Positions 1 through 59,450 of a stretch of 59,450 nucleotides of DNA are shown here, in pieces. The translations under genes were made by a program, and so were the position numbers. Origin of the DNA: Deltaproteobacteria bacterium (GTDB lineage: Bacteria > Desulfobacterota > Desulfobacteria > Desulfobacterales > Desulfobacteraceae). Within the stretch, counting starts at the first letter, position 1. Every line of letters begins with the position of its first letter. The notes below the pieces were generated by a model, which was not told where the DNA came from, made no database searches, and saw only the letters and a program-made list of their open reading frames with translations. The DNA is taken from NCBI GenBank assembly GCA_013151635.1, contig JAADHV010000048.1, positions 1 to 59,450 of the forward strand, in the 5' to 3' direction.

Positions 1-106
1 TATAAAGACAAGGTAAAGATGATAAAATTAAATAGTTTAAAATTTTCAATTTAATTATTTAATAAAATTAATGAGTTATGTTTTTAAAAAATTTTATTAG
101 AGCCTT

Positions 107-122
107 TGGCATGTCAATTGCT
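107..122 (+). promoter_or_regulatory. sigma-54 (-24/-12) promoter candidate
   Basis: The sequence TGGCATGTCAATTGCT fits the sigma-54 consensus TGGCAC-N5-TTGCW with one substitution in the -24 box, and the GG and GC doublets have the required spacing. Transcription would start near 134. A strong hairpin with a T-run follows at 179-210, so the transcript is either a short RNA of roughly 75-85 bases or a leader that reads through to the regulator gene at 406. No biochemical evidence is available from sequence. Confidence 0.55.
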
Positions 123-178
123 TTAGTAATAACCAACATAACAAAAGATTAATTTTTTCATCTTTTTTTCCTTTTCTT

Positions 179-210
179 AAAAAGGCCGCTCATAAAAAAG
201 CGGCCTTTTT
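179..210 (+). terminator. Rho-independent terminator
   Basis: The perfect inverted repeat AAAAAGGCCGCT / AGCGGCCTTTTT surrounds an 8-base A-rich loop, and a further run of T follows. It is GC-rich in an AT-rich setting, which is typical of an intrinsic terminator. It may end a gene lying left of the window, or the short transcript from the sigma-54-type promoter at 107. Confidence 0.8.
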
Positions 211-405
211 AAGTTTTTTTTCCCGGTATAAATGATACTGGTTCGGCGATCTTATCAGATACGGTTTGATTTCAGTCTTGGTTTGCGACATTATCCACCT
301 CACAAACCGCTTGCGAGTGTTCTCACAATATTGAGATAAATTCAATAATATGCCTTGAAAAATTTATAAATAAAAAATAGATTATGCATCATTAACGCAT
401 TAGAG

Positions 406-2592
406 ATGATGCACACCCTTATATTGCCGGATCTGCAGGATCTTGTACATACAGGCCGGTGCATCCCGGAGGAAAGCAATTTATTCATGAAGGACACAAT
501 TCTCCAGGACATTATTGTAAGATCCTATGAAACGCTCAGGCCGGGCGACCCCATCACCCGTGCGGCCTCACTTTTCAGGAAGACCAGGTTTGACGGGCTT
601 CCCGTGATTGATTCCAGGGGCGGTCTCAAGGGGGTTATGACAAAAGCCAACCTGTATGATGCCGTGTCGTCAGGGACCCTGCCTGGCCGGCCCATTGACG
701 GATTTTATACCAGAAATCCCGTCACGGTGCAGGACCATATATCCTATGACGATCTGTCAAGGATCGTACGCACCTCAAAAGTGGGAACCGGTATTGTCCT
801 GAATGACCGGAATGAAGTCACAGGTGTGTTCAGCAAGGCAGACTGGATCAAAGGCATGTTTAAAAAAGAGGCCATGCTCAGCAGCCGGCTGAAAGCCATT
901 TATGATACCATGCACAACGGACTGATTGCTGTTGATTCAAGAGGGCGTATCACCGATATTAACAATGCAGCCCGGAAAATATTGGATATGACGTCTGAAC
1001 AGGCTCTCGGACAGGCGGCAGATACGGTTCTGCCGGGACTTGACATAAACAGGATCATTATATCCCGGCAGCCTTTAATCGGTGTGAATTATCAACACAA
1101 ATCCATAAGCCTGCTGTGCAATATCACGCCGGTCAAGGGAGAAAAGGCCGGGCAGGGCGCCATCATCGTTATCCAGGATACAACCGATCTTGCAAGAATC
1201 ATATCAGAGCTTGCCAACGTGACCCACCAGTATGAAACCCTTGATTCTATTATGGAAATCGCCTATGACGGCATTATTGTCGTGGATAAAAGCAGCCGGA
1301 TTACCATGTTAAACCGGTCCGCATCCAGGCTGTTGAATAAGAATACCAAAGACCTGATCGGCAGACCTGCCCGGGAAGTGATTGACAACACCATGCTGCA
1401 TATTGTCATCAAAACAGGACTGCCTGAGAAAAACAAGGTCAGGATGATCAATGGTGAGCCTTATGTGGTTACCATCCTGCCCATTAAAAAACAGGGTAAA
1501 ATCATTGGTGCGGTCTGCAAGATCCTTTTCAGGGATGTGGATGAAATAAAAGAGCTTGTCCAGAAACTGGACAACCTGGATCAGGAGCTTGCCTATTACA
1601 AAGACGAGGTCTGTCATAAGACCACTGCATCTGCAGAGTTTGATACCATCCTCACCAATGACCCTGAATTCAAACGGATAAAAAAGGAAGGCCAGGTCGC
1701 TTCAAGGGGTGCCTCCAATGTCCTGATTACCGGAGAAAGCGGTACGGGAAAGGAATTGTTTGCAAAGGCCATCCATATGGCAGGCCTTTGCAGCCAGGGA
1801 CCTCTTGTCAGGGTGAACTGTGCGGCCATCCCGGATTCCCTGCTGGAGGCCGAATTTTTCGGATATGCTCCCGGCGCCTTTACCGGTGCCTCTTCCAAAG
1901 GCAGGATTGGAAAACTTGCAGCCGCAGACAGCGGCACCCTGTTCCTGGATGAAATCGGAGACATGTCATTCAGCCTCCAGAGCAAGCTGTTGCGGGTTTT
2001 ACAGGACCAGGTCTTTGAACCTGTGGGCTCGGACACCTCTGTCAAGGTGAATATCAGGTTTATTGCAGCCACCAACCAGGATCTTGTCAAACTGGTCAAT
2101 GAAGGCAGGTTCAGAAAAGACCTGTACTACAGGCTCAATGTCATTCACCTGCCCTTACCCCCATTGCGGAAAAGGGTTAACGACATAGAGCTTCTGGCTG
2201 GTTATTTCCTTGAAAAATACAACAGGACCTTTGGCGCATCCGTGTCTTATATTTCAAAGGATGTCCTGGAAATATTCAATGCACATGACTGGCCCGGAAA
2301 TGTCCGGGAGCTGGAAAATGTGATTGAACGGGCCATTAACTTTGCCGGAACACAATTCCTGGAGATTGGGGATCTTCCCATGTACCTTCAGGAAAAAACA
2401 ATCCTGTCAGTAAAAACCCAAACGACCGCTCCCATCCACACGCTGTTGAAACATAATGTGGGGGAACATGAAATCAACCTGATAAAACAGGCCCTGGAAT
2501 CTACGGGCCAAAACAAGGCAAAAGCAGCCCGGCTCCTTGGAATCAGCAGGTCATGGCTGTATAAAAAAATGGCCCGGGCCGGCATTCAATAG
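406..2592 (+). CDS. Sigma-54-dependent transcriptional activator with CBS and PAS domains
   Basis: This enhancer-binding protein would activate RNA polymerase-sigma-54 at -24/-12 promoters. In order it shows a pair of CBS domains (about residues 30-150), two PAS-like segments (about 165-270 and 283-390), an AAA+ ATPase with Walker A GESGTGKE near 443, the sigma-54 contact motif GAFTGA near 490 and Walker B LFLDEIGD, then a Fis-type helix-turn-helix at the C-terminus. There is no receiver domain, so it probably responds to a ligand: CBS pairs usually bind adenine nucleotides. It sits directly upstream of the acyl-CoA operon and its promoter at 2755, the obvious target. The start is uncertain. 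ATG 406 lacks a ribosome-binding site, while ATG 487 follows GGAGG at a rather long 14-base spacing and begins just before the first CBS domain. Confidence 0.92.
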   Translation: MMHTLILPDLQDLVHTGRCIPEESNLFMKDTILQDIIVRSYETLRPGDPITRAASLFRKTRFDGLPVIDSRGGLKGVMTKANLYDAVSSGTLPGRPIDGFYTRNPVTVQDHISYDDLSRIVRTSKVGTGIVLNDRNEVTGVFSKADWIKGMFKKEAMLSSRLKAIYDTMHNGLIAVDSRGRITDINNAARKILDMTSEQALGQAADTVLPGLDINRIIISRQPLIGVNYQHKSISLLCNITPVKGEKAGQGAIIVIQDTTDLARIISELANVTHQYETLDSIMEIAYDGIIVVDKSSRITMLNRSASRLLNKNTKDLIGRPAREVIDNTMLHIVIKTGLPEKNKVRMINGEPYVVTILPIKKQGKIIGAVCKILFRDVDEIKELVQKLDNLDQELAYYKDEVCHKTTASAEFDTILTNDPEFKRIKKEGQVASRGASNVLITGESGTGKELFAKAIHMAGLCSQGPLVRVNCAAIPDSLLEAEFFGYAPGAFTGASSKGRIGKLAAADSGTLFLDEIGDMSFSLQSKLLRVLQDQVFEPVGSDTSVKVNIRFIAATNQDLVKLVNEGRFRKDLYYRLNVIHLPLPPLRKRVNDIELLAGYFLEKYNRTFGASVSYISKDVLEIFNAHDWPGNVRELENVIERAINFAGTQFLEIGDLPMYLQEKTILSVKTQTTAPIHTLLKHNVGEHEINLIKQALESTGQNKAKAARLLGISRSWLYKKMARAGIQ

Positions 2593-2593
2593 A

Positions 2594-2661
2594 TATGTGT
2601 CCTCAAGAGGAGACATATGCCCTCTAAAGTAGACAGTACACATGTCTCCTTTCTTTTTTTT
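2594..2661 (+). repeat. Nested inverted repeats: terminator and/or activator-binding site
   Basis: Three related arms occur just after the regulator stop. TATGTGTCCTC and GAGGAGACATA form a near-perfect palindrome at 2594-2617. The second arm, read as GGAGACATATG, also pairs with CACATGTCTCC at 2639-2649, which is followed by a T-run to 2661. The longer pairing resembles an intrinsic terminator for the regulator gene. The arms also lie 105-160 bases upstream of the -24 box at 2755, the usual distance for a sigma-54 enhancer site, so they may be bound by the regulator itself. Confidence 0.6.
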
Positions 2662-2754
2662 AAACAGGCCCGGCTTTTCAGGAATTTCATTTAACCCGCA
2701 CCAGTAACGCCTTGCCTTCACGTGACAACCTGGCTGGCAATGAAAAAAACTGCC

Positions 2755-2770
2755 TGGTACAGGTCTTGCT
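2755..2770 (+). promoter_or_regulatory. Sigma-54 (-24/-12) promoter of the acyl-CoA operon
   Basis: TGGTACAGGTCTTGCT matches TGGCAC-N5-TTGCW with a single change and correct spacing between the two boxes. Transcription would start near 2782, about 55 bases before the dehydrogenase start codon. The gene immediately upstream encodes a sigma-54 activator, which makes this assignment much stronger than the motif alone. Confidence 0.75.
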
Positions 2771-2837
2771 TTTTATCGTTTTCATTCATTTGCCTGAAGG
2801 AATAAATCTAAAGACGCATAAACACAAAGGAGAGAAT

Positions 2838-3605
2838 ATGGAAATTATTGACAAGGTAGCCATTGTTACAGGCGGGGCTTCCGGGCTTGGAAAAGCCTGT
2901 GTCAGACAACTGGTACAAAAAGGTGCCAGGGTTGCAATACTTGATATGAATAAAGACCAGGGAACCGCCCTTGCAAAGGAATTTGAAGAAAAAACTATTT
3001 TTCTTCAAACCGATGTTTCCGATGAAACCAATGTAAAAGAATCCATTGAGGCAGTTGCAGACCGGTTGGACAGCATTCATTTTGTTATCAACTGTGCTGG
3101 TATGGGGATTCCAATGAAAGTCCTGGGCAAGGACGGTCCCATGTCCATGGAGCCGTTTATCAAGACCATGCAGGTGAATCTTAACGGCACCATGAATGTA
3201 ATCTGCCATGCAGTTGCAAAAATAGTGGAAAATGATTCCAATGCAGACGGTGAAAAAGGCGTGGTCATAAACACCTCTTCCATTGCAGCTTTTGAAGGCC
3301 AGATCGGCCAGGTTGCATATACCGCGTCCAAGGCCGCCATTGCCGGGATCACCCTGCCCCTGGCCAGGGAATTTGCAGACTATGGCATCAGGGTTATCAC
3401 CATTGCCCCGGGAATATTTGACACTCCCATCCTTGGCCGGCTGTCAGAAAAGGTCAAAGCATCACTGGCCAGGCAGATTCCATTTCCCAAAAGGCTGGGA
3501 GATCCAAAGGAATTTGCTTTTCTTGCAAGCCATATTATTGAAAACCCTGTAATGAACGGTGAAACCATCCGCTTGGACGGCAGCCTGAGAATGACGGACA
3601 GATAA
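2838..3605 (+). CDS. HSD10-type short-chain dehydrogenase (2-methyl-3-hydroxyacyl-CoA dehydrogenase-like)
   Basis: This 255-residue NAD(P)-dependent short-chain dehydrogenase probably oxidises a 3-hydroxyacyl-CoA. The Rossmann motif TGGASGLG, the NCAG motif and the YTASK active-site stretch are all present. The segments AAFEGQIGQVAYTASK and RLGDPKEFA closely follow human HSD17B10, the 2-methyl-3-hydroxybutyryl-CoA dehydrogenase of branched-chain oxidation. I chose ATG 2838 because AAAGGAG precedes it and the protein then starts at the family's normal N-terminus; an earlier in-frame ATG at 2712 would lie upstream of the promoter. It is the first gene of the sigma-54 operon, 12 bases before the thiolase. 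Confidence 0.9.
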   Translation: MEIIDKVAIVTGGASGLGKACVRQLVQKGARVAILDMNKDQGTALAKEFEEKTIFLQTDVSDETNVKESIEAVADRLDSIHFVINCAGMGIPMKVLGKDGPMSMEPFIKTMQVNLNGTMNVICHAVAKIVENDSNADGEKGVVINTSSIAAFEGQIGQVAYTASKAAIAGITLPLAREFADYGIRVITIAPGIFDTPILGRLSEKVKASLARQIPFPKRLGDPKEFAFLASHIIENPVMNGETIRLDGSLRMTDR

Positions 3606-3617
3606 GGAGGTTCAATT

Positions 3618-4793
3618 ATGAGAGAAGTTGCTATTGCCGGTGTGGCCATGACAAAATTCGGCATCAGTGAAGACACCTGCATTGAAATGTTCGGACAGGC
3701 AGCCACAGGAGCCCTTGTAAAATCAGACATAGAACCAAAGGACATTGAAGCTCTTTTCCTGGGCAACTGCCTGGGGGATTTTGAAGATGGCCAGGCCCAC
3801 ATGGGTGCCCATATCCACACGGCACTGGGGCTTCCCATGGCCGCCCCGGCTTTCAGGTTTGAAAATGCCTGTGCCACAGCCACCGTGGCCATCCGTCAGG
3901 CAGCCCTGATGGTGGGGGCCGGTATCTATGATGTGGTCCTGGCCGGCGGCACGGAACGGGTGGCAGCCATGGATACGCCCATGGCCACAAGAACATTTGC
4001 CATGGCGTCCAATTCCTGTTACAGTGCCCCCACCGGCATCACCTTTCCGGGCGTGTTTGCCATGGCCGCCCACATGTATGCCGGAAAATACGGCATGGAT
4101 ATCAGCAGCCTTTCCGAATACATGGCCCATGTTTCCGTGAAAAATCATTTCCATGCTTCAATGAACCCCAAGGCCCAGTTTCAAAAAGAGATCAGTGTTG
4201 AAAAAGTCCTTGAAAGCTTCATGGTGGCAGATCCCTTGCATTTTCTGGACTGCTGTCCTTTTTCCGACGGTGCTTCGGCGGTTGTGATCGCCTCAAAGGA
4301 AAAAGCCGTGCAGATGACTGACAAGCCCGTTTACATCATCGGAACCGGACAGGCTGCGGGCGGCCCTGTCATAAACAACCCTGACATGACCCGGATCAAA
4401 CCAAGGGAAGTTGCATCAGCCATGGCCTACAAAGAGGCCGGTGTCACACCAGGAGATATTGATCTTTGCGAACTCCACGACTGCTTCACCATTGCCGAAA
4501 TCCTGGCCATTGAGGGACTTGGTTTTTATGAGTTCGGCAAAGGGTATGATGCGGCAAAAAAGGGGGAAACACGGCTTGGCAGCGACCGGACCGTGATCAA
4601 TCCCTCGGGCGGGTTAAAAGCCAAGGGGCATCCCATTGGCGCCACAGGAGCTGCTCAGGTAACGGAAATCGTGGAACAGCTCAGGGGAGAATCCAAAGAA
4701 AGACAGGTTGAAGGAGCCAGAACAGGACTTGTGGATACCCTGGGCGGAGAATTCGGAACAGTATGCAATTTAATTTTAAGGAGCTATGCATAA
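3618..4793 (+). CDS. SCP2-type thiolase
   Basis: This 391-residue thiolase would cleave a 3-ketoacyl-CoA with CoA. The nucleophile is Cys85 in ENACATAT, the histidine is His338 in KGHPIGATG, and the second cysteine is Cys383. The HDCF motif replaces the classical NEAF, as in the SCP2/SCPx thiolase branch, which in mammals handles 2-methyl-branched ketoacyl-CoAs. BbsB of anaerobic toluene degradation belongs to the same broad group. A strong GGAGG precedes the start. The stop codon overlaps the start of the following OB-fold gene, which suggests coupled translation and a two-protein complex, as with BbsA/BbsB. Confidence 0.9.
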   Translation: MREVAIAGVAMTKFGISEDTCIEMFGQAATGALVKSDIEPKDIEALFLGNCLGDFEDGQAHMGAHIHTALGLPMAAPAFRFENACATATVAIRQAALMVGAGIYDVVLAGGTERVAAMDTPMATRTFAMASNSCYSAPTGITFPGVFAMAAHMYAGKYGMDISSLSEYMAHVSVKNHFHASMNPKAQFQKEISVEKVLESFMVADPLHFLDCCPFSDGASAVVIASKEKAVQMTDKPVYIIGTGQAAGGPVINNPDMTRIKPREVASAMAYKEAGVTPGDIDLCELHDCFTIAEILAIEGLGFYEFGKGYDAAKKGETRLGSDRTVINPSGGLKAKGHPIGATGAAQVTEIVEQLRGESKERQVEGARTGLVDTLGGEFGTVCNLILRSYA

Positions 4794-5197
4794 TGAAACA
4801 TCAACACCTGTTCAAAGATTATCAGCAGGGGCTTGAAAATGGAGAACTTATCGGGGTTTATTGTAAAAAATGCAAGACATTTTCCTTCCATTCCAGCCTG
4901 TCATGCAGCAAGTGCGGCAGTATGGACCTTGTTGGCAAAGTATCTGAAAAAAGCGGAACTTTAGAAACTTTTACCGTGATCCGGGTGGCGGCGGAAGGTC
5001 TGACCCCTCCCTTTATTGTGGCCCTTGTCAGGACTGATTCAGGATTCCATGTCATGGGGAACCTTGAGGGCATTGATCCCTCTTCTGCATCCATGGATCT
5101 TTTGGGAAAACAGGTAAAAATTTCAAGTAAAAAGGTTACCCGGGACAGGTATTCCCAGGGAGTTACCCATTGCCTGAGCTTTACCCTGGATCAGTAA
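4793..5197 (+). CDS. Zn-ribbon/OB-fold (DUF35) thiolase partner protein
   Basis: This 134-residue protein has an N-terminal rubredoxin-like zinc ribbon (CKKC and CSKC pairs about 15 residues apart, near residues 22-42) followed by an OB-fold of the DUF35 family. Such proteins bind acyl-CoA and form stable complexes with SCP2-type thiolases, for example BbsA with BbsB. The start at 4793 is set by AAGGAG upstream and by the TAATG overlap with the thiolase stop. It has no catalytic residues of its own and probably positions the thiolase substrate. Confidence 0.88.
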   Translation: MKHQHLFKDYQQGLENGELIGVYCKKCKTFSFHSSLSCSKCGSMDLVGKVSEKSGTLETFTVIRVAAEGLTPPFIVALVRTDSGFHVMGNLEGIDPSSASMDLLGKQVKISSKKVTRDRYSQGVTHCLSFTLDQ

Positions 5198-5206
5198 GGG
5201 GGAAAA

Positions 5207-6364
5207 ATGGATTTTGATTTGAAAGGGTCTCAAAAAGAGATTCAAAAGGCAGCCCGGGAATTTGCAAAGGGAGAGTTTGACAAGGACCTTGCCGCAAACC
5301 TGGATAAAGAAGAAAATTTTCCTGAAGCATTGTGGAAAAAAGCAGCCCGGCTCGGGCTTGTGGGCCTTCACCTTGACGGGGCGGGGCTTTCCCTTGTGGA
5401 CCAGGTGCTTGTGGCTGAACAGTTCTGCGCAGTTGATTCAAGCCTTGGCAGTTCAATCCTGAGCGCGTGCAGGGGAGCGGAATGTCTGTATCTTTCAGGG
5501 GATGCGTCTTTGAAGGAAACCTTTCTTGAAAGGGTTCTGGAAGGCCAGATCCTCAGTACCTGTGCTTTTGCAGAGCCAGGGGGAGACCCGGATCTTTCAG
5601 ACATCACGACAACGGCCATTCAAAGAGACAAGATGTTAACCCTTAACGGGAAAAAAGAATATGTGGTCAATGGGGTCCTGGCAGGATGTTTCATTGTCCT
5701 GTGCCGGGTATTGTCTGAAGATGGGTCCGGGGCAGAGCCCTGCCTGGTACTTGTTGAGAAAAAGACCAAAGGGGTTCTGATCAAGCCCAAAACAGAAAAA
5801 CTGGGATGCCGGATGATTCCGGTAGCAGATATGGAATTCTGCGATGTTGCCGTACCTCTTTCCAATATGGTGGGAAAACCCGGCACTGGATTGGTTCAGG
5901 CAAAAAATTTCCTTTCCATTGAACAGGTATCCAAGGCAGCCATGGTTTTAGGAATGGCCTTGGGAGCCCTTCAAAGAAGCCTTGCCCATACCAGGCTGAG
6001 AAAACAGTTCAACCAGGCCATTGCAGCATTTGAAGTGACCCGGCACAAATTTGCCGACATGGCCATGCGCATCCGCATGGCAAGGCTTTTAACCCTTGAA
6101 GCAGCCTTTGATATTGACCGGAACATGATAAGGGGGAAACATGATGAAACCCTTGCTGCCATGGCCCTTTTCCAGGCCGCAAAAACCGCTGTCCATGTTA
6201 CGGACGAGTCTGTGCAGCTTTTGGGCGGCTACGGATATATGGCAGAATATGAGGTGGAAAGGTTTTACCGGGATGCAAAATCAATTGAAATCACCCAGCC
6301 GGCAGGCCTGCATTTAAAGGAAATCGTGGCAAAAAAACTCATTGGCAAAATCAGGGCAGCTTAG
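5207..6364 (+). CDS. Acyl-CoA dehydrogenase, first of a pair
   Basis: This 385-residue FAD enzyme of the acyl-CoA dehydrogenase family would introduce an alpha,beta double bond and pass electrons to ETF. The C-terminal signature GGYGYMAEYEVERFYRDA is intact. The usual C-terminal catalytic Glu of the MCAD type (YEGT) is replaced by TQPAG. A Glu lies instead at position 239 (LSIEQVSKA), which aligns with the helix-G base of isovaleryl- and long-chain acyl-CoA dehydrogenases. It lies 9 bases after the OB-fold gene and 24 before the second dehydrogenase. The two could be alternative enzymes or subunits of one heteromer; sequence alone does not decide. Confidence 0.88.
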   Translation: MDFDLKGSQKEIQKAAREFAKGEFDKDLAANLDKEENFPEALWKKAARLGLVGLHLDGAGLSLVDQVLVAEQFCAVDSSLGSSILSACRGAECLYLSGDASLKETFLERVLEGQILSTCAFAEPGGDPDLSDITTTAIQRDKMLTLNGKKEYVVNGVLAGCFIVLCRVLSEDGSGAEPCLVLVEKKTKGVLIKPKTEKLGCRMIPVADMEFCDVAVPLSNMVGKPGTGLVQAKNFLSIEQVSKAAMVLGMALGALQRSLAHTRLRKQFNQAIAAFEVTRHKFADMAMRIRMARLLTLEAAFDIDRNMIRGKHDETLAAMALFQAAKTAVHVTDESVQLLGGYGYMAEYEVERFYRDAKSIEITQPAGLHLKEIVAKKLIGKIRAA

Positions 6365-6388
6365 ACCTAATTCTTTAAGGAAGAATTC

Positions 6389-7531
6389 ATGGAAATACTC
6401 AAATTCAGTAAGAGCCATCTTGATTTCCAGGAAAGACTGAAAACTTTCATGGACCGGGAAGTGGTTCCAAATATAGAAACCTGGGAAAAAGAAAAAAAAG
6501 TTCCAAAATCAGTATGGAAAAAAATGGGGGAAAACAAGTTCCTCTGCCCCAGCCTCCCGGCAGAGTACGGCGGCATCGGGGGGGATTTCCTGCATTCGGT
6601 TATCGTGATAAAGGAACTTGCAAGGACAAATCACAACGGGCTGGCCGCCTTTATTCACAGTGATATCGTGGTCCCGTACATTGAAAGCTACGGGTCCGTG
6701 GACCTGAAACAAAAATACCTGCCCTTATGCGTGTCAGGCGACATGATCACGGCTGTTGCCATGACTGAACCTGATGCCGGCAGTGATCTTGCCGCCATGA
6801 CCACCACTGCCGTGGAAAAGGGGGACCATGTGGTCATCAACGGGGCAAAGACCTTTATTTCCAACGGGGTTAACTGTGATCTGGCTGTGCTGGCTGCCAA
6901 AGATCCAAAAGAAAAAAATCCGCACAAGGCTGTCTCCCTCTACCTGGTGGAATCTAAAACCCCCAGGTTTAAAAAAGGGGAACCTCTGGAGAAAATGGGC
7001 TGGAAAAGCCAGGATACGGCTGAATTGTTTTTCAACGACTGCATGATTCCGAAACAGAACCGGCTTGGAAAAAAGGGGGCCGGCTTTAAAATGCTCATGG
7101 CAAAACTCCAGCAGGAACGGCTGGTCTGCGTTGTCAGCGCTGTTTTCTTTTGTGAAAACATGCTGGAATGGACCATCGGCTATCTGAAGGAAAAAAAGAG
7201 GGGGAAAAAGCTGGCCATCCATTCCCAGGCAGCCCGGTTTGCCCTGGTGGAGATGGCCACACAGGCAAAGATGGCAAGGGTATTCATGGAAAAACTGGTG
7301 TCAGAACACATGAAAAAAAAAGACGTTATAATAGAAACATCCATGGGAAAATATTATACCACTGATCTTGTCAAACGCACGTCTTTGCGATGCCTTGAAC
7401 TGATCGGGGATTATGGCTCCCTTGAGGAGTGCCCCATTGCCAGGACCTTCAGGGATACCAGGGTCATGTCTATCTTTGCCGGGACCAATGAAATCATGAA
7501 AGAGATTATTGCACGGTTTACTCTTTCTTAA
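6389..7531 (+). CDS. Acyl-CoA dehydrogenase, second of the pair (LCAD/IVD-type base)
   Basis: This 380-residue acyl-CoA dehydrogenase has the catalytic Glu in helix G: Glu243 in LQQERLV, the same context as PQERLL in long-chain acyl-CoA dehydrogenase. The C-terminal position reads FAGTNEIMKE, as expected when the base is elsewhere. The FAD-contact region MTEPDAGSDLAAM is intact. An enzyme of this type fits branched or long acyl-CoA substrates. The start follows AAGGAAGAATTC at a normal distance. It is in the middle of the sigma-54 operon, between the other dehydrogenase and the acyl-CoA ligase. Confidence 0.9.
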   Translation: MEILKFSKSHLDFQERLKTFMDREVVPNIETWEKEKKVPKSVWKKMGENKFLCPSLPAEYGGIGGDFLHSVIVIKELARTNHNGLAAFIHSDIVVPYIESYGSVDLKQKYLPLCVSGDMITAVAMTEPDAGSDLAAMTTTAVEKGDHVVINGAKTFISNGVNCDLAVLAAKDPKEKNPHKAVSLYLVESKTPRFKKGEPLEKMGWKSQDTAELFFNDCMIPKQNRLGKKGAGFKMLMAKLQQERLVCVVSAVFFCENMLEWTIGYLKEKKRGKKLAIHSQAARFALVEMATQAKMARVFMEKLVSEHMKKKDVIIETSMGKYYTTDLVKRTSLRCLELIGDYGSLEECPIARTFRDTRVMSIFAGTNEIMKEIIARFTLS

Positions 7532-7559
7532 CCCAAACCTTGATGAAAGGGAGGAAAAA

Positions 7560-9203
7560 ATGATTCTTGCCAGTAAAGAAAACATTGAGAAGTATACCAG
7601 GATGGGAATTTACACTAAAAAAACTTTGATGGATTATTTCAAGATCCATGTGAATCAGTTCCCTGACAGAATCTGTATTTCTGATCCACCGAACAAACAG
7701 GATCTGCTGGGGACCGACCCTGAAAAACTGACTTACAAGGAGTTGGACATGGCTGTGGATGCCGTGGCCGAGGCCCTGGTTGAAAAAGGGCTCAAAAAAG
7801 ATGATACCGTCCTTGTCCAGATGCCCAACTGCTGGGAGCTTGCCATGCTCTATCTTGCCGTGGGAAGGGCAGGCGGAATCATTTCACCGGTTCCTGTCCT
7901 GTGGCGGGCCGCAGAGCTCTCCTATGTTGCCGGACAGCTTGAGGCAAAGTTTTTTATCACCATCAATGAATTCAACGGGTTCAACCATGCCGCTATGGCC
8001 GGGGAAATCAGCAGGACCCATCCCTTTGACCTCATTTTGTACGAAGAATTAAGATCCATGGCAAAACAGGACATCAAAGGTATCCTGGACGGCATTGAGG
8101 TATGTTCGGATGATATCCTTACCGTGTGCTGGACCTCCGGGACCGAAGCCAGCCCCAAAGGATGTCCTTTGAGCCACAACAACTGGGCAGGCATGGCCCA
8201 TCTCCAGGATGCCGCAGGCATGAAATCCGGGGATAAGATGATGACGGCAGGGCCGCTTGTCAACATGGCCTCTGTGGGAACCATATTGTTTCCATGGGCG
8301 ATTCTGGGTGGGAGCCTTCTTTTGCATCACCCCTTTGACCCTGGTGTTTACATGAAGCAGATCATGGGGGAAAAACCTGATTATACCCTGATGGTGCCGG
8401 CAATCGCCAACATGATTGCCAAACATCCCAATGTGGATTCCTTTGACCTGTCTTCTTTCAGGACCATTACCCTGGGATCGGCCTCACCCTCCCTGTGGAC
8501 CCTGCAGACGTTCAAAGAAAGGTGGGGCATTGATATTGCCAATATCTGGGGTCAGAACGAAGGCACAGGATTCATGGCAGGGATTGAGGATATCCCGGAC
8601 ATGGCAGTGCGCACGGATTCCTTCCCCCATTTCGGGAAACCAGGCACAAAGTTTGTTTCCTCTGCAGCAGGGTGCGTGGAACTCAAGATCCTTGATCCCT
8701 CGGGCCTGGAACTCACTGAGCCCGGATCAATCGGGGAGCTTGTCTACAAGGGTCCGGGACTTTTTGCAGGTTATTTTAAAAATGAGGAAATGACAAAAAA
8801 AAGTTTTAGCCCGGACGGCTTTTTCAGGACCGGGGATCTTTTCATGATAAAGGAGAACAATTATCTTGGCTTTCATGAACGGGCCAAGGATATCATTATC
8901 CGCGGAGGATACAACATCAGTTCCCAGGAAGTGGAAAACCACCTGCTTTCCAATCCTGATGTAGTTGAGGTTGCTGTGGTGGCCATGCCCGATGAAAAAC
9001 TGGGGGAAAGGATGTGTGCCTATGTTGTCCCGAAACCCGGGGTAACAATAACCCTGGATGCCCTTGTAAAGACGCTGGAAGAAAAAGGACTTGCAAAATA
9101 CAAGCACCCTGAACGTATGGAAATCATTGAGAAACTCCCAAGGAATCCCGTGGGAAAAATTTTAAAGAAACAGCTTCGGCAGGATATCTTAAATAAGCTG
9201 TAA
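7560..9203 (+). CDS. AMP-forming acyl-CoA ligase
   Basis: This 547-residue adenylate-forming enzyme activates a carboxylic acid to its CoA thioester with ATP. The phosphate-binding loop TSGTEASPKG, the NEGT substrate/adenine region, the hinge motif RTGDLF, the RAKDIIIRGGYN segment and the C-terminal catalytic Lys in NPVGKILK are all visible. I chose ATG 7560 because AAAGGGAGG lies just upstream; an earlier in-frame start would overlap the preceding dehydrogenase. With a racemase and dehydrogenases in the same operon, it probably performs the entry reaction of the pathway. The substrate cannot be read from the sequence. Confidence 0.9.
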   Translation: MILASKENIEKYTRMGIYTKKTLMDYFKIHVNQFPDRICISDPPNKQDLLGTDPEKLTYKELDMAVDAVAEALVEKGLKKDDTVLVQMPNCWELAMLYLAVGRAGGIISPVPVLWRAAELSYVAGQLEAKFFITINEFNGFNHAAMAGEISRTHPFDLILYEELRSMAKQDIKGILDGIEVCSDDILTVCWTSGTEASPKGCPLSHNNWAGMAHLQDAAGMKSGDKMMTAGPLVNMASVGTILFPWAILGGSLLLHHPFDPGVYMKQIMGEKPDYTLMVPAIANMIAKHPNVDSFDLSSFRTITLGSASPSLWTLQTFKERWGIDIANIWGQNEGTGFMAGIEDIPDMAVRTDSFPHFGKPGTKFVSSAAGCVELKILDPSGLELTEPGSIGELVYKGPGLFAGYFKNEEMTKKSFSPDGFFRTGDLFMIKENNYLGFHERAKDIIIRGGYNISSQEVENHLLSNPDVVEVAVVAMPDEKLGERMCAYVVPKPGVTITLDALVKTLEEKGLAKYKHPERMEIIEKLPRNPVGKILKKQLRQDILNKL

Positions 9204-9219
9204 AGGAAGGTCAGGTTTT

Positions 9220-10359
9220 ATGGAAGCATTATGCCAGGGTGCATTAAACCGGATAAAAATCATTGATTTGTCCCGGCTTCTTCCCGGCCCCTTATGCACC
9301 ATGATCCTTGCCGATCATGGTGCGGATGTCACGGCAATAGAAGACAGGCGGTTTGAAAAAGACGGGCATTTTGTCCATCCGTTGTACCGGAACAAGAAAC
9401 ACATGACCCTGAACCTGAAATCAGATACAGGCAGACAGATTTTTTTCAAGCTTGTCAAAGATGCTGATGTGGTCGTTGAAGGCTTCAGGCCGGATGTGAC
9501 GCGAAAGCTTGGCATAAGCTACCCTGATATCCGGGAGGTGAATCCTAATATCATTTACTGCTCCATTTCCGGGTTTGGCCAGACAGGGCCCATGAAGGCA
9601 ATGGCAGGCCATGACATCAATTACCTGAGCCTGGCAGGCCTGCTTGACCTCATCGGAGCCAAAAACAGACCGCCCAGCATCCCCGGTATCCAGATTGCTG
9701 ATATTCAAGGGGCACAAAATGGTGTGATCGGTATCCTTCTGGCCCTGTTCCACCGGCAGCAGACAGGCCGGGGGCAGTATATCGATGTTTCTATTACCGA
9801 TTCCCTGATCAGCTTTTTTCCTATACTGGAATTCTTCAGAAAAACATTCAAGGGTTTTCCTGAGCGGTCCGCATCCATGCTGTCCCACAGGTATGCCTGC
9901 TACAACACTTATGAAACGCTTGACAGAAGAAGCATTGCCCTGGGTGCTGTTGAGCCCGTGTTCTGGAAAAAAATCTGCCTTAAGCTGGATATGCCGCAAT
10001 TGATCCCGTTGCAATATGATGAACATCAAAGAAAAAATATTATCAAACAATTGCAGCAGGTCTTTAAAGAAAAAGAACTTGCCTTCTGGGAGAAGGAATT
10101 CAAAGACCTTGATGCCTGTGTCAGTCCTGTCAGAACCCTGGATGAGGCTGTTGAAGCACCCATGTTTAAAGAAAGGGAAATGATTCAAAAAGATGATCAA
10201 GGCAACCTGGTCCCGGGAATTCCCGTAAAATTGAGCAGGACATCCGGCGCCATCAAGTCCGGACCGGTTACATTCGGCCAGGACACCCTGACTATCTTAA
10301 AGGAACTGGGGTATACCGGAGACCAGATTCAAAAATTTAAATCAGGACATGTCATATGA
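9220..10359 (+). CDS. Alpha-methylacyl-CoA racemase (CaiB/BaiF family)
   Basis: The protein (379 residues) belongs to the family III CoA-transferase fold, but its residues indicate a racemase. GHDINYLSL contains His131, IADIQG contains Asp161 and GAVEPVFW contains Glu245. These correspond, within a constant offset of four to five residues, to His126, Asp156 and Glu241 of mycobacterial alpha-methylacyl-CoA racemase. Such enzymes invert the 2-methyl centre so that the S-specific acyl-CoA dehydrogenase can act. It is the last gene of the + strand operon and ends 8 bases from the convergent reductase gene. A CoA-transferase role remains possible but less likely. Confidence 0.82.
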   Translation: MEALCQGALNRIKIIDLSRLLPGPLCTMILADHGADVTAIEDRRFEKDGHFVHPLYRNKKHMTLNLKSDTGRQIFFKLVKDADVVVEGFRPDVTRKLGISYPDIREVNPNIIYCSISGFGQTGPMKAMAGHDINYLSLAGLLDLIGAKNRPPSIPGIQIADIQGAQNGVIGILLALFHRQQTGRGQYIDVSITDSLISFFPILEFFRKTFKGFPERSASMLSHRYACYNTYETLDRRSIALGAVEPVFWKKICLKLDMPQLIPLQYDEHQRKNIIKQLQQVFKEKELAFWEKEFKDLDACVSPVRTLDEAVEAPMFKEREMIQKDDQGNLVPGIPVKLSRTSGAIKSGPVTFGQDTLTILKELGYTGDQIQKFKSGHVI

Positions 10360-10367
10360 ACCCCTGA

Positions 10368-11309
10368 TCATTTTTTCTGGCCTGTTTGATATTCTGGGTT
10401 GTAATTTTCCTGCAATGTTTGAACCAGCGCCGTCAATGTCTGATTTACCGGAACATGGATCCCTTTTTTTTGTGCCAGACTGACAATAGCACCATTGATT
10501 GCATCAATTTCAGTCAGTCGCTTATGGTCTGCATCCTGTCCCATGGATGACCGGTTGGGACCGGTTGCCTTTGCAACGTCAAATACCTGCTCAGCTATAT
10601 CGTCCTGGAGCTTCACACCATGGGCCAGGGCCACATCACAGGCTTCTTTCACAGCAGTACGGACAAGTTCTCCCGTGGGTGGAGAATCAAGTATCCTGCC
10701 GTTTTTTATCCCTGTCAGGGCAGTAATGGCATTGATCCCCACATTAATTATCAGTTTTTTCCAGATAATCAGGTGTATATTATCCTCTATTTTGGTGTCA
10801 ATACCTGCATTGCAAAATACATTTTTGATGTTTTCCAGACCGGCATTGTTTTTTCCTGACCACATGCCGATCAGCGTAGGGCCGGTTCCTGCATGACGGA
10901 TGAGTCCCGGACCCAGCATGGTTGCCCCATGGGACGTCGTGCCGGCTATGACCTTGTCAGGATGCACAACCTGTGCAATTTTATCAGCATTGCCCATTCC
11001 GTTTTGAAGGGTTAGTACAACCCCCTTATTATTTAAACACTTCAAGGCCTGAACAGCAGCTTGTTTTGTCTGTGTGGATTTTACAAAAATAATCACCAGG
11101 TCTGATTCCCGGGTGTCTTGCATATTGCTTGAGGCAGGAATATCCACCCGGCTTGTTTTTCCATCAAACTCAACCGCAAGGCCCTGGGAATTGATGGCAC
11201 TTACGTGGTCCTTCCATATATCCATGAGGAAAACATTTTCCCCTGACTGTGCCAGGAGTGAGCCAAAAAGGCTTCCCATCGCACCCGCACCAATTATTGT
11301 AATGTCCAT
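10368..11309 (-). CDS. Ketopantoate reductase family protein
   Basis: This 313-residue protein has an N-terminal NADP-binding Rossmann fold (GAGAMGSLFG) and the C-terminal helical domain of the PanE/ApbA family, with the Lys-rich WKKLIINVGINAITAL region that carries the catalytic lysine. PanE reduces 2-dehydropantoate to pantoate for CoA synthesis. Many paralogues in degradative bacteria act on other 2-oxo acids, and the location beside a catabolic operon leaves the true substrate open. AAAGGA precedes the start. It lies 52 bases downstream of the selenoprotein gene on the same strand, so the two may be co-transcribed. Confidence 0.82.
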   Translation of the reverse strand: MDITIIGAGAMGSLFGSLLAQSGENVFLMDIWKDHVSAINSQGLAVEFDGKTSRVDIPASSNMQDTRESDLVIIFVKSTQTKQAAVQALKCLNNKGVVLTLQNGMGNADKIAQVVHPDKVIAGTTSHGATMLGPGLIRHAGTGPTLIGMWSGKNNAGLENIKNVFCNAGIDTKIEDNIHLIIWKKLIINVGINAITALTGIKNGRILDSPPTGELVRTAVKEACDVALAHGVKLQDDIAEQVFDVAKATGPNRSSMGQDADHKRLTEIDAINGAIVSLAQKKGIHVPVNQTLTALVQTLQENYNPEYQTGQKK

Positions 11310-11361
11310 AATTTTCCTTTACGTATAAATAAACATGCCTGCGACAAGGGCGTTGGCAAAA

Positions 11362-11574
11362 TCAGCTTCTGATCAATGCAATGATTTCATCATTATCAGG
11401 AAATCGTTTGGCATTTGAAAAAATAGTCTTTTGATCCAGGATTACATCATACACCCCGTTTGCCCCCGGAATAAGCTCAGGAGATATGCCAAATTCTTTT
11501 TGAATTGCTTCTGCCAGACCGGCAGCCCTTGGTTGGTAATTTCAGACAGTACAATAATTAATTTTGATATCCAT
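11362..11574 (-). CDS. SelW/Rdx-family selenoprotein (Sec encoded by in-frame TGA)
   Basis: Conventional ORF calling misses this gene because codon 11 is TGA. Read through as selenocysteine, the frame gives 70 residues starting MDIKINYCTVUNYQPRAA and containing EFGISPELIPGANGVYDV. That is the characteristic N-terminal CxxU redox motif and thioredoxin-like layout of the SelT/SelW/SelH (Rdx) family, with the usual IFSNAKRFP ending. The TGA is at 11542-11544. A hairpin matching a bacterial SECIS element starts 16 bases after it. AAAGG lies eight bases before the ATG. The likely role is a small thiol/selenol redox protein; the partner is unknown. It implies that SelA, SelB, SelC and SelD are encoded elsewhere in the genome. 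Confidence 0.88.
11511..11525 (-). promoter_or_regulatory. Bacterial SECIS hairpin
   Basis: On the minus strand CTGCC-GGTCT-GGCAG forms a perfect 5-bp stem with a GGUCU loop, 16 bases 3' of the TGA codon of the SelW-like gene. The E. coli fdhF SECIS, recognised by SelB, also presents GGUCU in its apical loop at a similar distance. Position, loop sequence and protein motif all agree. Confidence 0.8.
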
Positions 11575-11793
11575 TTTTTTTCCTTTCATATTCGGGAATT
11601 AAGGTTAAAAATTATTATTTTTTTATACCATAATCGTATTGGGAATTATATGGTTTAAACTGTATTGACTGAAGTTTCCCATAAAAGCATGCATACCACC
11701 AGCCGCAGCAGACCAGTTACAGCGTGAAGGGTATTGATACGGATCGGCATCGGCATGTCCGTTTGATAAAAAGGTGCAGGCCACACCGGTTGC

Positions 11794-12561
11794 CTACTTG
11801 ATCACAGCAGGTTCCAGAAAATATTTATCAAGTATTTTTTTTATGGAACCATTTTTATACAATTCCATAAACTTGTTGTTGAATTTGTCCACCACCTGTT
11901 TCTCATTAAATTTTTTTGAAAATCCGATATAATAGTTTAACTCCCTTTGCTTGCCGGCATACCGGATGTTCCCAAGATGAATTTTTTTAATTATTGCAAA
12001 ACCGACATCCCTGTTGGAAAAAACAGCGTCCACCCTGCCGCCGGAGAGTTTTTTAAACCCTGATTCGTCATCCGGTCTAAGATCGATGGTTAAGCCGTCC
12101 GCTTTGGCCTTTATCTTCTCCAATGATCTGGATGTGTTTGAAGGACCGTACACACCGATCTTGTAGCCTTTCACATCGGAAGCATCCTTGAATTCAAGGG
12201 GGTTGTCGTCTTTAACAAAAAATCCATACTCAGTCTTCATTATGGGGGGTGAAAAGTAAAGCCATGCATCCCTGGCCTTGTTCCAGCCGATGACAAACAT
12301 GGCATTTGACTTTCCCTCTTTTACGTAATTTTGTGCCCTTGTCCACGGCAGGAGACGAAAAGAACAGGTGACATTGATTTTTTTGCATACTGCCTTGATA
12401 ATTTCTACTGCAGGCCCCTTAACCTTGCCTTCAACTTTATAGCTGAAAGGTGGAAAATCCTGAGTATTGAACACTAGGGTTTCACTATATGCCTGGCTTG
12501 AAAAAATAAGAGCCGTCATAAATATCGCCGCAAACCAAAAAAAGAATATTGATTTATTCAT
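11794..12561 (-). CDS. Periplasmic solute-binding protein, family 3
   Basis: This 255-residue protein has a cleavable signal peptide (hydrophobic stretch about residues 5-24, cut near SQA/YSE) and the two-lobed fold of family 3 extracellular solute-binding proteins, recognisable from FNTQDFPPFSYKVEGKVKGP near the N-terminus and YKIGVYGPSNT in the middle. No permease or ATPase gene is adjacent. The upstream neighbours are a kinase, a chemoreceptor and CheW, so it may serve sensing rather than uptake. It could also act with transporters encoded elsewhere. The 275-base gap to the kinase gene probably holds its own promoter, but I could not identify one. Confidence 0.82.
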   Translation of the reverse strand: MNKSIFFFWFAAIFMTALIFSSQAYSETLVFNTQDFPPFSYKVEGKVKGPAVEIIKAVCKKINVTCSFRLLPWTRAQNYVKEGKSNAMFVIGWNKARDAWLYFSPPIMKTEYGFFVKDDNPLEFKDASDVKGYKIGVYGPSNTSRSLEKIKAKADGLTIDLRPDDESGFKKLSGGRVDAVFSNRDVGFAIIKKIHLGNIRYAGKQRELNYYIGFSKKFNEKQVVDKFNNKFMELYKNGSIKKILDKYFLEPAVIK

Positions 12562-12836
12562 TTTCCACCTCCCTCATATTAGAGTTATTAATAAAATGCA
12601 GCATAAGGCTGCGTTAATCATTAAAAAAATTTGATTAGACGATGGATAAAAATGCTGTCTTAAAATTCTGATTTAATATTGGCTTTCCCAATAAAGATTC
12701 TTAAAATGTTACTAAAAAAAGCACTCATCGTCAATTATAAATTCAAATAACTGCCATGGCCGGAGCAGAATTGCTTCCGGTCACAAGCAAAGACATGAAA
12801 ATAGCCAGGGTAAGCCGGGTATTATTTTTTCTTTGT

Positions 12837-13976
12837 TCAGCAGGGTACAGCAACGGGAAAATAGATCTTAAAGGTTGTCCCATAACCAGGCATACTGTCA
12901 CAAATAATATAGCCCCCATGACTTTTCACAATACTGTAAACCATAGCTAACCCAAGACCGGTTCCCTTCTCCATTTCCTTGGTTGTATAAAAAGGTTCGA
13001 AAATGTGCTCCAGTATTTCTTTATCCATACCAAGGCCCGAGTCAGAAACGCTTAACAGGACATATTCCCCGGTATTTGCCCCTGGATGTGCTTTGCAGAA
13101 TTCCTTGTCTATGGTTTTGTTTCCCGTTTGAAAGACCAACTCCCCGCCATCAGGCATGGCATCCTTGGCATTGATCGCCAGGTTCAATATTATTTGCTCC
13201 AGCTGTGAAGGGTCTGCCTCGATGGTTTTGATATTTTCAGGAAGGTCTAATTCAATATGGATTGTTTTCAGAATTGTCCGTTCAAGCAGATTAGAAACAT
13301 TCAACAGCTCTTGATTAAGATCCACTGTTCTGAATTTGGTTTCCACCTGCTTACCGTAAATCAGAAGCTGTTTTGTAAGATCGCAGGCCCTTTGTACTGA
13401 TTTTTCTATAATTTCCAAAGCATTACAGTCTGGATCATCCGGGCTTTTTTCAACCAGCATCAATTGGACGCTGCCGGATATGATTTGCAGGATATTATTG
13501 AAATCATGGGCAATTCCTCCGGCTAAAGTTCCGACTGCCTCCATCTTCTGGCTATGCCTGAGCTGGGCTTCAAGTTTCTTTTTTTCTGTAATATCAATAA
13601 AGCTTTCCAGTAGATGTTCTTTGCCTTGAATCATGATCTTTGTCGTCGTTTTTATGATGTTCAGCCTTTCGCCATTTGCCTTTTGCAGGATACGTTCCGA
13701 GTTATCAATATGTTGATCACTATCAATGACAGGACACTGGTTTGCTTCTGTCATGCAGGCATATTTATGACAAAGCGAGCCTAAGACCTTTTCTTTTGGT
13801 TCACCCATCATTTTAATTGCCGCAGGATTGGCTTCTACAATTTTACGGGTTTTAAGATCAACAATGATGATACCTGCCTGTACGGAATCTAATATTGTTT
13901 TTAAATAATGTTCATGCTCTTTCAGGTCTTTTCCGGAAAGCATTTTCTCTGTAATGTTTATTAAGTTAAAATTCAT
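12837..13976 (-). CDS. Soluble PAS sensor histidine kinase
   Basis: This 379-residue kinase has one PAS/PAC sensor (about residues 20-135), a HisKA dimerisation domain with the phospho-acceptor in GGIAHDFNNIL (about residue 158) and a complete HATPase domain with N box (NLAINAKDAM) and G boxes (DSGLGM, GTGLGL). It has no membrane segment or signal peptide, so it senses a cytoplasmic signal. It follows the chemoreceptor gene by 36 bases on the same strand, and the two are probably co-transcribed with CheW. No response regulator lies in the same operon; the receiver at 16968 and the NtrC-type regulator at 17328 are the nearest candidates. Confidence 0.88.
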   Translation of the reverse strand: MNFNLINITEKMLSGKDLKEHEHYLKTILDSVQAGIIIVDLKTRKIVEANPAAIKMMGEPKEKVLGSLCHKYACMTEANQCPVIDSDQHIDNSERILQKANGERLNIIKTTTKIMIQGKEHLLESFIDITEKKKLEAQLRHSQKMEAVGTLAGGIAHDFNNILQIISGSVQLMLVEKSPDDPDCNALEIIEKSVQRACDLTKQLLIYGKQVETKFRTVDLNQELLNVSNLLERTILKTIHIELDLPENIKTIEADPSQLEQIILNLAINAKDAMPDGGELVFQTGNKTIDKEFCKAHPGANTGEYVLLSVSDSGLGMDKEILEHIFEPFYTTKEMEKGTGLGLAMVYSIVKSHGGYIICDSMPGYGTTFKIYFPVAVPC

Positions 13977-14012
13977 ATATTTTTCACCCGGGCATTTCCT
14001 GATTGAAAAAAA

Positions 14013-15986
14013 TTAAAAATCTTTAAAATTACCATCCTCATCCAAAGGGATTACCTGATCCGGCCTGACCTGGCTTCCTGAGTGTGCCAGCATTTTTTTT
14101 TCTCTCACCGGAGCCGGGCCTGGGTCACAAGCTGAGTAAACAACTTTTTGTTGCCTTACATAAGGTTTTTGGGCTGCCTGGCCATTTTTGCCGGTTACAA
14201 GCCCTACAAGATCTCCCACAAATTCCATAAGCTGTTCAGCCTGAGCACTCATTTCCTCAGAAGCTGAAGCTGACTCTTCTGCATTACCAGCATTCTGCTG
14301 GACAACTTTGTCCATCTCGGACATGGCTATGTTGACCTGGTCGATTCCATCGGACTGCTCTTTGGATGCTTCTGAAATTTCTGCGACAAGAGTCCCGACC
14401 TTGGCTGAACTTTCCAATATCTGGCTGAATGCATCATCGGTTGCAGAAACCAGCTCTGACCCGTCGCAAACTTTTTTAACGGTTCCTTCGATCAGCAGGG
14501 CTGTATTCTTTGCCGCATCAGCCGCCCGCACGGCAAGGTTCCTGACTTCATCTGCCACCACGGCAAAGCCTGCGCCCGCTTCCCCTGCCCGGGCTGCTTC
14601 AACAGCAGCATTTAATGCCAGGAGATTAGTCTGGAAAGCGATTTCATCAATGGTTTTTATGATTTTTGAAGTCTCTTCACTGGCCTTGGAAATATCTTCC
14701 ATGGACCGGGTAAGCTGTGTCATGGATTCATTAGCCTGGCTCACCATCTGGTTGGCTTCTTTCATCAGGCTGTCAGCGTGACCTGCATTATCAGCATTTT
14801 TCTTTGTCATGGAAGCCATCTCTTCAATGGACGAAGATGTCTCTTCAATGGAGGCGGCTTGTTGTGACGCTCCTTCCGCCAGGGACTGGCTATAGGATGA
14901 TACCTGGCCTGAAGCGGATGTTACCTGTTCGGCTCCTTCACGCAGGCCATCAATCACAAGGTTCAATGGTTTGGTAATACCCCTGGTTATAAAAAAAGCC
15001 AAAGCCAATCCTATGGCCACTGCACTGGTTAATATGATAAAGAGAAGAAGTTTTACATTGGAAACAAGCCCTATTGTGCCCATGCCCATGTCATATGCAT
15101 TCTTTTCCGCCTGCACTGCTATTTTTGTGGTAAGGTTGATAATTTCCCTGGCATTTTTATCTAACCGGGTTAACAGATCTGCCTGTTTTTTCTTGTTTAT
15201 TATCCAGATTTCCATCAGTTTGCCGAATTTTTCCGTGTGAGTAAGTGCTGTTTCAGCTCCTTTAATATCTGCAGGATCAGTAGAGACTCTGATTATCCCT
15301 TTTGTAACAGCAATCAGTTTGTCGATGTTAGACTGCAATGCCAAGGCTTTTTCGCTTTCCTGATAAATAATATACTGGTATTCGTTTTCTAAGGCTGCAT
15401 TGAAAAGATCCATACCATCGTTGGCTGTTTTGATCTTCGATACCCTTATGACAATATCTTCAATATCTTTGGCTGCAATGGATTTTTCCATTTGCCTGTT
15501 CTGGTTCTGTATATAGTCAGCCCATTGTTTGCCGACAATGGATGCGCTTGTTTTCATCTGTTTTTCTATTTTTTTGTCTTCCATGACCAGGGATGCATAT
15601 TTTTCCCCGATTTTTGAGTACCCACCCATCATGTTTTTAATCTTATCTACTGTTTTTAATGTTCCTGTATGGTTCAGGACAGTGGCAATGGATACGACTT
15701 TATCAATACTTTTATTTATTTCCTCACGCCGGCCGAACCATTTTTCTCTACTTTTGTCATCTTTTTTTTTATCAAATTCCAGGGAAGAAACGTGGGTATC
15801 CCATGTTGCACGTTCAGTCTCAATCACTGCTGTTGTTTCAGGTATCTCCTGTGTTGCCAGCTGCTTGATAATGTTACCGATTTTACTTATATTGTATATG
15901 CTTGCGACACCTATCATCACAGACAAAAGGATGGCTATACAGAAACCGCCTACAATTTTCGTTCCTACCTTCATGTTCTTAAACAT
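14013..15986 (-). CDS. Methyl-accepting chemotaxis protein
   Basis: This 657-residue chemoreceptor has a first transmembrane helix (about residues 10-30), a long helical periplasmic sensor of about 270 residues resembling the double-helical-bundle type, a second transmembrane helix (about 305-328), HAMP, and a cytoplasmic signalling hairpin. The hairpin tip [20 protein letters not shown] is canonical. The C-terminal tail after the hairpin is proline- and glycine-containing and does not end in a CheR-tethering pentapeptide. GGAGG precedes the start. The CheW gene lies 69 bases upstream, so receptor and coupling protein are made together. Confidence 0.93.
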
Positions 15987-16055
15987 TTTTTTCCTCCATT
16001 GATAATATTTAAAATATGTTTGCAGGTCCGGTCAGTTTATTATAAAAACCGTGTC

Positions 16056-16586
16056 CTATCCTGCTTTATCAAGCATTTTGATTTCCTGTGCATTGAGCAC
16101 TTTATCAATATCAAGCAAAATTTTGACCCTGTTTCCCATCTTGGCCATTCCAAGGATATATTCCATATTCAGTTTTGCCCCGAACGCAGGTGACTCTTCG
16201 ATCTCTTCTTTTTTGATATTCAGTACTTCAGATACGGCATCAACAATAATACCGATGAAAACGGTTCCGGACTCCGCATCAATCTCCACCACAATAATAC
16301 AGGTACGTTCAGAATAAGCGATGGAATCCATGCTGAATTTGAGCCTGAGATCTATTACCGGTATGACTTTTCCGCGCAGGTTGATGACTCCTTTTACAAA
16401 CTCCGGGGTTCCCGGAACCGATGTAATGGGCATCATTCCAATGATCTCTTTGACTTTGAGTATCCCTATTCCATACTCCTCTTCTTTCAGGGTAAATGTC
16501 AGGTATTTCCCTGTTTTAATGGTGGTGGCCTTAATGGTCTGATCCATTACATTGAAATCATTCATTTTATCTCCTGGTTTTTCCAT
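16056..16586 (-). CDS. cheW: CheW chemotaxis coupling protein
   Basis: This 176-residue CheW-domain protein links chemoreceptors to the CheA kinase. The typical motifs are present: YGIGILKVKEIIGMM, PEFVKGVINLRGKVIPVIDLR and a C-terminal ILLDIDKVL. It carries about 25 extra residues before the domain; a second possible start with its own GGAG lies seven codons in (MNDFNV). It is the first gene of a CheW-receptor-kinase unit and has a sigma-54-like promoter 110 bases upstream. No cheA, cheR or cheB lies in the window. Confidence 0.93.
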   Translation of the reverse strand: MEKPGDKMNDFNVMDQTIKATTIKTGKYLTFTLKEEEYGIGILKVKEIIGMMPITSVPGTPEFVKGVINLRGKVIPVIDLRLKFSMDSIAYSERTCIIVVEIDAESGTVFIGIIVDAVSEVLNIKKEEIEESPAFGAKLNMEYILGMAKMGNRVKILLDIDKVLNAQEIKMLDKAG

Positions 16587-16947
16587 GCATTACCTCCCGT
16601 ATTTTGATATGCTGCCCTATGACGGTTGATATTAAAGAATGAGAAATCGCTTTTTTATTAGTTTTTAGAAAAGAATCTTTTTAGAAAAGATCTTATTGCC
16701 AATAATGTGCCAAAGTGCGCTTTATGCAGTAAGCACTCAATATTTAAGAGCAATTTAAAGGCGCTTGATAAAAGCCAAAGGCGCTAAAAGGGTGTTACGT
16801 TTTGCAAGCAAATTCATGTATTTGATTGGTAACATTCTGAATTATGGGACAATTCATGAAATGTTACAAAATATACCATTGTTACAAAACATTACACCTT
16901 TTTCAAATTATGTTTAAGGGACCAGTGGATAAGGAAAAGATGTAATA
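16587..16947. other. Divergent intergenic region between CheW and the receiver gene
   Basis: This region is AT-rich and carries the control sequences for two divergent transcripts. A sigma-54-type promoter for the CheW side is at 16697-16712. Short direct repeats related to GGCGCTTGATAAAAGCC/AAAGGCGC (about 16759-16790) and several ATGTTACA-like elements (about 16800-16895) are visible and could be regulator sites. I see no additional gene. Confidence 0.5.
16697..16712 (-). promoter_or_regulatory. Sigma-54-type promoter candidate for the CheW operon
   Basis: On the minus strand TGGCACATTATTGGCA has a perfect -24 box and a -12 box with one change (TGGC for TTGC) at the right spacing. It lies 110 bases upstream of the CheW start. 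The NtrC-type regulator encoded nearby at 17328 is a possible activator. Confidence 0.5.
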
Positions 16948-16967
16948 ATGGTAACAAAAAAAAAATC

Positions 16968-17345
16968 TTGATTGTGGAAGATGAAACCATAAGTGTGATA
17001 TCGTTACGCCTTGTCTTAAAACGGCTGGGCTATGATATTTGTGCGGAAGTACCTTCAGGCGAGGATGCCATTTTATGTGTGGCACAGAAAAGACCGGATT
17101 TAGTGATAATGGACATCAATTTGGCAGGTAAAATGGATGGAATAAAAACAGCTGAACATATACGGTTCGAATATGATACTCCAATTTTATTCTGGACGGG
17201 TTATACAGATAGAAAACTTTTGGAAAAGGCCTGTAATATAGAGCACTCAATATGTATTGTAAAACCTGTCAGCCCTGATCAAATCGGTCAGGCTGTAGGG
17301 AAAATCCTTACAAAACAACAAGGTTTATCAGGAAAAGGATTTTAA
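16968..17345 (+). CDS. Single-domain response regulator (CheY-like receiver)
   Basis: The product is a stand-alone receiver of about 125 residues. The acidic pair is in IVEDE, the phospho-acceptor Asp is in VIMDINLAGKMDG and the conserved Lys is in IVKPVSP. It has no output domain, so it probably acts by protein contact. The 5' end is anomalous. The frame opens with TTG after a run of ten A. A well-placed ATG with AAGGA upstream lies at 16948, but is one base out of frame; an eleventh A would yield MVTKKKILIVEDE, the normal start of this family. The gene overlaps the convergent NtrC-type gene by 18 bases. Confidence 0.8.
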   Translation: MIVEDETISVISLRLVLKRLGYDICAEVPSGEDAILCVAQKRPDLVIMDINLAGKMDGIKTAEHIRFEYDTPILFWTGYTDRKLLEKACNIEHSICIVKPVSPDQIGQAVGKILTKQQGLSGKGF

Positions 17346-18743
17346 CTGCCTGGCTAACCGTTGCCGGGTTATTCCAAGAAACCTGGCAGCCATGGACTGG
17401 TTGTTGTCAGATCGTTTCATGGCTTCTGCAATAAGGGCTCTGAATGCCTGGTCCAATGTCGGGATCGGTTCGGAACCGGTAAACCAGGAATCATGCTTTG
17501 GAAAATTTTTTTTGGACACAGTCTTGGAAAAGGATTGATTTTTTTTAATGTGGGTTTCAAACCGGTCCATGGACAGGATTTTTGATTTATGGCTGCCCAC
17601 GGCATCATGGATCATAGTCTTAAGTTCCCTGATATTGCCTGGAAAATTATAATTGGACAATAATGTTATAAGTTCAGAAGGGGCTGAAGGTATTTCTCTG
17701 CCAAGGGATCTGGCCGTGGTTTCAAAAAAATAATCCATTAATAGCGGTAAATCATCCAGTCTCTCATAAAGGGGAGGAATATGGATATGATGAGAGCAAA
17801 GCCTGTAATAGAGATCCTTGCGGAACCTGCCTGATTCGCATAAGGCCTGAAGATCATGGTTTGTTGCAACAATGATCCGGACATCCGCTATTTTTGGTAA
17901 ATCCGCACCCAGGGGGAAATATTCCCCTTCTTGTAAAAGCCTTAAGAGTTTAACCTGTGAATCAGGGCTCAGGTCGCCTATCTCGTCCAGAAAAAGGGAA
18001 CCGCCAAAGGCTTTTTCAATAAGACCTTGCCGCATAACGTCAGCCCCGGTAAAGGCGCCTTTGATATGCCCGAACAGCGTATCCGAGAAAATATTATCAT
18101 CAATCCCGGCTGCATTTACAGTGATAAGGGGTCCCTTGCGTGAACAGAGTGTGTGGACGGATTTGGCCATGAGTTCCTTGCCGACACCTGTTTCCCCGGT
18201 AATCAATACCGGCTGGGAGCTTTGGGCGATAGACTCTGCGTATTGAAACAGGCCAAGCATGGTGCGGTTGTTTGTAATGATATCTGAAAATACTTCAGGG
18301 CTCTCAAGGTTTCCGGAAAGGATGCGCTCTTTGAGCATCTGATTCTCATTTTGCAGCCCGCGAATCTCGATAGCGTGTTTTACTCCTGACACAAGCCGAT
18401 TTTTCTCAACCGGCTTAACCATATAGTCAAAAGTGCCGGTTTTCATACATGAGACAGCCATATCCACTTCATTGTTCCCGGTAATAACAATAACAGGTAT
18501 TTCAGGAAACTTTTCGACGATCATGGACAAAAGCTTATCACCGGGAATAAAGGGCATGGTCAGATCCAGCAGGATCACTTCAGCTTTATTTTTTGAGAGC
18601 AGGGACATAACTTGTCTGGGATCATGGCATAAAAGGATATTGTTTATACCGGCAGATCCTAACGCCAGTTTAAAACCTCTGAGTATATTTGCTTCATCAT
18701 CCACCAGCAGGATTGGATCTGAAGGGAAAAGGGATCTCTTCAT
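17328..18743 (-). CDS. NtrC-family sigma-54 response regulator
   Basis: This 471-residue protein comprises an N-terminal receiver (Asp in VILLDLTMP), a central AAA+ ATPase with Walker A GETGVGKE, the sigma-54 motif GAFTGA and Walker B SLFLDEIGD, and a C-terminal Fis-type helix-turn-helix (QSMAARFLGITRQRLARQL). It activates sigma-54 promoters when phosphorylated. Its start overlaps the stop of the hybrid kinase gene by four bases, so the kinase at 18740-22510 is almost certainly its partner. The CheW promoter candidate at 16697 is a plausible target. Confidence 0.93.
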   Translation of the reverse strand: MKRSLFPSDPILLVDDEANILRGFKLALGSAGINNILLCHDPRQVMSLLSKNKAEVILLDLTMPFIPGDKLLSMIVEKFPEIPVIVITGNNEVDMAVSCMKTGTFDYMVKPVEKNRLVSGVKHAIEIRGLQNENQMLKERILSGNLESPEVFSDIITNNRTMLGLFQYAESIAQSSQPVLITGETGVGKELMAKSVHTLCSRKGPLITVNAAGIDDNIFSDTLFGHIKGAFTGADVMRQGLIEKAFGGSLFLDEIGDLSPDSQVKLLRLLQEGEYFPLGADLPKIADVRIIVATNHDLQALCESGRFRKDLYYRLCSHHIHIPPLYERLDDLPLLMDYFFETTARSLGREIPSAPSELITLLSNYNFPGNIRELKTMIHDAVGSHKSKILSMDRFETHIKKNQSFSKTVSKKNFPKHDSWFTGSEPIPTLDQAFRALIAEAMKRSDNNQSMAARFLGITRQRLARQLKSFS

Positions 18744-21700
18744 CGTTCAATCTCCAAAATTTTGTCCATCGTTTTCTGTAGATTTGATAAAATTAATGGT
18801 TTGGCTAATATCGTGTTAAAACCCATGCCTGCGATTTCTCTCACCTGGATGGATTCCGGGAATCCAGTAATGATGATGACCTTGATACCCGATAATTTGG
18901 GATTCTTCTTGAGTAACCGGCAAACCTCAACACCATTCATATCAGGCATATGAACATCAAGAATAAGAAGGTCAGGAAGCTGCTGCCCGATTTTAAGGAA
19001 TGCTTCGTTTCCGGTGAAAGCCTCCCTGACAGAATAGTGTTCATGGTTTTCAAATGCGCTGTGGAGAAGCCTTATGATGGCAGGGTCATCATCTGCCACA
19101 AGAATTTTCACAGGCTTCTTGATTTTATTCACAGGTAAAATAATCCTGAAGATGCTTCCTTTATCAATTTCACTTGTGATTTCAATCCTGCCTTTGTGAG
19201 CCTTGACAATGGTTGAAGATACGGATAGACCAAGACCTGTTCCTCCTTTGCCGCGTTTGGTGGTGAAAAACGGGTCCATGATACGAGCCATTATCGTTTC
19301 TGGAATACCGCAGCCTTCATCTTGTACCCGGACCACAATATTCTTCTTTTTCCTGTCAAAAAAGGATTTTATAAAAACTCCTTTTTCTTTATCAGGGAGT
19401 GCCTGGCAGGCATTCTGGACCAGGTTTATTACCACCTGTTCAAGCTTTTGCTTATTCCCGTTTATCAATGGCAGGTTGCGACCATATTCAACCTTAAGTT
19501 TTCCAGTGCTCTTTTTAACCAGGTCCCCTGTCAGTCTGACTGCACTTTTGATCACCATGTTGATATCTACGGCTTGATCCATATCAGAACTGTTCTGCCT
19601 GGCATAGTCCTTCAGATCTTCAACGATCTGTTTGATACGCTCGGCACCCTCTGTTATTCCCTTGAACATTAGAGGGATTTCATTTCGTATCTCGCTGTAG
19701 GGTAAGCCTGCCAGGATAAAATCACCGTTTTCCCCGTAATACTTTTCAATGACCGGCACAATATCTTCCCATGCCTCGCATAAAAGAGGTACACTCAACA
19801 TGATGAAGTTGTTCGGGTTATTGATCTCATGGGCCACACCAGAGACCAGGATACCTAAGGAGATCATTTTGTCAGCCTGGATAAGTTCCCTCTCCATCAG
19901 CCTTGTTTTTGTAATGTCGTTCATGCGGATAATGGCTGCCCATCCATGACCCTCTTCTTTGATGGGGTATATGGTTATCTGTTCAAGTTTTTCAGGGTCC
20001 ATGAAGCCCTTCCGCTCAAAGGTCGACTGCCGGAGGCTTGAAACCGCCAGGGGAATTGTGCATCCCTTGCACGGGTCTGAGTTTCCATTAAACACTTCAT
20101 AGCATTTTCTTGACAAGCAATTTTTTTTATAATCAACTCCATAGTATTTCATAGCCGCTACATTCTGCATAAGCACATTCATATATTTATCAACCATTAT
20201 CAGGGGGTCTGAAATTCCGTCAACTATCATTTGGAGTAAATCCCGGCTTTCTATGAGCTGTTCCTCAGCTCTTATCTGGGCAGAAATATCCACGAACATG
20301 ACACGGGTTCCAATGGCATTTCCTTGCGTGTCATATTCAGGCACTGCCTGGAGCAATGTACTGACGACACTTCCATCATGGGTTGTCAGCTCCCGCTCTG
20401 ACATGGTAAAAAGGTTTTCCATATCCCGCTTGTGGTCTGTATCTTTCATCATCTTTTTTTGTGACTGGGCCGTGTAAAATACTGCTAACGGTTTGCCTAT
20501 CACATCTGTGCGCTTATACCCTAAAACTCTCAAAAACAGTTTGTTGCAGTCCGTGATAACCGGAAACCCTTTCCGGTTTTTTGCTGCTATTACATACATC
20601 ACGGGTACTCCTTCAAACAGGTTCCGATATCGCTTTTCACTGTTTTCAAGTGCTTGCAGGCTCGCCATTTTTTCAGTGATATCCCGGATAAAAGCAACAA
20701 ATACGCCTTTTTTAATACTTAAATACCGGGCGTTTACCTGTACGTTAATGACAGTGCCGTCTTTACATCGGTACTGGGTTTCAAAACTGTCGCAGCCTTT
20801 TTCAATAATTTTTTTGATATGCCGGGCTGTTTCTTCCGGTGTTTCTATTGCATTGATATTTGAAATCTCCATGTGCAGCAGTTCTTCCCGCTTGTAGCCG
20901 AGCATTTTACAGGAGGCCTCATTAACGTCAATAAGATGTCCCTGGAGGTCAACCATCCAGAACCCGTCTATAGCTGTTTGAATAATGGTCTTGTATTGTT
21001 CTTCCGATTGCCTGCGTTCATGGATGTCAATATTGAATCCGTTAAAATGCGAAAAATTACCATTTTTATCAAAAACAGGAACAGCGCGGCAATACATCCA
21101 CCTGTATTCACCTTGTGTGTTTCTCAACCGGAAATAATTATCATGCGCACTTTTATTCTTCCAGGCCTGTTGCCAGGTCTCGACAGCTTTTTCCAGATCA
21201 TCAGGGTGAACAAGTTCGGTCCATCTTTCAAGACTAAGGGGCTGTGAGTGGTCCTGCCCGGTATATCGGTACCATTCCTTGTTGAGATGGAGATATCGTT
21301 TCCCGTCAAAGGCCCAGATATGTATTGTTGCATTGTCAAGAATTGATCTGATTTTATGTTCACTTTTCTTTAGATCCTGTTCAACTCTCTTTCTGGTCCT
21401 GATGTTGGCAAGGAGCATAACTATGAAAAACACCAGGCCTAAAATAATTGCGATAATTGCCCGGAACAGAACCTGGTACTCTTCATAAAATGAAACAGGT
21501 TTGTTAATGACAACACTCCCTTCTGGTAAATCAGATGATCTAATGCCAAAACGTTGGATGAGATCGTAATCAAACATATACGGATCTGGAGTTTCTTTTA
21601 ACACAGGAATGTCGAAAATATTTTTTCCCTGCAATATAAGCTTAGCCATTTCCCCTGCAGTTTTTCCTTGATAAAATGCACTATTCACCTTGCCTCCGAC

Positions 21701-22510
21701 TACTCCGTGGCCCAAAAGGTTATCACTTGCGCAATAAACAGGAGGTTTGATGCTGGCACAAAGCTCTGGGATGAATTCAGTATAAGAGATAAATCGATTT
21801 GATTTATCTCTATAAAAGTTCAGCAAAAGTACGGGGATGTTTTCAGGTAAAGATTCCAATTTTTTGAACAGTTCTGCCCTGACTATCTTTGAGCCGTCCA
21901 GGGACACTATCTTTATATCGGAATAATTATTTTTCAAATGTGCAAAAGCCTTTCGGGTAATTTCTCCAACAGGTGTATTATCCGTGATTACAGCTATGGA
22001 TTTAGTTTTTGGATGCAATTTCAATATCAGATCGATATTTGATTTGATATTTGTTGTTTCTAAAACACCCGTAAATAGTTTATGCCCATTTAACATGGAA
22101 TCTTCAAAGTAATTGACACCGCAGAAAACCACTGGGGTATTGGGAAAAAGGTCGTCCCGATTGTTAAGAAGAAAATGGAATGCAATATCGTCAGAGCTGA
22201 TAATCACCCCGAATTTAATATCGCTGTATTTTAGACGGAGCATTTTTTTCAGTTGTTGAACATATATTTTGTTTGAGAATCTTTTTGTGTCCATATCCTC
22301 AATATACGTGCTATTGTCCTGTCCTTCTGTACCCAGGACAGAGTCTATCCCGCGAATAATGCTATCTGTCCATTGAAAAGTCCTGTGGTAAGAATTAAGG
22401 ATTAGAATTTTTTTCTTCGAATTGTCCTCGGCATATGATAAAGAAGCCAAAGCCAGTAGCAAATAGAAGCCCAATAATATACCCATCAGGTATTTTTTTG
22501 CCGTCCACAT
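18740..22510 (-). CDS. Hybrid sensor histidine kinase with extracellular ABC-type substrate-binding domain
   Basis: This 1256-residue membrane kinase starts with a signal peptide (about 1-27). A periplasmic region (about 30-340) resembles the ABC_sub_bind family (ILILNSYHRTFQWTDSIIRG at its start), and one transmembrane helix follows (about 346-368). After this come four PAS segments (about 385-880), a HisKA domain with phospho-acceptor in GVAHEINNPNNF, an HATPase domain (GTGLGLSVS) and a C-terminal receiver with Asp in LLILDVHMPD. The fourth PAS region holds four cysteines (NCLSRKCYEVFNG and DPCKGC), a possible metal or redox site. A good ribosome-binding site (GGAGG) precedes the start. It is co-transcribed with the NtrC-type regulator. 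Confidence 0.92.
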   Translation of the reverse strand: MWTAKKYLMGILLGFYLLLALASLSYAEDNSKKKILILNSYHRTFQWTDSIIRGIDSVLGTEGQDNSTYIEDMDTKRFSNKIYVQQLKKMLRLKYSDIKFGVIISSDDIAFHFLLNNRDDLFPNTPVVFCGVNYFEDSMLNGHKLFTGVLETTNIKSNIDLILKLHPKTKSIAVITDNTPVGEITRKAFAHLKNNYSDIKIVSLDGSKIVRAELFKKLESLPENIPVLLLNFYRDKSNRFISYTEFIPELCASIKPPVYCASDNLLGHGVVGGKVNSAFYQGKTAGEMAKLILQGKNIFDIPVLKETPDPYMFDYDLIQRFGIRSSDLPEGSVVINKPVSFYEEYQVLFRAIIAIILGLVFFIVMLLANIRTRKRVEQDLKKSEHKIRSILDNATIHIWAFDGKRYLHLNKEWYRYTGQDHSQPLSLERWTELVHPDDLEKAVETWQQAWKNKSAHDNYFRLRNTQGEYRWMYCRAVPVFDKNGNFSHFNGFNIDIHERRQSEEQYKTIIQTAIDGFWMVDLQGHLIDVNEASCKMLGYKREELLHMEISNINAIETPEETARHIKKIIEKGCDSFETQYRCKDGTVINVQVNARYLSIKKGVFVAFIRDITEKMASLQALENSEKRYRNLFEGVPVMYVIAAKNRKGFPVITDCNKLFLRVLGYKRTDVIGKPLAVFYTAQSQKKMMKDTDHKRDMENLFTMSERELTTHDGSVVSTLLQAVPEYDTQGNAIGTRVMFVDISAQIRAEEQLIESRDLLQMIVDGISDPLIMVDKYMNVLMQNVAAMKYYGVDYKKNCLSRKCYEVFNGNSDPCKGCTIPLAVSSLRQSTFERKGFMDPEKLEQITIYPIKEEGHGWAAIIRMNDITKTRLMERELIQADKMISLGILVSGVAHEINNPNNFIMLSVPLLCEAWEDIVPVIEKYYGENGDFILAGLPYSEIRNEIPLMFKGITEGAERIKQIVEDLKDYARQNSSDMDQAVDINMVIKSAVRLTGDLVKKSTGKLKVEYGRNLPLINGNKQKLEQVVINLVQNACQALPDKEKGVFIKSFFDRKKKNIVVRVQDEGCGIPETIMARIMDPFFTTKRGKGGTGLGLSVSSTIVKAHKGRIEITSEIDKGSIFRIILPVNKIKKPVKILVADDDPAIIRLLHSAFENHEHYSVREAFTGNEAFLKIGQQLPDLLILDVHMPDMNGVEVCRLLKKNPKLSGIKVIIITGFPESIQVREIAGMGFNTILAKPLILSNLQKTMDKILEIER

Positions 22511-22842
22511 TATTGTTCCTCCTTCTTTTGAATTGCTTTTAAGGGAAATTGAACGACCGTTTTATGGCGGTGATCCTGTTTTTCGAATAAGGAACCAAAG
22601 ACCGCACGAATGTTTAGAGCAATTGCCTCATCTTTTGGGAGTTTTTAAAAGGTTAAATAACTGGATATTTGTCATAATGGCGGAGATTTTACCCAAAGGT
22701 CTAAGTTGATACGTTTGGGTTTGCTCTTCCTGCACACTCCAGTTCCTGAACGTTTTTTTAAAAGTTATAGAAGGCCTCCGGCTGAATGCTAAAACTGCTG
22801 AAGTGCTCTACGTATCCCCATTTAATTGTTCTGCAATATCTT
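22511..22842. other. Intergenic region upstream of the hybrid kinase
   Basis: I find no gene, tRNA or recognisable promoter in this 332-base gap. A short purine-rich ribosome-binding stretch before the kinase start is the only feature I can support. Confidence 0.5.
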
Positions 22843-23307
22843 CTAATCCATTAGACCATAAGTTGTATATATTTTATGCATCTTCAACTCTGGTTTGTAA
22901 AGATGGGTGAACCGGATCATTTGTTTGTGTTTAGAAAAGATTGCATGGGCTTCATCAAATCTTTTCCAACCGTCTGCGATCAGTTTTTTATATAGTTCCT
23001 TATAATACTTATCCACATCGTCGCTGCCTGCCTGGCTCAGATCCGGCAGCTTATAAGAAATAGTATATTCGTCATCAATATATTTGATTTTTTCAAATTC
23101 AGCTTTGGGGTAAGCAATAATTCCAAGAACAGTTAACTTTTTTTCTAATCCTTCTTTTGTCAACAACGGATCAGATACTTTTTTTTCCACTGCAGCCTGT
23201 TTTTTCTGGACCGGTGCTTTGTTTTTTGCTTCATCCGTGTTTTGAGACGAGCATCCGATAAAAGCAAAAAATATGGCAGCCAGCCCAACAAAAATTAGTT
23301 TTTTCAT
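22843..23307 (-). CDS. Small lipoprotein of unknown function
   Basis: The 154-residue product has a lipoprotein signal: basic start MKK, hydrophobic core and the lipobox FIGC with Cys19. A charged Lys/Ala/Gln linker follows, then a compact domain of about 100 residues (PLLTKEGLEKKLTVLGIIAY onward) that I do not recognise. It probably sits on the outer or inner membrane facing the periplasm. It follows the C2-PASTA protein gene by 28 bases on the same strand and is likely co-transcribed with it. Confidence 0.75.
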   Translation of the reverse strand: MKKLIFVGLAAIFFAFIGCSSQNTDEAKNKAPVQKKQAAVEKKVSDPLLTKEGLEKKLTVLGIIAYPKAEFEKIKYIDDEYTISYKLPDLSQAGSDDVDKYYKELYKKLIADGWKRFDEAHAIFSKHKQMIRFTHLYKPELKMHKIYTTYGLMD

Positions 23308-23335
23308 GCCGTTCCATCTCCTTTCCCAGTATAAT

Positions 23336-26300
23336 TTACAAGCTTGAATTTCCTTTCAGGAGCGCTTCAATTTTATCCAGATTTCCCCGGGAGGCTTTGG
23401 GGATATTTTTCATCTCTTTATAATATTCTGCCGCCTTTTTCAATAATTTTCGTTTTTCTTCCCCTTTTTGTTTTTCTGCCAAAACGATATACGCATGGGC
23501 AGCATAGCGTAAATTTTCGTCAATGGGGTTTAAGCTGGATGCTTTAACAGCCATTTTCCGGCCCTGGTCATCATCATTCCCCTGCCATGCGATAACGGCA
23601 AGATTACGATAGGGCAGCGCATAATTTTTATTTAACTCGATTGCCTTTTTCAGTGCTGTCCGGGCGGTCTTATTATCCTTGAGTTTATAGCATGATACGC
23701 CGTAATCATTCCATATGACCTCGTTGTCAGGAAGACAGTGAAGCGCCTTTGCATATAAATTTTTTGCTTTTTCATATTCACCACTTAAAAGAAACTGGTA
23801 AGCCTCTTTTGCCAGGGCAATACAGTCGGTATTTTTGTTATCCCCATACCGGGTCCGCGGGTTACGCTCATTATCAAGCGAATCCTTTTTACCGTCCCGA
23901 AGGGTTAATTGATATTGACTTTGACATAAACGTTCGAATCCTGGTTCCTGGCCAAATTGCAGGATATAGTCGCCCGCTGCCTTGAATTTTACTGTGCAGG
24001 GCAAAAAAAGCTCTTCCACGATCTCTGTTTTCCCGTCGGAAGAAAGGATTTTTCCTTTAATCGGGATTTTTTCTCCTTCAGGTTTTACCATATCAAAGAA
24101 GATTTCCCCGGGATTTTTAATGGTAAACCGGTAATTGTCCTGATCGAACCGCGGTAATAAAAGAGCTGTTATTGTTTGATTCAATTTTATGGGTGCTGCT
24201 TTTTCCGGGGTATCATTGGGTTCAAAAGCGTCTTGTTCAGCAGGGATAAACCCGACCTGCAGATTTGCAGGCGGATCAACTATATACCGGCCCTCATTTT
24301 TGGCCGACAGACTTACCAGTTTTTCCCCGCTGATCCGGATGGCCGCCGGCAAATATACCATATGCCCTTGAGCCTTCCCGTCAGAACCGTAGTGATTAAA
24401 ATCAATATCAAAAGGAATTTTCCGGTCATGGTTTAATACCACATAACCGGGCTGATTACTTTTTATCAGGTAATAGTCTTCATCTTCAGTTGAATACGCG
24501 ACCGGGATTGATTTGCCCGGCTGAATCTCAAAAGCTGTCTCAGGCGAATTGTTGGGTTCCCCCACATCCCGGGCCTCATGGAACCGCAAGTCAAACTGAT
24601 AATGAAGGCGGTTCCACCCGCCCTTACCTTTTATTTGAATATAATACTGGCCCGGGGTAAGGAAGGTGGTGGCCGGGGGATAATAACTGGCTATCTTTTT
24701 TTTCTCATGTGTATAAAGTGCATACAGGATATCCAGACCACGTTCTGATGTATTATCGACAATCTGTGACGTCAGTTCTTTAAAAAGGACTTCCAGGTAT
24801 CCTGCCTTTTTTATCTCAAAGCGATAATAATCTGAATCGTTCTCCCCTATGAATCCTACTACCATTTGTGCGTCCGGCAGTATTTCAACTGCCTGGTCAA
24901 TTGTATTATTGGGTTCCGCAGGATCAAACTCTTCTATAAAATTGAGTTCAAATTGACAGGGGGTGTCGCTATGGCTTTCCCCTATTTCCGGCTCTACCTG
25001 GACCACCCATTCTCCCTTGGTTACCCGTTGTGCCGCAGGCAACTGATACCGCCCGTCATTGACCTGGGTCCAGCCGTTGCCCTGTTGATAATAACTGGCC
25101 ATCGGGGTGATGGCCCTGTTACCCTGACCTGTTGCCTTTAAGGTAAGATATCCGGGTTTTGTTATCTCAACCAGCCGGTATGTGGCAGAATCAGGTTTGT
25201 CAAATTTAACCGTAAACGGTTTGTCAACCAGTGTCGGTTTTGCGGCGTACAAAGATTTCCCGTTGGCATACCATCCCACCGTAATATCGACCGGCGTGTT
25301 CACATCCCATGAGATTTTTTTTCCAGGGGCAGGATTCTGCGCAACAATTGTATTGTTCTTTTTTTCATCTGAAGTGCGCTCTTTTACCCATTTTATCCGG
25401 GGCATATTGGCCTGTTGCAATGCCTTTCTCGCCTCATCAACAGCATCGCCGACAACGTCGGGGACAATAAGTTTATAATCTTTTGGGGGCCGGATCACGA
25501 TTAGCTGAATCAGGGTATCCCCGGTCTTCCTGCCCTGGTCTGGTTTCGGAGTCTGGTCTGCAACTCGCAGCCATTTGTCGCGCGGCGTGCCAACCAAAGG
25601 GGCTTTATAGGTTATTGCTATCCGTTTAAAGGGTCTTAACAGCCACTTGGCCATGCGGATATTGCGGCCGATTACATTCGGAACCGCATATGTGGGCAGC
25701 ATGCCGACGTGAAAATATACCATGCGGCCAAGCGCCAAGTCTTCCCCCGGCGAAGGTCTCTGGTCAAAAATTTTTCCGACATCAGATTTATGTCCAACAA
25801 TAATTCCGCCGGTACAACCCGGTTTTAATCCGGCCGCTGTCAATATTTCCCGGGCCTGCTTTTCTGTTTTTCTGTTCAAGTCCGGAACCTTTACCAAAGG
25901 GGCGGTTCTGGTAATCTTAACCCTCAGCGTTCCCGGCATGGCAAATCGTCCCGGAACAGTCGGCCAGACCAGCCGCATCCGGCGGTGTAAATTCAAATGG
26001 TATTCCACTCCGGGGTTGGTTGCAGTAAGACGGGCCACCCCTAAAAATTTATCTTTCAGCCTGTCTTTATCCCAGATAACAAAGGCAAATGTCGCCATCT
26101 CCTGGCCGGCAGGATAAGTTTTTTTTATTATATAATGCCAGACCGGACTCAGAGTGTTATTTTTAACAGGGGTTTTTCCAATCAATTCCTCTTTGCCGGT
26201 ATAGGCATAGACCTTTATATACGGATCGGATTTGCCTTCAGGTCCCCAGTCCTTATTTCTCAAGCCCCGGGCTGATATAATTTCAATTGTCCAGGTGGAG

Positions 26301-26386
26301 GATGCCGCCTGTGTCCTTCCCGGGGCAATGATGCATGAAAACACAACGATGAATATTATTAAAGTAAAATTTATTTTTTTAATCAT
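23336..26386 (-). CDS. Secreted C2-PASTA-PPC-TPR multidomain protein
   Basis: This is a 1016-residue exported protein. After a signal peptide (about 1-28) it shows a C2 domain (about 30-140) with the calcium-type loops GKSDPYIKVY and VIWDKDRLKDKFLG. Three PASTA repeats follow (about 165-370; VPDLNRKT, VPNVIGRN and VPDVVGDA mark the starts), then three or more pre-peptidase C-terminal-like beta domains (AEPNNTIDQA, GEPNNSPETA, FEPNDTPEKA) and a C-terminal TPR array (about 850-1000). I recognise no enzyme domain. PASTA and C2 suggest binding to cell wall, lipid or calcium. ATG 26386 was chosen over an in-frame TTG because AAAAAGGA precedes it. Confidence 0.85.
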   Translation of the reverse strand: MIKKINFTLIIFIVVFSCIIAPGRTQAASSTWTIEIISARGLRNKDWGPEGKSDPYIKVYAYTGKEELIGKTPVKNNTLSPVWHYIIKKTYPAGQEMATFAFVIWDKDRLKDKFLGVARLTATNPGVEYHLNLHRRMRLVWPTVPGRFAMPGTLRVKITRTAPLVKVPDLNRKTEKQAREILTAAGLKPGCTGGIIVGHKSDVGKIFDQRPSPGEDLALGRMVYFHVGMLPTYAVPNVIGRNIRMAKWLLRPFKRIAITYKAPLVGTPRDKWLRVADQTPKPDQGRKTGDTLIQLIVIRPPKDYKLIVPDVVGDAVDEARKALQQANMPRIKWVKERTSDEKKNNTIVAQNPAPGKKISWDVNTPVDITVGWYANGKSLYAAKPTLVDKPFTVKFDKPDSATYRLVEITKPGYLTLKATGQGNRAITPMASYYQQGNGWTQVNDGRYQLPAAQRVTKGEWVVQVEPEIGESHSDTPCQFELNFIEEFDPAEPNNTIDQAVEILPDAQMVVGFIGENDSDYYRFEIKKAGYLEVLFKELTSQIVDNTSERGLDILYALYTHEKKKIASYYPPATTFLTPGQYYIQIKGKGGWNRLHYQFDLRFHEARDVGEPNNSPETAFEIQPGKSIPVAYSTEDEDYYLIKSNQPGYVVLNHDRKIPFDIDFNHYGSDGKAQGHMVYLPAAIRISGEKLVSLSAKNEGRYIVDPPANLQVGFIPAEQDAFEPNDTPEKAAPIKLNQTITALLLPRFDQDNYRFTIKNPGEIFFDMVKPEGEKIPIKGKILSSDGKTEIVEELFLPCTVKFKAAGDYILQFGQEPGFERLCQSQYQLTLRDGKKDSLDNERNPRTRYGDNKNTDCIALAKEAYQFLLSGEYEKAKNLYAKALHCLPDNEVIWNDYGVSCYKLKDNKTARTALKKAIELNKNYALPYRNLAVIAWQGNDDDQGRKMAVKASSLNPIDENLRYAAHAYIVLAEKQKGEEKRKLLKKAAEYYKEMKNIPKASRGNLDKIEALLKGNSSL

Positions 26387-26595
26387 TTCCTTTTTCTCCA
26401 AATCAAAGATAGGAATTCTGCTGAAAATGCATATTACGCCGATCAGAGTGCAAAATCAAACCATAATCCGGATAAATTTAAAAATTTCTGGACGCTGTTT
26501 TCATTGTACAAAAATTTGGTTGAAGATACAATCAGGGCTTGTAATGAAAGGATAGCCGATATATTATTCAATTTTTATAACACATGGGGAAATGT

Positions 26596-27489
26596 ATGAG
26601 GCCCTTTTTCTTTAACAAATATAAGCTTCTTTTTTTTGTACTTTTAGCAGGTGTGTCTTTATTTTTAACATCCTGTCATTCCAAATATCTTACCGTCAAT
26701 ATCGAAATCTGCAGGTCTCCTGTCTGGAACAATAAAAAAACAGCGGTTGCTTTTATGGTAACAAAAATGGCTTACAGACGTGCAGGTGGAATCGCAAGCC
26801 TTCCTGACGGAGGCATGTCTAAGATAGAATATCAGGATGTCAGTTTATATTATTTTAATTTGCAGGATAAACAGCTCATTAAAGTAGATGATTTTAACGA
26901 TATCACTAAATGGATTACTGCCTGGAGAAGCAATTATGATGGTGATATCGCGTTTCAGGGGCCTTTAATCTATTATAAAATAAAACCTAATATGTGGAAA
27001 CTTGATAAATTTAAGACAGGCCCGGATTCTTTAAAAGTCCATTCAGTTATAGAACGATATAATAAAAGCTATGCATATGATATTAATACCCATAACATCA
27101 GGGCGGCAGACTCTTTGATATTTAATGAGGTCTTTAATAAAACAAAAAATTCAAATAAAGTCGCTTATGAAAAACTAGATTCTTTGTTAAAGGAAGTTGC
27201 TCTGAAAGATTGGGGAATTGTTTTAAAAGATATCTATCCCCAATCAAATCAAGACTACATCGACCATATAATCTATAATCAAGGCACCCCTTACACCCGT
27301 CAGGCGATAATGGAACAGATTATTCCAGGTTTAAGCAAAAAGAAAATAAAAAATATACTTGAGGAAATGGATAACTATAAGAAAAAATTAGATAAAAAGG
27401 ACAATTCATCTTATAAAGATCATGTAAGAAAACTAAATTATGACAATTACTATAAAGAAACCTGTAAAAAACTTAACGATTTTTTATAA
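26596..27489 (+). CDS. AT-rich hypothetical lipoprotein
   Basis: This 297-residue protein has a lipoprotein signal (MRPFFFNKYK, hydrophobic core, lipobox LTSC). The mature part is rich in Lys, Asn, Asp and Tyr, with a lysine-rich helical C-terminus. I recognise no family. ATG 26596 is preferred over ATG 26584 because GGGG lies seven bases before it. Base composition is clearly more AT-rich than the flanking catabolic genes. It overlaps the next gene by 50 bases, suggesting the two are a functional pair on the cell surface. Confidence 0.7.
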   Translation: MRPFFFNKYKLLFFVLLAGVSLFLTSCHSKYLTVNIEICRSPVWNNKKTAVAFMVTKMAYRRAGGIASLPDGGMSKIEYQDVSLYYFNLQDKQLIKVDDFNDITKWITAWRSNYDGDIAFQGPLIYYKIKPNMWKLDKFKTGPDSLKVHSVIERYNKSYAYDINTHNIRAADSLIFNEVFNKTKNSNKVAYEKLDSLLKEVALKDWGIVLKDIYPQSNQDYIDHIIYNQGTPYTRQAIMEQIIPGLSKKKIKNILEEMDNYKKKLDKKDNSSYKDHVRKLNYDNYYKETCKKLNDFL

Positions 27490-28504
27490 TCTGATTATTT
27501 TTCTTGTCCTCGTCTGGTTTTGCAATCCTGTTGAAGGGTCAGCAAAATCAAAGGAAGAGTGGAAAGATATTAATATGACGGATACTGTTCCTTATGCCCT
27601 GTTTAATGTCGATGCCGTATCCAATGATCATTATCCTCCTTCAAACTTATTTGATGCTGATTTTAATACCTGCTGGGTATGGGGGTCGGATAAAAGTAAT
27701 AATAACGCCCTGTTGTTTGTCCGGCTGCCAAAACTTGACAGAATAAGATTAAATATTTTTTCCGGATATGGAAAGAATAAAAAATTGTATGGCCGTAATG
27801 CCCGCCCAGAAAAATTAAACTTGTCTGTTTTTGTTGGCATTAATCCCCAGGGATACAGCTCTGAAATAAAGACCCTGTATAAAGCGGTTGAATTTCCACA
27901 AAAGCTATCCATTCAATTATCAGATCATTTCGGTGTCCAGTCGTTTCCCTTGAATTTTTTAAAAAAAGAGTTAAAGGCCTTTAGAAAAAAAACACTTCAG
28001 CACTATACAGCAGATTTTAATCTGCCAATAGCCGATACCTGCCTTATCCTGAAAATCGAAATACCGTCTTTTTACCCAGGCACAAAATATGACGATGTCT
28101 GCATTTCGGAAATATTTTTTAATGACAGCTTTGTCGCCCATAAAACAGACATAGCTAACAATATTAATAAAATTTATATCAGTAAAGATGAGAATGCATT
28201 ATTATTGGATGATAATAAAAATAAGGGCATGGTTGCCTATAAAGACATATCATCCGTATTACAGCTTGTAGAGGTTGCAAAGAATAAAAGATGGGCAATT
28301 TTAATATCAATGCCGGCAAAAATCCAGGGCCGGGTCGAAACCGCCTATCTCTTAGTTGACCTTGTCAACAGGAAAATGCTCAATTCTCAACTGATAAAAT
28401 ATACCGGGGTGGATATATCAGGGAGCGCCATGTATTTTGAAGTTGATCAATACGACAGGACTTATCTGATTATTGATGATGAATATAAAGTACAATTGCG
28501 ATAA
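27440..28504 (+). CDS. Exported protein with discoidin-like (NADase-type glycan-binding) domain
   Basis: This 354-residue protein has an N-terminal signal-anchor stretch (about residues 12-32). The domain after it opens with DAVSNDHYPPSNLFDADFNT followed by CWVWG. That pattern, a conserved ASS/SS-like start, a disordered NLFD motif and a Trp-rich strand, is typical of F5/8 discoidin-like and NADase-type glycan-binding modules that attach to sugars. The C-terminal 130 residues show no known motif. Like its neighbour it is AT-rich. The start overlaps the upstream gene; no ribosome-binding site is obvious, so the true start may be a few codons further in. Confidence 0.7.
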   Translation: MTITIKKPVKNLTIFYNLIIFLVLVWFCNPVEGSAKSKEEWKDINMTDTVPYALFNVDAVSNDHYPPSNLFDADFNTCWVWGSDKSNNNALLFVRLPKLDRIRLNIFSGYGKNKKLYGRNARPEKLNLSVFVGINPQGYSSEIKTLYKAVEFPQKLSIQLSDHFGVQSFPLNFLKKELKAFRKKTLQHYTADFNLPIADTCLILKIEIPSFYPGTKYDDVCISEIFFNDSFVAHKTDIANNINKIYISKDENALLLDDNKNKGMVAYKDISSVLQLVEVAKNKRWAILISMPAKIQGRVETAYLLVDLVNRKMLNSQLIKYTGVDISGSAMYFEVDQYDRTYLIIDDEYKVQLR

Positions 28505-28800
28505 GAGGTTGTTGCCAGCGCCATCAGACGATCCCTATGATTAATTTTTTTTTGTTCAAGATCTCATTGTCAATGCCCTTTTTGTCCATATGAAATTTTA
28601 GTTTTGCGGCATTGTGGCAAAAAGCAGGCCGTGAGGGGCCAAAGCCCACATCAAACAGAATTGAGCCTTTATTTGTTTTGAAAAGATAGGAAACACCGGC
28701 ATCGCCCATAAATCCTTTTTTTGCATACCATTCCACAATTATTGTAAGTTCAAGAAAATCAGGAATTGAACCTGAGATACTTATGTCCAGGATTTTTTTT
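28505..28800 (-). pseudogene. Metallo-beta-lactamase-fold remnant
   Basis: Directly after the crotonase stop codon an open frame encodes LELTIIVEWYAKKG, then GDAGVSYLFKTNKGSILFDV, then GFGPSRPAFCHNAAKL. This is the N-terminal beta-sandwich of a metallo-beta-lactamase-fold hydrolase. The frame ends before the expected HxHxDH zinc site, at a run of nine A. In another frame the next codons read INHRDRLMALA, a weak echo of that motif. No start codon with a ribosome-binding site is present, and the + strand gene abuts the 3' side. It appears to be a truncated, decayed gene. Confidence 0.55.
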
Positions 28801-29583
28801 CTAACAGCCTTGAAAATCCGGTTTTCGCTTTTCCAATAATGCACACATTCCTTCTTTTGCATCTTCCATTTCAAATGTCCGGGCCTGGTTCATAGCTTCA
28901 ATTTCAGCAGCTTTTACAGGATCCCAGTCAAGTCCCCTGTAAATAGAGTGCTTCATCATCCTGACCGCAACCGGTGCGCTCCCTGCAATTTCATTTGCAA
29001 TTTCCATTGATTTTTCCATTACCTTATCCTTGTCAACAGCATAGTTTACAAGCCCCATGGAAGCAGCTTTTTTGCCTGTTATGATTCTGCCCGTAAAAAG
29101 CAGTTCATTTGCTATGGCAAGGCCCACAAGTCTGGGTAAAATGTAGGATATTGCCATTCCTGGATGTAATCCAAGGCGGGCAAAATTTGCCCCGAGTTTT
29201 GCCTCGCTGTTTATGACCCTGATATCGCACATGATGGCAATCCCAAAGCCCCCGCCTATGGCATGCCCGTTTATTGCGGCAATTACAGGGGCCTTGATTT
29301 TCCTTATCTCAAGAAAGGGGGTGTAAAAATCCATGAGGGCCTGGCTTAAAAAGGGGCCGTGATTTTTTTCAAAACCGCTTTTCAAATCAGCCCCGCCGCA
29401 GAAGGTTGTGCCGCTGCCTGTGATAATAAGACAGCGTAACTGCCTGTCCTCCTTTACTTGATCTATGATTTCTTTGAAACCAAGGACTGTTTCCTGGTTC
29501 ATTGTATTAAGATTGTCCGGGCGGTTGAATGAAATTATGCCTGTTTTGTTTTTTTTTGCATAGAGTACGGGTTTGTTTCCCAT
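28801..29583 (-). CDS. Enoyl-CoA hydratase/isomerase (crotonase) family protein lacking both catalytic Glu
   Basis: The fold is clear over 260 residues: the oxyanion-hole segment FCGGADLKSG, the second segment NGHAIGGGFGIAIMCD and the C-terminal trimerisation helices. However, the two glutamates of enoyl-CoA hydratase (Glu144 and Glu164 in the rat enzyme) are replaced by Gly114 and Phe134. Simple water addition is therefore unlikely; isomerase, hydrolase, ligation or C-C bond chemistry are possible in this superfamily. ATG 29583 is preceded by GGAG; longer in-frame starts run into non-conserved sequence. It stands alone between the lactamase-fold remnant and a kinase-like gene. Confidence 0.85.
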   Translation of the reverse strand: MGNKPVLYAKKNKTGIISFNRPDNLNTMNQETVLGFKEIIDQVKEDRQLRCLIITGSGTTFCGGADLKSGFEKNHGPFLSQALMDFYTPFLEIRKIKAPVIAAINGHAIGGGFGIAIMCDIRVINSEAKLGANFARLGLHPGMAISYILPRLVGLAIANELLFTGRIITGKKAASMGLVNYAVDKDKVMEKSMEIANEIAGSAPVAVRMMKHSIYRGLDWDPVKAAEIEAMNQARTFEMEDAKEGMCALLEKRKPDFQGC

Positions 29584-29740
29584 AGCTTGTTTCTCCAGGG
29601 TTTTTAGTTTTTTAATAAAAATTTTTTGTGCTGCAATATTAATTTGCAAGCTATCATCTTTTTTAAAAAAAATCATCAATGACGATTCGATTTCGAGTAA
29701 GCCTTTTTGCTGTCGGGAACATGGGTTCCCTTTGCCTAAG

Positions 29741-30862
29741 TTATGAATTTTCAGTGGTTGATGCTTTGGCTAAGTCCACGATTTTTTCTTTAAGGTAATT
29801 TTTAGTTTCATATCTTGAAATTTTCATTAATTTTTTAGTTATATTTGACAGCCTGTCTATTTGCGCATGGATTTTATCAATTCTGGAATAAAGCGGGGTG
29901 TCCTTTGGAATATCCATTAAGATGAGATCGAAATATCCTTTAATGCTCATTAGTGGCTGATTCATTTCATGACAAACCGCTCCGGACAGCTCAAGGACTC
30001 CTTGCAAACGGTCCTTTTCTCTGATTATTTCTTCTGATTTTTTTCTTGAGGTCACATCAGTAAGCACAGAAATTCTTCGATCCTTTAAAAAAGTGGATCT
30101 GAATTCTATGTATTTTGACTGACCATTTTTGCATCTTATTTTAAATTCACAATTTTTTCCCTGGCCTGGGTGATTGCTGTCATTGCTCCATGTTGCAGAG
30201 GTCTTCTTTCGATAATCTTTATCCGGATATGCTTTTTTAAACCAATCTTCTTTAGTGGCAATATCTTTAAGTGTATACCCTGTAATCTTTGTAAAATAAG
30301 GGTTTACATAGAGATATTTACCCTGGTTATCAGTCAATGTAATGCCATGCGGTGTGCTTTCAAGAATTGTTGAAAGGGTTTCTTTTTCTTCCAGCCTGGC
30401 CTTTTCTGCCTGCTTGCGATTGGTGATATCCCGCCAGATAGTGTGAATCACCCGGTTTCCTTCCTGGTGGGAAATTGTTGTTAGAAGAACCTCTACAGGA
30501 AAAACTTCTCCATTCGCCCTCATGTGATCCCATTCAAACCGGTGACTGCCGTTTTTCAGTGCTATATCCATCATTTTTTTTGCTTTTGTGAAAGAGTCTT
30601 GTCCATCCGGCTGATGGTCCGGAGACAGGCTCGAAGGATGGGTTTGAATAAGTTCGGCTTTATTTTTATACCCCATCATGTCAACAGTTGCCTGGTTGCA
30701 GTCAACAAATTTTCCGTTTTCGATTATTAAAATAGCATCTTTAGATTTTTCAAACAGAATACGATATTTTTCATCGCTGTTTTGTGCAGCGTATCTTTTT
30801 ACCTCTTTTTTTAATTCTGAAATCTGTTGTTTCAATTCCCTATGAGTTGATTTTTTCTCCAT
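29741..30862 (-). CDS. PAS-PAS-HisKA protein without ATPase domain
   Basis: The 373-residue product has an N-terminal coiled coil (about 1-30), two PAS/PAC sensors (about 30-155 and 160-275) and a HisKA-type dimerisation domain with the H box SGAVCHEMNQPLMSIKG. It stops shortly after this helix pair (KISRYETKNYL) and contains none of the N, G1, F or G2 boxes of a kinase ATPase domain. No separate HATPase gene is next to it. It could be a truncated kinase, a phosphatase-like partner or a dimeric scaffold phosphorylated in trans. It is cytoplasmic and divergent from the downstream chemoreceptor. Confidence 0.82.
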   Translation of the reverse strand: MEKKSTHRELKQQISELKKEVKRYAAQNSDEKYRILFEKSKDAILIIENGKFVDCNQATVDMMGYKNKAELIQTHPSSLSPDHQPDGQDSFTKAKKMMDIALKNGSHRFEWDHMRANGEVFPVEVLLTTISHQEGNRVIHTIWRDITNRKQAEKARLEEKETLSTILESTPHGITLTDNQGKYLYVNPYFTKITGYTLKDIATKEDWFKKAYPDKDYRKKTSATWSNDSNHPGQGKNCEFKIRCKNGQSKYIEFRSTFLKDRRISVLTDVTSRKKSEEIIREKDRLQGVLELSGAVCHEMNQPLMSIKGYFDLILMDIPKDTPLYSRIDKIHAQIDRLSNITKKLMKISRYETKNYLKEKIVDLAKASTTENS

Positions 30863-31156
30863 ATTACATGCCTTTTAAAATTTGGAACGGGCTCAATTTT
30901 CGGGGCGAAATGCTTGTCATCTCCTGATCAGGTTCAATGAACATCAGCTTATAATATTTTGTGATGTAAAACAAATTTATTTTCAATATTTTTACCTGTT
31001 GAATTATTTCCTGTAATGATGTATAGACTTAACTATATTACCTTTTTAGCCACATGGATGTATCATGACTTTAGGTAAATTCAATCGGTTCAAAAATATG
31101 ATATAAAAAATTAATATTTAACAATTCAGTATTCATCAGAATGAAGGAGCATCCAA

Positions 31157-32845
31157 ATGTCATTAATGTCTAATTCTGTTAAAAATTTTTCAATCGGCAA
31201 GAAACTGTTTATTGCATTTGGCCTGATTTGCCTGTTATTTGGTGTTGCCGGGATTGTAATCGGCAGGTCAACCCATGCGATCAATAATTCCATCGAGAAG
31301 GTGGAAAATGAAATTTTACCCAATACCATGAACTTTATTGAGATTAAAAAAGATATCCTTCAGGCCCAGGAGTGGTTGACGGACATTGCAGCGACAAGAG
31401 CAGCCAAGGGATATGATGACGGGTATGGTGAAGCAGAAAAGTATTTCAATGATGCTGTGAAAAGGGTTGAATTTGCTATTAAAGAGTATGAAGCCTATGG
31501 AGATAAAGATATGGTGGCCCTCTTAAGAAAAATGCAGGAAAGCCTTGATGCCTATTACAAAGTGGGTAAAGAGACGGCCCAGGCTTATATTGACGGCGGG
31601 CCTGAAAAGGGTAACCCCATGATGGATAAATTTGATCCCTATGTTGAAAAACTATCCGGCATCATTGATAAATTTGATAAAGACCATCAGCAGAAACTTA
31701 ATCACTCATTCCGTGAAATATCCGCACAAAGCAGCAGTGCAATAAAAATGTTAATTATATTAATTGTCGTTGTACTTGTTTTTTCTGTTCTGATTGCCCT
31801 TTTTATATCCTCTGATATTAAAACCAGGGTGAACTTAATCAAAGAGGCTTTTTCAAAATCCGCCCAGGGAGATCTTACAGCTACGGTTAACTCTGATGCA
31901 AAAGATGAAATCGGTATTATTTCAGACGGATACAATGCATTTATTGCCCAATTGTGTGAATTGATCAAAAATATTATTCAAAGTGCTGAAACCATTACAG
32001 GATCATCCACCCGATTATCCTCTGTCTCCCAGAAGATGTCTGATAAATCCGTACAGACATCAGAAAATGCCAATACAGTTGCAGCAGCAGCCGAAGAGAT
32101 GAGTACGAATATGAACAGTGTTGCCTCTGCAACAGAACAGACAACCGCTAATCTCCAGATGGTTGTTTCTGCTGCTGAAGAAATGACGGCAACTATTCAG
32201 GAAATTGCAAACAATACAGCTAAAGGCAGTGAGATCACACAGGATGCGGTTAATCATGCCAAAATGGTATCAGGCAAGGTTGACGAGCTTGGTAAGGCCG
32301 CTCAGGAGATAAGCAAGGTTACGGAGAGTATTTCCGATATCTCTGAACAAACAAATTTGCTGGCCTTGAATGCGACAATAGAGGCTGCAAGGGCCGGGGA
32401 AGCGGGTAAGGGATTTGCCGTTGTAGCTGGGGAAATCAAGGTGCTTGCCCAGCAGACAGCAGAGGCCACGCTTGAAATTAATTCAAAAATATCAGGTGTT
32501 CAAAATACAACAAAAGAATCAGTCGCTGCAATAAAAACCATCGTGGATGTCATTAATGAAATAAATGCAATTGTAACAACCATTGCAACAGCCATAGAAG
32601 AGCAGTCAGCTACCACTAAGGAAATTTCAAACAATGTCAGCCAGGCAGCTTCCGGTGTCCAGGAAGTAAACGAAAATGTAAACCAGGCATCAGCAGTTAC
32701 AGGAGAAGTGACCCGGGATATCGCAAATATCAGCCAGGCCGCAGACGAAATGAATACGGACAGTGATACGGTTAATCAAAGCTCCCGGGAACTTCTAAAA
32801 CTTGCAGAGGACCTCAATGAAATGGTGAGTCAATTTAAAATTTAA
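31157..32845 (+). CDS. Methyl-accepting chemotaxis protein
   Basis: This 562-residue chemoreceptor has a transmembrane helix at about 16-37, a four-helix-bundle-type periplasmic sensor of about 150 residues, a second membrane helix at about 196-217, HAMP and a signalling domain. The tip reads [25 protein letters not shown] precedes ATG 31157. The 294-base gap to the divergent PAS protein gene contains no sigma-54 match that I can see. The last bases overlap the convergent aminotransferase gene by four bases. Confidence 0.93.
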
Positions 32846-34095
32846 AGTTGACAGTCATTTATGAAAGATAAAGATTCATCAATGGCTTTTAAGGCCAGGT
32901 CCAGGTCTTCATCAGTGTGGCGATAACTTATATATGCATGGTGAAAGGGAGTGAAAAATATACCTTTCCGGATAAGCTGGGTGTAAAAATCCTTTCGTTT
33001 GCGCTTGTACCCGCCTTGTTCATCCTTTTTAAAGGTGATGTAGAACATGGGGCCTAGACCTGTAAGCTCAGCCCCTGTATCATATTTATCAATCGCGGCC
33101 CTGATGCCTTTCATGAGGTGTTCGCCTTTTTTCCTGATAGCTTCCAGCACATTGTCCCGTTCCAGTATTTCAATGGTTTTAAGCGCGGCAACAAAGGCTT
33201 CGCTGTTTGGGAAAAAAGTGGAAGAAATAAATAATTTTGATTCTGCCGCCATCATGACATCTTTAATACCTGTCACGACCGATATGGGATATCCGTTGGC
33301 CATGGCTTTTCCAAGAACCGTTAGATCCGGGGTGACACCATAAAGTTTCTGGGCACCGCCCATTGAAAGCCTGAAACCGGTTCTTATCTCGTCATAGATC
33401 AGGACTGCACCGTATTTGTCGGCAATCTGCCTTGCCCCTTCAAGGAAACCCCTGGCCGGAACCTGCATTTTCTGATGGTTTGGATGGCCAAAAGGGGTCA
33501 TGATGATGGCCGCGGTATCATTGCCATGGGTGGCCATTAAATCTTCAAGCTGGTCAAGGTTGTTGTATTGGAATTCAAAGACATCTTCATAGAATTTTGA
33601 CGGAATGCCTCCCTTCATTTCAACGCACCAGTCATGCCATCCGTGGTAACCGCAGCGCATGACCTTGAGTTTGCCGGTATGGGCTCGCGCAATGCGGATA
33701 CTGGCTGTTGTGGCATCAGAACCGGTCTTAAGGAAAATACTCATTTCAGCGCAGGGTACAATTTGGCTGAGCTTTTTGGCAAGCTCATTTTGAAATTTCT
33801 GGGTCAGGGTGAAACAGAACCCTTTTTCTTTTATCTGCCTGAAAACCGCTTCATCCACTTCATCCTCACGATACCCAAGGATGATAGGGCCGTAACCGCA
33901 TAAAAAATCAATAAATTCATTGCCGTCAACATCAGTCAGGCGGCAGCCTTTGCCTTGATCAAGAAAAATCGGGTATTCCCCGGCAATAAAATCCCCAGGC
34001 TTTCTTGCTCCTAAAACCCCTCCGGGGATAAGGGTTAATGCCTGTTCATACAATTCAAGGCTTTTTGTAATGGTAAGTTTTTTTGTCCCCTGCAT
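32842..34095 (-). CDS. Class III aminotransferase (glutamate-1-semialdehyde aminomutase-like)
   Basis: This 417-residue PLP enzyme has the cofactor Lys263 in [11 protein letters not shown], Asp235 in LIYDEIRTG and the phosphate-binding [13 protein letters not shown]. The closest general layout is HemL, but its position as the last gene of a long catabolic set argues against tetrapyrrole synthesis. It may instead move an amino group between an amino acid or amine intermediate and an aldehyde or keto acid. GGAGG precedes the start. It lies 15 bases after the saccharopine-dehydrogenase-like gene. Confidence 0.88.
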
Positions 34096-34110
34096 TATAG
34101 GCCTCCTGGT

Positions 34111-35259
34111 TTATTTGTCTGTTTCAAACATGGATGAAATTTTTTTGGTCTGATGGATTCTTGCACCTCTTTTTAAGAATGCGCCAAGGAATTTGTCAGG
34201 ATCAATACATCCTTCGGGTGCCACCACACCTTTTACATTTACATCGCCTGCGTCCATCATAAGGGATGCAATAGAGGCGGGGAGCCCGGTGCCGGGTGCC
34301 ATCCTGCCAACCATGTCAGCAGTATAGGTAATTTTTTTCCCGTCTTTTTCGCCTTTGACAATGACTTTAAGACCCGAAGATTTTGGACCATTGTCCCTTC
34401 CCTCCGGAATGGTCTCCCAAAGTTTCAAGGCAAGATCATATGGAGTTACTTTTTTCCCTTTTATATCAATTGGGTCGGTACCCAGAAGGCCCGTTTCTTT
34501 CTGTTCTTTTATAAGTTCATCCACCCATAAAGGAATAAGGGCCCCCTTGATTATAATATTTTTAACCCCTTTAATGTATCTTGGCAGGGTCATTGGCTGG
34601 GGATGCCCTACATAGCGGACATGGCAGGTGCCAAGGGGTTCAAGAAATTGTTCTGCTGTTTCACCGGTCCCGCCTTCCACATAGACAATCTCTCCATCTA
34701 TATACTGGGGGATTTTTCCAAGGGTCATATGCAGACTGTGGTCCCAGGCTGCTCCTGCAAGTTCTGCAATGCTGACAACCCAGTAAAGATAGATTTCTTC
34801 AACATGGTCCAGCCTGTCAGCATACCATTTCACAAGGACATTGTTGGTGCCGGGGTCAGAACCCATGCCTGTCAAAACAGTGATACCCGCTTCTTTTGCC
34901 ATTTTATCAATTTCAGAGTTGAAAAGAATCTGGGTTCCTTCATAATCGTCACATATATCAATATAGTTTACCTTTGCTTCAACCGCTGCTTTTGCAACAG
35001 GTACGGCGGTCTTGTAAAACGGTCCTGCCGTATTGATGACCACGTTGACTTCCTTGAATGCATTGACCATTGTGTCATGTTCATTTACATCCAGTTTTAT
35101 CAGTTTTGTTTTTTTGCTGTCGCGCAGTTTGCCGCTAAGTCTTTCAGGGTCCGGGTACAAATCAGCCAGAATAACATCTGTGACCTGTTCTTGTTTGATA
35201 AGGTCCCTTGCAACCCCCTGTCCCATACCGCCGACACCGCCTATTATTAATGCACGCAT
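34111..35259 (-). CDS. Saccharopine dehydrogenase-like NAD(P) oxidoreductase
   Basis: This 382-residue protein has an N-terminal Rossmann fold (IGGVGGMGQGVARDL) and the layout of the saccharopine dehydrogenase/carboxynorspermidine synthase family, including NTAGPFYKTAVPVAKAA and DICDDYEGT. These enzymes form or break a C-N bond between an amine and a carbonyl by reduction or oxidation. Together with the adjacent aminotransferase it could process an amino-acid-type intermediate released from a nitrogen-containing substrate. The exact substrate is unknown. GGAGG precedes the start. Confidence 0.85.
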   Translation of the reverse strand: MRALIIGGVGGMGQGVARDLIKQEQVTDVILADLYPDPERLSGKLRDSKKTKLIKLDVNEHDTMVNAFKEVNVVINTAGPFYKTAVPVAKAAVEAKVNYIDICDDYEGTQILFNSEIDKMAKEAGITVLTGMGSDPGTNNVLVKWYADRLDHVEEIYLYWVVSIAELAGAAWDHSLHMTLGKIPQYIDGEIVYVEGGTGETAEQFLEPLGTCHVRYVGHPQPMTLPRYIKGVKNIIIKGALIPLWVDELIKEQKETGLLGTDPIDIKGKKVTPYDLALKLWETIPEGRDNGPKSSGLKVIVKGEKDGKKITYTADMVGRMAPGTGLPASIASLMMDAGDVNVKGVVAPEGCIDPDKFLGAFLKRGARIHQTKKISSMFETDK

Positions 35260-35307
35260 GTTTTTTCCTCCTTAAAATTATATTAAAGTTTTATTAGTTT
35301 ATTGATT

Positions 35308-36501
35308 TTAAGAGCCTGTTTTAATTACAATGGCGGCACCGGTATCACCGGCCGCACACCCGGTAAAGAGCATATATCCTCCACCCTTGTCACAGAGTTC
35401 TTCAATGCCTTCGATGATAAGACGTCCTGCAGTTGGTGCCTGGGGGTGTCCGAATATAAGTGAAGACCCGAAATTGTTAAATGTGTTCACATCAATGTTC
35501 ATCCTGCCTGCAAGATAAATGTCATTTGCAGCAAAGGGATTGTGGGTCTTGATGACTTTCACGTCTTTGACGGATATCCCGGCCCGGTCCAGGGCCATTT
35601 GTGCGGCAGGAACTACAGCCATTGCCATGAACCCTTTTTTTGCCCGTGAAAACCCGTAGGAAACAACCCTTGCATCTTTTGCGCTGTCAAGGCTTAAATC
35701 AGCGGCCTTTTCTTTTGTTGTAACAATCAGGGCGCAATTGCCGTCAGCCGGATGGGTCTGGGAGCCGAACGTATGGGAGCCGCCGGGCAGGATCGGTCGT
35801 AAAGCTGCAAGCCCTTCTTTTGTGGTGGGCATTATGCCTTCATCCTCGTTTACCTCGATGGTCTTTTTTTTTGAAACCTTTATGGAGACAGGGAACATAT
35901 ATTTTTTTTGGAATTCCCTGTCATTGGCCAGGGCATCCTGATATTGCTCTGCCCGCCGCAAGGCAAGTTCATCGCATTGTTCCCTTGTTACCCCTGCCTC
36001 TTTTGCTACATTTTCCGCGGTTTTAATCATGGCATTTCCTGCCCAGGGGTCATTGTTGAACTGGTCCATGACCCAGTTTTCCGAAATCACCTGCCCGCCC
36101 GGGCCTTTCGGGTTAGGCCAGATTGTATGGGGACCGTTGGAACACCGGTCCGTCATAAGGGTGAAGACATTCTGGTAAAGGCCTGTCTCAATACCCACGG
36201 CAGCCTGGAATAAAACAGTGGTTGAAGTGGAACATGCCTGGCTGATAAGGCAGCCGGGGATATTTGCGGCACCGGTTAAGGCTGCCGCCCAGGGGCCTCC
36301 GTAAAAACTATAGGGCTGCCCAATGGTGGCACCAAGGATCAGGTAATCAAAAATATCCGGACTTATATCCTTTTTTTCAAGCCAGTTCCTGGCTGTTTTT
36401 GATCCAAGAACAATGGAATGCTCATTGGCAAAGTTTCCCTGCCATTTTGAAAAAGGGCTTGAATAATAGCCTCTGTATGGGATAAACGCTTTTGTTAACA
36501 T
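35308..36501 (-). CDS. Thiolase family protein
   Basis: This 397-residue thiolase has the nucleophile Cys90 in ISQACSTSTT, the histidine in GHPQAPTAGR and a C-terminal cysteine in FTGCAAGDTG. The NEAF motif is altered to HNPFAAND, so it belongs to a divergent branch. It has no OB-fold partner, unlike the thiolase in region 1. In the cluster it is the natural candidate for releasing acetyl-CoA from a 3-ketoacyl-CoA after the dehydrogenase step. GGAGG precedes the start, and the molybdenum accessory gene lies 36 bases upstream. Confidence 0.87.
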   Translation of the reverse strand: MLTKAFIPYRGYYSSPFSKWQGNFANEHSIVLGSKTARNWLEKKDISPDIFDYLILGATIGQPYSFYGGPWAAALTGAANIPGCLISQACSTSTTVLFQAAVGIETGLYQNVFTLMTDRCSNGPHTIWPNPKGPGGQVISENWVMDQFNNDPWAGNAMIKTAENVAKEAGVTREQCDELALRRAEQYQDALANDREFQKKYMFPVSIKVSKKKTIEVNEDEGIMPTTKEGLAALRPILPGGSHTFGSQTHPADGNCALIVTTKEKAADLSLDSAKDARVVSYGFSRAKKGFMAMAVVPAAQMALDRAGISVKDVKVIKTHNPFAANDIYLAGRMNIDVNTFNNFGSSLIFGHPQAPTAGRLIIEGIEELCDKGGGYMLFTGCAAGDTGAAIVIKTGS

Positions 36502-36537
36502 TATTAAATCCTCCTGATGATTGTCATTGTTAACTCA

Positions 36538-37350
36538 TCAATGATTATATTTTTTTAAAACAGCTTCCAGGACACTGCCTCCTATTGCCCGTGCTTTTTC
36601 CGAGATTGTATTGCAGTAAAGCCTGTTCCCCCTGGGATCAATATCCCCTATTTTAAGCTTTTCATTCACCATGGTGTTGTTTCTTATCTTCCCTCTTAAA
36701 ACACCGTTTATCTGTGAAATAACCGGCTGGTTGTCAACATGCCCGATCACATCGTTTTTTTTAACCAGGGTGCCGATGGACAGAGAAGACTTGAATATGC
36801 CGGAGCATGGGGCGCGAAGAACCCTTTCGCTGGTATATCCTGCAATATTGCCGGGAGTTCCGGTGTTGGGCTCGGGTTGACCTTTTAAAATAAGTCTTCC
36901 AAGGTTATGGCCCCGGTTGGTTTCTATCGCCATGTGAACGTCTCTGCCAGCTTCAAATCCGGGTCCAAGCCCTATAACCAGGGGAGCTTCAAGCATATTT
37001 GTCCCAAGATTTTTTTTGGCGATAATGGCATCAATCACCACATGGGGCCGGATAACTTTTATACACTCCCAGTCCGGGTCAACCATGACAGGGATACAAT
37101 CGTTTTCCCAGGCAGTCCGGATGTCATCTGCTTGAAATGCTTTTTTGGCCTCAACTCCTTCCACCGTGATCTTGTCATCGTGGATAGCCTCGGAAAAAGA
37201 AGCCTGCCTTCTTACAGCCATGGGATTTTTTATTTCCATCATGAAGATGTTTTTAAAATTTGATTGGAAAAGGCGGCAGGCAATGCCGGTAGCCATTTCT
37301 CCCGCCCCCTTTACAGCAATTATAAGTTTTGTGAGATTTTTTATTTCCAT
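36538..37350 (-). CDS. yqeB: YqeB/EF2563-type molybdenum hydroxylase accessory protein
   Basis: The 270-residue product has a Rossmann-like start (AVKGAGEMATGIACRLFQ) and a C-terminal domain with RAPCSGIFKS. It matches the EF2563/YqeB family found with selenium-dependent molybdenum hydroxylases, where it is thought to help insert labile selenium or finish the cofactor. It lies 27 bases after a molybdopterin-binding-domain gene and downstream of two molybdenum hydroxylases. The genome uses selenium, as the SelW-like gene shows. No strong ribosome-binding site is visible at the chosen ATG. Confidence 0.82.
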   Translation of the reverse strand: MEIKNLTKLIIAVKGAGEMATGIACRLFQSNFKNIFMMEIKNPMAVRRQASFSEAIHDDKITVEGVEAKKAFQADDIRTAWENDCIPVMVDPDWECIKVIRPHVVIDAIIAKKNLGTNMLEAPLVIGLGPGFEAGRDVHMAIETNRGHNLGRLILKGQPEPNTGTPGNIAGYTSERVLRAPCSGIFKSSLSIGTLVKKNDVIGHVDNQPVISQINGVLRGKIRNNTMVNEKLKIGDIDPRGNRLYCNTISEKARAIGGSVLEAVLKKYNH

Positions 37351-37377
37351 TTTTATTTTAATGCCTGTATTAAAATT

Positions 37378-38397
37378 TTATCTGCCGAATGAACAGACAG
37401 GATAATGGCAGACTTTGCAGTTCATGCACAATCCGCCATGCCCCATGGCTGCAATATCGTCTTCCTTGATTTTTTCTCCTGCAAGAACCCTTGGGAAAAT
37501 CAGGTCAAACACTGTTTGTTTGTAATAAAACACGCATGCCGGCAGGCTGATAACAGGTATCTTGTCAAGCATTGAAACCATGAGCATGGCCCCGGGAAGA
37601 ACAGGGCTCCCGTAAAATGTAACCCTGGCCCCTGTCTTTATCACCCCGTTACGGGTAACATCATCCGGGTCAACAGAAAGCCCTCCTGTGGTAATGATCA
37701 GCTCACACCCAAGATGTTTTAATTTAAGAATTGCGTTGGAAATGGCTTTTACCTCATCCGGCACAAGGGTTTTTTTAACGAGTGTACACCCTGCATCTGT
37801 TATTTTTTTGCCCACGGACGGGCCGAAGTCATCTGTAATCAGACCGTTAAAGACTTCAGAACCGGTTACTACCGCACCCACTTTCAAGGATCTGTATGGT
37901 TTGACAGAAAGAATGGTTCCTGTCTCTTTTGCCAGTGTTTCCAGAGCTTTGATGTTTTTTGCAGGAATGGTCAATGGAATGATCCGTGTGGCTGCAATGA
38001 TTTCTCCCTTTTTGCAGGGAAAATTGTTTTTTAAAGTGGCCACAATAATGCTCTCCATCTTATTTACCCGGAGCAGGGCATCAACATTGATTTTTAACAG
38101 GCCTGCATGGTTGGTACTTATATTGATTTTACCTTCCCGGGGTTCGGAAAATTCCAGGTCATTGCCTGAGATGGCACCTGCTATCTTCCTTGCTGCGTCA
38201 TCTTCATGGAGCGTATCTTTTTCAAGGTCAAGAACATAAAGATACTGCTTCCCGATCTTTAAAAGCTTTGGGATATCTTCTTTTTGTACAATGTGCCCTT
38301 TTTTAAATCCAACTCCTTTAAATTTTCCCCGGATGATCCTGGTCATGTCATGGGCGAGAATAGTTCCAACAGCATCTTCAACTTTGATTTTTTTCAT
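37378..38397 (-). CDS. Molybdopterin-binding protein with C-terminal cysteine cluster
   Basis: This 339-residue protein contains a MoaB/Mog-type molybdopterin-binding domain in its second half (GAVVTGSEVFNG, ITTGGLSVDPDD, SPVLPGAMLM). It is related to MoeA but shorter. The tail ends with CMNCKVCHYPVC, a CxxCxxCx4C cluster that could hold an iron-sulfur centre or metal. Proteins of this kind accompany xanthine-dehydrogenase-family operons and probably modify or deliver the cofactor. It overlaps the end of the large-subunit gene by 20 bases, indicating translational coupling to the second molybdenum enzyme. Confidence 0.82.
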   Translation of the reverse strand: MKKIKVEDAVGTILAHDMTRIIRGKFKGVGFKKGHIVQKEDIPKLLKIGKQYLYVLDLEKDTLHEDDAARKIAGAISGNDLEFSEPREGKINISTNHAGLLKINVDALLRVNKMESIIVATLKNNFPCKKGEIIAATRIIPLTIPAKNIKALETLAKETGTILSVKPYRSLKVGAVVTGSEVFNGLITDDFGPSVGKKITDAGCTLVKKTLVPDEVKAISNAILKLKHLGCELIITTGGLSVDPDDVTRNGVIKTGARVTFYGSPVLPGAMLMVSMLDKIPVISLPACVFYYKQTVFDLIFPRVLAGEKIKEDDIAAMGHGGLCMNCKVCHYPVCSFGR

Positions 38398-40663
38398 TTT
38401 TTTCCTTGATGGCCAAAAGGATTTTATCCGGTGTTAAAGGAAAAGAGTCCATGTATACGCCAATGGCATTGCTGACTGCTGCGCTATAGCCTTGAGCCGC
38501 TGACATGGCAATGGACATTCCGGCTTCCTTGGCCCCGTAAGGGCCTTTGGGATCAACAGATTCCACAATTATATTATTGATTTTCGGCATGTCACAGGCC
38601 AGCGGCAGTTTATAATCAAGCATTGTCGGATTGATACACCTGCCGTCCTTCCATTCATGGTATTCGGTGAGCATGCCGCCTTGTCCGCCCATTGCGACGG
38701 AACCTTCAAACTGGCCCTCTAAAACCAGGGGGTTCAAGGCATATCCCACATCCTGGGCCGCGGTCACTTCCAGAACGTCAACCTTTCCTGTTTCAGGGTC
38801 CACCTTGACTTCAACAATGGTGGTGCCGAATGAAAAAGCTTCACACATCTGGCCGTATGGGTTTTTGACCCATTCACGTTTCATGTCAACTTCAGGCCAG
38901 TAGCCTCCTTCGGCATTGACGGAATTAAAATTCAAAAGGCTGATTCTCACCACCTTTTTAATGGTGATGGATTTTTCAGGATCGTCTTTTACAAAAATAA
39001 GGCGGTTCCTGGCCGCAAGCTTTTCAGGCCCAACCTTTAACACTTTTGCGGCCACTTTAAAAAGTTTTTCCCGGCAGTTCCGTGCTGCAATCTTAACAGC
39101 GTGGCCGCCTACAAAGGTTGAAACCTGGGAGTAAGAGCCAGGGTCAGAAGATGTGGTCTCGGTATCTGCTGAAACAAGGTGGATGTCTTCTGGTAAAAGC
39201 CCCAGTTCTTCGGCTGCAATCTGGACAAGCATATTGTCATTGCCCTGGCCGTTGTCCACTACCCCTGACATGACCGTTGCCTCGCCATCTTCATTGAATT
39301 TTATAAAACTCTGGGACCCGCCGCGGATACCCATGGGGAATCCTGTCTGAACTGAATTTGTGCCGATACCGATACCGTGGAAGGGCGGCAGCTTTCCCCA
39401 TTTTTCCTTGAACCCTGATTTTTTCACGGCCTTTAAAATGGTTTCATCCATGGCACAGGAGGAGACAAAAGATTTTGTACTGGTATAGTCTCCCGGCTGG
39501 CGGGAATTTCTCAGGCGTATTTCCACAGGGTCAATACCAAGGTGGTCTGCAATCATGTCAAGCTGGGTATCAAGACCTGCGGCAAAACCACGCCCATGAA
39601 CCCTTATCATGCCCCGGATGGGTTTGTTGGTATAAACCCTGTACCCGTTGTACCGTACACTTCCCATGCGATAGGCCTGTTCCATGGAAAGAAAGGGCAC
39701 GCTTGCGGCAATGGGACCGGTGCTGGAATATGCGCCCCCGTCCATATAGCAGGTGGTTTCACGGGCAAGAACCCTTCCGTCCTTGTCCACCCCTGTTTTA
39801 TGGGTGGTGATCATGGCATGTCCCTGGCGGGTTGCAATGGTGTTTTCCTCTCTTGTAAACTCTATTTTTACAGGTTTGCCGGTCTTTTTTGCCAGGAGAG
39901 CACAGATATAATCTGCCGGGCATATCTCAGAGCGTCCCCCGAATGCCCCGCCAATGGCAACTTTCTTGATTTTCACCTTGTGAAGGGGAATTTTAAATGC
40001 ATTTGAAAGGGGTTTGGACTTCATGTGGGGGCCGCCGTTGGGACAAAAGACTTCCAGGCAGTCTTCATGGTCAAACCTTGCCATGACAGCATAAGGTTCG
40101 GCCTGGAAATAGGACTCTTCCGGTGCCACAAAGGTGTCTTCCCGGACATAATAGGCTTTTTCAAAATTTTCATCCACGTTTCCGGTATCAATGTTTACAT
40201 GGACATTAATATTGTCTGGAAAGTCCTCATGGATAAGTTCTGTTTTAGATGCCATGGCTTCCATGGGGTCAAAGACCGCGGGCAGTTGTTCGTACTCAAC
40301 TTCTATAAGATCAAGGGCTTTAAGGGCTGTCTCTTCATCCACAGCAGCCACACCTGCCACCTCATCTCCTATATATCTTGCTTTTTCAACCTGAATAAAC
40401 TGCTGGTCACGGGTATAGGCAAATACTCCCCATTTGGTTCCATTTGTATCCTTACCTGTGACAACAGCCTTGACTCCCGGAAGTGCCAGGGCTTTTGATG
40501 TGTCAATATCCAAGATACGGGCGTGGGCATGGGGGCTTCTTTTGATTTTTCCTACGAGCATGCCGGGCAGTTTCAGGTCGGCCGTAAATTTTGCCTTTCC
40601 CATAACTTTTGCCCTTGAATCAACTCTTGGCATCCTTTTGCCTATTATGGTGTAATCAGACAT
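38378..40663 (-). CDS. Molybdenum hydroxylase large subunit, set 2 (catalytic Glu replaced by Met)
   Basis: This 761-residue xanthine-oxidase-family molybdopterin subunit has typical cofactor loops: IGGAFGGRS, HGRGFAAG and DNGQGNDNM. In the active-site loop near the C-terminus, where the family reads KG(I/V)GE, this protein has GAKEAGMSI. Met716 thus stands in place of the catalytic glutamate (Glu1261 of bovine xanthine dehydrogenase; retained as Glu719 in set 1 of this window). It forms a three-gene enzyme with the 2Fe-2S and FAD subunits upstream. The FAD subunit is of the 4-hydroxybenzoyl-CoA reductase type, so a reductive reaction on an aromatic CoA ester is a possible role. This is inference. 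Confidence 0.88.
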   Translation of the reverse strand: MSDYTIIGKRMPRVDSRAKVMGKAKFTADLKLPGMLVGKIKRSPHAHARILDIDTSKALALPGVKAVVTGKDTNGTKWGVFAYTRDQQFIQVEKARYIGDEVAGVAAVDEETALKALDLIEVEYEQLPAVFDPMEAMASKTELIHEDFPDNINVHVNIDTGNVDENFEKAYYVREDTFVAPEESYFQAEPYAVMARFDHEDCLEVFCPNGGPHMKSKPLSNAFKIPLHKVKIKKVAIGGAFGGRSEICPADYICALLAKKTGKPVKIEFTREENTIATRQGHAMITTHKTGVDKDGRVLARETTCYMDGGAYSSTGPIAASVPFLSMEQAYRMGSVRYNGYRVYTNKPIRGMIRVHGRGFAAGLDTQLDMIADHLGIDPVEIRLRNSRQPGDYTSTKSFVSSCAMDETILKAVKKSGFKEKWGKLPPFHGIGIGTNSVQTGFPMGIRGGSQSFIKFNEDGEATVMSGVVDNGQGNDNMLVQIAAEELGLLPEDIHLVSADTETTSSDPGSYSQVSTFVGGHAVKIAARNCREKLFKVAAKVLKVGPEKLAARNRLIFVKDDPEKSITIKKVVRISLLNFNSVNAEGGYWPEVDMKREWVKNPYGQMCEAFSFGTTIVEVKVDPETGKVDVLEVTAAQDVGYALNPLVLEGQFEGSVAMGGQGGMLTEYHEWKDGRCINPTMLDYKLPLACDMPKINNIIVESVDPKGPYGAKEAGMSIAMSAAQGYSAAVSNAIGVYMDSFPLTPDKILLAIKEKNEKNQS

Positions 40664-40666
40664 TTT

Positions 40667-41164
40667 TTACTCCTTTGTTTTGCAGTCAGGGCAATGCTCC
40701 CGGGGGTTCCCGGCATGGGCCACGGCTTCAACAATCTTTGCATAGCCAGTACACCTGCAGATGTTTCCTGCCAGGGCCTTTCGAATGGTTTTTTCATCAG
40801 GTTCCGGGTTTTCTTTTAGCAGAGCGTCTGCTGACATGAGCATGCCTGGAGTGCAGAACCCGCATTGGACAGCCCCGTGGTCGATAAACGACTCCTGTAA
40901 ATCAGACAGTTCATCCCCGTCGGCAAGGCCTTCCACTGTTTTGATTTTGCACCCCCTGGCCTCCAGGGCCAGGGTCAGGCAGGACCGGACAGGCCTGCCA
41001 TCCATTTGAACAGTGCATGACCCGCAGACACCTTCACCGCAGCTCTCCTTTGATCCGGTAAGGTCCAGTTCGTCCCGCAATACTTCTAAAAGGGTGTTAT
41101 TAGGGGCTGCAAAGACCTCAAAGGGTTTATCATTTATATCCAAGGTGATTTTTATTTTTTTCAT
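40667..41164 (-). CDS. Molybdenum hydroxylase 2Fe-2S subunit, set 2
   Basis: This 165-residue electron-transfer subunit has two [2Fe-2S] sites: a plant-ferredoxin-type site (CGEGVCGSC plus a later Cys in RSCLT) and the family-specific helical site (CGFC and CRCTGY). Length and motifs match the small subunits of xanthine dehydrogenase-family enzymes. It carries electrons between the molybdenum centre and the FAD/4Fe-4S subunit encoded 25 bases upstream. The large-subunit gene follows after 3 bases. Confidence 0.93.
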   Translation of the reverse strand: MKKIKITLDINDKPFEVFAAPNNTLLEVLRDELDLTGSKESCGEGVCGSCTVQMDGRPVRSCLTLALEARGCKIKTVEGLADGDELSDLQESFIDHGAVQCGFCTPGMLMSADALLKENPEPDEKTIRKALAGNICRCTGYAKIVEAVAHAGNPREHCPDCKTKE

Positions 41165-41189
41165 TTTAAAAACACTCCAAAATTGTCTT

Positions 41190-42197
41190 TTATTGTTCAG
41201 CCTTTATTGCTGACCGCGCTGCTTCTTCAAGTGCACGAAATACCATGGTGGAAACCATTTGGCACCTGTATTCAAGACTTGCACCTATATTATGAACGGC
41301 AAATGCCGCAGCACTGTCCATGGAAGCCCGGGAAGCCTTTTTAAAGGCATTGGTATCGTTAATGCTTTTTCCTTTTAAAGAAGATGAAACCTTGGCAAGG
41401 AAAAGAGGAGATCTTCCCATGGCGCCCACAACGATCCTTGCGTCCCTGATTTTATTTTTCCGGTCCGGTTTTATTAAAACGCCTGCACAGACAATGGGGT
41501 AATCAATGGCGGAGCGGCAGGCAAGGCGATGGTATGCACTTTTTGCCCCCTTAAGGGGGATGATGATTTCTTTTAACAGTTCATTAGGTTCCATGGCATG
41601 CGGCATGATGCCGTCATTTGAATAAAAATTGACCAGATCAATTGTTCTTTTTTTGTCTTTTTTTACCAGGGTAACGGCGGCATTAAGGGCCATGAGAGCC
41701 GTGGCACCGTCCGACTGGCAGGTTGAGTTGCACCTGTCAGATTCATCCCTTGCATAACAGATTTTCCCCCCGTCCTTGTGACAGGCTTGACGTCCGGACC
41801 TGTGGAAGGCTGACTGGTTGTAGTGATGGCACCTGTTGTCCTGGAGAATGTTGCCGCCGATGGTGCCCCTGTAATGCTGGATGGTGACGGCCCCGGTTTT
41901 TTCGCAGGAAGAGGCCAGGGCTTTGGCCTCTTTTTGTATGAGATCAGAAGCGATTATATCTGCAATAGGGGTTTTGGCCCCGATTTTAATATATGAATCT
42001 TCTTTTTTAATATAGGATAATTCTTTCAAGGCTTTGAGGCTGATAATAATTTTTGGTTTTAAAAGCCCTTTTTTCATCCTGACCAGAAGATCAGTCCCGC
42101 CTGCAAGGATTTTTGCATCATCCCCGTGGGTGGACAGGAGGTCACAAGCCTCCTTGATAGAGCCGGGCTCTAAATATTCAAACCTTGGTAACCGCAC
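41190..42197 (-). CDS. FAD subunit with [4Fe-4S] insertion (4-hydroxybenzoyl-CoA reductase beta-like)
   Basis: This 335-residue FAD-binding subunit shows the flavin motifs AGGTDLLVR and GTIGGNI. Between them and the C-terminal domain lies an insertion of about 40 residues with Cys123, Cys139, Cys147 and Cys156. The spacing (16, 8 and 9) is identical to Cys122, 138, 146 and 155 that bind the extra [4Fe-4S] cluster in HcrB of 4-hydroxybenzoyl-CoA reductase. In that enzyme the cluster lets low-potential electrons flow inward to reduce the substrate. Ordinary xanthine-dehydrogenase FAD subunits, such as the one at 47899, lack it. Translation starts at GTG after AAGGAG. Confidence 0.9.
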   Translation of the reverse strand: MRLPRFEYLEPGSIKEACDLLSTHGDDAKILAGGTDLLVRMKKGLLKPKIIISLKALKELSYIKKEDSYIKIGAKTPIADIIASDLIQKEAKALASSCEKTGAVTIQHYRGTIGGNILQDNRCHHYNQSAFHRSGRQACHKDGGKICYARDESDRCNSTCQSDGATALMALNAAVTLVKKDKKRTIDLVNFYSNDGIMPHAMEPNELLKEIIIPLKGAKSAYHRLACRSAIDYPIVCAGVLIKPDRKNKIRDARIVVGAMGRSPLFLAKVSSSLKGKSINDTNAFKKASRASMDSAAAFAVHNIGASLEYRCQMVSTMVFRALEEAARSAIKAEQ

Positions 42198-42225
42198 TTT
42201 ATTTCTCCTTAAATTCTAATACATA

Positions 42226-43530
42226 TTAATTCAAGAGGCCCGGTAAAAAAAGGACCACTTCTGGAAAAAGCATCATTAAAATCACACAAAGTATATATGC
42301 AGGCAAAAAATAGGCCACTCCCCTGAACACACGTTCAAGGGGCACATCTTTTGCCATGCCGCCAACAACATAGGTTGTGGCACCAACAGGCGGGGTCACA
42401 GCCCCGAGTGTGGTGATAATCGTAATTGTCACACCAAACCAGATGGGATCATACCCTAATTTTAGTGCCACGGGAAAGAAAATGGGAATGGTTATGAGCA
42501 ACAGGGCCAGGGCATCCATGACAGCACCCCCGATCATGTAAATTAAAAAGATAATGGCCATGATGCTAACCTTGGAAAAGGGAAGGGCGACAACCCATGT
42601 TGCAATGTCAAAAGGTATTCTTGTTATGGCGAGAAAGCGCCCGAATATCATTGCTCCTGTTATAATGACAATGACCATGCAGGATATTTTCAAGGTATCG
42701 AAAATCGAATTATAAAAGTCGTTCCAGGAAAGTTTTCTTTGGACCAAAGCAATGACAACGGCAAAAAATGATCCGATGGCACCGGCTTCTGTCGGGGTAA
42801 ACAGTCCGAAATAGAGCCCGGTCATGACCACAAGGAAAAGGATGAGCATTTCAACAGCCCCGGTCAGGGACAAAATTTTTTCTTTAAACGTGGTTTTTTC
42901 CCCCACAGGTCCCCATTCAGGGTAAATGCTGCAAAGCACATAGACCGTTATTGTCAGTAAGAGAGCCAGCAAAATACCGGCACCGAGTCCGCCGTAAAAA
43001 AGTTTGGCAATGGACTGTTCTGTTGAAAGGCCTATAATGATCAGTACAACACTGGGAGGGATGACAACCCCGAGGGTTGATCCGCAGGCAATGGCCCCGG
43101 TACTGAGCATTGGTTCATAATTATACTTATTCATCTGGGGCAGGGCAACAGTGGTCATGGTGGCGGCAGTTGCTGCATTGGAACCGCAGATGGCGGCAAA
43201 GGCCGCGCAGGCAAGCACCGTTGCCATGGCAATGCCGCCTCTTACATGGCCCACCCATTTATAGGCGGCATTGTAAAGCTTTTCATTGACCCCGGAATAA
43301 AAGGCAATCTGCCCCATAAAGATAAACAATGGGATGACGGTCAGCCCATACTTGGAAAACGTATCCCAGGTAACTGTTGCCAGCATGTTAAAGCCAGCAT
43401 TAAGTGAAATGACATAGGAAAACCCGCAGAATCCAACAAGGCCCATGGTAAATCCGACAGGGATACCAAAGACAAACAGGATAAAAAGCAGGGCAAAGAT
43501 ACCAATAATGCCGATCAGGGTAAGGCTCAT
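42226..43530 (-). CDS. dctM: TRAP transporter large membrane subunit
   Basis: This 434-residue integral membrane protein with about 12 hydrophobic segments belongs to the DctM family that forms the transport channel of tripartite ATP-independent periplasmic transporters. The signature GIPVGFTMGL near the N-terminus and GAVTPPVGATTYVVGG near the C-terminus are characteristic. Transport is driven by a sodium or proton gradient. Its start overlaps the stop of the small membrane subunit by four bases. It probably imports the carboxylate substrate degraded by the cluster. Confidence 0.93.
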   Translation of the reverse strand: MSLTLIGIIGIFALLFILFVFGIPVGFTMGLVGFCGFSYVISLNAGFNMLATVTWDTFSKYGLTVIPLFIFMGQIAFYSGVNEKLYNAAYKWVGHVRGGIAMATVLACAAFAAICGSNAATAATMTTVALPQMNKYNYEPMLSTGAIACGSTLGVVIPPSVVLIIIGLSTEQSIAKLFYGGLGAGILLALLLTITVYVLCSIYPEWGPVGEKTTFKEKILSLTGAVEMLILFLVVMTGLYFGLFTPTEAGAIGSFFAVVIALVQRKLSWNDFYNSIFDTLKISCMVIVIITGAMIFGRFLAITRIPFDIATWVVALPFSKVSIMAIIFLIYMIGGAVMDALALLLITIPIFFPVALKLGYDPIWFGVTITIITTLGAVTPPVGATTYVVGGMAKDVPLERVFRGVAYFLPAYILCVILMMLFPEVVLFLPGLLN

Positions 43531-44018
43531 TTTGCACTCTCCTTTTGAGGCAAAACTGCCTTTAGAAAATCGGTAAACAAGGCAAGAGCCAGGATAAAAC
43601 AGCCGAATGCAACGGCAAAGGTAAAAGGATAGTAAATAATTCTCAAGGTTTCGGAGAGTTCACCTGCATTTTTAAGTATCAGGGCTTTTTGAATAATTTG
43701 CCAGGAAGCAATTAAAAAAAAGGTGCAGCAGACCCCGTGGTTGATGATGGATACAATCCGTTTCAGCGGTTTGGGGTAGGTGTTGACAAGAATGTCCACG
43801 GCGATGTGCCCGTTGGTGAACTGGGTATATCCAAGGGCAAAGGCCGTTACAACAGCTCCTGCATATCCCATAAGTTCAAATGTACCCCTTATGGGGATAT
43901 AAAACTGCCGGATAAAAATATTGGCACAGGTAAGAAGGATCATACCAATTAGAAACAGGCCTCCGATCAATGTGAGCAGCTTGTTCAAGAATTTATTGAT
44001 TCTCATTAAAAGATCCAT
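43527..44018 (-). CDS. dctQ: TRAP transporter small membrane subunit
   Basis: This 163-residue DctQ-family protein has four predicted membrane helices and the typical FIRQFYIPIRGTFELMGYAG stretch. It links the binding protein to the large membrane subunit. It lies between the other two TRAP genes in the usual P-Q-M order, 62 bases after dctP and overlapping dctM by four. Confidence 0.92.
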   Translation of the reverse strand: MDLLMRINKFLNKLLTLIGGLFLIGMILLTCANIFIRQFYIPIRGTFELMGYAGAVVTAFALGYTQFTNGHIAVDILVNTYPKPLKRIVSIINHGVCCTFFLIASWQIIQKALILKNAGELSETLRIIYYPFTFAVAFGCFILALALFTDFLKAVLPQKESAK

Positions 44019-44080
44019 GTAAAGTCTCCGAAACCCTCTAACCGCACAATGGCGGTTAGAGGCAGCAGCCTATTACAGGC

Positions 44081-45091
44081 TTATTTGGCAAATGCTTTAA
44101 TATCATTGATAATTGCTTCTGCAGGAAGGCCTTTGTCTTTGGCATTCTTTATCCATTTGTCAGTTATAAAATCAAGTTTTTTATCCCATTTTGCTTTTTC
44201 TTTGGCAGAAAGGGAGATAAACTCGACATTATTGGCATCCTTTGACCATGCAATGGATTTTTGAATCTGTTCGTCCATGTATGTTCCGGTCCAGAGCGCT
44301 TGTTCTTTTTTAAGGTCTGTCATGACTTTTTTCACATCAGCAGGCAGAGAATTCCATTTCTTTTTATTCATGATGACAGCAAAGGGATAAACAACTGTTT
44401 CAGTCATGGTCACATATTTGCAGTTTTCAGCAAATTTAAAATCTTTCATGACTTCCAGGGAAGAAAAAAGACCTTTTACCGTACCTTTCTGCAAAGCTTC
44501 AACAGTTGCCGGCATGGGCATCCCCACGGGGTTTGCACCCCAGGCTTTCAGGATCTGGGCAGCCCCGCCCGAGGCTCTTAAATCAAGACCTTTTATATCA
44601 GCAAGGCGCCTTACCGGAACCTTTGACATGACATTTCCCGGGGCATTGGTGAACATTGTCAGGACCACGACATCCTTAAATGCTTTGGGTTTATATTTCT
44701 CATAGAGTTTTAAGAGGGCAAGACTGCCTTTTTTGGCATTCTTTATGCCAAGCGGGAGGCTCATGGCATTGGTGACAATGAACCTTCCCGGCTGGTAGGC
44801 CATACAGATGTTCCCGATGTCTGCCTGTCCCGCAATAACACCGTCCATCATGCCTTTTGCCCCGAGAAGTGTTCCGCCGGGGAAAGTATTGATCATGACC
44901 TGGCCGTTGGTGCGTTTTTCAACTTCCTTTTTCCATCTTTCCATCTGGACGCAGGGGAATGTGGGAGCAGGGGGGAAATTGGCATAATTGAGTTTGATTT
45001 TACCTGCCATTACAGGGGATTGAAATACAATCAGGCAAGTTATGACAGTAAAGAAAAAAAGTGTTGCACAAAAAATTGATCGTTTTACCAT
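44081..45091 (-). CDS. dctP: TRAP transporter periplasmic solute-binding protein
   Basis: This 336-residue DctP-family protein has a signal peptide (about 1-29, ending near SPVMA). The segment DIKGLDLRASGG carries the conserved arginine that grips the substrate carboxylate. TRAP systems take up organic acids, including aromatic acids in degraders. Its place between two molybdenum-enzyme gene sets suggests that it captures the growth substrate of this cluster. The specific ligand cannot be told from sequence. Confidence 0.92.
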   Translation of the reverse strand: MVKRSIFCATLFFFTVITCLIVFQSPVMAGKIKLNYANFPPAPTFPCVQMERWKKEVEKRTNGQVMINTFPGGTLLGAKGMMDGVIAGQADIGNICMAYQPGRFIVTNAMSLPLGIKNAKKGSLALLKLYEKYKPKAFKDVVVLTMFTNAPGNVMSKVPVRRLADIKGLDLRASGGAAQILKAWGANPVGMPMPATVEALQKGTVKGLFSSLEVMKDFKFAENCKYVTMTETVVYPFAVIMNKKKWNSLPADVKKVMTDLKKEQALWTGTYMDEQIQKSIAWSKDANNVEFISLSAKEKAKWDKKLDFITDKWIKNAKDKGLPAEAIINDIKAFAK

Positions 45092-45128
45092 GGGTTGAGC
45101 CTCCTTTGTTTAGAGCTTAAAAGCCCAG

Positions 45129-47411
45129 TTAATTGTTTTTCTCCTTTAAAGCGGCCAGCACTTTTTCAGGGGTGATGGGAAGATCATAAATCCTAACACC
45201 AACAGCATCATAAATCGCATTTGCAATGGCCGGGGCCGTGGGAACACATCCTGGTTCTCCTATCCCCTTGGCACCAAAAGGGCCGTCCTTGTCAGGCGTT
45301 TCAAGGACAGGCGCTTTGATTTTTATGGCGTCCTTGGCTGTAAACAATTTATAGTCCCTGAAATTGGCATTCATGTTTTTTCCTTTTTTATGCACCACTT
45401 CTTCTGTCAGTGCATAACCAAGCCCCATGACCACACCGCCGTAGACCTGGCCTTCAAGGAGCAGCGGGTTAATGGCCCGGCCCACATCATGAGCTGCCAC
45501 ATATTCAAGGACTTCAACCTTACCGGTTTCTACATCTACTTTTACTCTTACCCCGTGGACACCAAAGGTATAGGTCATGGACATATTTCCCTTGAATTCC
45601 TTCCCCAGGTTTTCATTATCAGGATCATAGAAAAAATCAGCCATGAGCATGGTTCCGCCAGGGGAAAAATGAGCCTTTCTTAAAAGTTTGTCTATTGCCA
45701 TCTTTTTTTCATTGTCACCAGGGACAAATATGAGCCTGTCCCTTAACACCAGGTCGCCTGGGTCTGCATCCAGGATTTTTGATCCGAATTCCAGGAGTTT
45801 TTCTTTTACCTTTTTAGCAGCTCCAAGCGCTGCGTTCCCGGCCACAAAGGTACTGCGGCTGGCATGGGCACCCACATCCCACGGGCAGACATCAGTATCC
45901 GTATGGACCACATTGATATCTTCGGCAAAAAGCCCAAGCTCTTCTGCCACGATCTGGGCCGTGATATTGTCAAGCCCCTGGCCCATATCAGTACCGCCGG
46001 TGAAAATATCCACCTTGCCGTAATCATCCATTTTTAAAATGGCACCGCAGCCGTCAGACTTGTAAATCCTGGCGCCGCCGCCGACATGGATCAGGGAGGC
46101 AATACCAATGCCGACCCCTTTTTGTTTTATATTGTTTTCCTTAAGTTCTTTTTCAACTGTATCAAGGCACAGGTCCAGTCCGCAGGTTGTTATCTTAAAT
46201 TTCTGGGGGGTAACATCCCCTGGATGGTTGCGGTTAATCCTGCGAAATTCAATAGGATCTATGCCTGCTTTTTCTGCCAGCATGTCCATACTGCTTTCAA
46301 TTGCAAATGTGGCCTGGGGATTCCCATACCCTCTCATGGCCTGGGAATATGTATTGTTTGTATAGACACATTTTGCACTGTACCTGACATTTTTTACCCT
46401 GTAAAGAGATGTGACAGGCATCATCATGACAGAAGGGGTCGTGGCACCCCAGGAGGTATAGGCCCCGTTATCCAGGATCATTTTAATGTCCCTGAACAAT
46501 AGCTTGCCGTTTTTGTCACACCCTTGCCTGATGTCGATTATGGCTGGCTGGCGCGTGGAAGTTGCCTTGAATTCTTCCTGCCTGTCAAAGGTGAGCTTAA
46601 CAGGTTTCCTGCATTTATGGGCCAGGAGAATTGCAATATGTTCATAAGCATATGTATCAAGCTTGCTGCCAAAACCACCGCCGATAACAGGTTTGATGAC
46701 TCTTGCCCTTTTGTTTTCAAGACCCATGGCTTTTAGTGCCTCTAAAAAATCTTTCTGGGCAAGAGAAGGGATTTGTGTGTTGGTGTAGATGGTCAGGTTA
46801 TCGTTTGCATCAAACAATGCAACAGCCCCGCTGGTCCCAAGACAGCAATGGGTGACCCATGTGGTGGAAAACCTGTCTTCAACTGTGAAAGCAGCTTTTT
46901 CCCCGGCTTTTTCCACGTCCCCGTAGTGAAGTTTCCACGGAAGCTTTAAAATATTTGTTTTGTTTTTTTCATGAACCAGGGGGCTGTCTTTTTTCATGGC
47001 TTTTTCAGGATCAAATATACCTTCTAATTCTTCATATTCAATTTCAATGAGACTAAGGGCTTTCCTGGCAATTTCAGGACTTTTTGCAGCAACAGCGGCA
47101 ACTTCATCTCTAAAGGAGCAGACCTTGCCCTTTTTTATGGGCGGGTTGTCCTTATAAAATCCCATTTTCATTTTCCCCGGGATATCCTCACCCGTCAGGA
47201 CTGCGTGGACCCCGGGCAAAGCCACGGCTTTTGATGTATCTATTTTAATGATATTTGCATGGGCATAGCTGCTGTAAAGGATTTTTCCGTAGACCATGCC
47301 TGGAAGTTTAATGTCCTGGATATACTCTGCCCTTCCCATGGCTTTCAAGGAGGCGTCAAGTTTTGGAATCCGCTTGCCAACGACACTCAGATCGCTTTTT
47401 AATTCATTCAT
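45129..47411 (-). CDS. Molybdenum hydroxylase large subunit, set 1
   Basis: This 760-residue molybdopterin subunit of the xanthine oxidase family is expected to hydroxylate an activated C-H or ring position with water as oxygen source. The cofactor loops IGGGFGSK, MRGYGNPQ and DMGQGLDN are canonical, and the catalytic Glu719 is present in GAKGIGEPG. It thus appears competent, unlike set 2. It forms a heterotrimer with the 2Fe-2S subunit upstream (four-base overlap) and the FAD subunit. In an indoleacetate-type pathway it would hydroxylate C2 of the indole ring, but this assignment rests on context only. Confidence 0.9.
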   Translation of the reverse strand: MNELKSDLSVVGKRIPKLDASLKAMGRAEYIQDIKLPGMVYGKILYSSYAHANIIKIDTSKAVALPGVHAVLTGEDIPGKMKMGFYKDNPPIKKGKVCSFRDEVAAVAAKSPEIARKALSLIEIEYEELEGIFDPEKAMKKDSPLVHEKNKTNILKLPWKLHYGDVEKAGEKAAFTVEDRFSTTWVTHCCLGTSGAVALFDANDNLTIYTNTQIPSLAQKDFLEALKAMGLENKRARVIKPVIGGGFGSKLDTYAYEHIAILLAHKCRKPVKLTFDRQEEFKATSTRQPAIIDIRQGCDKNGKLLFRDIKMILDNGAYTSWGATTPSVMMMPVTSLYRVKNVRYSAKCVYTNNTYSQAMRGYGNPQATFAIESSMDMLAEKAGIDPIEFRRINRNHPGDVTPQKFKITTCGLDLCLDTVEKELKENNIKQKGVGIGIASLIHVGGGARIYKSDGCGAILKMDDYGKVDIFTGGTDMGQGLDNITAQIVAEELGLFAEDINVVHTDTDVCPWDVGAHASRSTFVAGNAALGAAKKVKEKLLEFGSKILDADPGDLVLRDRLIFVPGDNEKKMAIDKLLRKAHFSPGGTMLMADFFYDPDNENLGKEFKGNMSMTYTFGVHGVRVKVDVETGKVEVLEYVAAHDVGRAINPLLLEGQVYGGVVMGLGYALTEEVVHKKGKNMNANFRDYKLFTAKDAIKIKAPVLETPDKDGPFGAKGIGEPGCVPTAPAIANAIYDAVGVRIYDLPITPEKVLAALKEKNN

Positions 47412-47884
47412 TTTTGTCCTCCCATATCCCTTGCTGCTTCAACAGATTCCAGGATCTGTACATAACCTGTACACCTGCAAATGTTTCCTGCAAGGGCATG
47501 TTTGATCTGTTCATAGTCAGCACCAGGGTTTTCATCAAGCAAAGCCTTGGAAGACATGATCATGCCGGGTGAACAAAAACCGCACTGGATACCTCCATTG
47601 TCAACAAAAGACTGTTGGACAGGATGCAGGGTGCCGTCGCTTGAGGCAAGCCCTTCAATGGTTTCTATGGTTTTCCCGTCTGCTTCGACAGCAAGATAGA
47701 GGCAGGAATTTATGGCAAGCTTATCAACAATAACAGTGCAGGCGCCGCATTCACCATTGCCGCATCCTTCTTTTGTCCCGATAAGCCCCATTTTTTCCCT
47801 TAAAAGGTGTAACAGGGTCCAATGGTCCTTGACCTCGTATGAGATCTCGTCACCATTTAATATAAAAGATATGTTTGTCGCCAT
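47408..47884 (-). CDS. Molybdenum hydroxylase 2Fe-2S subunit, set 1
   Basis: This 158-residue small subunit has two [2Fe-2S] binding sites: CGNGECGAC plus a Cys in NSCLYL, and CGFC with CRCTGY. It is of normal family length. It sits between the FAD and large-subunit genes, with 14 bases to the former and a four-base overlap with the latter, and passes electrons from the molybdenum site to FAD. Confidence 0.93.
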   Translation of the reverse strand: MATNISFILNGDEISYEVKDHWTLLHLLREKMGLIGTKEGCGNGECGACTVIVDKLAINSCLYLAVEADGKTIETIEGLASSDGTLHPVQQSFVDNGGIQCGFCSPGMIMSSKALLDENPGADYEQIKHALAGNICRCTGYVQILESVEAARDMGGQK

Positions 47885-47898
47885 GGGTAAAATTTCTC

Positions 47899-48780
47899 CT
47901 AATTGTTATTCCTAATTAGTTCCAGGCATTTTTGACCCATTCTTTTTACCTGGACCCGGATCATTTCCTTCCTGTGCCAGGCTTTTCCCCTGACACTGTC
48001 CCTGACTTTTGATTCATCAGCCGCAATTCTGCCGGCCTTGACCAGGGTTTCTTCATTTATTTCTTTTCCTGCAAGAAATTTTTCCGCATCAAACGCCCTC
48101 ATGGGAACAGGGGCTGCAACCCCCAGGCAGATTCTTGCCTTTTTGCAAATCTTACGGGCATGATCAAGGGTTAAAAGAACCCCTATGCCGACCAGAGGAA
48201 GTTCCATGGCAGCCCTTCTGCCAAATTTGATATAGGCACTGCCCGTATAAGGCTCCTGCGGCGGGATCGTAATTTTTTTTAAGATTTCCCCGGGTTTTAA
48301 AATGGTTTTATAAGGCTTTATAAAAAGATCCTTTACACTGGCAGACCTTTCACCGTCAGGGCCGTGAAGAAGAGCTACCCCGTCCAGGGCTATCAATGGG
48401 ATGGCACCGTCAGCCGACGGCACGGCATTGATAAGGTTGCCGCCGATGGTCCCCACGTTCCTTACCTGCAAAGATCCGATATTGGAAACCGCGTCATAAA
48501 TAATAGGGTACTCTTTTTGAATCATGATGGATTTTTCCAGGGTGGCATGAGTGACCATGGCACCTATGGAAAGCTCGCCTGTGGCATTATTTTTAGAAAG
48601 CTCGCCCATTTCTTTGATTTTTTTCAGGGAAATCAAAAAGTCAGGTTCCATCCATCCCTCTTTGAGTTTTACAATAACATCTGTTCCCCCGCCGATAAAT
48701 CTGGATGTCTCGCTGTGCCGGCCATGGAAAGCAATGGCCTCTTCAACACTTTTTGGGGATAAATATTTAAATGCTTTCAT
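47899..48780 (-). CDS. Molybdenum hydroxylase FAD subunit, set 1
   Basis: This 293-residue CoxM-type FAD-binding subunit carries the flavin motifs FIGGGTDVIV and GTIGGNL. It lacks the cysteine-rich [4Fe-4S] insertion present in the set 2 counterpart, so it should behave like a conventional dehydrogenase with electrons flowing outward. It begins the three-gene enzyme set and lies 15 bases after the CoA ligase gene. Confidence 0.91.
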   Translation of the reverse strand: MKAFKYLSPKSVEEAIAFHGRHSETSRFIGGGTDVIVKLKEGWMEPDFLISLKKIKEMGELSKNNATGELSIGAMVTHATLEKSIMIQKEYPIIYDAVSNIGSLQVRNVGTIGGNLINAVPSADGAIPLIALDGVALLHGPDGERSASVKDLFIKPYKTILKPGEILKKITIPPQEPYTGSAYIKFGRRAAMELPLVGIGVLLTLDHARKICKKARICLGVAAPVPMRAFDAEKFLAGKEINEETLVKAGRIAADESKVRDSVRGKAWHRKEMIRVQVKRMGQKCLELIRNNN

Positions 48781-48795
48781 ACGGGTTTCCTTTCA

Positions 48796-50085
48796 TCAGC
48801 TTCGGTTATCAAAGATACGCCGGGCCTTGCCCGCATACCTTGGCAGTTCACCGTATCCTAATATGCTGGCATCACAGCTTACCATGATTTTTGATTGTAT
48901 GGTTTTCCTTATTTTGTCCCTGGTATCTGCGGTATTATCAGGATCAACCCCCTGCTTTACCTCTGCCTTGATTGTCATATAGTCTTTACCGTCATCCTTT
49001 CTTTCAAGATGGATCTGGTATTCACTGCCCACTTCAGGAATTGATGACAATACCTCGTCAATCTGGCCGGGATAGATGTTGACACCCCTTAAGATGATCA
49101 TGTCATCGGAACGTCCCATGATTTTGTCATGCATGAAAAGAATATTACCGCAGGAACAGGGTTTGGTAATTTTGCGGGTGAGATCCCTTGTCCTGTATCT
49201 TATCAGCGGTGCTGCCTCTTTGCAAAGGGTGGTTACAACCATTTCCCCGACTTCTCCGTCTTCAACAGGCTCTAAGGTTTCAGGATCGAGTATTTCAAGG
49301 ATAAATTTGTCCGCCCAATAGTGAATCCCTTCGTGCATGGGGCAGTCAAGTCCGGTCCCGGGCCCGTAAAGTTCTGTCATGCCGGTAATGTCAAACATGT
49401 CTTCCAAACCCATCAGTTCTTTTATTCTGGCCCGCATGGCAGAAGAGCTTCGTTCCGAACCCAGGATCATTTTTTTTAAATTAATCTTGTCTGAAATTCC
49501 CCGCTTGTTGATTTCTTCTGCCATGAGAAGCGCCATGGATGCGGTACAGCAAAATACTGTGGACTGAATGTCCACTAAAAACTGGCATTGCATGTCTATG
49601 TTGCCGGGGCCCACCGGCACAGCCATGGCACCCAGTCGTTCACATCCGAGCTGGAATCCCATGCCGGCTGTCCAGACACCGTAGCCCACTGCGATCTGCA
49701 CCCTGTCATTCCCGGTGACACCTGCCATTTCATAGCACCTTGCAAACATGTCACACCATACGTCAAGATCTTTTGCAGTATAAGCCAGCACTTTTCTTTT
49801 TCCTGTCGTGCCGGAGGAGGCATGGATCCTTACCACGTCTTTTTCAGATACGGACAAAAGGGGTAAAGGATATCCGTCCTTTAGATCTTTTCCCGTGGTA
49901 AAAGGAAGAGCCGAAATATCATCAAGGGATTTTATGTCCAAAGGTGTCACACCTGCTTCTTCAAATTGTTTCCTGTAAAAAGATGACCCGTTGTAAGCGT
50001 GGGAAACCGTCCATTTAAGCCCTTTCAGTTGATGGTCAAAAAGCTGCCCTGTGTCCTTGAACCCGGGCATAAAGGTTTTTTTCAT
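48796..50085 (-). CDS. Phenylacetate-CoA ligase-family enzyme
   Basis: This 429-residue AMP-forming ligase of the PaaK branch activates an aryl-acetic or related acid with ATP and CoA. The motifs ASSGTTGKRK, ITGMTELYGPG and RSDDMIILRGVNIYP are all present, and the length is exactly that of PaaK. I chose ATG 50085 because AAGGGGG precedes it and the protein then starts at the family N-terminus; the longer frame would overlap the hydantoinase gene. In the iaa pathway of denitrifiers a PaaK-like ligase acts on indoleacetate or its product, which is the main reason for the proposed role. Confidence 0.9.
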   Translation of the reverse strand: MKKTFMPGFKDTGQLFDHQLKGLKWTVSHAYNGSSFYRKQFEEAGVTPLDIKSLDDISALPFTTGKDLKDGYPLPLLSVSEKDVVRIHASSGTTGKRKVLAYTAKDLDVWCDMFARCYEMAGVTGNDRVQIAVGYGVWTAGMGFQLGCERLGAMAVPVGPGNIDMQCQFLVDIQSTVFCCTASMALLMAEEINKRGISDKINLKKMILGSERSSSAMRARIKELMGLEDMFDITGMTELYGPGTGLDCPMHEGIHYWADKFILEILDPETLEPVEDGEVGEMVVTTLCKEAAPLIRYRTRDLTRKITKPCSCGNILFMHDKIMGRSDDMIILRGVNIYPGQIDEVLSSIPEVGSEYQIHLERKDDGKDYMTIKAEVKQGVDPDNTADTRDKIRKTIQSKIMVSCDASILGYGELPRYAGKARRIFDNRS

Positions 50086-50104
50086 TTTTTGCCCCCTTAA
50101 ATTC

Positions 50105-51835
50105 TCAATTATTTTTTTCACGGAGTTGCAGGGTCGCGGGAAGATCAAGTTTCAGAGAGTCAGGTTCAATAATAACGCCGTAATCAAATTCTGCTTTTTC
50201 AATGCTTACAAACCCGTATTGCACATCTTGTTCAACAGCCTTGGGATCACGTTCAAAAGGGTTCCCGTACCCGCCTCCGCCGGCACTTATAAAGGTGATC
50301 CTGTCACCGGGGTCACAAAAGGTAAGGCCGCTTGGGTCTGCATTATCTTTGTTTTTAAGGAATCCTGCCTTTGATCCGTCCCTGCCTTTGAATATGCCCC
50401 GGGGCGGATAAACAAACCTGCCGGCCTGGACTGCAATGGTGGTCCTTCCGGGTGAATTGCCGCCGTCATCAGGGCTTTTGACGATCATTTGCCGGCCGAT
50501 ACCGCCCCTTTGTTTTCCAGGGCCCCCGGAATCCGTGACAAGGCTTCTTTTTTCAATGATTAAAGGTGTATCGCTTTCAAGGATTTCAACAGGTGTGTTG
50601 GCCCCGTTGGCAGGGAATATGGCACAGTGGTGGCCGTCAAACCGGGAAGAAGCTCCCATGCCTCCGCCACGTATAATCATGGTGTGCCATGGTTTTCCAT
50701 TGGCCCTTTTGCCGTAAAGGATATTTGTCTGGGCAGGGGTTCCGCCGGAGCCTGCAATGATATTATCCGGTGTTGCCAGGGACAGGGCATTAAATACCAT
50801 CTCGGTCATAAAATGGCCCACCTGCATCCTGGCTGCCACGGCTGCCGGAAAAGTGCAGTTAATAATGCAACCTTCCGGAGCAGTCATTTTAACGGGCCGG
50901 ATGGCACCTTCGTTAATGGGAATGTCCGGGTCAAAGGCCGACTTTATGGCCATGAATACATAAGCATAGGTAAAATTGTAGACCACGTTGACCCCCCAGT
51001 CTACCTGGGGGGAAGTGCCGTTAAAGTCTACTTTTATGTCTGATCCTTCAACATTGACAGCCAGTTTGATTTTAATGTCCGGCCTTTTGCCCGCACCTTC
51101 TATAATGCCTTCATGGGCATAGGTGCCGTCAGGGATTTTTTCAATTGCCAGGCGCATGCTGGCCTCGGTCCTGCCAATGATTTCATCGGCCAGATCGTCC
51201 AGGGTATCAAGACCCTCGTCTTCCAGCATTTCAATGATTTTTCCGGCGCAGACATGGTTGGCCGCCACCTGGGACCGTATGTCGCCCGTGACTTCTTCGG
51301 GTGTCCTCACATTCCAGCGGATCATATTTAAGAGATCTTTGTTGAGTTTTCCTGCATCATAAAGCTTTGTTACAGGAATATATATGCCTTCTTCAAACAC
51401 TTCCCTGTTGTCTGAAGAAACCCGCCCCCCGATATCGGAGTGGTGAAAAACGCATGCCGTGAATGCCACAGGTTTTTCCTTGTAAAAGATGGGGCTTAAA
51501 ACACAGACATCATTGAGATGCCCTGCAAGGAGCCAGGGGTCATTAACAATAAGAACATCTCCTTTTTTATAATTTTCAAGGGGAATTAAATTGACGACCT
51601 TTTTTACACCCAGGGCCATGGCACCTGCCTGGCCCGGTGTGCAGAATGTTCCCTGGACAAGTTCCTGTCCGCGACTGTCCGTGAACATGCAGGTATAGTC
51701 ATGGGCATCCCTTAAGAGACTTGAAAATGCTGTTCTTGCAACTGATGCATCTGCCTCGTCCACAATAGAGACAAGTCTTCGCCATAAAATTTCCAATGTA
51801 ATGGGGTCAAATTTTGTTTTTGTTTTATTTATCAT
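50105..51835 (-). CDS. hyuB: Hydantoinase B / 5-oxoprolinase-type beta subunit
   Basis: This 576-residue HyuB-family subunit forms the ATP-dependent cyclic amidase complex with HyuA. The N-terminal DPITLEILWRRLVSIVDEAD, NDPWLLAGHLNDV and the C-terminal glycine-rich AGGGGYGNPFERDP are diagnostic. These enzymes open lactam or imide rings (N-methylhydantoin, 5-oxoproline) or carboxylate ketones. Its ATG overlaps the HyuA stop by four bases. In an indoleacetate-like pathway HyuAB would open the 2-oxindole ring. Confidence 0.9.
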   Translation of the reverse strand: MINKTKTKFDPITLEILWRRLVSIVDEADASVARTAFSSLLRDAHDYTCMFTDSRGQELVQGTFCTPGQAGAMALGVKKVVNLIPLENYKKGDVLIVNDPWLLAGHLNDVCVLSPIFYKEKPVAFTACVFHHSDIGGRVSSDNREVFEEGIYIPVTKLYDAGKLNKDLLNMIRWNVRTPEEVTGDIRSQVAANHVCAGKIIEMLEDEGLDTLDDLADEIIGRTEASMRLAIEKIPDGTYAHEGIIEGAGKRPDIKIKLAVNVEGSDIKVDFNGTSPQVDWGVNVVYNFTYAYVFMAIKSAFDPDIPINEGAIRPVKMTAPEGCIINCTFPAAVAARMQVGHFMTEMVFNALSLATPDNIIAGSGGTPAQTNILYGKRANGKPWHTMIIRGGGMGASSRFDGHHCAIFPANGANTPVEILESDTPLIIEKRSLVTDSGGPGKQRGGIGRQMIVKSPDDGGNSPGRTTIAVQAGRFVYPPRGIFKGRDGSKAGFLKNKDNADPSGLTFCDPGDRITFISAGGGGYGNPFERDPKAVEQDVQYGFVSIEKAEFDYGVIIEPDSLKLDLPATLQLREKNN

Positions 51836-53937
51836 TTCTCACCCCTTGATTTTATCAGTTTGATCCAGATAAATCCGAAATTATCAACCTTGGCACGGGC
51901 ATCCTCGCCGATCACGATAGTGGATTCTCGTTCCTCGATAATGGCAGGACCCATTATTTTTGCTTTGGGAAAAAGTTTTGACCTGTCATAGACCGTGAAC
52001 GGGATATATTTTTTTTGAATAACGGAAAACGCCTGGCGTTCGCCTTTGATGCAGGCTTGAATGTCAGATGTTTCATTTTTGATTTCAGGTATTGAAAAAG
52101 GCTGTTTAGGAAGGCTTGCCCTTACCTTGAAAGTTACAAGTTCCACTGGTGTCTCAAGGTATGTCCTGCCGTAAAGCCTTTTGTATTCCTCGTCAAAAAG
52201 GTTCCGGACATCTTTTTTTGAAAATTCGTAAAAGGGTTTTTGTTCTATGGCAAGGTCTGTTTCAGCCCCCTGGCCCACAAACCGCATCAAAAGTGTCCGT
52301 TCAAAAATAATGTCCCGGCCTTTTGCAGCATCTTTTAAAATACCGGCGCTTTCTTCCTCGAGCTGTTTAAAAAGAGCTTCGATTTCCTTAAAGTCAGCAT
52401 CATCAAGGGTCACCCTGTGGCTTCTGGAAAGATCAAATGCCACAGGCGCCGTAAAAAAGCCCAAAGCCGACCCCACCCCTGCAAGGGGCGGAACAAGGAT
52501 GGAAGGCGCCCCGATTTTTCTTGCAAGTCCGTATGCATGAACAGGCCCGGCCCCGCCAAAGGCCGACATGGTCACCATGCCAGGATTGCCGCCTTTTTCC
52601 GCAATATGGGTTTTAGCCGCTGCTGCCATGGTTTCGTTGATAAGGTCATGGATGCCAAAGGCCGCCTCCACCATTGTTGTGCCCAGTGGCCCGGCTATTT
52701 TTTCCTGTATTGCTTTTTTAGAAAGTTCTATGTCAAGGTCCATGGTGCCGCCCAGGAAAAAATCAGGATCAAGATATCCCAGGACAAGGTCGGCATCGGT
52801 TACAGTGGGGTTGTCCCCGCCTTGTTTATAACATGCAGGCCCGGGGTCGGCTCCCGCGCTTTCAGGGCCTACCCCTAAAAGGCCGAGCTTGTTGATCTTT
52901 GCAATGCTTCCGCCGCCGGCCCCGATTTCCATTAAGTCCACAACAGGGACCTGTATGGGAAGGCCGCTGCCTTTTTTAAATCTCTGGACACGCCCGACTT
53001 CAAATGTGGAAACAAGGCCTGCATGGCCTTTCTGGATAAGGCAGGATTTTGCGGTTGTGCCACCCATGTCAAAACAGAACATGTCCTTGATATCAAACAT
53101 CCTGCCATAATGCTGGGATGCGATTACGGCAGCCGTGGGGCCGGATTCTATGATCCTGACCGGAAATTCCCTTGCTGTCTCAACTGAAGTTATTCCCCCT
53201 GAAGAGAGCATGATGAAAAGTTTGCCCTTAAAGTCCATGGATTCAAGTCTTGTGGTGAGTTTTTCAAGGTACCTGTATGTAATCGGTTTAACATAGGCAT
53301 TGACTGCCGTGGTGCAGGTCCTTTCATACTCCCTGATCTGGGGAAGCACTTCAAATGAAGTTGATAAAAAAAGCTCCGGAGCCTCTTTTTCAATAATTTT
53401 CTTTATTTTTTTTTCATTTACCGGGTTTTCATAGGAATTGATAAAGCAGACAGCCAGGGATTCAATACCAGAAGCCTTTAATTTTTCAAGAACCTCAATC
53501 ACCTCTTTTTCATCCACATCCTTTAGCTTTGTACCGTCGGATCTGAGACGCTCATCAATTTCCATGCGAAGCGTCCTTGGTACAATCGGTTCCGGGTATT
53601 CACTGAAGATGTCATAGGCATCGTAGCGTATTTCTCTTCCAAGTTCCAGCACGTCCCTGAAACCCTTTGTGGTTATAAGCCCTGTTTTCGCGCCTTTTCT
53701 CTCGATGATCGCGTTAATGACAAGGGTGGTCCCGTGAATCACCTCTTCAACAGAATCCATGAAACCCGGAATTTTGTCACTAAGCTGTCTGATTCCCTGT
53801 TCCACGGCATCAGACGGGTCTGAGGGCGTGGTCAGGCATTTATTAGTATAAAACTGTCCGGTTTCATTATTTACAAGAACAAAATCTGTAAAAGTGCCGC
53901 CAATGTCACAGCCCAGACGGTAAGTCCTTTGGTCCAA
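51832..53937 (-). CDS. hyuA: Hydantoinase A / 5-oxoprolinase-type alpha subunit
   Basis: This 701-residue HyuA subunit has the ASKHA-type ATP-binding signatures GCDIGGTFTDFVLV at the N-terminus and FDMGGTTAKSCLI in the middle, so it couples ring opening or carboxylation to ATP hydrolysis. Length is normal for the family. The B12 mutase large-subunit gene ends 19 bases upstream. Acetone and acetophenone carboxylases share this fold, so a carboxylase role cannot be excluded, but those normally bring an extra small subunit that is absent here. Confidence 0.9.
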   Translation of the reverse strand: MDQRTYRLGCDIGGTFTDFVLVNNETGQFYTNKCLTTPSDPSDAVEQGIRQLSDKIPGFMDSVEEVIHGTTLVINAIIERKGAKTGLITTKGFRDVLELGREIRYDAYDIFSEYPEPIVPRTLRMEIDERLRSDGTKLKDVDEKEVIEVLEKLKASGIESLAVCFINSYENPVNEKKIKKIIEKEAPELFLSTSFEVLPQIREYERTCTTAVNAYVKPITYRYLEKLTTRLESMDFKGKLFIMLSSGGITSVETAREFPVRIIESGPTAAVIASQHYGRMFDIKDMFCFDMGGTTAKSCLIQKGHAGLVSTFEVGRVQRFKKGSGLPIQVPVVDLMEIGAGGGSIAKINKLGLLGVGPESAGADPGPACYKQGGDNPTVTDADLVLGYLDPDFFLGGTMDLDIELSKKAIQEKIAGPLGTTMVEAAFGIHDLINETMAAAAKTHIAEKGGNPGMVTMSAFGGAGPVHAYGLARKIGAPSILVPPLAGVGSALGFFTAPVAFDLSRSHRVTLDDADFKEIEALFKQLEEESAGILKDAAKGRDIIFERTLLMRFVGQGAETDLAIEQKPFYEFSKKDVRNLFDEEYKRLYGRTYLETPVELVTFKVRASLPKQPFSIPEIKNETSDIQACIKGERQAFSVIQKKYIPFTVYDRSKLFPKAKIMGPAIIEERESTIVIGEDARAKVDNFGFIWIKLIKSRGEK

Positions 53938-53956
53938 GTTACACCTCCTTTATGTT

Positions 53957-55594
53957 CTAATAAAAATCCGGTTCTTTCCATTCTCCAAATGTCTGTCTGA
54001 ACACACCGGCCATTTCCCCTACCGTTGCATAGGCATGACAGCATTTTACAAGATAGGGCATGACATTCTCATCAAACCTTGCTGCGTTTTCAAGAGCTTT
54101 GAGAGTTGAAGCTACTTCCTTGTCATTCCGGGTTCTTTTCAGTTCTTTTAGATTGGCTTTGGAAATTTGTGCCCATTTGTCGTTATACTCGTGAAGTTCC
54201 ACATTTGTCGCGCCTGGATCATTGTCCTTTGATCCCGGGTCAAGGCCGACTTTTTTATACTCCCCTGACTGGAGTCCTTTTTCAAACTCATAGGCCTGGC
54301 CGGACAATTTTCTCTGGATAAGGCCGCTGGCAATGCAACCTACCATGCCGCCCAGGTCTTCAACCTCTTTCATTTCTTCAAGTATTTTTTCTTCCATCTC
54401 AAGGGTCAGGGTTTCAATAAAATATGATCCTGCAAGGGGGTCAACCGTGTCTCTTAACCCTACTTCGTCCATGAGTATTTCAAGGGTGTGCAAGGACAGC
54501 AATGCAGATCTCGGGGTTGGGATCGTATAGGCTTCGTCAAAGGAACAAAGGGCTGTTGTCTGGGCACCGGACAGGGCTGCACCAAGCGCATAATACGCCC
54601 CTCTCATAATATTGTTTTCCGGCTGTTCCTTGGTAAGGCCTGACCCGCCTCCGCCAAATAATCCCCTTAAAAAGAGTTTCTTTTTATCTGTTACCCCGTA
54701 TTCGTTTTTCAGCATTTTTGCCCAGAGTTTTCTTGCTGCCCTGAATTTTGCAATCTGTTCCCACATATTGCCGTATACATTAAAGTTAAAGGAAAACCGC
54801 CCTACAAATTCCGAAGGATTTATGCCGCGCTGCACCACGTTATCAATATATGCTTTTGCAATCTCAAAGGCATAGGCGATTTCCTGGGCGGGTGTGGCGC
54901 CCGATTCTCTGATATGGTATCCGCAAAGGCTCACGGGGTTGGACCTTGGAAGTTCTTTAACCGCATATTCGATTGAGTCCCCGACAAGCCTGACCCCGTG
55001 TTCAACAGGAAAAATCCAGGCGCCCCTTCCAATCATTTCTTTTAAAATATCATTCTGGGGAGTTGTGGAAATCCGGGTTTTGGAATAACCGAATTTTTCC
55101 GCCATTGCCTGGTACATGGCCATCATAATGGTGGCAACGGCATTGATGGTCAGGCCGGACCCGATCCTGTCCAAGGGTATTCCTGCAAAAGCGGTTTCAA
55201 AATCCTTAAGGGAATCAACAGCCATGCCCACGCGCCCGACTTCACCCTGGGCTAGGGGGTGATCAGAGTCATAGCCCATCTGGGTCGGCAGGTCAAAGGC
55301 TACATTCAGGCCGTTCTGGCCGTTTGCAATCATGAGTTTGAAACGTTCATTGGTTTCAGCAGGGGTGCCGAAACCAGTGTACTGCCTTGTTGTCCAGGCA
55401 CGGCTGCGATAGCTTTGGGGATGCAGACTCCGGGTAAAAGGATATTCGCCGGGTGCCCCCAGATCTTTATCATAGTCAAATCCTGCCTTTTCAAGATCTT
55501 CCGGGCCATAGACCGGTTTTACCTTTATGCCGGACTGGTAGGTAACAGTCTTTATTGCCCCTTTTTCATCTTTGGTATATTTTGCAACACCCAT
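53957..55594 (-). CDS. Coenzyme-B12 carboxyacyl-CoA mutase, large subunit
   Basis: This 545-residue TIM-barrel subunit of the methylmalonyl-CoA mutase superfamily rearranges a carbon skeleton by a radical mechanism. Tyr72 (RQYTGFG), Arg190 (EMIGRGAW) and His227 (CGYHIRE) have the same spacing, 118 and 37 residues, as Tyr89, Arg207 and His244 of Propionibacterium methylmalonyl-CoA mutase. Tyr and Arg hold a free carboxylate, whereas isobutyryl- and 2-hydroxyisobutyryl-CoA mutases have Phe or Ile and Gln. The substrate should therefore be a succinyl- or malonyl-CoA derivative. ATG 55594 follows GGAGAGG; the longer frame would overlap the small-subunit stop. Confidence 0.9.
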   Translation of the reverse strand: MGVAKYTKDEKGAIKTVTYQSGIKVKPVYGPEDLEKAGFDYDKDLGAPGEYPFTRSLHPQSYRSRAWTTRQYTGFGTPAETNERFKLMIANGQNGLNVAFDLPTQMGYDSDHPLAQGEVGRVGMAVDSLKDFETAFAGIPLDRIGSGLTINAVATIMMAMYQAMAEKFGYSKTRISTTPQNDILKEMIGRGAWIFPVEHGVRLVGDSIEYAVKELPRSNPVSLCGYHIRESGATPAQEIAYAFEIAKAYIDNVVQRGINPSEFVGRFSFNFNVYGNMWEQIAKFRAARKLWAKMLKNEYGVTDKKKLFLRGLFGGGGSGLTKEQPENNIMRGAYYALGAALSGAQTTALCSFDEAYTIPTPRSALLSLHTLEILMDEVGLRDTVDPLAGSYFIETLTLEMEEKILEEMKEVEDLGGMVGCIASGLIQRKLSGQAYEFEKGLQSGEYKKVGLDPGSKDNDPGATNVELHEYNDKWAQISKANLKELKRTRNDKEVASTLKALENAARFDENVMPYLVKCCHAYATVGEMAGVFRQTFGEWKEPDFY

Positions 55595-55631
55595 TTTTTT
55601 ACCTCTCCGTAATTTTAAGAAATAACCCTTT

Positions 55632-56030
55632 TTATTCAAACAGGCTGTTCATGCCGGAAATAATATCATCAAAAGAGGTCCCGCCGGGAAACACTTTTGC
55701 CACCCCCATTTTCTTGAGCCCTGGAATATCCTGATGTGGAATGACGCCCCCCACCGTCAGGCGGATATCATCAATCCCTTTTTCTTTCATCATGGAGATG
55801 AGCTTTTCAGATATGGGCAGGTGGGCTCCTGACATGATGCTTAACCCTATGACATCCACAGCCTCCTGGATGGCGGTCTGTATGATCTGATCAAGGGTCT
55901 GGTGAAGCCCTGAATAAATCACTTCCATGCCTGCATCTCTTAAGGCCAGGGCCACAATTTTTGCGCCTTTGTCATGTCCGTCAAGCCCTGGTTTTGCGAT
56001 CAGCACCCGAATTTTGTTTTTTGTTTCCAT
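55632..56030 (-). CDS. Coenzyme-B12 mutase, small cobalamin-binding subunit
   Basis: This 132-residue Rossmann-type domain binds cobalamin base-off through the His of GLDGHDKGAK (DxHxxG motif); LSIMSGAH and GGVIPHQD complete the cofactor pocket. Its length fits stand-alone B12 domains that pair with a separate catalytic chain. It lies 37 bases before the large-subunit gene and 43 after the MeaB gene. Confidence 0.93.
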   Translation of the reverse strand: METKNKIRVLIAKPGLDGHDKGAKIVALALRDAGMEVIYSGLHQTLDQIIQTAIQEAVDVIGLSIMSGAHLPISEKLISMMKEKGIDDIRLTVGGVIPHQDIPGLKKMGVAKVFPGGTSFDDIISGMNSLFE

Positions 56031-56073
56031 AAGAAAATTTTCCTTTATGTCTTTTCCTTTAACCTTTTGTTCT

Positions 56074-57018
56074 TTAAAAAACGCAGATTTTATTTACAAT
56101 CTTTTCAGCCGCAGTCAGGGGGTCCATCCTGCGGGATTTGATTTTGCCGGCTGCTGCCTTAAAGTCTTTTGATTCTTTTATAAATAAAAGTATTTTTTCC
56201 AGGGTCAGGTCCTTTAGAAGCGATTGAAAATATAATAGTTCCAGTTCTTTTCTTTTCTCGTTTATACTGCTGTTTTGTTCCATGAATTCAAAATGGGATA
56301 AAAATGTATCGGCAAGTTCCTTAACTCCTGTTCCGTCAGGGGCAATGGTTTTTACTATCCTTGGGGTCCATCCTGTTTTATCGGGTTTCCGCATGCCAAG
56401 CATCATTTTTAGCGATAGAACTTTTGCATCAGCGTCAGGCCTGTCACATTTATTGACAATAAAGATATCGCAGGTTTCAAGAATGCCGGCTTTTATGGCC
56501 TGGATGCCGTCCCCTGTCCCGGGGATGCTGACGACCCCGATTGAATGGGCAAGCCCGGCTATTTCAAACTCTGCCTGTCCCGCCCCCACGGTTTCAATAA
56601 TAATGATATCATAACCCATGGCATCAAAGACAAGGGCAGTATCTTTTGTTGCCCGTGAAAGACCTCCTGCCTGTCCCCTTGATGCCATGGAACGGATGAA
56701 GACGCCGTCATCCGCAGCATGGCGCTGCATGCGGAGCCTGTCCCCTAAGATCGCCCCGCCTGAAACAGGGCTTGTAGGGTCAACGGCAATGACGGCAACC
56801 TTTTTGCCGTATTTTCGAAATTCCAGGATCAAACCATCAATCAGGGTGGATTTGCCCGCGCCGGGAGGCCCTGTAATCCCGATTATAAAGGCGTTGCCTG
56901 AATAAGGATAGAGTTCTTTTAAAAGTTTGAAGGCACAAGGATCGTTATCTTCAATAAAACGTATAAGCCTTGCTCCTGCAAGCTTGTTTCCCGAGAGTAT
57001 GTCTTTTGTCTTAAGCAC
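56074..57018 (-). CDS. meaB: MeaB/ArgK-type mutase chaperone GTPase
   Basis: This 314-residue G3E-family GTPase has Walker A GPPGAGKSTL, the DPTSPVSGGAILGDR switch region and the NKCD base-recognition motif. MeaB proteins load adenosylcobalamin and protect B12 mutases from inactivation. It lies directly upstream of the mutase subunits and overlaps the GntR gene by eight bases. Confidence 0.93.
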   Translation of the reverse strand: MLKTKDILSGNKLAGARLIRFIEDNDPCAFKLLKELYPYSGNAFIIGITGPPGAGKSTLIDGLILEFRKYGKKVAVIAVDPTSPVSGGAILGDRLRMQRHAADDGVFIRSMASRGQAGGLSRATKDTALVFDAMGYDIIIIETVGAGQAEFEIAGLAHSIGVVSIPGTGDGIQAIKAGILETCDIFIVNKCDRPDADAKVLSLKMMLGMRKPDKTGWTPRIVKTIAPDGTGVKELADTFLSHFEFMEQNSSINEKRKELELLYFQSLLKDLTLEKILLFIKESKDFKAAAGKIKSRRMDPLTAAEKIVNKICVF

Positions 57019-57700
57019 TCTTTTTGTTCTCTTTTTCTTCTTTTTCCAATTGAGTTAAAACAGCATTTTTACCTTTAATTATGTGGGCCCTTACAAGCTT
57101 CTCCACTGTTTCCCCATCCCTTTTTTTAATGGCCTCCAGCATCTTTACGTGGTCATCATTGCTTTTGTGGGCATATTCATCCTGTTTCAGGATAATCTGT
57201 CTGAACCTTGAGATTTGTGCCCGGAGCTGGTTTATCATTTTAATGAGTTTCGGGCTCTTGCTTAACCCGTAGAGAAGATCATGGAAACTTGTATTGATTT
57301 CCTGGAGCTTGTCATTGTCGTTTTCTTCAAGGCAGGCTCTAAACTGTCTTATCTTTTTTTCAAGGGGAATAAGGTCCTTTTCTTTGTGGTTCTCTGCTGC
57401 AAGCCTTGCTGCATATGCTTCAAGAACGCTCCTGATTCCGAATGTCTGGTCAATATCATCTTTTGTGAGCGTCACCACCCGGAATCCTCCCGAAGTGGTT
57501 TTTTCAAGGAAATCTTCTCTTTCAAGCTTGTGAAGTGCCTCCCGCAACGGGGTCCTGCTGATACCCAGCATGTCTGCAATCCTGCTTTCCACAAGTCTTG
57601 ACCCAGGCTCAATGGTCTGGTCGATTATGGCTTTTTTCAAATAGTCAAATACATCCTGTCCCAGGGACTTTCTTTCCTTAAAATTGTTGCTTAATTTCAT
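57011..57700 (-). CDS. GntR-family regulator (FadR/FCD type)
   Basis: This 229-residue protein has an N-terminal winged helix (ADMLGISRTPLREALHKLE) and a helical FCD ligand domain. It is the only DNA-binding regulator inside the minus-strand set, with its start overlapping the dehydrogenase stop by four bases. It probably represses the cluster and responds to the substrate or a CoA intermediate. Confidence 0.92.
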   Translation of the reverse strand: MKLSNNFKERKSLGQDVFDYLKKAIIDQTIEPGSRLVESRIADMLGISRTPLREALHKLEREDFLEKTTSGGFRVVTLTKDDIDQTFGIRSVLEAYAARLAAENHKEKDLIPLEKKIRQFRACLEENDNDKLQEINTSFHDLLYGLSKSPKLIKMINQLRAQISRFRQIILKQDEYAHKSNDDHVKMLEAIKKRDGETVEKLVRAHIIKGKNAVLTQLEKEEKENKKSA

Positions 57701-58866
57701 CTGGATAAAATTTCCCTTCCAATTGTGGTTTGCAGGACTTCATGGGTCCCGCCGCCGTAGAGCAGAAAACGGTTGTCCCTGTAATATCTTTGTACGGAAT
57801 ATTCCATGGAATATGCATATCCCCCGAAAATTCTCATGGCCTCATCAGAGGCACTGCATGCTGATTCAACCGTAAAATATTTTGCCATGGATGCATCGTT
57901 CAGGCAGGATACCCCATTGTCGATCAAATTAGTTACCTTGTTCACCATGAGCTGTCCAGCCTCAAGATTGACTGCCATGTTGGCGATTTTTGCCTGTATG
58001 AGCTGGTAATTGCCGATGGGTTTTCCAAATGCCGTTCTTTCCTTGCAGTACTTAATGGAATCATCCATGGCAGCCCTGTGAAGACCCAGGGCCAGGGATG
58101 CTGTCATGATCCTGATTTCAGCCAGGATTTTTAAGAGCACATCAAGTCCTCTTCCTTCTTCTCCCAGCCTGTAATGGTCGGGTATATGGCAGTTATTGAA
58201 ATAGATTTCCGAAATGGATGAACTCCGTGTCCCTAAAAGATCAAAGGGCTTGGAGTATGAAAATCCCGGTGTGTCCTTTGGCACAAGGAAAAACCCCAGT
58301 CCCTTGAATCCCCTGGATGGATCAGTCTGGCATAATACAGTATGAAAGTCCGCCTTGGGACCGGAGGTGGACCATGTTTTCATTCCATTGATCACCCATC
58401 CGTCACTGGTCTTTGTGGCTTTGGTACTCACTGCTTTAAGATCTGACCCTGCATCCGGTTCGGTCAGTTGAAAGGCCCCTTTTTTTTCTCCTTTCAGGGC
58501 CGGGTATAAATATTTTTCATGTAGTTCCTTTGTCCCGAAAAGATAAAGCCCGTTAGTGGCCATGAGACACTGCATGGCAACAGTGGCGGCAAGACTCATC
58601 AAACCCCTGGCAAGCTCCTGCATGGCAATGCAGTAAAGCGTGGTGTTTCCACCGGCCCCGCCAACATCCCTGGGGTACCTGATGCCGAAAAGTCCCATAT
58701 CACCGAGCTTTTTGAAAAGGTGGTCCGGAAACCTGGCTTGTTCGTCATACTCTCTTGCAATGGGAATCACTTCCCTGTCCACAAAATCCCGCATGGTCTT
58801 TCTTACCATGTCTTCTGTATTGGACCTGATTTTAAGTTTCCCGGTTTTTTTTGTTGCAGGTTTCAT
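57697..58866 (-). CDS. Acyl-CoA dehydrogenase lacking both usual catalytic-base positions
   Basis: This 389-residue acyl-CoA dehydrogenase has intact flavin motifs (LTEPDAGSDLKAV, GGYAYSMEYSVQRYYRD). The MCAD-type catalytic Glu position is Gly (YGGGTHEV), and the helix-G position used by isovaleryl- and long-chain enzymes is Ile, with a Glu one residue earlier (AEIRIM, about residue 250). If the substrate is a malonyl-CoA derivative, decarboxylation could generate the carbanion without a base. Benzylmalonyl-CoA dehydrogenase of auxin degradation does such a step. ATG 58866 overlaps the ETF stop and follows GGAGGA. Confidence 0.88.
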   Translation of the reverse strand: MKPATKKTGKLKIRSNTEDMVRKTMRDFVDREVIPIAREYDEQARFPDHLFKKLGDMGLFGIRYPRDVGGAGGNTTLYCIAMQELARGLMSLAATVAMQCLMATNGLYLFGTKELHEKYLYPALKGEKKGAFQLTEPDAGSDLKAVSTKATKTSDGWVINGMKTWSTSGPKADFHTVLCQTDPSRGFKGLGFFLVPKDTPGFSYSKPFDLLGTRSSSISEIYFNNCHIPDHYRLGEEGRGLDVLLKILAEIRIMTASLALGLHRAAMDDSIKYCKERTAFGKPIGNYQLIQAKIANMAVNLEAGQLMVNKVTNLIDNGVSCLNDASMAKYFTVESACSASDEAMRIFGGYAYSMEYSVQRYYRDNRFLLYGGGTHEVLQTTIGREILSR

Positions 58867-59450
58867 CACAGGGCTCCTCCGTTTGACAATTTCTTTATCA
58901 TTTCAGGCACAATATCATTGACATCTCCCACAATGCCCCAGTTGGCCACCTGGAAAATCGGGGCTTTAGGGTCATTGTTAATAGCAATGATATACCTTGC
59001 GCCCGTCATTCCGGCCCTGTGCTGGATAGCACCTGATATGCCGCAGGCAATGTAGATTTCAGGCCTTACTGTTTTTTTTTCCTGTCTGTCCCACCTGGGA
59101 GCTTTTGGGCAGGATTCCCTGTTCAACGATCAGTCTTGTGCAGGCAAGCTCTCCACCCAGAAGGTCTGCAAGTTTTTTAAGCATATCAAAACCTTTTTTT
59201 TCGTCAATACCACGGCCGCCTGCCACGATCACATTTGCCTGTGTAATGTCTGTACCTTTTTTTTTCTCTTTTACGATTTCAAGGATCTTTGTCCTGATAC
59301 CGGTTTCGGAAAGCTTTGGGGTGAATTTGATAATATCGGCATTGTTTTGTGACACAATTTTTTTTTCCATTACCCCCGGTCTTACCGTTGCCATCTGGGG
59401 ACGGGAATACCGGTTGGCAATGGTGGCCATTACATTGCCGCCAAAGGCCG
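58866..59450 (-). CDS. etfA: Electron-transfer flavoprotein alpha subunit, partial and frameshifted
   Basis: Two overlapping frames together encode the C-terminal half of ETF alpha. The upstream frame, open at the right edge of the window, reads [17 protein letters not shown] and later VGQTGK. The downstream frame continues [19 protein letters not shown] and [13 protein letters not shown]-type FAD-binding sequence to the stop. They join at a run of nine A (minus strand, 59072-59080); eight A would restore one continuous protein. It may be a sequencing or assembly error, a real mutation or slippage. ETF would accept electrons from the adjacent dehydrogenase. The N-terminus lies beyond the window. 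Confidence 0.88.

Follow-up and report, generated by a model that had tools for sequence, protein, structure and literature searches.

XO2, a three-subunit enzyme of the xanthine oxidase family, is encoded in a 59,450-nucleotide stretch of DNA from a Deltaproteobacteria bacterium (the window) and, as judged by alignment, the hallmark of that family, the catalytic Glu next to the molybdenum, is absent from it. We propose, with a probability of about one half, that XO2 serves as the molybdenum enzyme in a strictly anaerobic breakdown of indoleacetate, where it reductively deaminates 2-aminobenzoyl-CoA to benzoyl-CoA and ammonium. It may be the missing enzyme by which the aromatic ring loses its amino group.

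Gene cluster and subunit composition

XO2 is formed by three adjacent minus-strand genes that encode the FAD, [2Fe-2S] and molybdenum subunits. Pfam finds all domains of the xanthine oxidase family, from the hammerhead and the two Moco-binding domains to those of the [2Fe-2S] and FAD subunits, with PF00941 and PF03450 in addition to the matches of the large and small subunits listed below. The nearest structure to the predicted model of the large subunit is 4-hydroxybenzoyl-CoA reductase (TM 0.94, 2.2 Å). The genes of the cluster are the following.

32842..34095, minus strand: class-III aminotransferase, glutamate-semialdehyde-aminomutase-like (PF00202)
34111..35259, minus strand: saccharopine-dehydrogenase-like protein, SDH (PF03435, PF16653)
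35308..36501, minus strand: thiolase-like protein, possibly for the last β-oxidation step (PF00108, PF02803)
36538..37350, minus strand: YqeB, maturation of selenium-dependent molybdenum hydroxylases (TIGR03309, 355.7 bits, cut-off 220)
37378..38397, minus strand: MoeA/molybdopterin-binding-domain protein (PF00994)
38378..40663, minus strand: XO2 large (Mo) subunit P0001, 761 residues, Met716 replacing the catalytic Glu (PF01315, PF02738, PF20256)
40667..41164, minus strand: XO2 small subunit with [2Fe-2S] domains, 165 residues (PF00111, PF01799)
41190..42197, minus strand: XO2 FAD subunit, 335 residues, GTG start, with an HcrB-type four-Cys insert
42226..45091, minus strand: TRAP transporter dctM, dctQ and dctP (large permease TIGR00786; the other two named solely by their ORF sequences and order)
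45129..47411, minus strand: XO1 large (Mo) subunit, which retains Glu (GAKGIGEPG), likely an indole-ring hydroxylase
47408..47884, minus strand: XO1 [2Fe-2S] subunit (gene order and ORF sequence)
47899..48780, minus strand: XO1 FAD subunit, lacking the four-Cys insert (Pfam scan, alignment)
48796..50148, minus strand: PaaK-like CoA ligase with a probable IaaB-like role (TIGR02155, 402 bits, below the cut-off of 646)
50105..51835, minus strand: HyuB/caprolactamase-β-like subunit (PF02538; NF050157, 273.5 bits, below the cut-off of 1000)
51832..53937, minus strand: HyuA/caprolactamase-α-like subunit (PF01968; NF050156, 545 bits, below the cut-off of 1000)
53957..55639, minus strand: B12-dependent acyl-CoA mutase, large subunit (PF01642; TIGR00641, 508 bits, cut-off 304)
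55632..56030, minus strand: B12-dependent acyl-CoA mutase, small subunit (TIGR00640, 149 bits, cut-off 57)
56074..57018, minus strand: MeaB-type mutase chaperone GTPase (TIGR00750, 335 bits, cut-off 241)
57011..57700, minus strand: GntR/FadR-type regulator, named from its sequence
57697..58869, minus strand: IaaF-type acyl-CoA dehydrogenase, motif FLLYGGGTHE

The cluster appears, from its gene content, to be of the iaa type, for degradation of indoleacetate (auxin) without oxygen. The acyl-CoA dehydrogenase carries GGG, which distinguishes IaaF from enzymes with YEG (PMC8360864); no NCBIfam model scores above its cut-off for this protein, the best being NF042972 (331 of 640 bits). An IaaGH-like B12 mutase and an IaaB-like CoA ligase are present, both matching at the family level. 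No IaaL class-III CoA transferase is seen in the window cluster, which meets the window end at a partial EtfA-like gene (L154); among the 80 related loci, 15 have an IaaL-like transferase close to XO2. Another operon of the window has a class-III transferase at 9220-10359. The operon includes yqeB, and the genome also has yqeC and selD, two further genes of selenium-dependent molybdenum hydroxylases, so that the molybdenum may carry labile selenium. The selenium might sit in XO1 rather than in XO2.

Loss of the catalytic Glu

The sequence GPYGAKEAGMS of XO2 aligns without gaps with GPFGAKEASEG of HcrA, placing Met716 under Glu726, so that the original prediction of Met in place of the catalytic Glu is borne out. 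A survey of close homologues for a retained Glu, proposed with that prediction as a test, found none: among 96 non-redundant homologues (at least 47% identity), the residue is Met in 77 and Leu in 19, and Glu occupies the same column in 71 of 75 other family members (near-copies merged at 97% before counting, 201 to 171 sequences). Of 172 relatives from named genomes, the best 80 were compared at this column, and 78 of them can be read there (Met in 72, Leu in 6, no Glu); L099 and L140 end before it, and the E near there belongs to the neighbouring XO1 paralogue. All four other large subunits of the family in the same genome keep Glu. A FastTree tree of 93 rows, thinned beyond the 97% merging and with the Glu column retained, places the Met/Leu enzymes in one clade apart from 4-hydroxybenzoyl-CoA reductase. 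Further positions are altered in the clade alongside the Glu, for example, Y185, M352, F360 and Q605. Since Met or Leu is found in all 96 non-redundant proteins, Met716 is not a sporadic mutation, and random decay or sequencing error is ruled out. The alignments thus indicate that the loss is real, old and common to the whole sampled clade.

The FAD subunit has cysteines at C123, C139, C147 and C156, a spacing (16/8/9) identical to that of HcrB (1rm6), exactly as first read from the DNA. All four are kept in 64 of 66 FAD subunits aligned from XO2 loci, as counted from the alignment (a pattern of exact spacing missed 12 FAD subunits). The exceptions are L121, whose alignment lacks the first Cys at a contig end, and L083, unaligned over the first two. 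These data support the view that a [4Fe-4S]-type FAD subunit accompanies the loss of Glu in the clade.

Association with the indoleacetate pathway

The loci of the same best 80 relatives were compared. By a loose test, 54 of the 80 have at least one iaa-type gene, and the thiolase-like gene is found in 17. Of the 23 acyl-CoA dehydrogenase matches that can be read at the motif, 19 have GGG (19 of 20 at 41% identity or more), counts in which some loci represent the same organism twice. Fifteen loci have neither an iaa-type nor an SDH or aminotransferase gene; nine of these are contigs shorter than 8 kb, yet L108, L111, L127, L133, L134 and L136 offer 11–22 kb of sequence.

At the genome level, 40 XO2-positive genomes (from 58 with an XO2 large subunit at 50% identity or more) were compared with 40 hand-picked genomes having only a weaker family match, all 80 being at least 90% complete; as the genomes are hand-picked and related, Fisher values overstate the association. 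An IaaF-type gene is found in 36/40 XO2-positive and 10/40 XO2-negative genomes; among the 40 XO2-negative genomes, nine are unread at the motif and two gave no hit. Three of the ten (G315, G023 and G050) are probably assembly losses of XO2, which leaves seven, among them the fragmentary G170. Six more XO2-negative genomes have a GGG enzyme in a different context, five with SRIGGG and G254 with LSIGGG, at 35–40% identity; these are uncounted and would raise the figure to 16/40. An XO1 orthologue (at least 51% identity) is present in 38/40 XO2-positive genomes and in 9/10 XO2-negative genomes with the pathway. XO1 thus tracks the pathway with or without XO2, which suggests that it performs a separate step and that XO2 is not needed as an indole hydroxylase; a role for XO2 as the only such hydroxylase is ruled out. 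The BamA-type ring hydrolase, a marker of the benzoyl-CoA pathway, is found in 36/40 XO2-positive genomes (four have no match) and 21/40 XO2-negative genomes. A PF01869 search of the own genome was too general to show a benzoyl-CoA reductase.

Proposed reaction

In the excerpted text of PMC9613470, the known indoleacetate route ends at 2-aminobenzoyl-CoA. The operon in the window looks to be of the iaa type, so the neighbouring genes would make the proposed substrate of XO2. Passages of PMC4539516 and PMC3737221 describe a 2-aminobenzoyl-CoA reductase that anaerobically forms benzoyl-CoA from 2-aminobenzoyl-CoA, and no gene for this conversion is named in the titles, abstract openings and passages of the literature searched. 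As the known route stops at 2-aminobenzoyl-CoA, a reductive enzyme at this place would most simply remove the amino group, giving benzoyl-CoA. The reaction would be a two-electron reductive removal that releases ammonium. A low-potential donor would feed electrons into the [4Fe-4S] cluster and FAD, from which they would pass via two [2Fe-2S] clusters to the molybdenum, as in 4-hydroxybenzoyl-CoA reductase. The hydrophobic Met or Leu would suit chemistry in which Mo-OH does not require a base. We infer both the substrate and the direction of electron flow from sequence and gene context.

Deamination to benzoyl-CoA needs neither SDH nor the aminotransferase, and simple deamination does not explain why this pair is linked to XO2. 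The three could instead be a module dedicated to some other nitrogen compound (an amine, an amino acid or an indole conjugate) and merely accompany the indoleacetate pathway from genome to genome, with XO2 acting on that compound. SDH (at least 60% identity) is found in 25/40 XO2-positive and 2/40 XO2-negative genomes, one of the two being G050 with a cut XO2, and is rarer outside XO2 genomes than IaaF; XO2 adjoins the pair in both the Met and Leu lineages, and 11 of the 80 loci have SDH or the aminotransferase without an iaa-type gene, three of them (L085, L086 and L119) with 22 kb of sequence. We nevertheless consider a separate module unlikely, as SDH is missing from 15 of the 40 XO2-positive genomes, 36 of which have IaaF, and the pair adjoins a methylmalonyl-CoA-epimerase-like gene in L290 and lies inside the iaa cluster in L221 and L224. 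Searches for a role of the SDH/aminotransferase pair found none. XO2 might also catalyse another reductive step of the indoleacetate route, for example on an indolic or aryl-CoA intermediate that is hydroxylated or over-oxidised, with the amino group leaving later by other enzymes. The genomic linkage would be identical, the electron-input subunit is equally of the 4-hydroxybenzoyl-CoA reductase type and an aminotransferase is nearby; however, no reductive step other than deamination is known in the pathway ahead of benzoyl-CoA. At 2-aminobenzylmalonyl-CoA, the substrate proposed for IaaF, the route has already left the indole ring behind (PMC8360864), and we regard such a step as distinctly improbable.

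XO2 could be an ordinary oxidative hydroxylase in which water or another acid, such as E713, replaces the lost Glu; its fold and cofactor domains, which are typical of the family, speak for this. By sequence, E713 is the sole nearby Glu, and it is invariant in all 96 members of the clade. It is, however, also found in HcrA and in 37 of the 75 other family members; given that 71 of the 75 have the catalytic Glu, at least 33 of these 37 keep both. The idea that the clade acquired E713 to replace the lost Glu is thereby rejected. As a separate Glu-bearing enzyme, XO1, also accompanies the pathway, we think oxidative hydroxylation by XO2 very improbable.

Reductive deamination of 2-aminobenzoyl-CoA remains our preferred reading for XO2. 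Its extension to the whole clade is more tentative, at somewhat less than even odds: the old and widespread Met/Leu enzymes would deaminate aromatic compounds reductively, perhaps with selenium on the molybdenum, and would comprise the missing 2-aminobenzoyl-CoA reductase and a new class of molybdenum-enzyme reaction. A whole clade that lacks the Glu and follows a single catabolic pathway would reveal that this cofactor supports a second chemistry and, if the proposal is true, would close the gap between auxin and benzoyl-CoA in anoxic sediments. The clade is present in named organisms, for example, strain NaphS2 (L086) and Dethiosulfatarculus sandiegensis (L137), so the question is directly testable.

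Comparison with known systems

HcrABC of Thauera aromatica (1rm6) resembles XO2 in its three subunits, its large-subunit fold and the four-Cys insert of its FAD subunit, but it has Glu726 where the XO2 clade has Met or Leu, and the large subunits are 35% identical. XO2 scores below the 4-hydroxybenzoyl-CoA reductase cut-offs of TIGR03194 and TIGR03195 (632.6 versus 994.55 and 192.5 versus 404.55 bits), and in the tree, HcrA is a long branch within a different, Glu-bearing branch. The cut-offs, the tree grouping and the Glu speak against XO2 as a plain 4-hydroxybenzoyl-CoA reductase. Its published description also brings Ucdh, the urolithin C dehydroxylase of Enterocloster bolteae, close to XO2. 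In excerpts of PMC12771579, it ranks behind 4-hydroxybenzoyl-CoA reductase, to which it is 32.7% identical, as the second member of the xanthine oxidase family to perform reductive dehydroxylation; it removes a phenol OH. The iaa operon of Aromatoleum aromaticum shares with the window cluster the IaaF-type GGG dehydrogenase, the mutase subunits and the CoA ligase, and with related clusters an IaaL-like transferase; the window cluster adds XO2, YqeB, the TRAP transporter, SDH and the aminotransferase to this set. For Desulfatiglans anilini, a passage of PMC7500099 describes 03875/03876 as a putative 4-aminobenzoyl-CoA reductase, similar to 4-hydroxybenzoyl-CoA reductase, for which reductive deamination is proposed. 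By this description it is like XO2, with the 4-amino isomer as putative substrate where we propose the 2-amino isomer for XO2.

Architecture of XO2

XO2 is a molybdenum enzyme assigned to the xanthine oxidase family by its Pfam domains. The features of the window that concern it are as follows:

38378-42197 (-), XO2, genes for the FAD, [2Fe-2S] and molybdenum subunits
45129-48780 (-), XO1, a second enzyme of the xanthine oxidase family
34111-35259, SDH, a saccharopine-dehydrogenase-like protein
32842-34095, AT, a class-III aminotransferase
406-10359 (+), a separate operon, named from sequence: sigma-54-type regulator, SDR, thiolase-like protein, two acyl-CoA dehydrogenases, AMP-forming ligase and class-III CoA transferase

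Among solved structures, that of 4-hydroxybenzoyl-CoA reductase (4-HBCR) comes nearest in both sequence and fold (E = 4.5e-129 for the large subunit and 1.7e-34 for the FAD subunit). The large-subunit model (mean pLDDT 86.9) superposes on it with a TM-score of 0.94 (2.2 Å). The cysteine spacing of HcrB, the FAD subunit of 4-HBCR, was claimed for XO2 in the original prediction and is exact: C123, C139, C147 and C156 of the XO2 subunit are spaced 16/8/9, the spacing of HcrB. The FAD subunit of XO1, 3 kb away, has no four-Cys insert.

The active-site residue and its clade

Met716 of the large subunit (P0001) occupies the column of Glu726 in HcrA, the 4-HBCR large subunit, and the alignment there is gap-free; the predicted loss of the catalytic glutamate thus stands, and the homologues share it. 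For the 80 best of 172 relatives, Met stands in this column in 72 and Leu in 6, with 2 unreadable. In the pooled loci, with near-copies merged at 97% identity, the proteins at least 47% identical to P0001 divide into 77 with Met and 19 with Leu, and none has Glu; of the 75 other members of the family, 71 carry Glu, 3 Gln and 1 Leu. XO1 keeps its catalytic glutamate. Three loci (L251, L255 and L259, from genomes G071, G294 and G274) encode two large subunits of the family per stretch, one with Gln (GAKEVGQGP) and the other with Glu, adjoined by a four-Cys FAD subunit.

A FastTree tree built on 93 rows unites the Met and Leu proteins in one clade (39 rows, local support 99), within which the Met proteins are a single group (support 95); HcrA lies in a separate, Glu-bearing branch. 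A long-branched 40th row, L236, joins with support 82. This large subunit (genome G177; 40% identity to XO2) has Leu at the Glu column and branches just outside the clade; the next branch is the Glu-bearing L231 (G305). That Leu preceded Met is a reading and not a test, because the tree is midpoint-rooted and its local support is without bootstrap. Further positions at least 90% fixed among the clade members differ from the rest of the family: Y185, N209, R233, M352, F360, G363 and Q605. E713, close to Met716, is invariant in the clade, yet it also occurs in HcrA and in 37 of the 75 other family members. XO2 looks re-tooled rather than decayed.

The surrounding operon

The acyl-CoA dehydrogenase of the XO2 operon contains the motif FLLYGGGTHE; none of the NCBIfam models reached its cut-off on this protein. 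Replacement of YEG by GGG is described as the mark of IaaF, which serves as benzylmalonyl-CoA dehydrogenase when indoleacetate is degraded anaerobically; members of the IaaF subbranch are said to share operons with further iaa genes, with sulfate reducers and strain NaphS2 named (PMC8360864). The remaining genes fit this pathway: B12 mutase subunits and MeaB, a HyuAB pair with caprolactamase subunits as its best named relatives (scores below cut-off), a PaaK-like ligase (also below cut-off) and the Glu-bearing XO1. Near XO2, related clusters also carry a class-III CoA transferase, ETF and a methylmalonyl-CoA-epimerase-like protein. The last is matched in 28 of 80 XO2 loci (e.g., after XO2 at L044:11150-11569; TIGR03081, 86.5 bits, cut-off 115) and may epimerise a malonyl-CoA intermediate. 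A TrpB-like PLP enzyme lies directly downstream of XO2 at L103:12822-14333 (NF009057, 733 bits, above the cut-off of 366), with similar ORFs in L036, L058, L060, L062 and L072.

Under loose criteria (E 1e-8 and 35% of the length), 54 of the 80 loci, taken as the best of 172 relatives, have at least one iaa-type gene in the flank of XO2; in L076 the match to XO1 has only 28% identity. SDH is present in 30 and YqeB in 28. SDH/AT occurs without an iaa-type gene in 11 loci, and 15 have neither; nine of these are contigs below 8 kb, and the other six (L108, L111, L127, L133, L134 and L136) cover 11-22 kb.

Co-occurrence across genomes

IaaF with LLxGGG was found in 36 of 40 genomes having XO2 (G142, G223 and G159 lack the motif in their best match; G232 has no match good enough for listing) and in 10 of 40 having only weaker XO-family matches, the rest of which comprise 19 read as lacking the motif, nine unread there and two without a match. 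In six of the 19, GGG stands within a different motif (SRIGGG, LSIGGG). These acyl-CoA dehydrogenases (L206-L210 and L345, from G019, G093, G057, G150, G122 and G254) are 35-40% identical to the window's IaaF and may be further enzymes that lack the YEG base. Among the ten IaaF-positive genomes, the contig of G315 stops inside XO1, ahead of the expected XO2 position, the two small subunits of XO2 lie on a fragment in G023, and in G050 the XO2 large subunit is cut and has Leu in the column of the Glu.

An XO1 orthologue of at least 51% identity occurs in 38 of the 40 XO2 genomes (the exceptions are G142 and G356; for nine of the 38 the alignment covers only about 540 residues) and in nine of the ten IaaF-positive weaker-match genomes. 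XO1 accompanies IaaF with or without XO2; therefore, XO1 goes with the pathway, to which XO2 adds a further step. The BamA-type ring hydrolase, which marks the breakdown of benzoyl-CoA, is present in 36 of 40 XO2 genomes versus 21 of 40 others (35 versus 16 over the curated cut-off). Fisher tests on genome co-occurrence gave 4e-9 and 4e-4, and 4e-8 for SDH, with relatedness and hand-picking of genomes ignored.

Proposed function

An FAD subunit of the [4Fe-4S] type is a known feature of 4-HBCR, and the 4-HBCR structure paper, cited in PMC10420851, has inverted electron flow in its title. Past 2-aminobenzoyl-CoA, a single reductive reaction is needed, its conversion to benzoyl-CoA. This makes XO2, with its 4-HBCR-type FAD subunit, the operon's best candidate for such a reductive deamination. 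The hydrophobic residue in the Glu position would then reflect that no Mo-OH base is wanted. The window's YqeB scores over its curated cut-off, and yqeC and selD are present in the genome; selenium may therefore be bound at the molybdenum of XO2 or of XO1. The anaerobic indoleacetate route leads to 2-aminobenzoyl-CoA (PMC9613470), and anaerobic conversion of the latter to benzoyl-CoA has been reported for Azoarcus evansii and for a Pseudomonas strain (PMC4539516, PMC3737221).

The SDH/AT pair counts against deamination: it is linked to XO2 and deamination alone does not account for it, and XO2 could instead serve another nitrogen compound. SDH of at least 60% identity occurs in 25 of 40 XO2 genomes versus 2 of 40 others, one of the two being G050 with its cut XO2, and SDH and AT adjoin XO2 in Met and Leu lineages alike. 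The pair could also be an accessory part of the deamination system. The pair (32842-35259 in the window) is tied to XO2 across genomes, in some from other contigs.

Comparison with known systems

Titles, abstract openings and passages of the literature searched yielded no description of the Met/Leu clade and no named gene for a 2-aminobenzoyl-CoA reductase. For the 4-amino isomer, 4-aminobenzoyl-CoA, a candidate enzyme is described in Desulfatiglans anilini (PMC7500099). There is a real chance that XO2 represents a new reaction class. It resembles 4-HBCR in architecture but falls outside the HBCR family by score, tree and catalytic residue.
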